Source: Terebella lapidaria
Taxonomy: Eukaryota; Annelida; Polychaeta; Terebellida; Terebellidae
Length of the DNA stretch: 64,000 nt
Reading direction: 5' to 3'
NCBI GenBank assembly: GCA_949152475.1
Contig: OX424555.1
Coordinates: 10,434,868 to 10,498,867, forward strand
Position numbers and translations under genes: made by a program. The notes beneath the pieces were generated by a model. It ran no database searches. It was not told where the DNA came from and saw only the letters and a list, made by a program, of their open reading frames with translations. This document shows, piece by piece, positions 1 to 64,000 of the stretch (within the stretch, counting starts at the first letter, position 1; each line of letters opens with the position of its first letter).

Positions 1-1825
1 ATTAGTCTCAAGTAACATTTGATGTCACTTGAATTCATAGAGTAGTGAGGTTTTTTTATGGTTCAAAAATTGTAAAGTTATAAATGAATACACATATATT
101 ATGTATAAATTATTCTGTCTATGAAGTATATGTATAAATTATTCTGTCTGGTTAAATCATGTCAGGACCGTTAAACACCGGACATCTGAGTTTGGGGTTG
201 TGTCGTACACCGGTATAAAATGTGGCGTGTGCATCTCAGGTTTGTTTAGTGCTTTTGTGTTTTTTGCCATAGGCTTTCTTACTTTCAGAATTAGTGCTTG
301 ATCATTAAAATAATACTGTGTGCTGGACATTATACTCATCTCAAACCCATGTGTGACCCCATACAAAATTGATACATTTCGTTAGCTGGCGTAATGTACA
401 CGAGCTCTACTTAATACACTATGTGTAGTATCCTGCAATGATTAGAGAAATGATAGATGGTCTTTCAAGGACAACTAATAGAGGCAGGCCGATCATTCCA
501 TGAATAAAGTCAACACTAGTGTACTAGGAATAATTAAACACGGACTTATTTCCTGTCAAGATATTGCCGAAGTCAACCACCTAGAACAAAGGCATCACAC
601 CCACTATGTATAATATAACATACACATATCTGAATGTATATTTCAACTGATAAGATGTGGAGTTCCCTTCTCTCTTCATTGATTGTCGCTGTGCTCATCT
701 TATATACAGTACGATTGGCCCAGCCTTGATATATTCGTGTCGCACGGTTCACTGAAAGGACCACTGATAGAAAACAAGAATATGTTATAATGGAAAAATC
801 AAAATTGATCATTGATAGTACGCCAACAATGGGTTTTATCATTTGATCAGAATTATGTTGTCCATTTAGTTGTCAAAGTTACATCAAGAATCAGCGTTAA
901 ATGGAACTCTGGAGTTTTAAATTCACCAAACGCTATTCCCGCACCTATAAACGCATCCATTGAGTGCAAAACACAAATTACTCACGAGCTCCCTGGAACT
1001 TTCTGACAGTGCATATTGCAAATTCCAATATTTATGTTATTTTTCGCAGATGTGTCATAATTGCCCTGAATCATTGATGGTCTTCCTTTTTGTTTGGTTG
1101 TGTGTCAACCAAGTTCCAGATTAAAATTGTGCTATTCATGGAAGAAACTAGTACAATCAACCAATTAAGCGAAACTGAAATATTGCGTTTCATTTTGTTT
1201 CAGGGTTTCGCTGTAAATTTCTATCGTTCGCTCATGGATAAGCTGTGTATTTCAACGTGTAAATTATGGCGAGAAGGTGAGATGTAGAGAATTTTTTATA
1301 TTTAACCACAAACAAAGGCAAACATACAGGTAAAAACTTTCTACACAACACGATAAAGCTTTTATAGAAGGACATCCTTGTTGGTATGCTCACTTAGGAC
1401 AGTTACATGATATCTCTTCTCTCTGAGTCATGACGGTTTGAACATGCCTGCCGTTTGAATATGCCACCTGATCGCCAAAAAATAATTCACTTTGAATAAG
1501 CTAAATTGATTCCCGTTTGGGACAGACCAAGTAATCTCTGGCTAGGGGGGGGGGGGAGACAGGTTCCAGAATACACCCAAATAGGTGGGCTCGGCTGGAC
1601 ACATGGCTGGACACCTTCGGTGGGTGTCCAAGACTGACTCGTGAATCATCTCTCGTGAACGGACAGTAATCATGCTAAAACAGAATGTCCCCAGTTCCCT
1701 TAGACTAATGGACCCGCGTGATTTAGACCTGGAGCTTTATCCATTTTACCTTGATTGATTGCAAGGTATTGTTATCCACGAGATGATCGAGACATCAGTT
1801 ATTCATGACAGTCAGGTTTTTCAAA
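1..1825. repeat. Segmental repeat, copy 1 (partner 51581-54130)
   Basis: The first 196 bases match 51581-51794 almost base for base, and similarity resumes at about 611 against 52665 and runs on to about 1825 against 54130. Between these blocks the copies differ: copy 1 has about 410 bases at 197-610 where copy 2 has a tandemly repeated 870-base block. A run of G lies at 1544-1554. No coding region is recognised. Part of this copy is the start of the dispersed unit described at 590-3960. Confidence 0.85.
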
Positions 1826-3960
1826 ATTTGTCCGTCTTACCATAGTAAATAGGGGTCATTTCATCAGGTTTCACGAAATAAAAAAAATAATGGTTATCAC
1901 TTTAAGTACTAATTCGAGTTCATCTGGTTTGCTTGATATCTGAATGCATGAATATACATATACATGCTGGGGGTATGTATACTTACAGGTTGTGCAGATC
2001 ATTTGGAATTGTACGATTTACATGTGTGGGACTGTCTACCTGTTTTTTTTTTAAGCTAACTGGTGGAGACAGTGATACTTATTTCCAGTAATGGTTGATG
2101 TTGCTATGCAATCAAAAGTCGACAACAAGGTGCAGATCCCACAGTTACCACTGCCAATCAGGTAATTAAACCATGGTAGCGTGCCTAATTATTACATCAC
2201 TGGAACATGACGTCATATCAAATTGTACCGATATGACCTGAAATGTTAATTTAACAGTTGATAATACAGCTATCATAGCACTCTTAATTTGCACATTCCT
2301 GTGGATGAGGAAAAAATATGAGTGTTGTTTTCGGCCACCTAGCTTGTGAATTCACTGGTATCTATATTGTTTCCCGTAATATATTATAAATTCTGAACGA
2401 ACACTTATTGAATAGTTCATTCATTCTAACTAGTGAGTAGAACATGCAAATTCAGTCTGATTGTATAAAAGTGTGATTTTTATGGAACTGTTACCATATT
2501 TTAACCGGTTTGAAAGAAAGTGAATAACATTCGAATGATTCATAACCCAAAGGTCAAGCACGAGAGACGCTGTACATGCCGGGTGAAAGTTTAGTGCTCA
2601 CTTCAGTCACTTGTTTGCCTGGCGCCACCAAAGTTATCACGAAGCCTTTCAATCCCGGAGATGCTCTGTATTAAATAAAGCTTATCAGCCGTGAGAAGTA
2701 TAATCAAACATGATAAAAAGGATTATGACGATGAGTGGCATTGGGTAATATTTTCTGCGGGTGATTTACAATGGACTTGAATTTGGCAGGCAATACATGG
2801 TGTTCGTTGGATGACAAATAATGGCTTTGATGTGTTTGATGCTTCCCTACCGAGAATGTAAGCATCGAGTGACCTCGGTTTTACTACTGATATGAACTCA
2901 GCAATGCAATGTAAGTATCGATCTATTACCGCAAATACAGTAGATTTTGATGGTGCCAATAACAAACGTAAAATACAACATTTTGCAATAGAAACAAAGC
3001 CCGACCAAATAGTTTATCCAAAGACACACTGGCGTCATCAGGGGCAGACAGTGTGTTAAATGTAGTTGTTTCTACTGTACACCTGATGGAATTAGTATAC
3101 AACTGTCCAACAACCTGATGAATGATTTAGAAGTCCGAAACAAACTACATGGAACAGATATATGACAAGTACATAAGTACCTAATCACAAGCCAGAAATA
3201 TCACATATGCACACATGTATTTATTATCAATGTTCCAATTGGTCCTTCCTGAATACCCATTGTGGACAATCCTTTCCTCTAACTTTGACTCGACCCAAAC
3301 ACTGTCTTGCAGATGATAATTTTTCAGAATTTCTATCGATTATCGATGTGTTCCAAGACACAGTAGCTGTCTCACATAACCATTGATTTCAATGATCACT
3401 TCGACATGTACAACCTGATTCAAGTTATTGAGTATTATTCGTGAATAGAATGTTTTATTCGCAAATAGAATAGTTTTATTCGCGAATAGAACGTTTTATT
3501 CGCGAATAGAACGTTTTATCCGTGAATAGAATGTTTTATTCGTGAATAGAACGTTTTATTCGCGAACAGAACGTTTTATTCGCGAATAGAACGTTTTATT
3601 CGTGAATAGAACGTTTTATTCGCGAATAGAACGTTTTATTCGTGAATAGAACGTTTTATTCGTGAATAGAACGTTTTATTCACGAATAGAATATTTAGCG
3701 ATTTTTTTAAATTGGTGTCCTGCAAGAAAAATTTAGATGTCACATATCAGCCACCGTATATCTGGGCCGGTGCAATCAACCGCCCATCAACCCCCGTCTG
3801 ATAACTAACACCTTGAGTTTTTGGTGTATGAACCATCACAAAAATTCTGCTGGGGATTTTTTGCTTACTCTGTTGCAATTCAGCTACTAGTGTGACATAT
3901 TCCATTTATGTCAGGTGAATTACATTTCCATACAGTGTACATATTAAAGGATACTAGTGA
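590..3960 (+). repeat. Dispersed multi-kb repeat unit, copy 1
   Basis: A set of short landmarks occurs here in an order that recurs elsewhere in the window. They are a block ending in CATTGATTGTCG (about 590-720), a block around CCATTGAGTGCAAA (955), a block around GAATACACCCAAA (1526-1610), TTATCACGAAGCCTTTCAATC (2632), GACTCGACCCAAACACTG (3290) and GCTTACTCTGT with CAGCTACTAGT (3866-3890). Diverged copies are near 25.5-26.5 kb, 26.6-31.2 kb, 36.8-42.3 kb, 52.7-55.6 kb and from 61.3 kb. A block at about 2966-3160 is repeated in inverted orientation at about 31400-31600. No convincing long ORF is present, so the nature of the unit is unknown. Confidence 0.7.
3437..3692. repeat. 20-bp minisatellite with palindromic ATTCGCGAAT core
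   Basis: Thirteen tandem units of about 20 bp read GTTTTATTCGCGAATAGAAC. Units differ mostly by CG to TG or CA changes in the core, the pattern expected from CpG deamination. There is no spacer sequence, so this is a satellite and not a CRISPR array. Confidence 0.95.
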
Positions 3961-6848
3961 ATGTTATTGTAAAACCTACTGTTCCATATTCGGTTTGTAT
4001 GTGTCTCCCCATATTTTACATGCATAAGATACAATGTGGAAAGACTGCTATCCACATATCGAACATATTGTGCTTTGTAAGGGTCACAAATATTCCGAGT
4101 AACTTTACTTACAACAGATTTGATATAATACCAATTTCAATTGTCATTTATTATGACAAAAATTTTACGGGAGTTGACTCTGACCACATTCATACCATCA
4201 ATGTAAATACCACCTGTATATTTTGTCATAAACTTTTATTATTTAGTGAGAGTTAATTGAGTTTTAAGTGCTGGTCCAACATAGTACGACGGGTCTGGGC
4301 CCGGTAAAAGGCCCGAGAAGCTAGGGGCAGGTACATTATTTAAATAGAGGGCGGAAAGTGAACACAGCGGGCTCTTCACAGCCAGGGGTATGTGGGCCCT
4401 TCAGCGGGCCCAGAAACCCAGAGTATTTTGTATGTCCTGTGGTAGCTTTCTGGCCTTTCAACACTCTAAATTCCACTGGAACATCCATTGATGCCATTGT
4501 TTTCATAATGATTGTAAGAAAAAAAACCGAGCCTTTATTCTGAAAAAAATATAGAACAAATGAGAAGAGAACCAGCGCATTTGTGCCGGGATGTGTAGCC
4601 TATTGGAAAGGCCCAGAAGCCAGAACGTTTTTTTATGTTCTTTTGTAGTTTGACAAGGGCCCTTCCAGCCCCCGGATCCGCCAGTAGAGATGAGGGTGCC
4701 TGACCCCCGTATCTCCCTCCTCTATACCCGCTACTGGAGATTTATTTAAAGACAAAGGTGATACCACATCACGAATACAGAAGTTAATTAACCTACTGAG
4801 TATGTTACAAAAACAACAAATGGAATAAAAGAACAAAATTTTGTACGAATAAGTACTTCAACTGTGCGATACTATAATCTCTTCGGGCTTTCCTCAGTCA
4901 GAACAACTGCCAGCCGAGGACCAGCCCCATGGCGCTCTCCAGGGCAGCCACACACTCTGTCCATACCATATACTTGGTACCGTTTGCAGAGAGAGTCGTA
5001 AAATATGCCATTACAGAACATGACCATTGTTAGAATTACTTAGCACCACCGTAAGAATTTGTGTTATTTTCGTTGGAAATAGAATCATGATATATGATGA
5101 GTTTCTCATTGTTTCCGAAGGGGCCTAAGTGTATAGGTAATGAACAGAACTGAATGATTCGTGGGGCGTATTAAGTAATCCGGTAGCTACAAACCCAGCC
5201 ACAGAAACTACTAGTTCTCAGAACTACATAATTTAATGAAGTTAAACATCACATAATAATGGTTTTAGGTTGGCGTTATAATTTACAAGTGTGATGTTTG
5301 GATGTTATAATAATACCACTGTTTAATATTTTTGTCCCATACGGACTTGATGATCAATAGATATATTAATGAGAGCCAAAAATTATGTAAATCCGTAAAT
5401 AAATATACATCAGGTGACAGTTGCATGTGCCTGTTCCATTATCCACATCAATGTCATGATAATATCGTACCAAATAATTTTGTGGGCCTGCAGATACAGG
5501 CGTATAAAGATGAGTTGAAAATTAGTAGCAACCGACAAGTAATTCAAGAACCCAAATATTCATCTCCGTTGGCTCACTTATCAAGTATTGTCTATCTATT
5601 AACATATCCGAGTGCATGTGAATATGCACAGGTACTCAGATATGTCGTACAAATTACACGTTTCATTGTAAAATTTCGTCATAATTGTGCTGAAATAAAT
5701 CGAAATTGAAATATTCGATATGACAATATTCAGGTAAATGTTAATTCGCTGAAATCACCTTGTAGCTAGCGTACACTCGTACAATCGAACTCATCGAAGT
5801 CATCGTTTACTTGGAATTGTCCTTTATTGTACTTCAGACTTGACAGACTTGTACTCGACATTTGTACGTGAAACTGAAAATGACAAAAATATTGATATGA
5901 TAAAGCAGTATATACTAGTAGATGTATGACGACTATAACCTTTCTCTGGTTTCATAAACTTCGTGACACTGATTCAACATAATTAAAACCAAATACTAGA
6001 TTATACTGGTAATAGTAGAACAAGCTGTGAGCCTATTTAACATTACTGATTACATGTGCAACTATATGCCTACACAGCCACAGCTGGCTTGAGCAGGGCT
6101 GGGCTACTCGAACACTCAAAATATTGACAAATGAATGTCATCTACTGCGACTACTATGAAAAGATTCTATAAAAGTTTATAATTACGTATGTATACCTAT
6201 GATGCTGAGATAGGCGTTCATTTCACTATAATTCACATTTTTCAACCAACTAATTTACTCGAACTTTCGATTTTTGCGAACTTGCACAACAACAACAAAA
6301 ACACTGGCGCCCTCAAGCGAATGCGAGAAATGAAAACAAGAATCGTTCTTTTCAAAGTCTACCGACCGATACATGGCTCACGGCCGTCACACACCTCATC
6401 GACACTCTGAAACAATTACCCTGCACCGCCTCCCTCCGTCCATGCCGGCTTCACCCAGGCGACCCCACGTCTCCTGGACACGGTCAGTTCCGAACCACTC
6501 ATGCAGTCACAAGCCGCTGATTGCACAAGTGTTATTGCCTGCTATTATTGCACGCTGATATTACACGCTGTCCACTCAGATCCATCAAGCGGTGCTTCAA
6601 TAAAGCACACGGGGCAACAGAGACATCTATCAAACCTCGCACACCTATTGAGACGCGTGTGCTCAGGAATTATTACACATTCCGTGCCAGCACCAAGTTT
6701 ATGGCATCAATCATTTCATCCGAGGACAATGTTCTGGCCAGTCAAGTGTCCACCGTCTTGAACCATTTGCACGGAAAAGTTTCACTCTTCCTTTCCTTCG
6801 TTCAGTCAATTCTGCCGAATAAGGCTAGGTCAAAACATTTGTAGCTGT
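3693..6848. other. Intergenic stretch without a recognised gene
   Basis: The stretch is AT-rich apart from two short GC-richer islands at about 4290-4440 and 4600-4740, which share the words GGGCCC and AGGCCCAGAA with each other. An open frame at 6521-6844 on the plus strand ends in a segment rich in Ser, Leu and Val, ahead of the MITE at 6853. It looks mildly protein-like but I cannot assign it. Nothing else is supported. Confidence 0.5.
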
Positions 6849-6852
6849 TTAA

Positions 6853-7274
6853 AGTGATATTGGCAGTAAGTTATGGATTTTTCCATATCTTTCTGATCGA
6901 ATGAAGAAAACATAACAGTTATATATCTGCACTTGTATGCCCAAACAGACGCTCCTATCTAATAGATTTCGTTGCGAGTTTCTGGTGGAGATATTTTGAG
7001 TTTGTTTACATTACCGCCATTCTCGGTGCTCTGTATACCGTGACGCAGTGTGATTCCAGCTTACTCGTATATGTTCGAGCCAATCGAGCGTGAACTAGGT
7101 TAAGTCAGAGGTAACTCTGAGTGGCGCACAAAACAATAAAAAGCGGCTGCTAGTACTGTCATATGCTTGATTTATCCATTCGATCAAGCAAAGTTTGTTT
7201 TGTAACCTATTTTTCTGAGACCACAGGCATATATGTAATTGATTTGGAAAAATAGTTTTCCTGCCAACATCACT
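6853..7274. mobile_element. TTAA-flanked MITE, family A, copy 1
   Basis: The 422-bp element has terminal inverted repeats AGTGATATTGGCAG and CTGCCAACATCACT, which match at 13 of 14 positions. It is flanked by TTAA at 6849-6852 and 7275-7278. A near-identical copy lies at 60772-61191 between unrelated flanks, which proves mobility. It has no transposase. TTAA targets are typical of piggyBac and Kolobok superfamilies, so the source transposase is inferred only at that level. Confidence 0.88.
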
Positions 7275-7278
7275 TTAA

Positions 7279-8287
7279 GGGTATATATCAGCAAAATTAG
7301 ATATTGGTTTTTGTGAAAGCACTGTTTGAACTGAACAAAATGGTTTTCACAGCATATTGATATCATGATTCTTTCCAAAGTTATGGCACTTTAAACATGT
7401 ATATATTCACAGAATCTGACAGCTAATTAATATGCAAATGAGCTGTGTGACGTCATTGACAGACTGCTTTTTAATTAGGCATGTTAAAATGGAATATTGA
7501 GACCGTTTGTATCAATTTTTTTTCACCAAAATCCATTTTTTTAATGTTTTTTAGCTGGAATAGTCAGTGATTTCATGAAATTTGTGGTTGGGCCCTATGG
7601 TTGCTAGGGCCAATATCTAATTAAAAACGAGATATACATGAATGAAACCATTTCAGACAATAGAGTAATAGCATTATATTGAGGAATATATCAGCAAAAT
7701 GTCTGAACACAACCCTTAGCAACCAATACAGGCATTGGAAACCAGCGATAATAGGACACATTAACTTCCCATGGCTCTAAACTTCAGTGATTTCTCAGAC
7801 CTGTATCGGTTGCTAAGGAGTGTTTTTGTACATTTTGTTGATCAATTGCATGAAATATTGTCACTACCCTGTAATCTAAATTGGTTTGGTACTTTTATGT
7901 CTTGTTTTAACTTGAATACTAGGCTTAACAACCTGGTTCCTAATGGCCAAATCAGCACATTGGTTGCCATGGCACTCACTGACTATTCCTACTGAACGAT
8001 ATAACTGATAAGTTTTAGTGACCTAACATAAGCTTAAAGGCCTAATTGTGACTTGTTTAAACACCTCATTAAAAAGCAATCTGTCAATGACGTCACACAT
8101 CTTATTTGCATACTAATTTGCTGACAGATTTTTCAAGATTAATGGGAGAAATTTGCCGGATTTTCAATATTCAAATAGCTATAACTTTTTAACAAATCGA
8201 GATATCAACATTCTGTAAGGACTGTTCTATTCAGCTCACGGAGTGGCTTCAAATAAGCTGATATCATATTTTCGTGACATATACTCT
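7279..8287. mobile_element. TTAA-flanked MITE with about 210-bp inverted arms, family B
   Basis: Ends read GGGTATATATCAGC and, in reverse complement, AGAGTATATGTCAC, flanked by TTAA at 7275-7278 and 8288-8291. Inverted similarity continues inward, for example TGACGTCATTGACAGA near 7447 against TCTGTCAATGACGTCA near 8080. The left TTAA is the same one that closes the family A element to its left, so the two are packed on a single target site. The central part holds a 74-codon frame that I do not regard as a gene. Confidence 0.8.
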
Positions 8288-8291
8288 TTAA

Positions 8292-9912
8292 ATGGTTGTG
8301 AAATCAACCCGAACCTCTGTATCGTGTAAAATTTCCCATTCAGACTCTTCACAATGGCCTGGAATATGTCCAAGTAACTGATACTTCTCACAGTAGATCA
8401 TGCATGAAGTGTTGACTAAAACACTCGCATCACATATAGACTATATTAATTATGAATTGGACCCTATTTTTACAGGCCAGAAATGCCACTGAACCATTCC
8501 TGGAACCAGATATCAAGTACGCCCAGGTACATCACTTGTTTTCCTCAAAATCTGGGAAATGTGCAACTTCAAAATATAGGAAACTCTTTGTAGAATGGTT
8601 TCCCAAAAGTTATTTATATTCATCTGAGCTGGAATTACAGACTAAGTGCAACAAATTGCCTTTTGCATGAAAAAGAGCTTAGGTCACTGTGGTTCTATTT
8701 ATTTACGTAATTAGGCGACACGTTCGTTGTACATCGTTGATGGCAGCTCTTTTGAACTGATCAAAACATGAGTGGCTTCACCATAACATTTTGATCACTG
8801 TTCTGTAATGGCCTGTTTTCCTTTTGTTTCGTTACATATCATAGCACTCCAAACTAGTTCGTCGTGTCTCCGTTCTGTTGGCTTTGTGGTTCTTGTCTCC
8901 TGGCATGGTGATTCAGAATGTTGAGTGCAACGAACAATGAACGAACTGCGATGTAGAAGGATCTGCAAAGAACTTCAATGATTTCAATGGGAAAACGATG
9001 ATACACAATGATACAAGGACATATTAAAAATAATATAAAACAACAATGCCAATGTACGAAAATCCCCCGCGTATGGGCTGTAAATTTTTCATGAGGTACA
9101 GAAAGTACTGCGTAATCATTCTGACTAGCTCCTGTTCGCCTAATTCGTGACCATCAATATTCCGGAGAGTGGGACTTACGTTTTAAAAGTAGCAAATCGA
9201 AGGGCTAATGGAAGTAAATGCGGCAGTGAATTTGTCTTTTATTTGATATAATTGGGTTGCTAAAGTAATTTGATAGTGTGTGTTGAAAACTTAACTTCTC
9301 ACCAGCGGGTCAGATCATATGAATATGATTTGGTTTGACCTTGTCTGACTCTCGTGGATGATTCAAATATCCCCATTTGGCAAATCGTGCGTATAGAAAG
9401 ATCAATATTTGTAACTACCCGTTCCCAATGTAGTTTGCAAAGTTGATTGCACCATCTCCTTGCAATACTCAAGTTTATCCCTAAAACAACCCACACACAC
9501 GAATATTGGCATGTAACACTTGTCTTCATTGTCATGACATCTGTCAGATTGGAAGTCGCCCAGAATGTGGACATATAAGGCGGGTGTGCTATATTGGAAG
9601 AGAATGGAACCTAACTTGCAGACCATACAGTCCGTAGCCGTCCAACGTTCACCTCTTGTCGTAAATAGGCATCTACCTGAAGCCATCGGGATTTCTGCCA
9701 CATGACAATAATAGCTACAGACTGTCGGGCTCAACGCAGCAATTAATGCCATAGAGGGCTAGTGGCGCCTCAACACTTGATCCTGTAATAACCACATCCG
9801 ATATCTTTGAATTTAGGAGGATTATTTATGTCTTGACCAGAAGATATTACCATCCATGTATTAAATCACACTCCGGAAAAGAAAAGAAACATTCAATTGG
9901 AATCAATGCATG
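8292..9912. other. Intergenic stretch; one cysteine-rich open frame on the minus strand
   Basis: Most of the stretch shows no signal. On the minus strand, 9402-9752 encodes 116 codons with a cysteine-rich centre that includes the words GERWTATDCMVCKLGSI and NEDKCYM. Spacing of W, CxxC and later C-Y loosely recalls secreted beta-microseminoprotein-like domains, but the match is weak. It could be one exon of a secreted protein gene or chance. Confidence 0.2.
9909..9912. repeat. Target site duplication CATG, left
   Basis: CATG directly precedes the TG of the 5' LTR and recurs at 23348-23351 directly after the CA of the 3' LTR. A 5-bp duplication was tested and does not fit. Confidence 0.9.
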
Positions 9913-10661
9913 TGTAGTAATTTTAGCGACTGTTACTCCCGTCCCTCCCGCGCACTACACATTTCCACAACAAACATTCATTCTACATGACTTACATACA
10001 GGACAAGTACACACTATACGATCACAAGCATAAACTCCATGTAGTCATGGTTACATACACAGGTCAAACCACGCACCTGCGGCCCCGCTAGCTCAGTACA
10101 CTCGGCCCCGTTTACTCGACCTTGACCTTCACATGCACTGACTTCTAAACATAGAACTTGACACACATACTCCATACATCACGTGCACAGATACAGGCAT
10201 TACAAGTATTAACACGAGCCGGGGAAACCCACTTTCCCGGTGACATCAGCGCATTGCACCACACATTCAACCTATCACAACACCGCTTACACTTGGCGGG
10301 AAATTACACAGCCACATGGTCCCTCGGCCCCAGTCTACTGCGCAGAAGAGTAGTGTAAATCCCAGTGACAGGACGTATAAACAAAAGCTCCTGTGAAGAC
10401 TGTCGATATTAATATACGAACTGAATACAAGTGATATAAAAACCATTGGATATATGTGCAAGATATATAAAGGACTATAATAGGATTATATTCGACTGGG
10501 ATATCACCCGACGTAGGTGAGAGTGCGGCCCCGATTGTGAGTGACTGAATCATTGTTCTTATCACCACAATAAACAGTTGAATTGAAACTGCCGGCTTAT
10601 TGAATCACACGACGACCCAGTTAAACCGGCTTAATATCGGCCGTGAACGATATTCTTCACA
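9913..10661 (+). repeat. 5' LTR
   Basis: The LTR is 749 bp and runs TG to CA. TATA-like words TATAAA (10435) and TATATAA (10464) lie upstream of a polyadenylation word AATAAA at 10569, which would place R roughly in the last 200 bases. It differs from the 3' LTR at two positions that I could find. One of them is a CpG to CpA change. Confidence 0.96.
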
Positions 10662-10680
10662 TTGGCGCCGTTCGACCAGG
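10662..10680 (+). promoter_or_regulatory. Primer binding site region
   Basis: TTGGCGCCGTTCGACCAGG follows the 5' LTR immediately. TGG at one base from the LTR end is the expected complement of a tRNA CCA end. I cannot name the tRNA from the sequence alone. Confidence 0.6.
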
Positions 10681-10725
10681 ATCTGAGCTAGTCTCGAATT
10701 ATCGACCCAGACCTGACCGGCATTG

Positions 10726-13302
10726 ATGGCATTGGCCCCGGGAGCCTCCCGCGGTGAGCCACTCGACCCTACGGATGATGAAGTGACGATCAATCCGAAT
10801 CCAGCCTTCCGACCTTCCGGCCCTCGCTCAGTTGCCATGAGCGATACAGTTCCACTGTCGCAGGAGCAACAACCGTCCGGCCTTTTCGATTCCATTGGCG
10901 ACCATTCGTCCCTGAGATCGTTTTCGCCGCCTACCGACCTGGTGCAGGAGTTCCTAGACGAAGACCCGCTCGCGCCGTCACATACAGTAAGTGACATTCT
11001 GCGTGCGCACGCTAGAGCGTACTCGGCCACGCCGGCTAGAGCGACCCAGAAAAGTGACTTTGCCGACAGAGACTATACGCGCTCACGTCAAAGAGCGAGC
11101 GTAGATCGTGATATCGACCCAGAACAATTAGCAGTGAACGTTCGGCCGGTGACCATAGACACGTCAATGGTTACGCACCCACCAAGTAACTATCGGATAC
11201 GACAGTGGGTTTGTCAGTCTGACAATGTTCCAGAATCGACCCCGCCGAACGCTTATTCGGCCAATCGACCCCTGGCGCCGTCCATGACGCCGAGACAACA
11301 CGACCCCGCGCCAGAAATGTACTTACGCATACCGACCGAGCCTACGGTGGTAGAGTACACACGACCCAGCCAGACGGGAGCGACATCCGAAGACATCCTG
11401 GCGACGACCGCTACCCGGATCGCGACGCCGCTACGACAACAACGACCCAGCGACACAATGGCGGAATCTCGCGCCACCATGCGACAAGCGCGACCCCGAC
11501 AAGCACCCTCGACATCAAGTCGCCGACCCTGCGACCCCGACACGCCGACTTCCGAGACACGCGCTCCCGCGCCGACCACGCACCGACCATCGCCGACTAC
11601 CGGAGAACAACCGCGCTTCGATCCGTCGCAAGATCAAGTTGTGTCTGCTCCGGCAGAAAGTGTTGTGCCAATGATCGGACCTCCGATCTCACAATCAGTC
11701 GGAAACACCAACGGATATGGTGTACCGCCAGTCGGATACCCTGGCGCAACAAGCGGTGTTCCAAATGGAGTAGCTGTCGGATACTATTCACCGCATGTCG
11801 GCTACGCGAACCCACCGCCTGGATATGGTGGCGTTCCCAGCGTGATAGCTGACACCGGCTATCATGGTGCACAACCCGGATTAGTGTACCATGGTGTATG
11901 CCCAGATGGATCGGTATACCGATATCCACCACCGGCTGTATTCCCACCCTCAGTCGGGATACCATGGGTGACGCCTCCATACAGTCAACCGGCCCCCGCT
12001 GCACAAGCACCACACGACCCCAGTCACACGACGGCACCACCCGCCGCATCGCTCGCCGTCTCCGTGACGACAGCACCGACCGCCCCCGCTAACGCGACCC
12101 CGAACGACCCAGATACGACGGCTCCGGCGACTTCGGCTGTTCCGACTCCGACGGCCACTGCAGCGACTACACCAGTTGCGGTGAGTGTTGACACGCCCAC
12201 GCCACAGAGACTCACGTCTGAGCCCCAAACGTTGGCTATGGCTAAAATGGCTCAATGGCGTGCGACCTTCAAGGAGGGCAATCTCACTCAATACATTCGG
12301 AGTTTTGAACAGTTCACTGCGGCTTTCACTTACACCGACCTCAACAAGACGACGACCTTCCGGAGCACGCTACGCGGCCGCGCTGAAGCGCTAGCTCTAA
12401 ATATCCCGGTCGCAACTCCCTGGGGAGAGTTCCGTCGCCAACTCCTAGAGGGCTGGGAACCCGAGCCCCGTCGACAGTCGAAACGGGACAATTTCCCGTT
12501 CCTCAAGCGGGAACGAAAAGAGGACGCGGAACACTACATGGAGCGACTCCAGGCCCTGGCGGAGCAAGTGTTCGATGACGTTACGCCAACGTCGCGGCAA
12601 CGAACTGTAATTGCACAATTCGTGAACGGCCAACCCGACCCCATTGCCGATAAACTGTGTGCTCTCACTTTTAACAGTTACAGTGAGGCACTGACGGCCG
12701 TTCTCAAGGTAGAGAGTCGTCAACAGAGGACAGCCAGAGATCGACATCGAGGCACACGACGTGCTGACATTTCCGCAAGCGGATACGCGGAAGACGACCC
12801 TGTCAATGAAGAACTGTCCTGTGCCATGGGACAAGTCACTCAGGGGGAAACACTAACCCCAGAGCAAATTGCGGCCTACTACGACCCCGCGGACAGTGAC
12901 ACTACCGGCCTACAAGGTTGCGACGAACACTCAGTGCCAACCAGCTCACGCGAGTGGGTGGCTGAAGCCTTCCAGTGCGTCCTTAGTGACGAGAATGGAC
13001 TGTGCGAGGAAACGGCTATCTTCTCTGTCCTACGAACAACGGCCCCGATGAAAGGTGATCGACCCCCGCAACACGGACGACCCATGGTTTGCTTCTTTTG
13101 CAAGAAGCCCGGCCATCGCTGGATGCGGTGCTTTCGGCTTAAGGATGTGCTAGTACGTAACGGCATGAAACCGCTAGCATTTCGGCCCAATGGTCCCGGT
13201 ACTGACAGAAGGACAGCTCAAGTGTTGTCAGTACCTAACCAAACCGGTAACCAAACTAAACCGGCCCCACCAACACCTCCGACCCCGTCGTCAAACCAGT
13301 AG
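10726..13302 (+). CDS. gag: Gag polyprotein with zinc knuckle (858 codons)
   Basis: Gag is the structural polyprotein that forms the retrotransposon particle and packages its RNA. The first ATG in this frame is at 10726, 64 bases after the LTR; a TTG just upstream is not a likely start. Residues 1 to about 310 are Pro/Thr/Arg-rich and disordered. Residues about 325-420 are a low-complexity Gly/Tyr/Pro/Val segment with repeated GY pairs. A capsid-like helical domain of the retrotransposon Gag type follows at about 505-665, and a single CX2CX4HX4C zinc knuckle lies at residues 789-802. It is long for a Gypsy Gag because of the disordered N-terminal half. It ends at TAG 13300-13302. The pol frame is one base back and overlaps by 43 bases (13260-13302), so a -1 frameshift is the simplest route to Gag-Pol. 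Confidence 0.9.
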   Translation: MALAPGASRGEPLDPTDDEVTINPNPAFRPSGPRSVAMSDTVPLSQEQQPSGLFDSIGDHSSLRSFSPPTDLVQEFLDEDPLAPSHTVSDILRAHARAYSATPARATQKSDFADRDYTRSRQRASVDRDIDPEQLAVNVRPVTIDTSMVTHPPSNYRIRQWVCQSDNVPESTPPNAYSANRPLAPSMTPRQHDPAPEMYLRIPTEPTVVEYTRPSQTGATSEDILATTATRIATPLRQQRPSDTMAESRATMRQARPRQAPSTSSRRPCDPDTPTSETRAPAPTTHRPSPTTGEQPRFDPSQDQVVSAPAESVVPMIGPPISQSVGNTNGYGVPPVGYPGATSGVPNGVAVGYYSPHVGYANPPPGYGGVPSVIADTGYHGAQPGLVYHGVCPDGSVYRYPPPAVFPPSVGIPWVTPPYSQPAPAAQAPHDPSHTTAPPAASLAVSVTTAPTAPANATPNDPDTTAPATSAVPTPTATAATTPVAVSVDTPTPQRLTSEPQTLAMAKMAQWRATFKEGNLTQYIRSFEQFTAAFTYTDLNKTTTFRSTLRGRAEALALNIPVATPWGEFRRQLLEGWEPEPRRQSKRDNFPFLKRERKEDAEHYMERLQALAEQVFDDVTPTSRQRTVIAQFVNGQPDPIADKLCALTFNSYSEALTAVLKVESRQQRTARDRHRGTRRADISASGYAEDDPVNEELSCAMGQVTQGETLTPEQIAAYYDPADSDTTGLQGCDEHSVPTSSREWVAEAFQCVLSDENGLCEETAIFSVLRTTAPMKGDRPPQHGRPMVCFFCKKPGHRWMRCFRLKDVLVRNGMKPLAFRPNGPGTDRRTAQVLSVPNQTGNQTKPAPPTPPTPSSNQ

Positions 13303-14144
13303 GGGAAGGTGCTGAGGAGCAAGGACCTTCCAGACAACAGGACAACGTTCCCCGCTCCACATATGCGGTTGTCACGACTACTGTACCGGTAACGACACCA
13401 ATAACGACCCCGCAGCCGGCCCAGCCCACACCTCAGCTCCTTGAAGGGGTGTGTACCAAATGTCAAGCTCCGACCCCGAAATCGGCCTCTTTTCATGAAG
13501 GGGTGTCCGCACCGCGGCCACAGCGACCACCACGTGGAAACCGTCGTCCTGAAGGGGTGTCACCCCCGACCGCCAACGGCACCGGAACGGACAGCATGTC
13601 CGAGATTGAGTGGATCTCCGACGACGGAGGATTCTACGCCTTTCCGAGTGGACCGGAATCCAAACTGCCGCCTTTTCACACACTCTTCCGGCCACCGCTA
13701 GACGACCCCGAAATCCCGGCTGTCATCAACAACTCCAGCGCCACCAATCACAAATGCTGGAAGTTGCCGGTACACGTCGGAAACAAGACGATAAAGGCTG
13801 TACTCGACTCCGGAGCGCAGATCTCCCTGCTCCGACGCGATCAGCTACGTCACGTCCCCGCTGACCAGCGACATTTGCGGTCTACTTCGGCTATTATTCG
13901 TGACGTCACCGGACAGTCAAGCCCGATCGATGGACTGATCGACCTCTCAATACAGGTCGGAACCAACCATATGGTCGTAACCTTTTGTGTGGCTGACATA
14001 CATGACGACATGATTCTCGGCATGAACTTTTTTCGGCAAGCTCACGCTGTAGTGAATTACGGTGAAGGGACGATACAGGTACACAAAGAGATCCTGTTCG
14101 CACATAAAGACATTGAGGCCAATGTTGTCAGAATGGCCGTGTGA
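13260..14144 (+). CDS. pol: Pol part 1: linker and aspartic protease, ends at UGA
   Basis: This frame is open from 13260, just after an in-frame TAA at 13257-13259, and overlaps the end of gag. The first part is a Pro/Thr-rich linker. The retropepsin active site appears as LDSGAQISLL with the Asp codon at 13806, and a later ILGMNF word matches the usual second protease motif (IxGxDx/ILGxxF). Retropepsin cleaves the Gag-Pol polyprotein as a dimer. No early ATG is available, so the protein must come from frameshifting. The frame stops at TGA 14142-14144. Beyond it the same frame continues directly with sequence typical of the protease-RT linker, so this stop divides one pol frame and does not end it by a change of phase. 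Confidence 0.85.
   Translation, partial: TGPTNTSDPVVKPVGEGAEEQGPSRQQDNVPRSTYAVVTTTVPVTTPITTPQPAQPTPQLLEGVCTKCQAPTPKSASFHEGVSAPRPQRPPRGNRRPEGVSPPTANGTGTDSMSEIEWISDDGGFYAFPSGPESKLPPFHTLFRPPLDDPEIPAVINNSSATNHKCWKLPVHVGNKTIKAVLDSGAQISLLRRDQLRHVPADQRHLRSTSAIIRDVTGQSSPIDGLIDLSIQVGTNHMVVTFCVADIHDDMILGMNFFRQAHAVVNYGEGTIQVHKEILFAHKDIEANVVRMAV
14142..14144 (+). promoter_or_regulatory. In-frame UGA-C between protease and RT
   Basis: The codons around it read GTG TGA CGA. It is the first of three UGA-C codons in the pol frame, located at the protease-RT boundary. UGA followed by C is the leakiest stop context known in eukaryotes. It may be a programmed readthrough site or a CGA to TGA mutation. Confidence 0.5.
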
Positions 14145-15923
14145 CGAGCTGTCACCGTCCCCGCACGCAGCGAAGCAATAGTGGAGCTGGTCCCGACTTC
14201 CCGAGTTCGAGTTCGACAACACCCGAGGATAGTCCAGCCACTTACGACCTTTCCCGAGGAAACCGACCTCATCATGGGGAGAACACTTACGACCCTGAAT
14301 CGGCAGTGCGTAAAGGTGTCGGTAGTCAATCCAGCAGATACCGGCATTACGCTCACCCGTTCCGACCCTGTCGCCATAGCAAGCCCTGTCGAAAGTGTCG
14401 TCGGAGCTCTGCCACGACCCGGAGAGGAGCCCGACCCGGCCACGGTAGACGCCAGTCATTACCGCGACCTACCGCCACATCTACAAGAAATGGTGGATCG
14501 CGCCGGACTAGCGCCGGAACAACATCGGCGTTGCGCCAACCTGGTTCACCAATACCAGGACACATTCATGCACCCAGACGGCCAACTGGGACGGACCCAA
14601 GTCGTCCAGCATAGAATCGACACCGGCAACTCGGCCCCGATTCGACACCGACAGCGACGCGTCCCTCAGGCGCAGCAAAGCATCATCGACGAGGAGATCG
14701 ACAAGATGCTCCGCTTGGGGTGTATTGAGCCGTCAGATTCGCCCTGGAGCGCACAGGTAGTGCTCGTGCGGAAGAAGAACGGACAAGTACGCTTCTGTGT
14801 CGACTATCGGCTCCTGAATGACGTCACCCGCAAGGACTCGTATCCCTTGCCCAACATTCAGGACACTCATGACGCCCTGGCAGGCGCCAACTACTTCTCG
14901 GCCCTAGACCTGGCCTCCGGCTACTGGCAGGTCGAAGTCGACCCCAGCGATAGACCCAAGACTGCCTTCGCCACAAGGAAGGGACTCTATCAGTTTAAGG
15001 TCATGCCATTCGGCCTTAGCAACGCCCCGGCAACCTTCGAACGGCTTATGGAGACCATACTCCGTGGTTACTTGTGGACCCGGTGTATGTGCTATCTCGA
15101 CGACGTGATAGCTTACGTCAGAACATTCGATCAGGCACTCGCAAACCTGGAAGCGGTCCTGGATCGGATCAGATCGGCAGGCCTGAAACTACAGCCCAAG
15201 AAGTGTGAGTTGTTCCAACGGGAAATCTTGTACTTAGGGTTCATAGTGAGCGGCCAAGGAATCCGAGTCGACCCCAACAAAGTCAAAGCCATCAGAGAAT
15301 GGCCGACCCCGTGCGAGATCACCGACGTCAGGGCTTTCCTTGGTTTCGCCAACTACCACAGGCGATTCATCAAGGACTACGCTGAGATCGCTGAACCTCT
15401 CGTAGCGCTTACCCGAGGTGAATGCCACTTCACTTGGGGACCGGCCCAGCGACGAGCTTTCCAGCGACTCCGCGACGCCCTCATCAAGGCGCCCAAGCTC
15501 GCTCATCCGACCCAGAATCCGGAGGACTACTTCGTCCTCGACACGGATGCAAGCGGCTTTGCTGTGGGAGGAGCCCTCTCACAAAGGGTTAACGGGAAGG
15601 AGATCCCCATCGGGTTCGCCAGTAAAACCCTGTCCCGGACCCAGCGGAACTATTGCACCACCTATCGGGAACTACTGGCAGTAGTTGAGATGGTGCAACA
15701 CTATCGGCACTACCTCTGGGGTAGGAAATTCCTCCTCCGAACCGACCATAGCTCGCTAAGGTGGCTGAAAAACTACAGCGACGCCGACGGCATGCTCGCT
15801 AGGTGGCTCGCCAAGCTACAGCAGTATGACTTTCGGATAGAGCATCGACCCGGAAAACTACACGGTAACGCCGACGGCTTGTCACAGTGCCACAGTTGCA
15901 AACACCAAGACTGTCCCGGATGA
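14145..15923 (+). CDS. pol: Pol part 2: reverse transcriptase and RNase H, ends at UGA
   Basis: The segment has the same phase as the protease part, immediately after its UGA. RT signatures follow in order: a FCVDYRLLN-type palm motif near 14800, SALDLASGYWQV near 14900, MPFGLSNAPATF near 15005, the catalytic YLDD at 15093-15104 and LGF near 15235. A Ty3-type RNase H follows, with DTDASG near 15540, a conserved Glu in YRELLA near 15665, RTDHSSL near 15740 and HGNADGLS near 15862. These enzymes copy element RNA into DNA and degrade the RNA strand. The last codons are a Cys/His-rich tail, then TGA 15921-15923. Beyond it the same frame stays open into integrase. Catalytic residues look intact. 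Confidence 0.93.
   Translation, partial: RAVTVPARSEAIVELVPTSRVRVRQHPRIVQPLTTFPEETDLIMGRTLTTLNRQCVKVSVVNPADTGITLTRSDPVAIASPVESVVGALPRPGEEPDPATVDASHYRDLPPHLQEMVDRAGLAPEQHRRCANLVHQYQDTFMHPDGQLGRTQVVQHRIDTGNSAPIRHRQRRVPQAQQSIIDEEIDKMLRLGCIEPSDSPWSAQVVLVRKKNGQVRFCVDYRLLNDVTRKDSYPLPNIQDTHDALAGANYFSALDLASGYWQVEVDPSDRPKTAFATRKGLYQFKVMPFGLSNAPATFERLMETILRGYLWTRCMCYLDDVIAYVRTFDQALANLEAVLDRIRSAGLKLQPKKCELFQREILYLGFIVSGQGIRVDPNKVKAIREWPTPCEITDVRAFLGFANYHRRFIKDYAEIAEPLVALTRGECHFTWGPAQRRAFQRLRDALIKAPKLAHPTQNPEDYFVLDTDASGFAVGGALSQRVNGKEIPIGFASKTLSRTQRNYCTTYRELLAVVEMVQHYRHYLWGRKFLLRTDHSSLRWLKNYSDADGMLARWLAKLQQYDFRIEHRPGKLHGNADGLSQCHSCKHQDCPG
15921..15923 (+). promoter_or_regulatory. In-frame UGA-C between RNase H and integrase
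   Basis: The codons read GGA TGA CTC. UGA followed by CU is the core of known cellular readthrough motifs (UGA CUA). It lies between the last RNase H motif and the integrase linker. Confidence 0.5.
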
Positions 15924-17465
15924 CTCGTCACACCTCCGACCGACCCAGAAACAAGTTCCGGAGAACTTCCAGTTCGTCGGATAACTGTTGTTCCGACCCA
16001 GACAAGGGCAGACCTCCTGGACAGTGATTCGATAACATCACCGGTCTTGCCCCAGCTAGTTTCGGCACGCCAAGTTGTTCGAGTCCGTGCTTTGGACGCC
16101 ACACTTGATGGACAAAAGTGGCTTTCGGACTATTCGACCCAGGACATTGTCGCGGCACAGCAAGCCGACCCCAGCGTCGGAAAAGTGCGGCAATGGATAC
16201 TAGCCGGCACCAAGCCTGACTCGCGAGAAGTCGCCCGCCAAGGAGAGGAAGTAAAGACACTTGTTTCTCGCTGGAACCTCCTGGCGCTACAAGATGGAGT
16301 GCTGGTTCGACATATAAAACCCGACCCTGCTGGACGGCCCGTGGTGCAAACCGTGCTACCCGTAGCACTCAGGACACAAGTTCTGCACCAACTACACGAC
16401 CTCAAGATTGTCGGACATCTCGGCATACAGCGTACCATCGAGAGAGTCAGGCGCCGATTCTACTGGCCCGGCTTGGCGCTGGACGTCGCCCGCTGGTGTG
16501 CCCGCTGCCCGCAATGTGTGACCCGCAAGGGTAAACCGGCCCCAAAAAGATCGCCCCTGACACAGCTACCGACAGGAGCGCCGTTCGACAGAATAGCGAT
16601 GGACATCCTCGACACCCACAAGGTCACGGGAAGAGGCTATCGGTATATACTAGTCGTGTCGGACTACTTTACGAAGTACACTGACGCTTTTCCGCTACGG
16701 CGACATACGGCCAAAAATGTTGCCGACACCCTGGTGAATCGGTGGATAGTCTACCACGGTGTCCCCAAAGCGGTCCATAGCGACCAAGGTACTGAGTTTG
16801 AGTCGTCCCTGTTCCGGCATGTTGTGCGTCTACTGGGCGCTAAGAAGATTCGTACGACCCCATACCGACCCCAGAGCGACGGCCAGGTTGAGCGATTCAA
16901 CAGGACATTGCTCAACATGCTGAGTGCGTTCGTCAGCGATCGTGCAAACGATTGGGACTTGCACCTGCCATATGTGTTAATGGCCTATCGAACCTCAGTA
17001 CACTCGTCCACGGGATGCACCCCGCATCTGATGGTGTATGGACACGAGTGTAACTTGCCAGTCGACCTCATGTTTCCGACCTACGACCCTGAGCCACTAC
17101 CTCCGTGTGGTCCGGAGTATGTGGAGTATTTGCGGCAAGCCATCAGAACGGCCCACGGTTTCGCCCAAGACCATCTCGAGAAAGCGGCAATTCGGCAAAA
17201 GATGGGTTATGACGCCCACGCGAAACCACGACCCCAGTTTCAACCAGGCGAACTGGTCCGGTATTATTATCTGCCACTCACGCAGAATAATAAGTTCGCT
17301 CGGCCCTGGACTGGTCCCTGGAGGATCATCGACCGTGTAACCGAGGTGGATTACCGAATCGCCCTGGTTTCCAACCCTCGGAACACTCGTGTTGTTCATC
17401 TGGATGTGCTCAAGCCATACGAAGGTGACAACCAAGCGGCCCACATCTACTCCGACCCTGTATGA
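15924..17465 (+). CDS. pol: Pol part 3: integrase, ends at UGA
   Basis: This part continues in the same phase after the second UGA. After a Pro-rich linker an HHCC zinc-binding domain lies at about 16380-16525, with HDLKIVGH followed by CARCPQC. The catalytic core shows MDIL (first Asp, about 16600), HSDQGTEF (second Asp, about 16780) and GQVERFNR (Glu, about 16885). Towards the end GPWRI and VVHLDVLKPY fit the GPY/F module. Integrase inserts the cDNA into chromosomes; no chromodomain is visible. The frame meets TGA 17463-17465 just past the GPY/F module, but then stays open for another 122 codons. All expected catalytic residues appear present. Confidence 0.93.
   Translation, partial: LVTPPTDPETSSGELPVRRITVVPTQTRADLLDSDSITSPVLPQLVSARQVVRVRALDATLDGQKWLSDYSTQDIVAAQQADPSVGKVRQWILAGTKPDSREVARQGEEVKTLVSRWNLLALQDGVLVRHIKPDPAGRPVVQTVLPVALRTQVLHQLHDLKIVGHLGIQRTIERVRRRFYWPGLALDVARWCARCPQCVTRKGKPAPKRSPLTQLPTGAPFDRIAMDILDTHKVTGRGYRYILVVSDYFTKYTDAFPLRRHTAKNVADTLVNRWIVYHGVPKAVHSDQGTEFESSLFRHVVRLLGAKKIRTTPYRPQSDGQVERFNRTLLNMLSAFVSDRANDWDLHLPYVLMAYRTSVHSSTGCTPHLMVYGHECNLPVDLMFPTYDPEPLPPCGPEYVEYLRQAIRTAHGFAQDHLEKAAIRQKMGYDAHAKPRPQFQPGELVRYYYLPLTQNNKFARPWTGPWRIIDRVTEVDYRIALVSNPRNTRVVHLDVLKPYEGDNQAAHIYSDPV
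17463..17465 (+). promoter_or_regulatory. In-frame UGA-C between integrase and basic tail
   Basis: The codons read GTA TGA CCC. It lies directly after the integrase GPY/F module; the same frame then runs on for 122 codons to a UAA. Confidence 0.45.
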
Positions 17466-17834
17466 CCCACGTCGTCGTCAAGCAAGTCCGACCCAGAACA
17501 GTCACCCGACCCCATGGGACTTCTCAAGGAGTTCTATTACCCTTGGGAGGTAACAGTCCAAGATCGGCATACTGATTCAGACCAAACAGCAGAGTCTGAT
17601 TCGCAAACGACCCCGGATCGTCAATCGCGATCTCCGACTTCATCCGGCTCAAGTCGACATCGGCAACGGAAAAGATCACACAGATCGAGTTCCGACACTC
17701 CAAAACCGGCACGCAAGACACGCAGGCAAAAGCCTGTGGTATCTTCCGACCCTGAGACAAGCGAGGCTACGCCCCCGCCTGCACGACCACGTCGACCCAG
17801 ACGCAATGCACGCAAACCGGCCCGATATAGATAA
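17466..17834 (+). CDS. Pol part 4: basic Ser/Arg-rich tail in frame with integrase
   Basis: These 122 codons follow the third UGA in the same phase and end at TAA 17832-17834. The composition is strongly Arg, Ser, Pro and Lys, with runs such as RSRSPTSSGSSRHRQRKRS and ARKTRRQK. It could act as a nuclear localisation or chromatin-binding extension of integrase if the UGA is read through. Alternatively a start at ATG 17514 would give a free 106-residue basic protein. The first seven bases of that frame context offer no strong Kozak signal. The function is inference; the open frame and composition are seen directly. Confidence 0.55.
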   Translation, partial: PTSSSSKSDPEQSPDPMGLLKEFYYPWEVTVQDRHTDSDQTAESDSQTTPDRQSRSPTSSGSSRHRQRKRSHRSSSDTPKPARKTRRQKPVVSSDPETSEATPPPARPRRPRRNARKPARYR

Positions 17835-19280
17835 CCCCGGCCCTGTTATCTGATTGATATCATTGATGATGAATTATGCATGTCTAATGGACTATGATAT
17901 CATGTCTTTCCCCATAATAATATACTATATTACAATAACAATATATGCATTTAATATGTACAAGATGTCAGTGAGGCAAACTCGTTATATACACACTAGA
18001 TATGATATTATAATTATGATGCTGGTGAAAAATTGGTTGCATTATGATATGTGTTTCGACCCCGTATAACATGTACCATTGATCAAGGCGTATGTTACGC
18101 AATGACTAAGATTATCATGTAAAGCTTCCATCCATGTGCCAGCCGAAGAGGATAAAAACCAGTCACACCGTGAGTAAGGCCACTTAGTTGTCGAAGAGGT
18201 GATAGTGTGATTCGTTCTGGAGTATGCGTCGACAGAGCCTCTACTCACTCCATGTAATATTCGGAGGAACGGCCCAGTGGTACGTGAACCAGTCACTACA
18301 TAGCTATCATGCCAAGATGCGGCCTGTCATCAAATTCATCACCCAAAATATTCAAAGCGCCGCGGTGTGACCGACCCAGATCATTGCAATTTCGACCCCT
18401 ACAATAATTGCGGCCCCGTCGTCCTGCGAACTGGCTGAAAATGAATGGAACGATGTCCGCCCCTGTGAGTGATTGATATTCATATCTCAGCCTTTAATAA
18501 CTGTGTGTCGTCTGTGAAACAGCAACTCGACCCCGTAGTTTATTGTGCGCTAATTTGTGGGAGAAGGAACGATAAACTGATAAGTTCACAAGGCACGCAC
18601 GAGCGCTAATAAACACTTTAGCTGTTTACAGCACCTACATGAAATCGCCCCTGATAAAAACAATAGTGAGTCGTCGGGCAAAAAGAGCCCAGTAATTCGA
18701 ACAGTCGACAAGTATAAATAGACAATGATTCGGAACGAGTTATCCAGGGGACGGCAGATGGACATACGGAAATCTGGACAGTGTGAGGACACCCCTACTG
18801 TCGTAATGGACTGACCCAAGAGGTCAGAGAAGGATCGCTCCGCGTTTCCTTGACGACGGCCCCGCCTTGCTGTGTGTACGCTTGGAACAATGATACATAG
18901 CGTAAAGACGTTTTCTATACAGATAGAGAGCGCCCCCCGGCCCAGTTCTAAGAATCGAGATGCTGTCAGCATCTTTGTGTACGGCATTGAAGATTAGCGG
19001 CAATCAGGTCACTTGTGCCTGAGACTTTGAAGGAGAAAGACGGACTTGAAGTTTCGGCTATTGAGATACAGACTATTGTTCTAAAAACTGTGCTAATCGA
19101 ACAATAATTATCGGCCTATAAACTGTGATATTATTGAAATCCTGGTCACAAGACTTTGGAGTTAATTCGGCTTGGATTATCGGCATTTGAACTAGGCTGG
19201 TTTTGAAGAAATCCAGACTTTGTTACAACCAGCCTAGTCAGTACTTGGGAAGTACTTCGGCTTGATTTCGGCCCGTCAGC
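17835..19280 (+). other. Noncoding internal region between pol and ORF3
   Basis: About 1.45 kb without a supported coding frame. AT-rich at first (17840-18060), then mixed. It still carries the CGRCCC hexamer on the plus strand, including three within 18370-18420. A pyrimidine-led acceptor-like TTTTCTATACAG lies at about 18911-18922 and could serve a spliced ORF3 mRNA; a donor-like GCGGTGAGC lies at 10751 near the gag start. A minus-strand open frame at 18586-18987 has no recognisable features. Confidence 0.5.
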
Positions 19281-22079
19281 ATGGCTGACAAACCCGGAGA
19301 CGACCGGGAAAATAACGACCCAGGTGATAATCGGCCCCGTACAGTCAAGTTGGACGGCGATAACATCACCGTCCAAGTAGTCGACACCGGGGATGAATCG
19401 GATCATCCCATAATCGTCCCCGACAATGAAGTTTCGTCCGGCCCCGACTCGCAGCCTGAGCAGCGCGATCCAGTCACGCTCAGTGACACGGCAAGTGGAT
19501 CGGAGAAGGGAGCGCGACCCAAAACGGCCCGGAACAAGCTGGCGCAACGAGGAGAGCGCCATACACCGAGCCCGACTCCGGACGATATCTTCAACATCGA
19601 CCCCGAACGCTTCCGCCGACTCGAGGAGGGCGGGAGTATCGTCCAGCGTGCGATTGAAGCACGACAAGCGGCCCAAGAGGCTCAACGAGTCGCCACAGCG
19701 AGCCGCCAACCCGACCCAGCAAATCAGGTGATCGCCCCGATCGCTCCGGCCCCGACTTCACCTGCTTCCGGTTCAGCGGTAGCACGACCTGCGGCCTCCC
19801 GTTCTCCAAACAAGAGAACTTATACTTCTTTCAAGAAGAAACATGGAGCGGGAGCCCGATCGACCTCCAGCAGTTCGTCGCGCTCTAGTGGCGGATCTGC
19901 TATTACGGCCCCGACCTCGACTTTCCGTCGGCAAGTGGCGGAATTGATGGAACTGGTGCCACCTCCCGTGACACCCTACGGAACTCGGCCCATAGACTGG
20001 AACAAGGTTCCACTCAGCAAGCGAAATCGAAGCGCTGGATACGGCCATATCCACAATTTCGATGAGCAGTCGACCCTGTCGGAGGGAAACCTCCTCACGT
20101 TGGTTCCGCTACAGCGTGGAGACGGTCGCTACGAGTGCCCCTTCTGCATCGGCGAAGAGGAAGGAGCAGGAGAGCGACAGTGGTCCTCCGTGCCACGACG
20201 CGGACCCTTCCGGACGGCCCAGAGTCTCGACGCGCACGTACTAGCGTACCATTTTCCGTTCCTGCGCTACTTCGTGTGCCCGGCCCGCGACGGCTTCCGG
20301 ACATTGGCCCAGGAGGAGATGTTCCGGCATCTGTCCCAAGCGACCCCGCAACACGTGACGTCGTTCCCGTTCTACCAGGAGGGACGACTATCGGCATCCG
20401 GCCCCATGCTCGTCAGGTTCGCGCTACGCTGCAGAGTCGACATGCAGCCGAACCCGAATTATCGACCCCCAAGAGTTCCGGCCAACATCCCGATCTTCAG
20501 GAGGGATGTCAACACCGTCCTGACGTTCGGCATCTGGCACATGGCGCCAGAGCTCTTTGAGCAGTATCCGCCCAACTCGGCCCCGGAAGTGCAACAGGTA
20601 CTCCGTCGACTGGAGTACAGTCGTGCTTCGACCCCGGCAGACGAGATTCGGCTTACCCGCATGGTCAGTGACATCGAGACCATGAACACGCGGGTTCGAA
20701 TTCGACGACCCAGTACGATCTTCTTCGTTCGGCCCATAAATTACCAGACAACATCGGTGAGCACGGCGGAGGAGGTCCCGACAACGACCACCGGTGTTTC
20801 GGCCTCGGCAGTCGTCACGACGGCTTCGTTCGCGACAGTGGCGTCGCCAGCGACAACTCGACCGGTCACCACAGTGACATCTTCGACCCCGTCTAGAGCT
20901 CGGCCGTCGGATATCATACCCCGGCGGATGGTTGTGGAACGACCCACGGCCTCTAACGTCACGGACTACCGAGTCCGTGAGGGATTGGTCCCTCCACCTG
21001 AGGAGTATCCGCCACTCCCGAGTCGACCCCTGAATACCACACCGGTATCATCATCAACCGGCAAGGAGACTCCCGAGCCGAAGAGTCCAGCTGAGGATCG
21101 GCCGCCTCCACTCAGGGAGATTGCACCCGGATCTCCTGTACGTGCGACCCCGACACAGTTTTCGACCCCGGAATCTTCACCAGAGCCTTCACGACGGATG
21201 GTGGAACCCGTCCCGCTCCCGCCGTACCTCACGGAGGAAGTGGAACCTCTGTGCTCCGTCCCGACACGCGGCACCGATAGAGACCGGCCCCGACTCCAAG
21301 TGGACGACCCGGAGCAGCTTGAGTCGCTCCACAGGGATCTCGACGAGCGTCTCCCGTTCCATGGGTCTGGCGAGTTCGCGGCCGATTTCCAGTTCCTGCG
21401 GCAACACGGCAGACGTCTGGCGACCCGCTCGCTTCCCGGCCTGCAGGCGCTACCCGGCCAGAACCCCGACCTCACAGACTTTCTACGGGATGAGGACGCT
21501 CAGCGGCTCCCGAACTACCTCGGATTTCACGAGGACTTTTGGACGGCTCGTCTCGAACAGGCCGCCCATAATGCCGACCCTTTGCTTCTCCCGTCAGAAC
21601 CGGAAGAGCACCTTCCGACCCTGTCACTCGCCCGCGCTGATGATCTAGCGCACCAGTACTTGCGACTAATTCGTCGGGAGTACCTGTCGGCCCTGGATCA
21701 CCACATCAGGCAGGCAGAATATAACGGCCTGTCTGTCGGCTTTGGGATGGGTGCTCTGCACGAGCGCCACCAGCCCACGTTCCCGGACGCCCTGTCCGAA
21801 GAGAATTTACGGCTTCGAGTCCGTGTGACTCAGTTGGAGGATCAAGTCGCCCACCAACAACAGGAAATCACTCGGCTTCGAGCGACTTCGACCCCGACGC
21901 CATCGGAAGCACAAGCTCCGTCGACCCCGACCACACCGACCATCCCGGGGGAGTTGTTGGCCACAATTGTGTCCATCCTGCCCAGACTACCCCCGGACGA
22001 ACAGCTACAGCTGATGCGGCAGGCATCGCCAGCGGCCCCGCCTCCTCCCGCCAGCAGGCGCGAACGGGAGGACAAGTGA
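19281..22079 (+). CDS. ORF3, large accessory protein of unknown function (932 codons)
   Basis: The ATG at 19281 has A at -3 and G at +4, a good start context, and the frame ends at TGA-A 22077-22079. I do not recognise the family. Residues 1 to about 215 are acidic, then Pro/Ser-rich and basic. A possible zinc-binding site is C286xxC289 followed by H319xxxxH324, within a compact region (about 225-480) rich in aromatic residues that looks folded. Residues about 500-690 are Thr/Pro/Ser-rich and disordered. A second folded-looking, charged region spans about 690-835, a short coiled coil about 838-869, then a Pro-rich tail. No signal peptide or membrane segment is seen, so it is not an Env-like protein in spite of its position after pol. 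It has the same CGRCCC-rich composition as gag and pol, so it belongs to the element and is not a recent host capture. Confidence 0.75.
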   Translation: MADKPGDDRENNDPGDNRPRTVKLDGDNITVQVVDTGDESDHPIIVPDNEVSSGPDSQPEQRDPVTLSDTASGSEKGARPKTARNKLAQRGERHTPSPTPDDIFNIDPERFRRLEEGGSIVQRAIEARQAAQEAQRVATASRQPDPANQVIAPIAPAPTSPASGSAVARPAASRSPNKRTYTSFKKKHGAGARSTSSSSSRSSGGSAITAPTSTFRRQVAELMELVPPPVTPYGTRPIDWNKVPLSKRNRSAGYGHIHNFDEQSTLSEGNLLTLVPLQRGDGRYECPFCIGEEEGAGERQWSSVPRRGPFRTAQSLDAHVLAYHFPFLRYFVCPARDGFRTLAQEEMFRHLSQATPQHVTSFPFYQEGRLSASGPMLVRFALRCRVDMQPNPNYRPPRVPANIPIFRRDVNTVLTFGIWHMAPELFEQYPPNSAPEVQQVLRRLEYSRASTPADEIRLTRMVSDIETMNTRVRIRRPSTIFFVRPINYQTTSVSTAEEVPTTTTGVSASAVVTTASFATVASPATTRPVTTVTSSTPSRARPSDIIPRRMVVERPTASNVTDYRVREGLVPPPEEYPPLPSRPLNTTPVSSSTGKETPEPKSPAEDRPPPLREIAPGSPVRATPTQFSTPESSPEPSRRMVEPVPLPPYLTEEVEPLCSVPTRGTDRDRPRLQVDDPEQLESLHRDLDERLPFHGSGEFAADFQFLRQHGRRLATRSLPGLQALPGQNPDLTDFLRDEDAQRLPNYLGFHEDFWTARLEQAAHNADPLLLPSEPEEHLPTLSLARADDLAHQYLRLIRREYLSALDHHIRQAEYNGLSVGFGMGALHERHQPTFPDALSEENLRLRVRVTQLEDQVAHQQQEITRLRATSTPTPSEAQAPSTPTTPTIPGELLATIVSILPRLPPDEQLQLMRQASPAAPPPPASRREREDK

Positions 22080-22598
22080 AATTCGTCCCTGAACTGTTCG
22101 GCCCCTTGAACGCGGCCCCCACCGGCAGTGACCAAGCAATTCTGGTCACGGCATATTTATATTGTAAATAGTTGTACATATACATTTAATATCCTAGTCA
22201 TGGCTTTTCGTTTTTATACATGTAATTTAGTTAAGTTTAATCTTCATTTTATTTCAGTTCAATAGACTCTTAAAGTTATAGTTCCGTTTCGCTTTGAAAC
22301 GTCGAGGAGTTTCGTTTATCATTCCATCTCTTACATTCCATTCTTCATCGGTCATTGTTATGAATGTATTTGTATATGTATCATCGTAGAGACTGCTGAC
22401 GGACTGACTGCTGACGTTTATTTTGACAGTTAGGAATTTTTATTGTATGCAGTGTTTTCGCATTTCGCGCGGCGTGTGTGTGTGAGTGTTTTTGGGTTTG
22501 ACCTTTAGGACTTCTTAGCTTTTTATTGTTTAGTTTTTGGCGACGGTAGGGTCCGGGGAGGGTAATTCCGAGGGCGTAGAATTAATGAAGGGGTGTTA
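22080..22598 (+). other. 3' internal untranslated region and polypurine stretch
   Basis: AT-rich sequence with no ORF. A short purine run GAAGGGG at 22587-22593 followed by TGTTA sits just before the 3' LTR and is the best candidate polypurine tract, though weak and not directly adjacent. Confidence 0.5.
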
Positions 22599-23347
22599 TG
22601 TAGTAATTTTAGCGACTGTTACTCCCGTCCCTCCCGCGCACTACACATTTCCACAACAAACATTCATTCTACATGACTTACATACAGGACAAGTACACAC
22701 TATACGATCACAAGCATAAACTCCATGTAGTCATGGTTACATACACAGGTCAAACCACGCACCTGCAGCCCCGCTAGCTCAGTACACTCGGCCCCGTTTA
22801 CTCGACCTTGACCTTCACATGCACTGACTTCTAAACATAGAACTTGACACACATACTCCATACATCACGTGCACAGATACAGGCATTACAAGTATTAACA
22901 CGAGCCGGGGAAACCCACTTTCCCGGTGACATCAGCGCATTGCACCACACATTCAACCTATCACAACACCGCTTACACTTGGCGGGAAATTACACAGCCA
23001 CATGGTCCCTCGGCCCCAGTCTACTGCGCAGAAGAGTAGTGTAAATCCCAGTGACAGGACGTATAAACAAAAGCTCCTGTGAAGACTGTCGATATTAATA
23101 TACGAATTGAATACAAGTGATATAAAAACCATTGGATATATGTGCAAGATATATAAAGGACTATAATAGGATTATATTCGACTGGGATATCACCCGACGT
23201 AGGTGAGAGTGCGGCCCCGATTGTGAGTGACTGAATCATTGTTCTTATCACCACAATAAACAGTTGAATTGAAACTGCCGGCTTATTGAATCACACGACG
23301 ACCCAGTTAAACCGGCTTAATATCGGCCGTGAACGATATTCTTCACA
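22599..23347 (+). repeat. 3' LTR
   Basis: 749 bp, aligned to the 5' LTR at a constant offset of 12686 with no gap, running TGTAGTAA to TTCACA. The polyadenylation word AATAAA is at 23255. CATG follows at 23348-23351. Confidence 0.96.
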
Positions 23348-25160
23348 CATGTATCTATGACCATAACAGTTAATCCCGATACGGCAGTGAATAATAATAT
23401 GTGATATCGTGGAGCACACAATGCTTCGATTATGATAATTGATTATTACCCTGGACGTACACGCTGACGTGCGAAACCTCTTGCTACTTTAAGTAGTTTT
23501 TGTACCTGTAATGAATCAAGCGTCACACTTGTCACTGTTCGTTTTTCAAGGCTGATACCACCACAGGGTTATTTGGCAATCGTTTGTGTCACTGGTATGG
23601 AGGGGCTTTCTTGTGTTTATTGGAGAGAGTTCTATCGAAAACGACAGCACAGCATCGACAAAAGACAGTCTGCTATATATGACTGCTGTGACGCATGTAC
23701 ACGTGTTTCCGTGTCATGTTCACGCTATTTACCTCAGGTTATCTCGTGGTCAGCAGCCCACGGACACCAATCCTCACCCAGGAAAATGACTATTGAACGT
23801 CTATGCCGGGCATATTTCTCTAGCTCCGGCTATTGTCATATGATGGAATTTTGTGCCCGGTCTAACCCAGAGGATCCGCCAGCTGTCAGCACAAAGACTG
23901 CAGAAGTTTGAAGCTATTAACATCACGGGGAGTATGTAGGATCCATAATTCACAAGTCTAGCTCCTTGTGTCATGTAAAGGGTGTTGTCGCAAAAATGTA
24001 GTGGGTCCTTTTTCATTAACAAATATTACCAATATTCTTCAATTAAGAATAGATTATATAGAGGCCTATATGTATTCTCTGCTTTGACATTGACTGAATT
24101 GTGAGGAAATTGAAGGATCTGTTATAAACTTTCCGATATTTGGTGGAACAAAACCTTTGACATGGGTTCTTGCTATCAGTTCATGAAAGATCATGACTTC
24201 CTAACATTGATTTCTCAAATGCACGCGATATTGTGTTCAGGGCCTGGAACTTGATGATCGAAATTCAGTTGTTTTGTTGTTTATCACCCACATACAAGGA
24301 AAATATTATATGTTTCAAAAATAAGCAAACATGGATCAGGAGTTGTGAATCAATGTTGTGTTTGTGATATAGCAACAGTATGAATAAGACGCTTTCTCTT
24401 TCTCTAAAAGCAGGACTTTTCTGTTGGTCACTGCAACATGGTTGCTTTCGATTAGCCAAGGTCATTCATGTTCTCTCGATTTATGAACATGTAACCTTAT
24501 TTGACATTATTTTGGAACGAACGGAAATTTACAGGAAGTTGCAGAAACGAACATGCTGTTTGTTGAGGGCTGAGTTGAGAGAGTGTCTTATATAAAGTTA
24601 ATACAAAGTAATAGAAATGTAGGCTCAGGCATAGTTTGTTTTGGGAACCGATTGATTTAGTTTTTGGCGATTATATGATGTATATAAACAATTTTGGAAC
24701 ACATGAATATAAGTATTGTAATACAATTAGTATTATGCCCACGCTTTCAGTGGATATCATAACAGAGTATTGAATATAATATACACTCGGGACTAATTGC
24801 CCGGAACTGGATGTGTTTACATGTATATGCGGAATCAAATTCGGAGTAATGTATATAGATTGTAAGAGCACTCTTAATCATTTAACAACACAATATGCAA
24901 GGAGAGAAATCAGACACTGAATTTCATTGGAACCTTGCATTTTATGAGCAAATACCTTGACCATTTCTATTTTTCCATACAAATTCTGACACCATATTCA
25001 TCTGAATCCACCACAGAGGATATCAAATGTTATATCACAGCTCCGATACTTCACCTTAATTGCGAAGTTTGATATCGACAGACGGATGTATTTTATTTTT
25101 GCAGCTCACCAACACTTTTCAACTGGCATGGTGTGTTTGTATATCAACAATATACAATGT
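23348..25160. other. Intergenic stretch without a recognised gene
   Basis: No gene is supported. A block at about 23655-23830 is repeated in inverted, diverged form at about 63610-63840. From about 24360 the sequence joins the dispersed repeat unit (CTTTCTCTTTCTCTAAAAGC at 24391 matches similar words near 26670 and 37525). Confidence 0.6.
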
Positions 25161-25520
25161 GAGGGCAGATAGCGCAGTCAGTCAAGGCGCTCATTTCGTG
25201 ATTAGCACGTTGCTGGTTCGAGTCGTGGCGCTGTTGTGTTGACTGTCTAACACCCTTGGGCAAAATGTGTATCACAATGTGTCTTGGTTAACTCAGTTGT
25301 ACAAATGAGTACTCGATTGGCAGTGTTTACTAATGTATGTATGACCTAGTCACCTTGCGCCAGCGGCTGCAACATATACGTGATTGTCTATTTCTGGTGG
25401 TCGGAAAGTGGTTCCAGGCCATATAATCGGGGGTTATAATTGCACAGCGCTTTGAGAATGTTGGAAAACGTTGAGAAGCGCAATATAAAAATTATATAAT
25501 TATTACAGTTATTTTTATTG
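25161..25520 (+). mobile_element. tRNA-derived SINE
   Basis: The head has a pol III box A-like TAGCGCAGTCAGTCAAGG at 25170 and box B GGTTCGAGTC at 25215, placed as in a tRNA. The tail contains CAGCGCTTTGAGA and GAAGCGCAATATAAA and ends in an ATT-rich run, a tail form common in marine invertebrate SINEs. A duplicated ACAATATA-like word flanks both sides (about 25149 and 25525). It interrupts the dispersed repeat unit. Confidence 0.85.
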
Positions 25521-26540
25521 TGGTACAATATATATGTAAAGTTAGCACGGTGTATCAACCATTAAGTGCAAAACAAACAAATTATTCACAAATTTCTTGG
25601 AATTTTCTGATATTGCAAATATTGCAGTCTTTCGTTGATTTTGCCAGCTTCCAGTCCCACCCACCCATACTAGGTAGGTCGTATCAATGTTTTCCTGCAC
25701 ATATTCACGCATAATAATCAGAAAGGAAATGTGAAAATGCTTTGGTGGGCTCATATTTAGTTTCAAATAATATACTTTTTCTAGTATCTGGTGTTTTGTA
25801 TAATAATGACCCTCGTTGCATTTCATGCCCTCTTTGGGGGAAACCGTTAGTGCATAGCAAAATCAGTATAGCTTTGTTACCTACCTTGAAGATTCCAGGT
25901 TTGTGGATATAAATTATGGATGTACATGTACTGACTGGTACAGCACGCATTACAAACATTGAGTGGAACATGCAAATCTAGTCTAATTGTCTATTGTTTG
26001 ATTTCTGATGGAACGGTCACCGCACTTTAACCGTGTAGAAATAAAAGGAATGACATTCGAAGGATCCATAATCCAAACGTCAAGAAATCCACGCCTGGTG
26101 AAAGTTTAGTGCTCGGTGTCAATCACTTCAGTCAGTTATTTGCATGGTGCTACCGAAAATTATCACGAAGCCTTTCAATCCAGGATATGCTATATATCAA
26201 ATGGGGCTTATCACTACTTTCCAATGGAATGTGATAAAGGGATTATGGTAATAACGTATACATGAGTGGTATTGGGTATTTCTGGGTGTACCTAATCTTT
26301 GGGGGACGAATAATGGCTTTGATGTACTTGATGTTTCTCTGCCGAATATTTAAGCATCGAGTGACTTGGGTTTTGATACTGATATGACAATAACAATGCA
26401 AAATCACACGTGCAAACAGGTTTTTATGTCCAATGTATCAATTGTTCCTTCCACAATATTCAAAGTAAACAATTATTTCCTCTAACTTTGACTCGACCCG
26501 AACACTGCTTAGCAGACCATAATTATTTGATAAGGAAATT
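25521..26540 (+). repeat. Dispersed repeat unit, copy 2 (partial)
   Basis: Landmarks recur: CAACCATTAAGTGCAAAAC (25556), TTATCACGAAGCCTTTCAATC (26160) and GACTCGACCCGAACACTG (26492). The section equivalent to 1500-1850 of copy 1 is missing. No gene is supported. Confidence 0.65.
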
Positions 26541-28298
26541 ACGCACGTGACTTGGGAAGAAGAGTGCAAAATATATTTTTGTAGAAAAACATTATTATAT
26601 TGACCATAATTTCCATCAAAATTGACGTGTTCAAGACGAAGTGACTGTTTCACATAGCAACAATATGTATAAAAGCAGTTTCTCTTTCTTGGAAAGAGGG
26701 TATCTTCATTTGGTATCAAGGTTGGTGCCAATAGCTGAGGCAATTACTACGCTTTCATCTTATGAACTTGTAACCGTGAGTTTTATCTGACCGGAAGTTG
26801 TCACTAGTTTGCATAAAACGACAGCCGGTTTGTTGATGGTTGAATCAAGAAAATAGAAGGAGTACATCATCTTGAATATTGTTGTTTGAGTTGTATTTTG
26901 AACATAGAAGTCCCCTGCATTATGGACAATATAACCCTGAGCCGTTAACAATATACTATTACATTGTATACTGTTCACACTTTCAGTGGATACCACGCCT
27001 CGTTATTGAACGTAATATCCACTACACAATAATTGTCCAAAATAATACTGTTATAACAGTAGCTGATCAGTGGCACTGGATTTTGTTGTTGTTACTATTA
27101 AATACGGGATGAATTCAAATTGGGAGTAAAGTATAATATCCAGGGCACTGCAATTCATTCAACAATTCAATATGCCAGGAGAGAAACCAGACACTCAAAG
27201 CCATCTGAACCCAACATTCCGTGTGCCAATTTCTGTTATTGTACTATTTCTGACGCCATATTTATCTGAATCCACTAGAGTATATAAATGTCATATCACA
27301 ACCCCAATCTTACAGCCCAACGCAAGCGACAGAAGCTGGCGGTTCACAAATTAATAATGGATTTGCGAAGTGAGAAATCGACAGATGGATATTTGATTTT
27401 TGCAGCTCACTGTCTGTACATGTATATTACTTTTCGAATGGCATGATGTGTTTAGTTTAACAGCAATATGTATATACCCGTGCACAAAAAATGTCATTTC
27501 ATCTACATCATAATATTTCTGTCATTGGAAAGCTAGCAAGGTGTATCAACTATTGAGTGCAAAATACAAACAATTCATGCACAAATTCTCTGGAATTGTT
27601 CAATATTGCGTATTGCAAACTTCAATATCTATGGATATAATGGCAGATGTGTCACAATTGCACTGAATCGCTGGAGGTTTGTTTGGCATGTGAGTCAACC
27701 AGGTAACCATATTAAAATTGTGCTATTCCTGGAATAAATTCCGACGAGTAATCAATTCCGCGAAACCGAAGCATGTGTGAAAAGTCTTGAGTTTTCAATT
27801 TGTTTCAGGATTTGGTGAAACATTCTTTGTTATTTCACGCATTCGTAAAAGCACTGATCATAATATGCTAGGTATGTTATTGTGTAAATTAAGCCGAGAA
27901 GGTGAATCTACAAGAACATTTTCACATTTCACCAAGAATAAAGACGGAAAAGCAGTTGTGGTTATTAATTTTTTACACATAACATGTTTATTAATAACAT
28001 TTCACATAACATGTTGATTATTTAGAATTATACCAGGCATGGTCAAAATGGTGATTTTTAGGAGTACATTTTGCACACATTCTGGTATAGTTGTCTCACG
28101 GTTTTGGTATGCTGAGGTTAGTAATTTCCTTAACAAATTCGATTTGGACCAGGTCGCCGAAAATGGGGTACCTGCTGATGCCATGTGCTTTTGGGGCTCA
28201 AAAATAAAAATGGATACCGACAAACTCATATTCCACGACCGAATTGTGGACGATTTTTTTAAAACCCGTGTGAGTGGTCAAATCCGATTGATACTAAG

Positions 28299-28340
28299 GC
28301 TAAAAAATATTATGGTTCTGGTTAGGCGCGCGCGTTATTT
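28299..28340 (+). mobile_element. One terminus of a Harbinger-like MITE (as 50112-50558)
   Basis: AAAAAATATTATGGTTCTGG followed by a GCGCGCG run matches the terminal sequence of the complete element at 50112-50558. The opposite end is not visible nearby, so the copy is truncated. Confidence 0.6.
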
Positions 28341-28449
28341 TACATCATCACTCGTTCATCACAATAATTTACCTAAATATCAAAATCAAAGCTATGCGAA
28401 CATCACAGACACCCACCGATGATTGTGATGGGTCTGAATGTGAGAACAG

Positions 28450-28612
28450 GTGCGATGTCCTGCCCCGCTTACGACAAACACTGTGATATCCACATTCACA
28501 TAGCAAGAGGCAAGCATGAACAACACATGTATGTGTGCCTGGCTTGGCGTAACTTTCAACCAGATCATAGTGACGACCATAAAACTTATGTCGACCTTAG
28601 CTAAGTAACCCC
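28450..28612 (-). pseudogene. Tiny remnant of a Penelope-like reverse transcriptase 3' end
   Basis: On the minus strand the word FYGRHYDLVESY occurs near 28556-28600. It matches FYGRHHDLVDKY near the C-terminus of the RT fragment at 49094-49815. Stops lie just upstream. The match is short, so the call rests on this one motif. Confidence 0.4.
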
Positions 28613-30144
28613 CGGTCAGACGAGAAGACTCCAGAATACACCCAAACAGGTGGGCTAGAGAGCACGCCCGGTAGCAAAGGATGGGACCGCCGTTCATCAC
28701 GGGGAGCCCATTCCCTCGCTGTTTGAGGCAGACATGGCTAGAATCCGTAGATGACTGTCCAAGACCTCATTGTCCCTGGGTGAAGTACGCCTGGTTGAAC
28801 ATGACAGGATACTGGTAGTCTGGGTGGGCGGCCGTGACTGAATGGTCCCAGGTGTATGGGCAGTAATCACGCTAAAACGGAATGTCTCCTTAGACAAATA
28901 AAGCCATAAGATTTAGATCTGGAGCCTTATCCATTTTACCTTTATTGATCGTGAGGTATTGTTATCAACTGGGTAATACATCGGTTTTTCATGTCATTTG
29001 TCCACCTTACTATTGTGAATTGAAGTCATTCCATTACGATTCATGGACATAAAATGGTGTAGTACGTAAGATAATAATCTGTGTTCATCTGGTACGTACA
29101 CTTACAGGTTATGCGGGTCATTTGGAACTTCATATTTATGGAACAGTCTACCTGTTGTTGCAGTTATTTGATAGGAACAGCAGTTACATTTTTCCGGTGA
29201 TGGTTGAATGTCACTATGCAGTTAAAAGTCGTAACAAGAACAGTTGATGTCACGCAGACATCAGATATTATAGCCTCCCGAGTTACCACTTTCTTTGTGG
29301 TGATGAAGCGGAATAGCTCATTCCATTCCTGGAATGTAATGCCATGCCCTGTTGTACCGATATGACCTGTAATAAACTGATATAACAGTCAGATAATTCA
29401 GCTGGGCTCACTTGTGTACATCATTTATGTGGATGATATATACGATTGACGTCCTGAAGGCAGCGACAAACCTCGCACAAGCGATTACTTGCGCCAGATG
29501 TAAACCTATAAATGATATTCGATAGAAGTTTGTTGCATTCCGTGCCCTCTCCGAGGGGAAACATTCGTACATGGCAAAAGTAGTAGTGTGTTGGCACCTC
29601 CCATGAAGATTCACAGATATGTGACTATTTAGTTTGTTTGTGTTATTATAATACCAGATGTAGACGTACTGATTGGTAAACTAGTCATTCCCACTGCTGA
29701 TTAAAACATGCAAATTCAGTCTGATTGACTAGTGTCTAATTATTTTTTATGAAAATGTAACGGCATTATAACTGGTTCCAAATAGACGGAAAAACATTGG
29801 AAAGAATCATAACCCAAAGGTCAAGCACGAGAGAGGATGTCCACGCGGGCTGAACGTATGGTGCTTGATGTCAATCACTTCAGTCACTTGTTTGGCTGGT
29901 GCCACCAAAGTTATCACGAAGCCTTTCAATCGAGGAAATCAACTTCCATGCTCTGTATCAAATGAAGCTTATCACTACTTTGGGAAGTAAAATGGAACAT
30001 GATAAAAGGATTATGACGATATCGTATTGGGTCTGCGGGTGCATTGCGGTGAACTTGAATTTTACAGGCAATACATAGTGTTACTGCTCGTTATAGAACG
30101 AATAATGGTTTGGATATGGTTATGTTTTCCTGTCGAACCTTTAA

Positions 30145-30559
30145 GGTAGTTCGCTCCAAACAGTGAGGGGAGGGGGTCAAAGAGTTTTTCAAAATGAATG
30201 ACTGTATTAACAAAATCTAGAGCTTCAAAATGACATATTTTATAGAGTAACTGATCAGCATCCTAAAACTGAAAAGAAAATAGGGGGTCACCGTATCCGT
30301 TCTCTTGGAAAACAAGATGCAAGATGTGAATATGAGCAAAAAAATGTGTAAAAATACCATAAATTAAGTCATTTTAGTAAATGTTTGTGATTTTTGATCG
30401 TATATATCGAAGAAACCAGCACGGTGACCCCCTATTTTCTTTTCAGTATTAGAATGCTGATCAGTTACTCTATACATTATGTTATTTTGAAGAGATAATA
30501 TTCCAGATATACTTTTAAATTATGACTTTTCATTACCCTTATGTTTGTAGCGGACTACG
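30145..30559. mobile_element. Palindromic MITE with about 145-bp arms, TTAA flanks
   Basis: The left arm (30145-30294, GGTAGTTCGCTCCAAAC at the tip) is the inverted repeat of the right arm (30421-30559, tip GTTTGTAGCGGACTACG). Flanks are TTAA at 30141-30144 and 30560-30563. The inner ends read GGGGGTCACCGT and ACGGTGACCCCC. Only the right arm exists in the duplicated block at 54911. Confidence 0.85.
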
Positions 30560-31903
30560 TTAAGCCTCGGGTGACCTGGGTTGTGATACTGATGTGACGA
30601 TAAGAACGTAATACCATACATCCACTTATGTATTTATGGCCAATAATCCGATTGTTCCTTACACAATACACATAGTGGTCAATCATTTTCTCCAATTTTT
30701 TATTCGACCCAAACACTGTCTAGCAGATGATAGCTGTTCTGAATTCCCATCAAAATGCGACAGGTTTAGGACACAGTACCACATTCTCACATCGTCCAAA
30801 CCGTCCAATGAATCATGATTTCAATAACCACTTCAACATTTAGAGCGTGTGTTGTATTATATCAGCAGTAAACCTGCGTTAGTCTCCTCTTAGTCTTAAG
30901 GCAAAGGACTCAGGGCTCGGAGAATGTCATTAACCAGATGTCATATGTCTGCATAGACATATTGAACTTATATTTGGACTGCAGGAATCCACCACCCAAC
31001 TCGTCTGGCAAATACCACCTCGATGTTTTTCGTGTAAACTCGCACAAAATGCTAGTGGGGAATTGTTTGCTTACTCTGTGTTATTGTAGCTACCAGTCCG
31101 ACGTATTTCAGCTATGTCATGTTTATTAGATTCCTATATAGTGTACTTATGACAGGATATCAGCGAATGGAATGGTTGGCGGTGTCGCTTTGTTATAGGT
31201 CATGGTCGCTAAAACAGTTTCTATGAACACGAATGAAATCTTCCTCTCCCTTTCTAATCGTGGCGCTGTGTAATTACCATTCACCTATCACCTTCAATAA
31301 CAAACAGCTAAAGTATGTGTTTTTTACAACTAACTTGGAGTAAGCTAGATTCAAATGCCACCAATAGGTTAAAATATGGGTTTGAAAACTCACTGGTTTC
31401 ATTGGGTTGGTGGAGTTTGTTTCGTATTTCTGAATTGTTTTCATATTCTGTTGAGAAGTTGTATACTAGTTCCATCAGGTATACAGTAGAAACAACCACA
31501 TTTCACATACTGTCTGAACCTGATGGCGCCAGTGTGTCTTTCGATAAACTATTCGGTCGGGCTTTGTTGCTTTTGCAAAATGTTGTATTTTAGATTTACT
31601 ATCGACATCATCAAAATCTGGTTGTATTTGTGGTGATATATTGATAGCTGTATGCATACTCCCATTCATACACAAAGTAAATACAACTATGTGGTGGAAG
31701 TTTGAACATCACAAATTCGATCACATTCCATCAAATGGTACACAAGACACATTTTATAGTGCACAAGGCAGGAAATAAAATACTGGTATGTCACCATTCG
31801 ACAAGATGAGACTCCGGCATTCTCACAAATTCCACCAAAAGATACATAAGACACATTTTATAGTGCGTAATGCAGGAATTGAAACATAGGCCCAAGGGAC
31901 CTG

Positions 31904-33822
31904 TAGCTTACCGGCTAGCCAATAGGTAATCAGACCGATGGTCTGGTAACTTCAAGGTTACAAGTATATTCAGCATATATCATTTCCTATATGTCCACAA
32001 TTGATCCCTAAGCTGTAAAATCGATAATAAGTGAGATATTAGTCATTTTGTCCTGTAACCTTGAAAATGAGGTCAAAGGTCAAATTCAAGGTCATCAGAA
32101 TATTCGGCATATATCATTTCCTATATGTCCACAACTGATTCCTAAGCTGTAAAGTTAATAATAAGCGAGATATTAGACATATTGTGCTCTGACCTTGAAA
32201 CCGAGGTCAGAGGTCAAATTGAAGGTCACGTGAATATTCAGCATATATATCATTTCCTTTATGTTCACAATTGATCCCTAAAGCCCCAGTCCCACCTACC
32301 CGCACTGTGTCCCGGATTAGTCACGGACGAAACATCCCGGATCACCCCGGATAAAAGTAATAAAAAGTGCCAAAAGTGCAAGTTATTTTTATGGTCCCAT
32401 ATTCCCGGAATACACACGGACGAGCCACGAACAAAAGCCACGGACAGTCCCCTGAAGAACTGATGGAGAGGTGCTGAATTTAAGTCCCTTTTACACCTTT
32501 TTGGACCCTGTGATCCCGGATGAGCCACGGATCACCCCGGAGTACCACGGATCAGACACGGTAGACTCCCGGTGTACCAGGACAAGATAAGGATAACTCC
32601 CGGAACAGCCTGGACCGTCCAAGAGTAGCCACGGACTGACTATACACCCCGGTGCAGTCATGGACGAGTCACGTACCACCACGGTACACCCCCGGACAAG
32701 ACCCGGACTGGCCCGGATCAGCACAGATTTGCCTTACCTCCCGGACCGTCCCGGATGGCCCCGGCAGTTTTAAACAATTTAAAAGTGCCGGGGAGCTCCC
32801 CGGACTATCCTCGGACTGTCCCGGATCCAGCGTTTTTTTCCAAAATCAGCCGGACTAGCCACGGACTGTCCCGGATCACTCACGGACCGTCCCGGACCAC
32901 TCACGGACTGCCCCGGATTGTCACGGATAAGACCCGGATCAGTCCGTGGCTAATCCGGGGTCGCCGTCCGGGTAGGTGGGACTGGGGCTTAAGCTAAAAA
33001 ATCGATAATAAGTGAGGTATTAGCCATTCTGTCCTGTGATCTTGAAAATGAGGTCAAAGGTCAATTCAAGGTCATCAGAATATTCGCCATATATCATTTC
33101 CTATATGTCCACAATTGATTCCTAAGCTGTAAAGTCGATAATGAGCGAGATATTAGCCATTTTGTGCTCTGAACTTGAAACCAAGGTCGGAGGTCAACTT
33201 CAAGGTCACAAGAATATTCGGCATATATCATTTCCTATATGTCCACAATTGATTCCTAGTCTCTAATCTCAATATTAAGTGAGATATTAGGCTTAATGTG
33301 TCCCATTATAAAATAGAGTTTAACATGGGAAAGTCCCATTTGGGCCGAGTTTGGGCCCAAAATGGCCCACTTCGAGCGACTCAAGGGCAACAAGATTTAT
33401 ACATGTCACAGGGGTACATATGAGGAGTGTTATGCATCAATAAGAAGAAAAGTTACTGAACAGATTTTGAGAAAACGACCGTCAAAGTCCAAAATTGGCC
33501 ATTTTTTGACGAAAACGGCGGCCATTTTGAAAAAAATGCAAAAATCAAAAAAATTAAAAATACCTCCCTCTCGAAATATTTTTAGGCATTTTTGTGCAAA
33601 ATTTCAGAAAAATCCGTTCGTAAACTTTAAAGATCAACTTGTTGACGGACGGACGCCGGACGACGGACGGACGACGGACGCAACGCCATGGCAATAGGTT
33701 ATCGGACCATAGGTACGGTAACCTAAAAATGTTACCAGATGATGTGGCGGATGACGACGACGACGGACGACGGACGAAAAACCACGACAATAGCTCATCG
33801 GCCCTTATGGGCCGGTAAGCTA
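31904..33822. mobile_element. Composite nonautonomous element with TAGCTTACCGGC ends
   Basis: Ends TAGCTTACCGGC and GCCGGTAAGCTA are perfect 12-bp inverted repeats. Inside are about five tandem 131-bp units (starts near 31955, 32086, 32217, 33063 and 33194), a 708-bp MITE inserted in the third unit, and a GACGGACG-rich stretch at 33650-33775. A 111-codon frame at 33362-33697 is basic and low-complexity and is not convincing as a gene. The direct repeat of the whole is at about 56394-58310. Confidence 0.65.
32282..32989. mobile_element. PIF/Harbinger-like MITE with TAA duplication, copy A
   Basis: Termini are perfect inverted repeats over 21 bp, starting AGCCCCAGTCCCACC and ending GGTGGGACTGGGGCT. 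Flanks are TAA at 32279-32281 and 32990-32992; a 3-bp TWA duplication is characteristic of PIF/Harbinger. The interior is packed with CCCGGA and CACGGA words. No transposase is encoded. Confidence 0.85.
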
Positions 33823-34085
33823 AAAACTGGTTTGTCACCACTCGACAAGATGAAAATCCTGCATTCTCACGAATTCGATCACATTTAACCAAAAGTTACA
33901 TAAGACACATTTTTTAGTGCATAATGCAGGAATTTAAAAACTGGTATGTCACCACTCGACAAGATGAAAACCCGGCATTCTCACAAATTAAACCATACTT
34001 GCATTGTTTTCGCAGGTGTTTAATCAATGCGGTATGTTGGTTAAAAACCTGTCGGTCACGGCTGAGCCGTTTTCCGTATGGTTTA

Positions 34086-34132
34086 AAATAGAGAAACCCC
34101 TCGAGTAACTATTCCTCGGGGTTTCTCTATTT
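34086..34132. repeat. Perfect hairpin in satellite
   Basis: AAATAGAGAAACCCC pairs with GGGGTTTCTCTATTT across a short loop, within the satellite array. The outer words TTAAACCATAC (about 33987) and GTATGGTTTAA (about 34077) are also inverted. It may be a small foldback element. It is also present in copy B at about 58574-58620. Confidence 0.7.
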
Positions 34133-35404
34133 CTTCGATCACATTTCACCAAATTGTACACTAGACGCATTTTATAGTGCATAATGCAAGAATTAAAAAA
34201 CTGGTATATCACCACTTGACAAGATGAAAATCCTGAACTAGCTGGTGGTGACGTGTCTCACAAAATGTAGTTCCTAGAAAGACAATGGCATTTAGCTGAT
34301 GAATATAGAGTCAGAAGATTGATCCCAGCATAATTTTGGCGATGACAAAAAAAAACCAAACATAACAGACTTGTGGATCGAAAACAAACACCGACAATGT
34401 CTGCAGCCACATCGGCGTCATCAGGGGCAGAGAGTGTATACACCTGAAAGGAAAGTATCCACCGTCCAACCTATGAAAACAATCTAGAAATCCGAAGCAA
34501 ATACTGTGTAATTGATGTTTTGACGACAAGTGTGCTGTCAGAGGTAGACGTATTGGAAAGTACTCACTGGATGCTTTTACAATACACCTACAATATACAC
34601 ACGCTTTATATGGGAACAGGCCATGGTGTATTTTGAATGACTATTAATATGTTAATAGATGTTAACACGATAATTATGGTTACGGCCCCTGGTCTAGAGC
34701 CGTCTCGTCTCCCAATAATATCACTCACTCGGCTGTGTGAGCTGAGTTGACCTACGCGCACGCTTGAGTCCATGTATCGGTCAGTCTGAATTTGTCTGTA
34801 AATTTTGTCTGTAAATTTTTGTCTGAATTTTTGTCTGTAAATTTTGTTTGGTCAAATTGTGCTATATGATATTTTCGATTCAAATAGGTGTGCATGGCGC
34901 TTGCACGACAATATGTGTTATATCAAACGATATAGCTTAGTAAATCCCATAGCACATTGCAGATCGCACTTTATTGATTTTTTTTCAGAATATATCACGA
35001 TATGTTTGTGAGATATGTGAAGTTGCATCGCCTAACAATTGCACACAATTGCTAACAGTTGCACACGACCTGGCAATCCAATAATAACCATCCAAATGTC
35101 ACTTTATTCATTGAAACATGATCTCTGACAAATTGTATGACATGGGTCTTGGGGCAAATTTACTATTGTTTGCATTCACAGAGAAGCAACCAATTTTTGA
35201 AAGATTTACATAAATACATGAAGTTCCCAACAGGCAAGAGACATGAATCAAATATTCCACCAGACGACACCAGGTCGGATATTCCATTAAGTAAATGGTG
35301 TTTATATGATCAAAACAGAATTGATCTCAGAGTCAGATTTCAAACCCACTTACCTGATTTGATGAGGCACGTTTTATATGTACACTATTAGAGCCACATG
35401 AATT

Positions 35405-35660
35405 TTTTTCACCTCAATTTGTCGACTCATTATCTCGATAAATCGAGATATTATCTCGATAAATCGACTTATTATCTCGATAAATCGAGTTAGTTATCTC
35501 GATAATCGAGTTAATTATATTATTTATGAATCGTGTATATTCTCTCGATATATCGACTTAATATTCGATAAATCGACATAATATTTCGATAAATCGAGTT
35601 ATGGTCTTGATAAATCAAATTAGTAATCTCGATTCATCTAAATCGACGTATCATCACGTA
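35405..35660. repeat. Palindromic TCGATAAATCGA array
   Basis: Words of the type TATCTCGATAAATCGAG recur eight or more times with variable spacing. A related inverted copy, GTCGATTTATCGAGATAA, lies at 36145-36162, so 35405-36165 may be one long-TIR element. It starts where duplication A/B ends. Confidence 0.7.
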
Positions 35661-36244
35661 TGTCTTTAGGCATTTGAAGTTCAAGTAAAATGGAAATATG
35701 TTTAGAGTCACATTATTCATATTGAACAGTATGATATGGCTTACATGATCGACCATTATAACGTTAAATATTGAATAATACAGACTAAACTACCGAAATA
35801 AAAACTATAGTGAAATTACTATATCACTATCTCTTCAATAGATGCAGTATGTTCATGAATGAAATTGGTATAACTGTATTTTTTTTTCAAAAGTATTTAG
35901 CTATTAAACATGGAATTAGGTATATTCGTAACGTTATCTGAAACGGCTTCTTCAATTGAATGGTTTGCTATTATTTCAGTAATTAATGTAATGACTGTTA
36001 ATCATATACTCCATATAGTTTTCAATATGGGTAATCAATATATTTTCTTTGTCCTATTGTTGCCAAGGTAACCAATGAAATGGTATGGCTCGTCTATATT
36101 ATAGTCAACGCATATTCATTTTACTTGTATGTCTGAGTCATAAGTCGATTTATCGAGATAATTAACAGAAGAGTTGATGAGGACTGTTGATCTTAAAAGT
36201 CACGAAAATGTTTCGAACGCATAAATCAACAACGATGTATTATA

Positions 36245-36804
36245 CTCGAGTTCAACACAAAACCTCATATGATTTTTGGCGATAACTTCTTTTAGGATGG
36301 TCGGATCAATTTGAAATTTCATAAGCGTCCATTTCGCACAAAACCATATTTTTTAACCAAATTTCAGACTTATATCTTGAAAACTAAAAAAGTTGGCAAT
36401 CTACCCCAATGTTAAATGTTGGGCACTAATCGGATCACAGGAATTCAAGCAAATTTGGGGATTTCATGATCTTTATTCCGCTAAGAAATGTAATATGAGG
36501 AAAGTTTTTGAGTTAGAAGAATCATACAGGTGTATTCTAATAGAATATCATTCTTACAAAGTACTGTGCAGTGTGAACATCGAACAACATGCCAAATTCT
36601 GTTCAAACTTGCAAATTTCAAGTTATATGAAATTTACCATTGGAGTAGATTGCCAACTTTTTGAATTTTTAAGATAGAAGTCTGAAATTTGGTGAAAAAA
36701 TATGGTTTTATGCCAAATGGAACCAAATAAAATTTCAAATTGATCCGACCATTCTAAACGAAGTTATCGCCAAAAATCATACGAGGTTTTGTGTTGAACT
36801 TGAG
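36245..36804. mobile_element. Long-TIR foldback element
   Basis: The left arm 36245-36410 and right arm 36640-36804 are about 165-bp inverted repeats, with shared words such as TTCAACACAAAACCTC and GATTTTTGGCGATAACTTC. The central 230 bases are unrelated. There is no transposase; the target duplication could not be fixed. Confidence 0.85.
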
Positions 36805-38337
36805 TTTAGCAGTAATCAAACACAAACTTCCTGTATTCCCGTCAATGTTCCCGAAGTCTAACATTGTGAAGAACAAAAACCTCACACCCATTATATGTAT
36901 GATATCGTATATACAATCATATTTTCAGAATGCATCCAATCTCATGTTTTCGGCCACTTAGCCAGAGATATCAATCCGGGAAATGCAGTGGAATTCCTTT
37001 CTTTTTTCATTGATTGTCGCGGTACAATCTCCTCGATATGACTGCTCATCTCACGTGCAGGTACAGTCTGGTAGACCCACCCTTGATATGTATTGATGTT
37101 GGGCGGATCATACGCTCCACTGCAGATTATTTGGAATGCAAACAAGAATATGTTTTTATGAGATTGGAAATCATTTTTCTGCTATATGTATATTACTACT
37201 TGAGCGGGGTGGAGAAAAAATCTATATTTGATTAAATGTTAACAGTAGAAAGCACAACAACTTTCTGTCAGGTAGATGAGTGCTGACTATACACACCTGC
37301 TGTAATATGCAGGTTAACTAATTCACAACGACTCCGAAATTAAAATGGCCAGCTTATCCGATGATTTGACCACAGTTATGTTGTAGATTATGTTGTCAAA
37401 TTTAGATAAAGAATCGGTATTAAATGGAATTCTGGGGTTTAGTTCATCAAATTTCATTCCCTTACATACGAACTTGTCGTTATCGTGTTTGAGATATAGA
37501 AAGAGTGTAAAGGAAACGTTTTCTCTTTCTCGAAAAGAGGGTTTCTTCATTTGGTAACATAGTTCCAATTAGTTGAGGCAATTACTACTCGCTCATTGTA
37601 TGAACTTGTAACCTGATTTGACGTCACTTTTCTCTGACCGGATGTTGTCAGTATTGATGGCTAAATTGAGCAAATGGGGTGCACCATCTGAAAATGTTGT
37701 TGTCTCTACTGCATGTTTTTCAATCTTGTGTATTACACAGTTGAACTCTGGCATAGGTTGTTCCCAGGTGCTTTGGTTGTTCCGTTAAGCGATTCATTTA
37801 CTATTTGGTATTTTATTGATTTTGATTCATTTATTTGCTACAATACATGAAGAAAATAAAACAATGATATATGCCATTACGAAAAAACAACATAAAACAG
37901 TTCAAAACAAACTAGAAAGCTACTAGCATCATTTGAAGCACTATACGGTCACAGCAGTCCTGGCTCAGTAGTAACTGATTACAGTCATGTCATAAATGTG
38001 CGCTATAATTAGTTTTAATAATAATACCTGTCGGACATAGTTTTTTACCCATCACCATGTGGGAATGATATCCTTTTCTGAATTCGCATATTCATCATCA
38101 AGAAGATACTTGCACAACAAAATATTAAATTTTGTAGAGCAGTTTCGTACTCTAGATAGTGAATTATTTTTGCACACTTTGCCCGACTGTGAAAAATTTA
38201 ACACATGAATGCAAAACGAGGTTGCCCGTGACCGAGATTTAAAATTGAACGTAATAATTCAAAATATCCCATAATTAGAGGCGTTTGAACACCTGTCGCT
38301 TTCAGCACCAGTGTATTTCTATAAAGGTTTCTTCCAA

Positions 38338-38712
38338 CTACACAGCGTAACCATATGTGAGGACTGGTCGTACGATATGGCCGTATTTCATGTACTTGAT
38401 TGTAACAATATCAGAACATTTCACACACAAACCAAAACCCGGAAAGGCATAAAATGCATTAAGACAAGCCTCAGTACGATTTGTTGCATGAATATATGGT
38501 TTGCAAGAAGACAAATCTACACCCAGATTTTTAACATTGTCAATTTGGAAGTGATGAGTTCGAGAAGGGTTAACCTTAGACCATGACAAGCATTGTATGT
38601 TGAACCATACACGCGATACCAGATTGTTGTGATGGAGTGCTGACCAAGTGTTGATAAAACAATTTGAACAATCATTGTGAATAAATTCCACCCTATTCAA
38701 GGGCTGATTCAT
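38338..38712 (-). pseudogene. Degraded non-LTR reverse transcriptase fragment
   Basis: A 124-codon frame contains VKNLGVDLSS and, 50 residues on, HIVRPVLTYG. These are the spacing and words of the C-terminal thumb region of many non-LTR RTs (LGV then VRPxLxYG). The catalytic part is absent. The match is moderate and rests on these motifs only. Confidence 0.4.
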
Positions 38713-39061
38713 AATATAATATTATATAATATAATAATACTTTATTCATTTAAGGCCATCGGCCCAGATGCAAAGATGAAACATATTCATTGGTGCTGGA
38801 AATACTTGTAACAAGTGCAGAACGATAAATAAATGACAGAGCACAAACATGACGGTTAACAAAATGATACCGACTCCATGATACTGAAATCAGTGTAGAC
38901 ACATGCTGATACACATCTAAGTACAAAGGGATCTCTGCTGGACATGAGGGTTTGGAATAAGTATGGTACAGCGTGAACATACTCAATACATTCTGATAGA
39001 TATTGTTTTCGTGCATGTTCATATAAAGGACATAATAAAAAGTGTAATCCATCTTATTCAT
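38705..39061 (-). mobile_element. 3' end of a non-LTR retrotransposon
   Basis: Read on the minus strand, the sequence ends in AAATGAATAAAGTATTATTA followed by an AT-rich simple repeat (38705-38740). This is typical of CR1/RTE-like 3' tails. The body upstream has no recognisable domain. Confidence 0.45.
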
Positions 39062-39066
39062 TTATA

Positions 39067-39620
39067 CCATAACAAGTTTTTTCCTAAATAGTTTTCATCA
39101 CGAATTTAATTGTAGCGACCAAAATCATTAAATTCGCCACCAAAATGTTGTGGCTGCAGCGAAAATATTCTCGCTGCGATCAAAACAGCGAAAATAGTTG
39201 ATGTTGCACTAAAACATTTTGGTCACAGCGAAAATAGTTGATGTCGCAACTAAAACATTCTCCCCGCAGCAAAAATCGTTATTGCCGCCACCAAAACACT
39301 TCCGTTGCGACAATTATTGCAGTAACTGCTACTTTGATTTTCACACGCTCGCTCAAGAGAAATCGAATTGATAATTTTCGCTGCGGCAATAATATCAATA
39401 AGAAACAATTTGTTCTCTTTCAGGTGATGCATGGAAAACGTTATAACAAGTATGGCCTTTCACGCCGCTGCGACAATCATTTTCGCTGCAGCTAGAATAT
39501 TATTGCCACGACTTTAATATTGATTCCGCTGCGATAACTATTTTAGCTACGCCACTGAAATGATTTCCGTCGTCTCAAATAAAATTGTGACCGAAACTGT
39601 TCAGGAAAAACTTATTATGG
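39067..39620. mobile_element. Foldback element rich in GCAGCGAAAATA words
   Basis: The ends are imperfect inverted repeats of about 45 bp beginning CCATAACAAGTTTTTTCCT, flanked by TA. The interior carries many direct and inverted copies of words like GCAGCGAAAATAGTTG and TTTTCGCTGC. No coding potential. Confidence 0.7.
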
Positions 39621-42412
39621 CATAAAACAGCCACCGTACACCTTGTCTTGTACCCTACAAACGTTGGTCGGTTTACTAAGGCTATTACCTCATTGCACTT
39701 GCACTGACAAACGTACGTACGTGTGAATAGCATCTGTGATCACGAACTGTAGCTCACTAAATTCCTAGTCACTAGTCGAGCATGTATAGTTGCAGTAGCT
39801 ATACTAGAACTATAACTATACTCAAGTATATTTATGTTGTATATGAACATTTTTGTTCATATAATATTGCATAAAAAGATAACCTTCAGTATACCCTTCA
39901 GCATTATATATTAGTTTTCTGTCTAATGGTTTCAATGCCAATGCAATCCTGGCCCATAGCCGTAAATATAATATATACTACAGACTAATTGCCCATAATC
40001 ATACTGTTATAACAGTTCCTGATCAATGACACTGGACTGGGTGTGTTTATTATTGCTGCCGAATGAGATCAAAATCGGAGTATTGTACACAATACAATAT
40101 ACCAGGAGATAAACCTGACACTATACAATTTCTGACGTCATATTATCTGAATCCTCTTAGAGTATATCCAATGTTATACCACAGCTCCGATTCTGCACCC
40201 TAACGCCACCGATGGAAGACGGCAGTTCACAAATTAATAATGAAATTGCGAAATCGACAGATGGATATATTTTTGCAGCTCGCCGTCTGAAGACACCTTT
40301 TCAACTGGCATGGTGTGTTTTGAAAATGAACACTATAGCGCAAGTATCATATCCTGAGCTTTCCTCTATATTCAATAAGAATAAAAGGGTGCGAGACGGA
40401 TTAAATGGTATGTTTTCAGTGGACGAGTAGTATTAAGGAGCAGTGTATGGTACTTGGGCCAACAATATGTATACAGCGTTGCATCTTCCCCATAATATTT
40501 TTGACAATGGAAAATTAGCATGGTGTATCAACCATTGAGTGCAAAAAAAACCCAAATTATTCACGACTTCTTTGCATTTTCTGACGTTGCATATTGCAAA
40601 TTTTAATATAATATGGTATTATTTGCAGATGTGTCACGATTGCATTGCATTGTTGGGGGATTTTCCATTTGTTGGCATGTGAGTCAACCAGGTTCCCAAT
40701 TAAAATTATGCTATTCCGGAAAAAAATCGTGCAAGCAATCAACTCAACGAAACGCAAACATGTCCAAGAAGTCTTGTGTTTTCAATTCGTTTCATAATTT
40801 CGTAGAACATTCTCTGTATTCGTCAGAACTTTGGATAAGCTAGGTATTTATCATGTAAAAAATGGCGATTTCACCAACAACGAAGACATACAAACAAGCT
40901 TCGTTATTACCTTTTTACACAATATGATATAATCATACATAGCCATAACAATGGTTTAAAGAATGACATCTTGCACGTATTCCAATACATTTTTTGTCGC
41001 AAGTTGTTTCTGTACTGACTTAGAATGGTTATTTGTTGTATCTTTTCTCCTCTTCAGTAATGCATTCGGTTTGTACAAGCCACCTTTTTTTCTTACTTGC
41101 AGCAATTAGTTCTTTTGCAGCAAGTTTAATTGATTCCCGTTTCGGGACAGACCAAGTAACCCCTGGTCGGAGAAGACTAATTTCAGAATACACCCAAACA
41201 GGTGGATATCTTTTTTTTTCTTTGCCGCTATTATTAAATTCTGGACTTACACCTACTGAATGGAAAAAACATTCATTCCATGTTGTGAGTAGAAAATGCT
41301 CATCAGGCAAATCTGTCCAATGGGGTACATTATTGGAAGCGACAAATTATTTGTATCTTTCTTTATGTAGACCCGACTTGCCATATATACGGATATTCTA
41401 ATGTCCAAGAGAGAATCGGTATAACATTGGTGGCGTCAGGCAAACATGCGACTGGAGTGATTGATATCAAACTCTAAACTTTCACTCCGGCGTAGTGAGC
41501 ATCTTTCTTGCTTGACCCTTGGATTATGATTCCTTTGAATGCCATTCTGTGTCTCTAGAAGCGATTATATTGCGGTGACAATTCCACGAAGAAATAACAA
41601 ATTACGAAATGGTTTAGGTCGTTCAGTAAAGACCCGACTTGCATTTCACGCTTTCTTCAGGAGAAATCACTGATGCATGGAGAGGTCAGTGTTTTGGTCA
41701 CCTTATTGGTCAGCGCTGATCAGCTCCCATGAATATTGATTGATTTTAGTCTTTGAGGTTTCCTTTGAGGTTCACCTCATCGCCTCAATGCAGATGAGCA
41801 TGTGTCAATATGGCATTGTTGTCGTCATTTCTGTACCGAAACTCAGGTAACTCGATGCATGGATTTTCAGCAGGGAAACATCCAAGCTATTATTCATTTT
41901 GATTAATTTTGCAGAACAGATGGGCGAAAATTGGTAGATTGAACAATTTTTTTTTCATAACAATGTGAGTTGTCATCAGAAATGTTTCGCGTCCATTTAA
42001 TTTTGCGATTTTTTGGATTCGCGAAAACAAAAGGTCGCGAAGAATTTGTGGCTTAACAGTATTATGTCTCAATCCAATTTCATCTTCTCTTCAAGGGTGT
42101 CGCCAGAATCCCCCGACATGGTGTCTGAGCTGCCTATTCGAGGGGAATTCGACTCATTAGAAATATTCATTTGACTTCTGTCTCAAGACTATAAATGTCT
42201 CCGGTAACCTTTCTTAGCCCTTGAGCTAATTTATGGTGTATGCTTGGGAATTGTTCGCTTACTCTGTAGCATTTCAGCTACTAGTCCGATGTGTTCCAGT
42301 TTTCATGTGTTTGTTCCTGTACAGTATATGAGGTATCAGCGGATATAATCGATATACGTTAGTGCTGTGTTGTAGGTATTGGTTGCTAGGACAGATTGTG
42401 TGCACACAAATG

Positions 42413-42562
42413 TAGTACAGGCATTTTAGGAGCAAAATTGGCTTAACCTTAAACAAATTGCAACAGAATCAAACTCTGCAGATTTTGCACCCTACATATC
42501 TCCTCTATCACATACAAAAAGTCTTAAGGAATCCTTCCAGGCGAAATGGGTTAAATATGCAT
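42413..42562. repeat. Left terminal inverted repeat of the Academ-like element
   Basis: A perfect 15-bp tip, then interrupted similarity to the inverted sequence 49960-50100. ATG precedes it. Confidence 0.75.
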
Positions 42563-43039
42563 GTTTCTAAACCACCCAAAAGCCAATTTATGCGTTTTTC
42601 GGAGCGTTATTTAGTTATACTGAACAATATCTTTGTCTGAATTCTTTGAAATGGAGATAACTTTTACCTAATGGATGTTTGAACTTGAATAATATTATCA
42701 AGTGTAGCTCATAATATAGTAAATGTAGTAATATGTAGTAAATATAGTAACTCATAATATAGTAAATGTTGCTAAATAATACTTGGAGAATACAATATTA
42801 CAATGACTTGACCTTGACAGTCGTTGCATGGATGGCTGAAACACCTCACTAGTTTGTGACTCAAAAATGAACACAATATATGTTCAATAATATATTGTTG
42901 ATTGTTTGGCAAATAAACAAATGTAAATAAACAATAAAACCAAGAAAACAAAGTATTAAGCTCAGTAATCCACTTCACAAATTACCGGTATTTTGACAGT
43001 TTCGCATATAAATACACCAGAAAGCACCTGACACCAGCA

Positions 43040-43590
43040 AATAACACAAACGATTGCTGGTTAAGTTTGGTGTTCATTATGCATGAAAATCAATCTAGAA
43101 TTCCTGCCACAATAATACTAGTCTTTCACGCATAGTCATGAACAAGTAGTAAAACCATGAAACAAATTACCTAGCTCAGGAACGAACACAAGTTATGCAG
43201 AATTATACTGGCCTAGGTCAGAAATCATCAAGTCATCACAACATAATACTTGCATTTTGCACATGTAAATGGTCACGAAAAAAAAAACATGGGACAAATT
43301 AACTAGTTCAGGAATCAGCAGAAGTCATCGCAATATAATACTGGCATTTTGCACATGTAAATGGTCACGAAAGAACAATAAAACCATGAAACAAATTACC
43401 TAGCTCAGGAATCAGCAGAAGTCATCACAAAATAATTCTGGCATTTTGCACATGTAAATGGTCACGAAAGCTCAGGAATTGGCACAAGTCATTGCAGAAT
43501 AATACTGGGTCACGAACAAACAAGACCATAAAACAAATTACCTGGCTCAGGAATTAGCACAAGTTAAGACATAATAATAACACACATGAG
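43040..43590. repeat. 97-bp tandem array 3' of the transposase
   Basis: About five units contain ATTACCTAGCTCAGGAATCAG, GGCATTTTGCACATGTAAATG and GGTCACGAA, with a spacing of 97 bp between well-preserved copies (43311 and 43408). The word GGCATTTTG echoes the terminal inverted repeat CAGGCATTTT, so these may be subterminal transposase sites. Confidence 0.75.
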
Positions 43591-43596
43591 AGTCAT

Positions 43597-45966
43597 TCAT
43601 GGCTCATCGTCCACTTCAGTGTCAGATTCGAGTTGATGCGAATTTGTACAGGAAGATCCCTTGCAGTTTCCACAAGCGGTGCTGCATTCGATGGCATGTT
43701 TTTTGCAGGTGCAACGCATGGTGCTGCAGTCAGATTGACAGTTGCATCTGATGACACGTAGAATGTTTTCTGGAGCAGGCCCTAGATCTGTCTGGACAGC
43801 TACATAGCCCTCGTCACTTTCACTCCATCCCCACTCGGTGGGTAGGAGCTGCGGTTGAACCCCTTTCCACTCCTGCACTTGCAAGTATACACGCAAGCTG
43901 TGATACTTGGCTGCAGCAGATGTTGGTGGTAAGCTTTGTGGTTGCACAGTGGATGAGCTGGAAGCTACTTTTTGACAGAAGCGCTTATACCTCAGAGAAT
44001 CCAGTGTGTCAGAGGGCTTTCCATTGTACAGGAGCACCAATGCCACTTCACCAGCAGCCACAACATCTTGCATGGAAGCACCTTGTCTGTCAAAGATCTG
44101 AGCTTGCTGTCGGAATGTGTCGCTTGCTTGAAACTTCTTCAGAGATACTCCTTTCCCAATTCCATGTAGGCGAGATGTCGTGTCGCACCCGAGGATGGCA
44201 TGGATGAACAAGATGTTACTGCAGACATCTGGGCCTAGTCGTGTTTTGGTGGCCTTGATGTCCCAGACACGACACTTCTTTGTGGTCTTTTTCGGCTCTG
44301 GGCAGAAGAACAAGTCATGGGATGTCAAGCTAGCATGGTGGCACAGAAGGATGAGGAGGTCTGTGTCATCACCGACTAACACAGTCTTCGTGACAGTGGC
44401 ACTTTCCACAGCTTTCTGCACAATCAGGAGGTCAGCATCTCCTGATGCATGGTACGTCTTGCAGTTCTTGTTCTGAAGATCTTCACTCAGCATGTCAATG
44501 AGCTTCTGCTTGTTGTGTTCGTTCGCCAAGAACTGATCCTTTTTCATAGTCAGTTGCATATCTGCCGTGAATGTCACTGTTGCCCCAGAACTCTTTTTCG
44601 TCCGTCGCCGGTGTGCCATGTCTTTTGTCGAGCTTTGTCCATACCCATCAAACACGATGATCGCCTGGCCTTGGTGCCTTGTCACGTAATCAGTGTATCG
44701 ACAGCAAATGTCCCTGTATGAAGATCCCTGTGACCATGGGATGCGCTGAACTAATGCGCCACCATCCAGTACATACTGGGCACCATCTGTCATCGAAGGA
44801 ACAGGTTCCAGGTTTTTCCAAATCGCATCAGCAAGGACTGGTTTGTTTGGTTCACGAAGGAGTAGAGATGTGTCGATCAGGGCAGGTGGATGACTGCAAA
44901 GTTCATATTTGAAATATGATTCAAGGTCTGGTGACGTTCTCGCAACAGTGATTAGTCTTTGGAACAAGAGCTGTGGATCAATCTGAACGTCATCACCATC
45001 GATCTTGCAAGTTGATTTCGCAGCAAGAGTGACTGCCCGACCTTTGCGCTTGAAACTGTACTCTGCAGGAGTTTTGCCATCCATGGACTCCAGAATCGAT
45101 GACCCAACTACTTTGGCTGCATCAGCATTGACTGCCTCACCAGCATGGACCCCGGTGGCAATGTTCCTTAGAGATGGGTCAGAAGAGAATGGGGTTTTAT
45201 CCTGGAGATACTGCAGGACTGACATCGTATCCCTCCAATCACGAGCTTGTCTGGTGTCGGACAGGTCCTTGTTCTGCTCTCCGGTGTTGTAGTTCACGCC
45301 TGTCAGGTCTTGCATTGCTCTGTTTACTTCGGCGCAGGCAGGCATGGATAGCAGCCAAAGCAAACGCTGCTCTTCGGTCATCCCACGTCCTCTTGTAAGG
45401 CCCCCACTTGTTTTCAGACTGCGCATTAGCACTTGTTCGATGATAAGATCAGACGACAGGCCTGCCCACAAGCGATCGCTTCTTCTGATGACATGGAAGC
45501 CCTCGGCAAAACGCTGATGGATATCTGGATGTTGTGCTTGGAGGTCCAACATCTGCTGTAGATATAACCTTCCACACTTCGTATAGAGGTTGTGCCCTGA
45601 GGCTGCCATGTAAGGCAACATTTCCTGGATAGCTTGTAGATGCAGTAACCAGTTTCCGGTTCGTTCCGCCTCGATGAACTTGCGTAAGATGTCCACCATG
45701 GTCATGTACTGAACCCAAAGTGCACTGGTCCTGGAGGACTCCCTTTCAGACTGCATGAGTTTTTCAAGGCGATCGTTCATCGTTTTCAAGGAAGCAGACT
45801 GGCCTAGGTCATCCACAGTCGTCGCACCATCTATCAGCTTTTGGAACATGGATGCTGCTTCTCTCAGAATCTTCCAACGGATCTTGTTCTGGTGTCGAAC
45901 TTTCTGATTGGTGGTCCACGCTAACGTCCTCAACTGGGATGTTCTTACTTGGCAGAGAGACACCAA
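43597..45966 (-). pseudogene. Academ-like transposase, C-terminal part: XPG/FEN1-like nuclease and Cys cluster
   Basis: The longest intact frame is 789 codons; the first codons overlap the upstream frame in a different phase, so true similarity probably starts near residue 30. Residues about 75-250 are a conserved-looking helical region. Residues about 430-610 have the signatures of a PIN/FEN1-XPG nuclease: IVFDGY (D440), GDADLLIV (D510, D512), GDDTDLL (D533, D534, D536) and LGCDTT...GIGK (D595 with the helix-turn-helix word). These Asp residues would bind catalytic metal ions. Residues 741-773 form a dense cysteine cluster (CNCxxxC...CTC...CGNC) similar to CXC/TSO1 domains, likely zinc-binding. 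A single-base shift separates it from the middle part at 45809-45966. It could be a domesticated gene instead, but the terminal repeats argue for a transposon. Confidence 0.75.
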
Positions 45967-47671
45967 ACAATTTGGCCAACATTAGGGCATTGAGGGCTGA
46001 ATCGATGATCATATGTGCACGAACTGCACGAGCAATTGCCTTCCCGCTCAACATATACACCACCGCATTAGGTGCATATATCAGTTCCATCACATCTTGG
46101 AGCCCAGTTGAAGCCATCAGGTGGCCGATGCAGCCCAGGAAGCTCATGAGTGTGTGGAAACCACCCAGACGTACGACCATGCGTCTCAACCTGCTTCCCT
46201 CAGGTTCGGAGAGGATCATCGTGACAGCCTTCCACCAGAGGGGTTGGTCGAAGGTGACAACAGCTGTGACCCTGTGGCGCTCTGCATGTTCACTGATGTA
46301 GTTCAGGGTTGAAAACATGCAAGTACTGTCATTGGGATCCATGTCGATCATTGGCAGAAAGAAGACACCTGACTTGCCAGGGTGCGAGCCCTGATGCACG
46401 AGCTGCATCATACCGGACCAACCCGGTCTAGGTTTTCCGAACAGGATGGATGTTTTCCACAGAATGTTCAGGTGTGAAGTGCTGCTCTGGGCATTGATGT
46501 GGAACAGCTTTTGGTAGACTGCTGCTGCCATACCATCACGTTCTGCTCTGTGGTACTGGATCTGTAGCCTTCCAACCATGGATATGTCTTGATGTGTGAC
46601 CTTGACTCTTGGGATCATCGTACTTGCTTTGGTTGCTGGAGTGACAGTGGCAATCATTCCCATTCCGTGAAAAGTACCATGTCCATCCAACGTGCGGATA
46701 TTATGATCGACGTTATCCGCAGCATACTGCACAAATTCTGTGGACAAATTTGTGATATCTGTACCATGAGACTTGGCAGCATTCTTCTGAAACTGCTGGA
46801 CTTCCACGTATGAACAACAGAATCCATGGCGATGTAATGAGTCGATAAGGAAGCGAGAAGCGAAATGATGATGTAGTTGCACACCAAGTCCAAGCTGCAA
46901 TGGCGCCAACAACACACGGGGTCTGGCAGCTTGCATCATTGCTTGTCCAATGGAGGCGACTTTTAGTTCCTTCTTCCCAATGAAGAGTTCTTCAAGCAGC
47001 ATCTTGAGAGTTTCGGGGATGAACTCCAGGTTGATTCTTTCGGATTCCAGATCTTCGCAAGATGGGTATTGCTCATGTGATGTTGTAACGGCTTTGATGT
47101 ATTCTCTGATTAATTTTGCTGCCGTCTTCACCAGCATTAGTTTTTCGTCATTTGGGTTGATCTTCTGTTGGCTATAGTACTCTTGGAGGATAGCTTTAGC
47201 AGTCGCCCTGAAGGTCACCACATTTTGCTTCCCATTGATCTCTGTTTGGATGATTCTCTCCCCGAAGTGTTCTTCCAGCTTTGCTTTCATGTGTGGATAG
47301 CTATATGCGTCTGCTCCAGTCCCTTGCAGCTTTTGTTCCATTTGGGCAATGAGGTCAGTGATAGTGAGCTGTTCATCATCGTTTTCTTCCAGGTATCTAG
47401 CAACCTCGATGAATGCTTCAGTCCGCAGTCTGTTTTGAGGTCGTCCAGATTTCACTTTCTTGCATGTTTCAGTGTCATGCTTTTGTGCCAAAGGAGTCTG
47501 TTTGTTCGTCCGAAAATTGACGCTACATGCTTGGTGATAGACAGCATCTGCAGCATGGAGGTCATGTACATGCAAAAGTCGGGCACGGACAGTGTCTGAC
47601 CAGCTGTCACCTCGCTCATCACATGTTGTCAACAAACTCTGTTTGCAAGTGAGTGTTTTGACAGCATACAC
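45809..47671 (-). pseudogene. Academ-like transposase, middle part
   Basis: This frame has 620 codons and begins two codons after an in-frame TAG; its first codon is GTG, so it has no start of its own. Near the beginning a Cys/His pattern (CDERGDSW ... DAVYHQACSVNF) completes a zinc-finger-like module that starts in the upstream segment. Farther on are TFDQPLWWKA (Asp about 475), RLGGFHTLMSFLGCIGHLM (about 501-519) and a conserved-looking MELIYAP. D319/D322, D475 and E529 are candidates for a metal-binding triad, but that is inference. The useful similarity probably ends near residue 600, after which the tail is out of frame relative to the nuclease part. Confidence 0.7.
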
Positions 47672-47677
47672 AGCATC

Positions 47678-48016
47678 CTAGATCTTCCTTTTCCGTCCAA
47701 GGTCTGCTGGTCTACCACAGAACAGACAGTCTGTCTGGAAGTCAAACTGTTCCTCAGAGGATCTGAGTACCTGTCTCTCTGTGCTCACGCTTGGTACTGC
47801 TGCTTCTTCTTTGGCAGCTCTTGCAATCTGCTGGGGATTACAGTATTTCTTACGACACTCGTGGTGGACCTGGCTAGGTAGGCTGCTGATAGTGTCATTT
47901 CTTGCGTTGCTAGCCTGGTTGATGCTTGAGCTACCCTTTTCCCCAAGGACTGCTACTTTGGTGTTGTCTTCTCCAACTGGTTGGCTGCAAATGGCACACT
48001 GGTCACACACATCCAT
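47678..48016 (-). pseudogene. Academ-like transposase, N-terminal part ending at in-frame TAG
   Basis: The frame from ATG 48016 encodes paired cysteines (CDQCAICSQPVG, then HHECRKKYC and CLFCGRP), a zinc-finger-rich N-terminus. TAG at 47678-47680 stops it. The middle part continues in the same phase directly after, so one nonsense codon splits the protein. A pyrimidine-rich TTCCTTTTGCAG just before the ATG (about 48024-48035, minus strand) resembles a splice acceptor, so an upstream noncoding exon is possible. Confidence 0.6.
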
Positions 48017-48043
48017 GGCATGTCTGCAAAAGGAATATTGCAA

Positions 48044-48437
48044 AATATCAAAAGATGGATGCCAATAGGGAACATTTGGAACAAGGGATCAGCCATCAGG
48101 GAACAAGATGGATGCCATCAGGAATGTTATGCCCCCAGTCCCACGGTGTAATATTTCAGTTTCTGGTGCATCAAACACCAACAAATTCAAGTACATCTGT
48201 TGAATATATTTCATCGTATGAAATATTCTCTATGTACTTTGAAGTGCTGTTCACACGGACCGATGGAATTAGGACGGAAAAGGCCAGGTGGACGGATGGA
48301 CAAACAGCCCAAATGCTACATGTCCTGCCATGTGATTAGATGACCAAATCTTATAGTTGTTCTGATAGCCATCAAATGTATTTGTTATTGAAGACTATGT
48401 GAAAAAGTGCGAAGTGGATGCAAACCAAGGTATAGAC
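48044..48437. other. Presumed 5' region of the transposase gene
   Basis: Short direct repeats of GATGGATGCCA with CAGGAA occur at 48052-48125. No further gene or clear promoter element was recognised. Confidence 0.4.
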
Positions 48438-48858
48438 CCTAAAATGAACGTTCTAGGTTGAATTTGAAGGTATACACATTTTTAGTAAAAAATAGTCTAA
48501 ATTTGGTGTCAGTGTTGAATTTATTCTCCACAAGGAATATCTAAATTGTATTTATTTTGGTCTAGGAGTCTTTGACCATAAAAACCTAGATATATAGACC
48601 CTAAAATGAACTTACTAGGTTGACTCTATCCGAAGCGATGCGCATTTTAGTAAAAATCGTCTAAATTTGGTAGCCATCTTGGATGTATTATCTGTAAGGA
48701 ATGTCTCAATTGTATTTATTTTGGTCTAGGTGGAATCCTTGACCATGAAAACCTAGGTATAAACCCTAAAATGAACATCCTAGGTTGATTCTGTCCGAAG
48801 TTATGTGCATTTTAGTGAAAAATCGTCTAAATTTGGCGGCCATCTTGGATTTATGCAA
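48438..48858. repeat. 160-169-bp tandem array within the Academ-like element
   Basis: About two and a half units begin CTAAAATGAAC(N)TNCTAGGTTGA at about 48440, 48600 and 48769. Shared words include CGTCTAAATTTGG and TTGTATTTATTTTGGTCTAGG. Confidence 0.85.
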
Positions 48859-49093
48859 TAATAGACGTGGAATCAATACCCAGTATCAAGTATTCCGAGC
48901 AAACAAAACAGGGTCCGTTATCCAATCTCATAGTCCGGGGACAGAAAGTCATATCAGGCATACGAAGTGAGAGAAAACAAACAGGGAAACTCATGAACCC
49001 CCGTAAATGGCCATCAGGAGGTGAAATCAGGTGTTCCGGAAAGAGTGAGCATTTCCTGCCCCACTAGTGGCACCCGTCATGAATTCCCCAAAA

Positions 49094-49815
49094 TTAACAT
49101 GAAAATAGATCTAGTTGCATGGCAGACATGGATTTGCTGTATTTATCAACCAGATCATGATGACGTCCATAGAATTTCTTGAACGCAGCGATAAGTCTTG
49201 GTAAAACATATCCTTGTCGTAGCAGTTTAGAGACTAGCTGGGCACTTCGATAGACAAAGTCCTCATATTTGCAACTAGCTCTGGAATAGCGTATAAGTTG
49301 AGAAACAAACACACCATATACCGGTGACATAGGAATGTTGCTGCTTAGAAAAGGGAAATTGACTATGGAAAAATTGAAATCATCACGTTTGTCATATAAT
49401 CTAGTTGACAGGTTAGAATCATTATCAATCTCCAACCTCAGGTCTAGATAGTTGGAAAAATTAGCGGATTCTGTAGTATCCTTAATTTCAAGTTCCTTAG
49501 GATATATGACATCCAAATAATCACCAAACTTGGGATATTTAGCGACAATACATCATCTATGTAACGGAAAGTGAAATTAAAATTACATGTTAGTTTCTTA
49601 GAACCTCCTCTTTGTAAATGTTGGATAAAATCTGATTCATATGAGTATAAAAACAGGTCTGCCAATAATGGTGCACAGTTTGTACCCATGGGAATACCAA
49701 TAGTTTGTTGAAATATTCGACCACCAAATTCCACAAAAATATTATCAATCAGAAAATTAACCATATTTACCACATCTATTTCAGTATATTTGTATGGATC
49801 ATTTGGAAACTTCAT
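49094..49815 (-). pseudogene. Penelope-like reverse transcriptase fragment
   Basis: Two overlapping minus-strand frames (49444-49815, then 49094-49516) form one RT with a frameshift just after the active site. Motifs seen are IGIPMGTNCAPLLADLF, FTFRYIDDVLSLN (the catalytic YIDD), then in the shifted frame NYLDLRLEI, YDKRDDFNFSIVNFPF, VSQLIRYSRA and FYGRHHDLVDKY. The set is typical of a widespread invertebrate RT family that I place with Penelope-like elements, with some uncertainty. The N-terminal fingers and any endonuclease are missing. It lies between the transposase promoter side and the right TIR of the Academ-like element, so it was probably inserted there. Confidence 0.75.
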
Positions 49816-49959
49816 TTAATACTTTATTTGGATAGGTACTGTATGTGTGCCATACAATATGTAATAAAATGTAACATTTGACATATTTTGTAGACCTGTG
49901 CTGCTAAAAAATGGAGCTACCCCAAACTTTGAGATTTTCTCAGGGCGCCCATTTTGAAA

Positions 49960-50100
49960 ATTGTGATTTTGACATATTTCGCATGATGGGATTCCTTAAG
50001 ACTTTTTTCCTGTTATAAAGTGAACATTCATGATATCGAATCAACAGAATTTGTTTCTGTTGCAATTTGTTTAAGGTCAAACCACAAAATGCCTGTACTA
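49960..50100. repeat. Right terminal inverted repeat of the Academ-like element
   Basis: Ends AAAATGCCTGTACTA at 50100, followed by ATG. Inverted match to 42413-42562. Confidence 0.75.
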
Positions 50101-50111
50101 ATGATAACTTA

Positions 50112-50558
50112 GGCCAAATAAAAAAAAATATTTTGGTTCTGGTTATTGTGGTCCCCGAAAAAGTGATGCGACGACGCGATTTTCTTTTTTTTTTATTTTC
50201 TTTTTTTTTTTTGAGCTAAAATTGGCGATCAATGACTGATCCGGTCAAATATGGCCCATTTTCCCCTAAAATTGGCTGTCGATAAGCGACCCGGTTGAAT
50301 TTGCCCTGTTTGGCCAGCCATACACCAGTTTTGCAATGTCAAAGACACTCGGGGTCATTTGACTCGGATCATTATCTCACCGAAATCGATGTACGGGTGT
50401 CAATTTCCTAAAAAAAAAAAAAAAACGAAAATCGGCTCTCAGAAAGTGATGCGCGCGATATATATTTTTTTTTTCGTTTTAAAAAAAAAACGAGTGATGC
50501 GCGGGGTTCAAAGTGACGCGCGCGCATAACCAGAACCATAATACTTTTTTTTTTGGCC
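50112..50558. mobile_element. PIF/Harbinger-like MITE with TTA duplication
   Basis: Terminal inverted repeats of about 35 bp (GGCCAAATAAAAAAAA, then GGTTCTGGTTA, with the reverse complement at 50520-50558) are flanked by TTA at 50109-50111 and 50559-50561. The inside contains A/T homopolymers and GCGCGC words. Only nine bases separate it from the Academ-like element. Confidence 0.85.
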
Positions 50559-50561
50559 TTA

Positions 50562-51580
50562 CTATCGCTATGTGTGATTAGCATGAGGAGCAGCAGCCTT
50601 TGCAGGCTCGATGGCAGCTTCAATCATATCTGACCAAGTGGTATGCAACGCATACCATGCCTTAATTGATCAACAATGCAGTCGATAATGGTATATCAAC
50701 AAGCAAGGTGAACATCCTCAAATACTTTTTGAAGAGGCCAGAAGCAGAGATTCTGAAATTATAATTATATCTGTCCAAAGAATATAGTCTCAATTTTAAT
50801 CCCAGTGTAGTGCTGAGTGGGAGTTTAATGGGATGAACACATACTATATGACCATGCTGAAATACCAATAAGTCGGCTGATGTGGTCACAAAGCCATCAG
50901 AAAAAACATGAATAAGCAGCGCGATTTATCTCATTACCCTGATGAGGTTTATCCACTTAAGTTTGAAAACTTTCCACCGTTCGACACAGTGATGAAGGTC
51001 TTCAAAGATGATAGAGTAAGGAGAGTGACGCTGTTTACGTCAGGAATAGACTTTGTTTAGCGGATTACGATCAAGGTCATGAATGTAGCCAGCAAGATGT
51101 CAAGTCAATCTCAGGAGTTCTAAATATAGTGACAATAGGTGGGTTGTTAAGGGAGTCAAGTATTTTTGCGTCTATTTACAACACTAGCGTACGATGTAGG
51201 CCTACACGAGCTCTATATGGAAGAAGGTCATGATCTGTATTGAATTTGGAATGTTTACAGTGACACCGTGACAGTGTCAGTGTCATTTTACTAATTCATA
51301 TTTTTAATTTAACCGGCTCGCATGTCAATATGTACTGTTGATCCCACGATTTTGTTTTAGTGAATGTGATAATACATTGCATCCAATGTCACGTTGCACT
51401 TGCAGAATCACACGTTGCAGAATGTGATTTTTCTACGCATTTGTATGATATGCAAATTTGAACATCCTAATCATACTAATAGTTGTACCCGACTTAGCAA
51501 TTCTATCATAACCCATCAAAATATCACTCCTTTGATTGTTACGCAATCTGTCATGAAATATATGATGCAGGCATAGGTAA
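50562..51580. other. Intergenic stretch without a recognised gene
   Basis: AT-rich, with only short open frames on both strands. I saw no domain, repeat or RNA signal that I can support. Confidence 0.6.
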
Positions 51581-54130
51581 ATTAGTCTCAAGTAACATTT
51601 GATGTCACTTGAATTCATAGAGTAGTGAGGTTTTTTTATGGTTCAAAAATTGTAAAGTTATAAATGAATACACATATATTATGTATAAATTATTCTGTCT
51701 GTGAAGTATATGTATAAATTATTCTGTCTGGTTAAATCATGTCAGGACCGTTAGACACCGGACATCTGAGTTTGGGGTTGTGTCGTACACCGGTACACCT
51801 TTCTCTTGACTCGTGTTACTTTTTGTGTACATCAGACACATATTTAATCATCAGTGTTCATTTTTTCAAAACGGTGTTATTTTCATCGCATTTCACGTAA
51901 CAAAAACGAAATTACATCAAGCATGACAGGTTTGGTCGACACTGAAGACTCTATACAACATTAACACATGTTTGTCTTTCTTTTGATTAACGATTACACC
52001 TATTTTTTCATACTTTATTGAGGAAAACAACGTCTACCCCCGTTCAGCTTGGCGTTTCCCATTCGAACATATCGTTTCCCAACCGAAAAATATCGTTTTC
52101 CAATATCCTGTGCCGAAACGGATTCCGGACAGTGGTATAACAGTTGGTCTCGTATTTCATATGTACAAAATTTTCCGTTTCCCAATCGAAACAGCATCGA
52201 TTACCAACCGGCGCCTTCTCCATACGTATCGTTTACCCAGCGAAACATCAATGGTTCAGAAAATCAACAAATATTTATTAATGAGACGATGTAAAATGTG
52301 TCTTTTCGGTGGGGATCATGTAATACACCTTTCTCTTGACTCATGTTACTTTTTGTGTGCATCAGACACATATTTAATCATCAGTGTTCATTTTTTCAAA
52401 ATGGTGTTATTTTCATCGCATTTCATGTAACAAAAACGAAATTACATCAAGCATAGCAGGTTTGGTCGACACTGAAGACTTTATACAACATTAACGCATG
52501 TTTGTCTTTCTTTTGAATAACGATTACACCTATTTTTTCATACTTTATTGAAGAAAACAACACCTACCCCCGTTCAGCTTGGCGTTTCCCAATCGAACAT
52601 ATCGTTTCCCAACCGAAAAATATCGTTTTCCAATATCCTGTGCCGAAACGGATTCCGGGCAGTGATAATATAACATACACATATCTGAATGCATATACCA
52701 ACTGATAAGATGTGGAGTTCCCTTCTCTCTTCATTGATTGTCGCTGTGCTCATCTTATATACAGTACGATTGGCCCAGCCTTTATATATTCGTGTTGGAC
52801 GGTTCACTGAAAGAACCAATGAAAGAAAACAAGAATATGTTATAATGGAAAAATCAAAATTGATCGTTGATAGGACGCCAACAATAGGTTTTATCATTTG
52901 ATCAGAATTATGTTGTCCATTCAGTTGTCAAAGTTACATTAAGAATCAGCGGTAAATGGAACTCTGGAATTGTAAATTCACCAAACGCTATTCCGGCACC
53001 TATTAACGCATCCATTGAGTACAAAATACAAATTACTCATGAGCTCCCTGGAACTTTCTGACAGTGCATATTGCAAATTCCAATATTTATGTTATTTTTC
53101 GCAGATGTGTCACAATTGCCCTGAATCATTGATGGGCTTCTCCTTTGTTTGTTTGTGTGTCAACCAAGTTCCATATTAAAATTGTGCTATTCATGGAAGA
53201 AACTAGTACAATCAGCCAATTATGCGAAACTGAAATATTACATTATCATTTTGTTTCCGGATTTCGTAAAACATTCTCTTGAAATTTCTCTCGTTTCTCC
53301 CGTGGATAAGCTGTGTATTTCACCGTGTGAATTATGGCGAGAAGGTGAGATATAGAGAATTTTTCATATTTCACCACGAACAAAGGCAAACACACAGGTA
53401 TAAATACTACTTTCTACACAACACGATAAAGCTTTTATAGGAAGACATCCTGGTTGGTTTGCTGATTCAGGACGGTTATATGATATCTCTTCTGCCCGAG
53501 TCATGACAGTTTGAACATGCCACCTGATCGCCAAAAATTGATGGGGTACCTGCTGATGTCATGTGCTTTTGGGGCTCTGAAACAGTCTATTATGCCCAAA
53601 AAGTACAAAAAACATCATGTCCATTGTCTGCATTATGCAAAAACAAACATGACAAAGTTTTAATGCAACATTATTACGTTTTTGTATGCATATGGCAGAG
53701 TAGATTGTTTCTATGGTTTATCTATACCCGAATTACATGGTGGCGATTCTGGTGGCAAACAGGAACCTCATTCACTTGGGGTAAGTTAAATTACTTACAG
53801 ACCAAGTAATCCCTGTCGGGGGGAGACAGTTTCCAGAATACACCCAAATAGGTGGGCTCCGCTGGACACATGGCTGGATACCTTCGGTGATTGTCCAAGA
53901 CTGACACGTCTCTGGTATGCCTGGAGAGATATGGCAGTATACTTTTTGTGGTCGGTCAAGACTGAATCATCCCTGGTGAACGGACAGTAATCACGCTAAA
54001 ACAGAATGTCCCCAGTCCCCTTAGACAAATAGACCCGCGTGATTTAGATCTGGAGCTTTATCCATTTTACCTTGATTGATTGCAAGGTATTGTTATCCAC
54101 GAGATGATACATCAGTTATTCATGACAGTC
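51581..54130. repeat. Segmental repeat, copy 2 (partner 1-1825)
   Basis: The block matches 1-196 and 611-1825, with a different middle section and a GTATGCCTGGAGAG-containing insertion near 53915. The part from about 52670 also represents dispersed repeat unit copy 5, which is continued through 54911-55620. Confidence 0.85.
51795..52664. repeat. 530-bp tandem duplication, 1.6 copies
   Basis: ACACCTTTCTCTTGACTC starts at 51795 and again at 52325, and both copies run through TATCGTTTTCCAATATCCTG to GATTCCGG(A/G)CAGTG. The second copy stops there. Short words of the form CGTTTCCCAATCGAA recur several times inside each copy. Confidence 0.9.
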
Positions 54131-54910
54131 AGGCGTTTTACTTGCCGGAATCTAAAGAATTCGGCAAGTATGTTGGTTTGTTCGTGGATTTGTTTGAGGA
54201 TGTGTTTGTTTGTTTGTGTCCAGCCTAGCGTCCACAATTCTTACGCGATTTCCCTCAACTTGATGTGCATATTCTCTAGGACACCGGCCAGAAAACGTCC
54301 TATTTTGGTGTGTCTAGGTCAAAGGTCAAGGTCAAGCAAAATGGCGAAAACACATAAGTGGCCATAACTTCGGTTCTAATGGTCTTAGAGACTTCAAATC
54401 AAGTTCATATTGTAGATAAACTCGAGTTCTATCTTTCGTGACCGTGACCTTGACATTTGACTTTGACCTTGAGAAGTTCGCCTGAGGTCGAATATTTGAC
54501 CTTGAAGGTCACCTCCTCCGATTTTCGATCTGATGCTTGGAAACGATGAGGAACCTGTCTCTCATGCTCAATGTCAATTTTTAGCCCGATCGGCCAATTC
54601 GTTTTGGCGTAATTGACGTTTCTATGGCAATGAAATCGGTCCCATTGTAAGCGAAATTGCATGTTTCAAGCTGTCCATGCTGATAAAAGTGTCAATAATG
54701 TGCGTAAAAATCTAATGATACACCCGTTCATAGCCAAGGATGATTCTTTTGTTCCAGGGAATTTCAAGGTCAAAGGTGGGAAGTCAAGGTCAATATTGAC
54801 CCGCAAGTGAAAACCATGTAGGTCACTATATCTCAGGAAGTAAGCAAGATAGAGACACGGAAGTAAATCCACACTATTGCACTCACTTAGCCTAACAACT
54901 TTTGTATTTG
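54131..54910. repeat. Insertion rich in GGTCAAGGTCA words
   Basis: This block interrupts the dispersed repeat unit at CATGACAGTCAGG. It contains AGGTCAAAGGTCA at about 54331, TGACCTTGACATTTG and its inverse several times, and the low-complexity TTTGTTTGTTTGTG at 54206. No gene is supported. Confidence 0.6.
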
Positions 54911-56771
54911 ACGGTGACCCCCTATTTTCTTTTCAGTATTAGAATGCTGATCAGTTACTCTATACATTATGTTATTTTGAAGAGATAATATTCCAGATAT
55001 ACTTTTAAATTATGACTTTTCATTACCCTTATGTTTGTAGCGGACTACGTTAAGCCTCGGGTGACCTGGGTTGTGATACTGATGTGACGATAAGAACGTA
55101 ATACCATACATCCACTTATGTATTTATGGCCAATAATCCGATTGTTCCTTACACAATACACATAGTGGTCAATCATTTTCTCCAATTTTTTATTCGACCC
55201 AAACACTGTCTAGCAGATGATAGCTGTTCTGAATTCCCATCAAAATGCGACAGGTTTAGGACACAGTACCACATTCTCACATCGTCCAAACCGTCCAATG
55301 AATCATGATTTCAATAACCACTTCAACATTTAGAGCGTGTGTTGTATTATATCAGCAGTAAACCTGCGTTAGTCTCCTCTTAGTCTTAAGGCAAAGGACT
55401 CAGGGCTCGGAGAATGTCATTAACCAGATGTCATATGTCTGCATAGACATATTGAACTTATATTTGGACTGCAGGAATCCACCACCCAACTCGTCTGGCA
55501 AATACCACCTCGATGTTTTTCGTGTAAACTCGCACAAAATGCTAGTGGGGAATTGTTTGCTTACTCTGTGTTATTGTAGCTACCAGTCCGACGTATTTCA
55601 GCTATGTCATGTTTATTAGATTCCTATATAGTGTACTTATGACAGGATATCAGCGAATGGAATGGTTGGCGGTGTCGCTTTGTTATAGGTCATGGTCGCT
55701 AAAACAGTTTCTATGAACACGAATGAAATCTTCCTCTCCCTTTCTAATCGTGGCGCTGTGTAATTACCATTCAGCTATCACCTTCAATAACAAACAGCTA
55801 AAGTATGTGTTTTTTACAACTAACTTGGAGTAAGCTAGATTCAAATGCCACCAATAGGTTAAAATATGGGTTTGAAAACTCACTGGTTTCATTGGGTTGG
55901 TGGAGTTTGTTTCGTATTTCTGAATTGTTTTCATATTCTGTTGAGAAGTTGTATACTAGTTCCATCAGGTATACAGTAGAAACAACCACATTTCACATAC
56001 TGTCTGAACCTGATGGCGCCAGTGTGTCTTTCGATAAACTATTCGGTCGGGCTTTGTTGCTTTTGCAAAATGTTGTATTTTAGATTTACTATCGACATCA
56101 TCAAAATCTGGTTGTATTTGTGGTGATATATTGATAGCTGTATGCATACTCCCATTCATACACAAAGTAAATACAACTATGTGGTGGAAGTTTGAACATC
56201 ACAAATTCGATCACATTCCATCAAATGGTACACAAGACACATTTTATAGTGCACAAGGCAGGAAATAAAATACTGGTATGTCACCATTCGACAAGATGAG
56301 ACTCCGGCATTCTCACAAATTCCACCAAAAGATACATAAGACACATTTTATAGTGCGTAATGCAGGAATTGAAACATAGGCCCAAGGGACCTGTAGCTTA
56401 CCGGCTAGCCAATAGGTAATCAGACCGATGGTCTGGTAACTTCAAGGTTACAAGTATATTCAGCATATATCATTTCCTATATGTCCACAATTGATCCCTA
56501 AGCTGTAAAATCGATAATAAGTGAGATATTAGTCATTTTGTCCTGTAACCTTGAAAATGAGGTCAAAGGTCAAATTCAAGGTCATCAGAATATTCGGCAT
56601 ATATCATTTCCTATATGTCCACAACTGATTCCTAAGCTGTAAAGTTAATAATAAGCGAGATATTAGACATATTGTGCTCTGACCTTGAAACCGAGGTCAG
56701 AGGTCAAATTGAAGGTCACGTGAATATTCAGCATATATATCATTTCCTTTATGTTCACAATTGATCCCTAA

Positions 56772-57477
56772 AGCCCCAGTCCCACCTACCCGCACTGTGT
56801 CCCGGATTAGTCACGGACGAAACATCCCGGATCACCCCGGATAAAAGTAATAAAAAGTGCCAAAAGTGCAAGTTATTTTTATGGTCCCATATCCCCGGAA
56901 TACACACGGACGAGCCACGAACAAAAGCCACGGACAGTCCCCTGAAGAACTGATGGAGAGGTGCTGAATTTAATCCCTTTTACACCTTTTTGGACCCTGT
57001 GATCCCGGATGAGCCACGGATCACCCCGGAGTACCACGGATCAGACACGGTAGACTCCCGGTGTACCAGGACAAGATAAGGATAACTCCCGAACAGCCTG
57101 GACCGTCCAAGAGTAGCCACGGACTGACTATACACCCCGGTGCAGTCATGGACGAGTCACGTACCACCAAGGTACACCCCCGGACAAGACCCGGACTGGC
57201 CCGGATCAGCACAGATTTGCCTTACCTCCCGGACCGTCCCGGATGGCCCCGGCAGTTTTAAACAATTTAAAAGTGCCGGGGAGCTCCCCGGACTATCCTC
57301 GGACTGTCCCGGATCCAGCGTTTTTTTCCAAAATCAGCCGGACTAGCCACGGACCGTCCCGGATCACTCACGGACCGTCCCGGACCACTCACGGACTGCC
57401 CCGGATTGTCACGGATAAGACCCGGATCAGTCCGTGGCTAATCCGGGGTCGCCGTCCGGGTAGGTGGGACTGGGGCT
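56772..57477. mobile_element. PIF/Harbinger-like MITE, copy B
   Basis: Same element as 32282-32989 with the same TAA flanks (56769-56771 and 57478-57480), duplicated with the block. It differs by two single-base deletions and a few substitutions. Confidence 0.85.
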
Positions 57478-59145
57478 TAAGCTAAAAAATCGATAATAAG
57501 TGAGGTATTAGCCATTCTGTCCTGTGATCTTGAAAATGAGGTCAAAGGTCAATTCAAGGTCATCAGAATATTCGGCATATATCATTTCCTATATGTCCAC
57601 AATTGATTCCTAAGCTGTAAAGTCGATAATGAGCGAGATATTAGCCATTTTGTGCTCTGAACTTGAAACCAAGGTCGGAGGTCAACTTCAAGGTCACAAG
57701 AATATTCGGCATATATCATTTCCTATATGTCCACAATTGATTCCTAGTCTCTAATCTCAATATTAAGTGAGATATTAGGCTTAATGTGTCCCATTATAAA
57801 ATAGAGTTTAACATGGGAAAGTCCCATTTGGGCCGAGTTTGGGCCCAAAATGGCCCACTTCGAGCGACTCAAGGGCAACAAGATTTATACATGTCACAGG
57901 GGTACATATGAGGAGTGTTATGCATCAATAAGAAGAAAAGTTACTGAACAGATTTTGAGAAAACGACCGTCAAAGTCCAAAATTGGCCATTTTTTGACGA
58001 AAACGGCGGCCATTTTGAAAAAAATGCGAAAATCAAAAAAATTAAAAATACCTCCCTCTCGAAATATTTTTAGGCATTTTTGTGCAAAATTTCAGAAAAA
58101 TCCGTTCGTAAACTTTAAAGATCAACTTGTTGACGGACGGACGCCGGACGACGGACGGACGACGGACGCAACGCCATGGCAATAGGTTATCGGACCATAG
58201 GTACGGTAACCTAAAAATGTTACCAGATGATGTGGCGGATGACGACGACGACGGACGACGGACGAAAAACCACGACAATAGCTCATCGGCCCTTATGGGC
58301 CGGTAAGCTAAAAACTGGTTTGTCACCACTCGACAAGATGAAAATCCTGCATTCTCACGAATTCGATCACATTTAACCAAAAGTTACATAAGACACATTT
58401 TTTAGTGCATAATGCAGGAATTTAAAAACTGGTATGTCACCACTCGACAAGATGAAAACCCGGCATTCTCACAAATTAAACCATACTTGCATTGTTTTCG
58501 CAGGTGTTTAATCAATGCGGTATGTTGGTTAAAAACCTGTCGGTCACGGCTGAGCCGTTTTCCGTATGGTTTAAAATAGAGAAACCCCTCGAGTAACTAT
58601 TCCTCGGGGTTTCTCTATTTCTTCGATCACATTTCACCAAATTGTACACTAGACGCATTTTATAGTGCATAATGCAAGAATTAAAAAACTGGTATATCAC
58701 CACTTGACAAGATGAAAATCCTGAACTAGCTGGTGGTGACGTGTCTCACAAAATGTAGTTCCTAGAAAGACAATGGCATTTAGCTGATGAATATAGAGTC
58801 AGAAGATTGATCCCAGCATAATTTTGGCGATGACAAAAAAAAACCAAACATAACAGACTTGTGGATCGAAAACAAACACCGACAATGTCTGCAGCCACAT
58901 CGGCGTCATCAGGGGCAGAGAGTGTATACACCTGAAAGGAAAGTATCCACCGTCCAACCTATGAAAACAATCTAGAAATCCGAAGCAAATACTGTGTAAT
59001 TGATGTTTTGACGACAAGTGTGCTGTCAGAGGTAGACGTATTGGAAAGTACTCACTGGATGCTTTTACAATACACCTACAATATACACACGCTTTATATG
59101 GGAACAGGCCATGGTGTATTTTGAATGACTATTATAATATGTTAA

Positions 59146-59865
59146 CCTCTTAACCGCCAGACCTGAGAAATTGTCCCACGCCGGGTATTATTTTAGGAAT
59201 ATGGCAAGATATATATTATCACAATAATATTTTTAAAGAAAGACCCACAGTTGATAGAAATTAATTAATCAAATAGGAAAAAGTATTTAGCCTTATGCAA
59301 ACAACATGAGGGCCTTGGTGTGTTCTGGTTACCATAGCAACAACCTCATAACAACCACTACTTCTGGAAAACTTCACACAATCCTAATATAGTACAAATG
59401 AAAGCATGCAATGTTTTCACAGAATATTAATATTGATAATCCCCATGTCTTATGAATATGATACATGCAACTCAGGTTATTTCAACAAACTGTATGTTGA
59501 TGTTAAATTGCATACCATACTGATACAAATGACAGTGAATTCACTAAGGAATACTTTTGCTCAGCATGCTCTCACACATACCTACATCTGTCAGACGACA
59601 TCACCAAGGAAAACCCATGAATTTTACTTTCGATTACATGCATTCCCATTCTATAGATGTACTATTTTTTCCCACAAAGCGATTGCAACATACACTACAA
59701 CAAATTTGTCGATATTAGGAAGGTACGTGGTGACTTTTGACTGAAAAATATAGGCCGTACAAGAAGAAACGTGGGTAGCAATTTGCGCCGGATATTTCCG
59801 GCACATAGGCGTCACACAATTACGTTTTGCGCCGGAAATATCCGGCGCTGTAAGCGGTGAAGAGG
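59146..59865. mobile_element. piggyBac-like MITE with TTAA duplication
   Basis: Ends CCTCTTAACCGC and GCGGTGAAGAGG form 12-bp inverted repeats with one mismatch, flanked by TTAA at 59142-59145 and 59866-59869. Copy A has the empty site with a single TTAA at 34652-34655, which proves insertion. A subterminal pair GCGCCGGATATTTCCGGC and GCGCCGGAAATATCCGGCGC lies near the right end. A 112-codon frame at 59406-59744 has no recognised domain. Confidence 0.93.
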
Positions 59866-60771
59866 TTAATAGATGTTAACACGATAATTATGGTTACGGC
59901 TCCTGGTCTAGAGCCGTCTCGTCTCCCAATAATATCACTCACTCGGCTGTGTGAGCTGAGTTGGCCTATGTGCACGCTTGAGTCCATGTATCGGTCAGTC
60001 TGAATTTTTGTCTGTAAATTTTGTCTGTATTTTGTCTGTAAATTTTTATCTGAATTTTTGTCTGTAAATTTTGTTTGGTCAAATTGTGCTATAAGATATT
60101 TTTGGTTCAAATAGGTGTGCATGGCGCTTGCACGACAATATGTGTTATATCAAACGATATAGCTTAGTAAATCCCATAGTACATTGCAGATCGCACTTTA
60201 TTGATTTTTTTCAGAATATATCACGATATGTTTGTGAGATATGTGAAGTTGCATCGCCTAACAATTGCACAAAATTGCTAACAGTTGCACACGACCTGGC
60301 ATTCCAATAATAACCATCCAAATGTCACTTTATTCATTGAAACATGATCTCTGACAAAATGTATGACATGGGTAAGTTGGTCTTGGGGCAAATTTACTAT
60401 TGTTTGCATTCACAGAGAAGCAACCAAGTTTTGAAAGATTTACATAAATACATGAAGTTCCCAACAGGCAAGAGACATGAATCAAATATTCCACCAGACG
60501 ACACCAGGTCGGATATTCCATTAAGTAAATGGTGTTTATATGATCAAAACAGAATTGATCTCAGAGTCAGATTTCAAACCCACTTACCTGATTTGATGAG
60601 GCACGTTTTATATGTACACTACGTTTTATAATATACACTACAATGAGTACGCTCGGAAAAAATATTATGGGGCATCCGACTGTAAAAAGTGATGTGTGCA
60701 TCTCAGTTTTTTTTTCATGTTCGCTGCGTTGTGTTATCTGTACATTAACTAATCATTAATTCCTCATTTAA

Positions 60772-61191
60772 AGTGATATTGGCAGTAAGTTATGGATTTT
60801 TCCATATCTTTCTGATCGAACCACGAAAACATAACATTTATATATCTGCACTTGTATGCCCAAACAGACGCCCCTTTCTAATAGATTTCGTTGCGAGTTT
60901 CTGGTGGATATATTTTGAGTTTGTTTACATTACCGACATTCTCGGTGCTCTGTATACCGTGACGCAGTGCGATTCCAGCTTACTCGTATATGTTCGAACC
61001 AATCGAGCGTGAAATAGGTTAAGTCAGAGGTAACTCTGAGTGGCGCACAAAACAAAAAAGCGGCTGCTAGTACTGTCATATGCTTGATTTATTCATTTGA
61101 TCAAGCAAAGTTTGTTTTGTAACCTTTTTTCTGAGACCATAGGCATATATGTAATTGATTTGGAAAAAATAGTTTTCCTGCCAACATCACT
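60772..61191. mobile_element. TTAA-flanked MITE, family A, copy 2
   Basis: Near-identical to 6853-7274, same termini, TTAA at 60768-60771 and 61192-61195, in unrelated surroundings. Confidence 0.88.
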
Positions 61192-61195
61192 TTAA

Positions 61196-62800
61196 GAATT
61201 AGTGATTAGTGATCAGAAACATACTACGTGCTGCACCTCACATTCGTCCCTAACATATCCGTGGCGTCATAAAACATCACTACATATAATATCTTTATAC
61301 AACCTGATGTATTTAACATGAGCTGTACTCATTACACTTTGTATACCATGCAATGATTAGAGAAATGACAAATGGTCTTCCAAGGTTGACTCCAAGCGAC
61401 AAGTCAATCATACCATTAGATAAAGTCAAAATCAGTGAAATAGCGATAGCGAGTCACATATTTCATTTATATGAGAAGCCTTGACCACCATATAGTGCAT
61501 ACATGTAATTAGTGTTAGATCTGGCCTAATACGTCGCGAATACCACACTTTGTGGATTATGACTCAAAATGGGGCATATGGAAACAAATCAATAACCATT
61601 ACTTTGAAATAGTGTAGGAGAATGGGGTAGTCTATTATAATTGTGTCGTGTCACGTGAAGGAATCATTATCACACAAAAGCCGGGTCTTCTGTAAGATCT
61701 TGGCGAAGTCAAACATAAAGGCGAAGTAATACATCACACCCATTATGTGTAATCTAACATACGCATATACTCTTAATGTATTCATTGTCACGTTTTCACC
61801 TACTTAGCCAGATATATGAACCCGGGAAATGCTGCGATTCCCTTTCTCTTTCCATTGATTGTCGTCATGCAGTCTAACGTTCTCCAATACAACTGTTCAT
61901 CTCATCTATACATCTAGGATGTGGATCTTCTGTGTATTCCTAATATATGCTTCGCAAACTGTAATATCCATGTTAATGAATAATAACCCGACTATACACC
62001 CCTTGGGGTGATATCAGAAGTAGTTCACGCTGATTATCGGGATCAAACAATAACATGCGGCGGGATGTATATGAGATATCACCCTCCTATACTCGGGTCT
62101 GTATCTGGTAAAGCCCCTCATCAGGTGTGATATCTACTATATGAACACGAACATGATCCTCTCTATGAGCATATATCTATCATGATGGGTACGATCCTCT
62201 CGGGGGCACTGATTGTGTGGAATAAAAACAAGCAAATGTGAACTCAACATTGATAATATTACTTGCACAGGGTAGAAGAAAAGATGCTGAAAGGACTAGT
62301 GCACATAATGTGGATAATGTGATATACAATCAACTGATGAATTTTATCACATGCTATGAATTTATCTTAAACTACAAACAGTAGGAACACACAGTGATTT
62401 CCGACAGTGTGATAACCTTTGCCGGAAACATCATGTTTGCACTATTTTTTCCTTCACATTTTGCTTCACATTTCACATATTCACATGATTTGAAAGAACA
62501 ATGAAATCACGAGTGTTCTATGACGTGACAATGAAACATCACGCGATTCAACCTTAGCAACATGCAGAAAACGTACAACCACCGTGACGTCATAATACAA
62601 AGTATTTGACGACCAGATGATCTGCATTGTTTATACTGTTTCCTAGCAACGCTCAGTACAAGGGTCCTTGGGTACAATCAAGGATTGTAAGAAGTTCTTG
62701 CAATCTTTGGTACAATTTCACTCTAATGTACATGGTTTGGGTTTCCAAATATTTCAGAATCATAAATTCATAGCATGTGATAAAAACAAAACCTGTTTCG
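61196..62800 (+). repeat. Start of dispersed repeat unit, copy 6, and unassigned sequence
   Basis: From about 61340 to 61880 the sequence follows the start of copies 1 and 4 (TTAGAGAAATGA, then CACACCCATTATGTGTAATC, then CCATTGATTGTCG). From 61900 on I see nothing recognisable and no gene. Confidence 0.55.
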
Positions 62801-62937
62801 TGTGTTTTCCAGCACACGGGAAAGATCTCGTTTGAACTGGCGGGAGAACATCAGAAAGCACTCGACCTTCGGTCTCGTGCTCTCTTATATTCTTCCGCCA
62901 ATTCAAACTCGATCTTTCCCGTGTGCTGGAAAACACA
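62801..62937. repeat. 137-nt foldback
   Basis: TGTGTTTTCCAGCACACGGG and its inverse CCCGTGTGCTGGAAAACACA bound arms of about 48 bp. The loop itself folds further (AGCACTCGACC against GGTCTCGTGCT). A transcript would form one long hairpin. It could be a short foldback element or a small-RNA precursor. Confidence 0.8.
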
Positions 62938-64000
62938 CTCACCTAGTTTTGTCATTATATCGAATATTTATCAAACATACACTAGTCTTCCTGGTCACGT
63001 ACTTGTACAATATTACAATTGAATATTCTGTCCTGAATCATGTTTGATTGGTTTTGAAAGCGAAATAATCTCCATGACTGCTGATGATGAACAACAGAAA
63101 AACTGAGTTACATGTGCCACTGAGTTGCCCATCTGAGAATGTCGGCTGGCTGAGGCCGGGTCATGTCACGAACAGACGACACAAACCCTTCTCAGCGGAT
63201 TTTGTTACATCAGATGTCAGTAAGTTCAACCCAGACCCTTCAATATCCTCGCAGTTCAGCAAATTCAAACAAAAGATCATTATGTCTCCTTGACATACTC
63301 TTATGTATTTTTTGATTGTTCGTTTTAGCAATTGTAGTGTTTTCGACACCCAAAGTGCCCACTACTCCGAAAATAGTTTGCTTACACAGATCTAGTGACA
63401 TATCAATGTAAAGCTAACATATTTCCCTCTCAACCTGCAAAGCAATTGCGTTCCTTTATAACAAACCCCGTCTTCAAAAGAAATAGGACACAACAATCTA
63501 GACTGGTATAGGCCTATTGCGGATTCTACCTACACCCGCTTATGTTACTAGCGCATTGTGTTTCATAGATCAAAAATCAAACCACTGCAGTCTGCACGCT
63601 GACAGCTGCGGGGTCATAGGTGTGACAATAACAATAGCATTGCAATATCCAGGGTAGGAGAAATATGCTTGACCATGACTCTAAATGGTCGTTCACCACC
63701 ATATACATGTAGTACATTCATGCGGTGAGTATTGGCGTCCGTGAGATCACCAGATAACGCGATATCTATAGTGTGAACATGACACAGAAACACGTGTACA
63801 TGCGTCACAGCGGTCACATAACAAGTGCTGTGCTGTCATCTTCGATATAACTCAATGGGCAGAACAAGCCCAGTCCGCCTCTTGATTTTTCTTACAGCGA
63901 GAGTGTACTCTCGATTATCACAGGTTAGCGTGTATATCCAGGTAGACCATGAAACATGTGTCAAAAATCCCGATGGCTCCAGAATGTGTTGAGGTGGTGG
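62938..64000. other. Intergenic stretch without a recognised gene
   Basis: A block at about 63610-63840 is an inverted, diverged copy of about 23655-23830. A 69-codon frame at 63084-63293 shows no domain. Nothing else is supported. Confidence 0.5.

Follow-up and report, generated by a model that had tools for sequence, protein, structure and literature searches.

A strand-exclusive hexamer under purifying selection is dispersed through a Ty3-type LTR retrotransposon of Terebella lapidaria, and sister families carry other words

A Ty3-type LTR retrotransposon in the genome of the annelid Terebella lapidaria carries the short word CGRCCC along its plus strand, in coding and noncoding parts and in every reading phase, and lacks its complement. 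The element, named F1 here, occupies positions 9913–23347 of the window, the 64,000-nucleotide stretch of DNA that was analysed. Its plus strand holds 74 CGACCC and 45 CGGCCC, together 119 CGRCCC (10080..23304, the first site starting at 10080 and the last at 23299), and 0 GGGYCG, in agreement with an earlier note on this DNA, which had counted about 119 by hand and seen essentially none of the complement. The remaining 50,565 bases have 10 CGRCCC forward and 7 reverse. The data support purifying selection on the word, independent of phase and exclusive to one strand, and the word switches between sister families, F2 having a different word and F3 a third, weaker one. We give about an even chance to the reading that the hexamer serves F1 as a selected recognition tag of its own, which would be read most likely in genomic RNA or plus-strand single-stranded DNA by a protein of the element.

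F1 is a full-length element. Its two LTRs (5′ LTR, 9913–10661, TG...CA; 3′ LTR, 22599–23347; both 749 bp) are identical at 747 of 749 positions, and CATG flanks the element on both sides as a short target-site duplication. The 5′ LTR has five CGRCCC, at 10080, 10103, 10325, 10526 and 10613, and the 3′ LTR has four; one of the just two differences between the LTRs falls within the site at 10080–10085 (3′ LTR counterpart near 22766). All features lie on the plus strand. The Gag ORF (10723–13302, 859 aa, 25 CGRCCC in three phases) is without a Pfam match and has one CCHC knuckle, seen in the alignment. The pol gene is a single frame, 13449–17465, interrupted in the window copy; it comprises a protease part (13449–14144; gag-asp_proteas, 8e-08; 2 CGRCCC), a reverse transcriptase (RT) and RNase H part (14181–15923; RVT_1, 1.7e-35; RT_RNaseH, 2e-33; 12 CGRCCC) and an integrase (IN) part (16047–17465; Integrase_H2C2, 9.4e-21; rve, 2.8e-12; 13 CGRCCC). 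The Pfam matches run protease–RT–RNase H–IN, with RT before IN in the Ty3/gypsy order. Between the integrase and a third ORF lies a noncoding stretch of 1.8 kb (17466–19280, 16 CGRCCC, 8.8 per kb), which the earlier note had put at 1.45 kb. The third ORF, ORF3 (19281–22079, 932 aa, 35 CGRCCC), contains a C286-x2-C289...H319-x4-H324 unit.

Relatives of the F1 integrase in the protein database reach 75% identity; among the best 120 of 626 matches, those from named animals belong to molluscs, a priapulid and a fish, at 42–45%. An RT query on the element's own genome (761.6 Mb) gave at least 75 copies of F1, 75 having been scored of 12,412 candidates. The copies listed besides the window's own are all 99% identical, and most have an open RT frame of about 1524 aa; the family is young and numerous. 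Elsewhere in the window, two long overlapping ORFs on the minus strand (43597–47671, 789 and 620 aa) resemble parts of a gene, either mobile or domesticated. Three pairs of direct repeats (30421–33300/54911–57788, 34646–35387/59860–60621 and 1–1787/51581–54108), mostly 88–100% identical and about 24–25 kb or 52 kb apart, suggest large duplicated or nested mobile segments.

The ORFs hold 87 of the 119 sites, and phases 0, 1 and 2 are used 23, 38 and 26 times across the five ORFs. Sites outside the ORFs include, besides those of the LTRs and of the stretch between IN and ORF3, one at 10703 and two after ORF3 (22099 and 22113); the spread over all three codon phases, the LTR, noncoding DNA and the region beyond ORF3 had been described correctly. 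Placement along F1 is uniform (KS p = 0.71), and spacing is random (KS against exponential, p = 0.46); regular spacing is ruled out, the distances being exponential. The four largest gaps are 22113–22789, 13703–14290, 12105–12636 and 11532–11990; the earlier note had named gaps at 11570–11965 and after 22120. No tandem repeats were found in a scan of window positions 9000–25000, which covers F1. A tandem array of a 20-bp unit lies at 3433–3736. One-base variants of the word are far rarer in F1 than CGACCC (74) or CGGCCC (45): CAACCC occurs 4 times, and the commonest, CGACCT, 18 times. The hexamer first proposed is enriched as claimed, but the motif is wider than six bases, with C or A in the 7th place at 92 of the 119 sites and G in the 8th at 79.

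The word count is far above what coding or composition models give. The coding nulls were a synonymous-codon shuffle and 3-periodic Markov models. The codon-preserving shuffle, which the earlier note had proposed as a check, leaves the excess standing: 1000 synonymous shuffles of the F1 ORFs gave a mean of 22.9 sites (sd 3.95, maximum 40) against the 87 observed. Taken ORF by ORF, the same shuffle shows an excess in Gag, RT, IN and ORF3, and none in the protease part (2 against 1.5 expected). A 3-periodic Markov model of order 3 gave 40.5 sites in the ORFs, with a maximum of 61 in 200. For the whole of F1, Markov models of order 1, 2 and 3 predict 15.2, 23.9 and 51.5 sites against 119; the order-3 model, which already includes the tetramers of the word, reached at most 75 in 200.

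Comparison of five F1 sub-lineages of the same genome (A–E, 91–96% DNA identity) shows that the word is kept. At fourfold third positions falling on motif places 1, 2, 4 and 5, the mismatch count is 2 in 351 cells; outside the motif it is 333 in 3576. Counted as unique fourfold columns over the five sub-lineages, 1 of 85 is variable within the motif and 199 of 892 are variable outside it (Fisher p = 5.8e-8). The same holds for noncoding DNA, where 6 of 112 motif columns vary against 625 of 3475 outside (p = 2e-4), or against 237 of 1487 when only C and G columns are compared (p = 0.0015). Place 6 is free at fourfold sites (12/91) and tolerates C to T (19 of 25 changed or gapped cells); place 3 is intermediate (5/91 for A and G together, 4/30 for G). 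In a ranking that did not preselect the word, among 140 hexamers with at least 40 cells, CGACCC was the best kept and CGGCCC the third. In the 3′ part of sub-lineage C, which is 84% identical to the window, 23 of 26 window sites are kept.

Exact retention of the whole motif, compared with hexamers of the same composition outside it, was 88/99 against 128/149 in A, 83/101 against 122/166 in B, 77/96 against 106/168 in C and 98/106 against 150/174 in E; in D it was no better (89/99 against 152/168). By these counts B and C show a clear effect and A and E a small one, whereas D shows none. In a protein comparison with 17 relatives, integrase residues at motif sites are less conserved than those elsewhere (224/513 against 4016/6603), so either the sites lie in variable stretches or the relatives differ. 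The [DGR]P dipeptide bias in 25 close integrase relatives, 1.03 of expectation, is uninformative.

Two sister families, F2 and F3, were reached in the same genome with a metagenomic integrase query (P0010) that is 55% identical to the integrase of the window. F2 (loci L067, L068, L069, L071 and L073) is 89% identical to F1 in RT, 88% in IN and 61% in Gag; its ORF3 is 44–50% identical by segment, and 51% with an open F2 copy. The earlier note had held that relatives with similar proteins but lacking the hexamer would speak against selection. F2 is indeed without the CGRCCC excess (5 forward, 4 reverse in 9.1 kb), yet bears a word of its own, CGRACY, at 61:1; a second F2 copy (7.5 kb) has 3:4 and 63:3, respectively. 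In F2, CGGAC occurs in three phases and lies above the synonymous-shuffle mean in 5 of 5 coding segments, in three of them beyond 500 of 500 shuffles. The F2 sites do not sit at the places of F1 sites (within 2 nt): 0 of 12 coincide in RT, with 0.4 expected, and 2 of 16 around IN, with 0.8 expected. Between F2 copies that are 83% identical, CGRACY is kept at 26 of 40 sites, against 356 of 978 for other CpG hexamers, which were counted more strictly, by exact retention.

F3 (loci L074, L064 and L070, with one full copy) is 73% identical to F1 in IN and 37% in Gag. Its forward-to-reverse counts are 43:3 for CGWGAA, 10:3 for CGRCCC and 7:10 for CGRACY; they rest on the copy on contig C4, because L065 and L066 stop short of the 3′ end. 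Against a cross-family background, the forward word numbers 119 against 9.4 in F1, 61 against 10.5 in F2 and 43 against 3.9 in F3, and the hexamer z is 20.2 for CGACCC in F1 and 9.0 for CGAGAA in F3. CGWGAA exceeds 500 of 500 synonymous shuffles only in Gag (12, maximum 8), the values being 8 (maximum 9) in pol and 6 (maximum 6) in IN. F3 also has a smaller excess of CGACC on one strand (47:5, 21.7 expected), which makes its word less clean. F3 is the weakest of the three family cases, and evidence of selection on the word comes from two of the three families, F1 and F2. Adjoining the F3 copy on C4 there is a long ORF (L070:2298–3500) that resembles a multi-pass membrane protein of the cystinosin-like kind.

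The complement bears on whether the word acts on a single or a double strand. Relative to expected counts taken from families in which the respective word has no meaning, the complement is depleted in F1 (0 against 5.7, p = 0.003), in F2 (1 against 10.9, p = 2e-4) and in the second F2 copy (3 against 9.0, p = 0.02); in F3 there is no significant depletion (3 against 4.5). Exclusive orientation without tandem repeats means that each F1 site is selected in its own orientation. In RNA, antisense copies would base-pair with the word, and this, we suggest, would be a reason to avoid the complement. The F1 words are also slightly more unpaired than hexamers of the same composition (0.523 against 0.485, p = 0.008), or than those that also contain a CpG (0.469, p = 4e-4); for the hexamer as a whole, the chance of being unpaired is no higher than at all positions (0.102 against 0.104). 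The 119:0 count without tandem repeats, the complement depletion in F1 and F2 and the slight unpairedness favour RNA or single-stranded DNA over double-stranded DNA, and we consider it likely that the word acts on a single strand. Of the earlier claim of selection on RNA or single-stranded DNA, the selection on the hexamer is supported, a single strand is favoured, and a hairpin packaging signal is unsupported. Two structural candidates were tried and rejected: a hairpin packaging signal, pairing of the flanks being at background over 18 offsets, and a G-quadruplex or i-motif, for which F1 gave zero matches to four C3 or G3 runs.

The best explanation would run as follows. A tag would span the whole plus strand of the retrotransposon, and a protein encoded by the element would read it as a short linear word in genomic RNA or plus-strand single-stranded DNA. 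Each family could in this way distinguish its own RNA from other cellular RNAs and from those of its sister families. Recognition may serve nuclear export, coating or packaging; export or packaging would be the presumable purpose.

The strongest competitor, unlikely in our estimate, is an anti-silencing function like that of the VANC proteins of VANDAL transposons, in which ORF3 would bind the double-stranded word in integrated copies and remove silent chromatin, with one protein–word pair per family. It would account for a diverging accessory protein that goes with a family-specific word, as in VANDAL. It fits less well with an element without tandem repeats whose sites lie in all ORFs and phases: tandem duplication can give one orientation in VANDAL, but it cannot yield 119:0 at separate sites, and a double-strand reader has no need of the complement depletion in F1 and F2.

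For a tag read on a single strand, the reader is probably a protein encoded by the element, and ORF3 leads the candidates: its F1 and F2 versions share 51% identity, while the Gag knuckle hardly changes. Over all readings, the chance that ORF3 is the reader appears somewhat short of even. The dN/dS of ORF3 against the five sub-lineages, with motif codons excluded, is 0.05–0.14 (for C and D over part of ORF3 only), and ORF3 is therefore a working protein. It has no Pfam domain, no homologues among the 8000 and 548 protein-database candidates that were scored, and no match at E ≤ 10 in phage records. The first Cys/His unit, C286-x2-C289...H319-x4-H324, is 63% identical between F1 and F2 over residues 285–325, and a second unit after C333, with H350, is 44% identical over 334–360. 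The unit borders were chosen by us, and 44% is not unusual for ORF3, other segments ranging from 40 to 75%. Sub-lineage B has R in place of H358 of the second unit, and the AlphaFold model of the Cys/His region is unusable (mean pLDDT 29.5). In the full F3 copy no ORF3 is detectable, tblastn of the 3′ pieces at E ≤ 10 giving chance-level matches only; this weakens the choice of ORF3, and the F3 copy may rely on a different copy, or else on Gag.

Gag would be the reader in a variant of the same explanation, counted within its odds, in which a dispersed packaging word is bound by Gag outside the conserved zinc knuckle. Gag is present in all three word-bearing families, including F3 with no detectable ORF3, and it diverges to 61% (F1–F2) and 37% (F1–F3), so that divergence as such does not single out ORF3. 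The CCHC knuckle, on the other hand, is nearly constant, with a single residue changed from F1 to F2, while the word switches, and the sites are linear and outside hairpins; we regard a Gag-borne reader as rather improbable.

A more specific form of the tag reading is put forward tentatively, as less likely than not. Co-resident Ty3-type families may each write their own CG-hexamer (CGRCCC, CGRACY or CGWGAA) through the plus-strand RNA as a self/non-self barcode, which would co-evolve with a two-part Cys/His reader encoded by the element, ORF3; CGR and the first unit would stay, and the second half of the word and the second unit would change. A match of the first unit to the unchanged CGR, and of the second unit to the half that changes, is tempting, and just two families bear on it.

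Reading by a host RNA-binding protein, presumably of the poly-C or SR type, which the element would exploit for export, stability or evasion of splicing of its unspliced RNA, seems still less probable. A C-rich word with the slight unpaired excess given above would suit such a protein, but its strict CGR start would not, and, as F2 and F3 have other words in this host, three host readers would be required; moreover, the doublet CGRCCCCGRCCC is not enriched in the host genome (135/132, against 130/137 for a backwards control). That CGRCCC is a by-product of codon usage, amino-acid composition or mutation bias is very improbable: the F1 plus strand is C-rich (C 0.298, G 0.247) and CGRC remains skewed when the motifs are masked (CGAC 132 against GTCG 65, CGGC 120 against GCCG 47), but the synonymous shuffle, the order-3 Markov model, the three phases, the noncoding sites, the fourfold-site conservation and the family-specific words all oppose it.

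It is an open question by what means a retroelement tells its RNA apart from host RNA and from the RNA of close relatives. The three related families described here share one genome and have differing strand-biased words in coding and noncoding parts alike, with one word in roughly every 110 to 210 nt. If the tag reading is right, a second code at the level of the nucleic acid would constrain nearly every protein of the element. Simple binding tests, in which the sister words serve as controls, are a way to look for the reader and for the step that it serves. A search of the open-licence literature found no description of a family-specific word or tag running through a retroelement.

Searches beyond the three families gave no viral contigs. 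Five distant Ty3-type loci in prokaryote assemblies (L001–L005), probably contamination, have no one-strand CGRCCC excess (10:12 in L001, 0–1 in the others). One of these distant elements, L001, has a third ORF but no hexamer tag, which counts against the tag reading. The strongest hexamer of L001 has a z of 5.2 (7-mers up to 7.6); AGGACG occurs there at 22:1, yet is outside the strongest words against dinucleotide expectation. The third ORF of L001 (L001:6915–10070, 1051 aa) lies on a contig filed as Calditrichota bacterium, probably animal contamination; it has no detectable homology to ORF3, with Cys/His spacing that is similar by eye. Ten further places with CGRCCCCGRCCC comprised one in F1 (28:0) and nine with 0–5 words per strand in 3 kb. 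Fifteen places with CGGCCCCGACCC lie on one strand within about 420 kb (G000:C1:96267191–96688892), probably a gene or an array of repeats that has no relation to F1; at L061, one of these places, CGRCCC occurs 3 times forward and once reverse in 3 kb.

Among known systems, the DNA uptake sequence dialects of the Neisseriaceae are short, family-specific words that mark self DNA and are dispersed in coding DNA; they occur in both orientations and act as double-stranded DNA in bacterial transformation. The proposed F1 tag would resemble them as a dispersed self word and differs from them in its single orientation. Single-stranded RNA viruses have dispersed packaging signals, many weak sites along the genomic RNA, which are hairpins; the F1 word is a strict linear hexamer without hairpin context.

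The nearest functional model for ORF3 is CERV of the C. elegans Ty3-type element Cer1, likewise an accessory protein of a Ty3-type element, which is described as needed for nuclear export of the genomic RNA (PMC10309623). CERV has a candidate C4 finger, unlike the C-x2-C...H-x4-H unit of ORF3, and the description of CERV, as far as it goes, differs from F1 in mentioning no dispersed motif (PMC10309623).

The closest described system is that of VANDAL and VANC. VANC21 of the Arabidopsis element VANDAL21 is reported to bind YAGTATTAY motifs that are dense and in one orientation, mostly in noncoding regions and often as tandem repeats (PMC5735166), and the related VANC6 uses different motifs (PMC10398659). 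VANDAL is a DNA transposon and F1 an LTR element, without tandem repeats and with 87 of 119 sites in ORFs; unlike in VANDAL, motifs lie in every ORF and phase, and the complement is avoided in F1 and F2. A word change together with a diverged accessory protein is seen between F1 and F2, and F3 has a word without a detectable ORF3. The likeness to VANDAL, as described for those elements, lies in an accessory protein that goes with a short, dense, one-orientation motif and, for F1 and F2, in a motif and a protein that both vary between the sister families (PMC5735166, PMC10398659).
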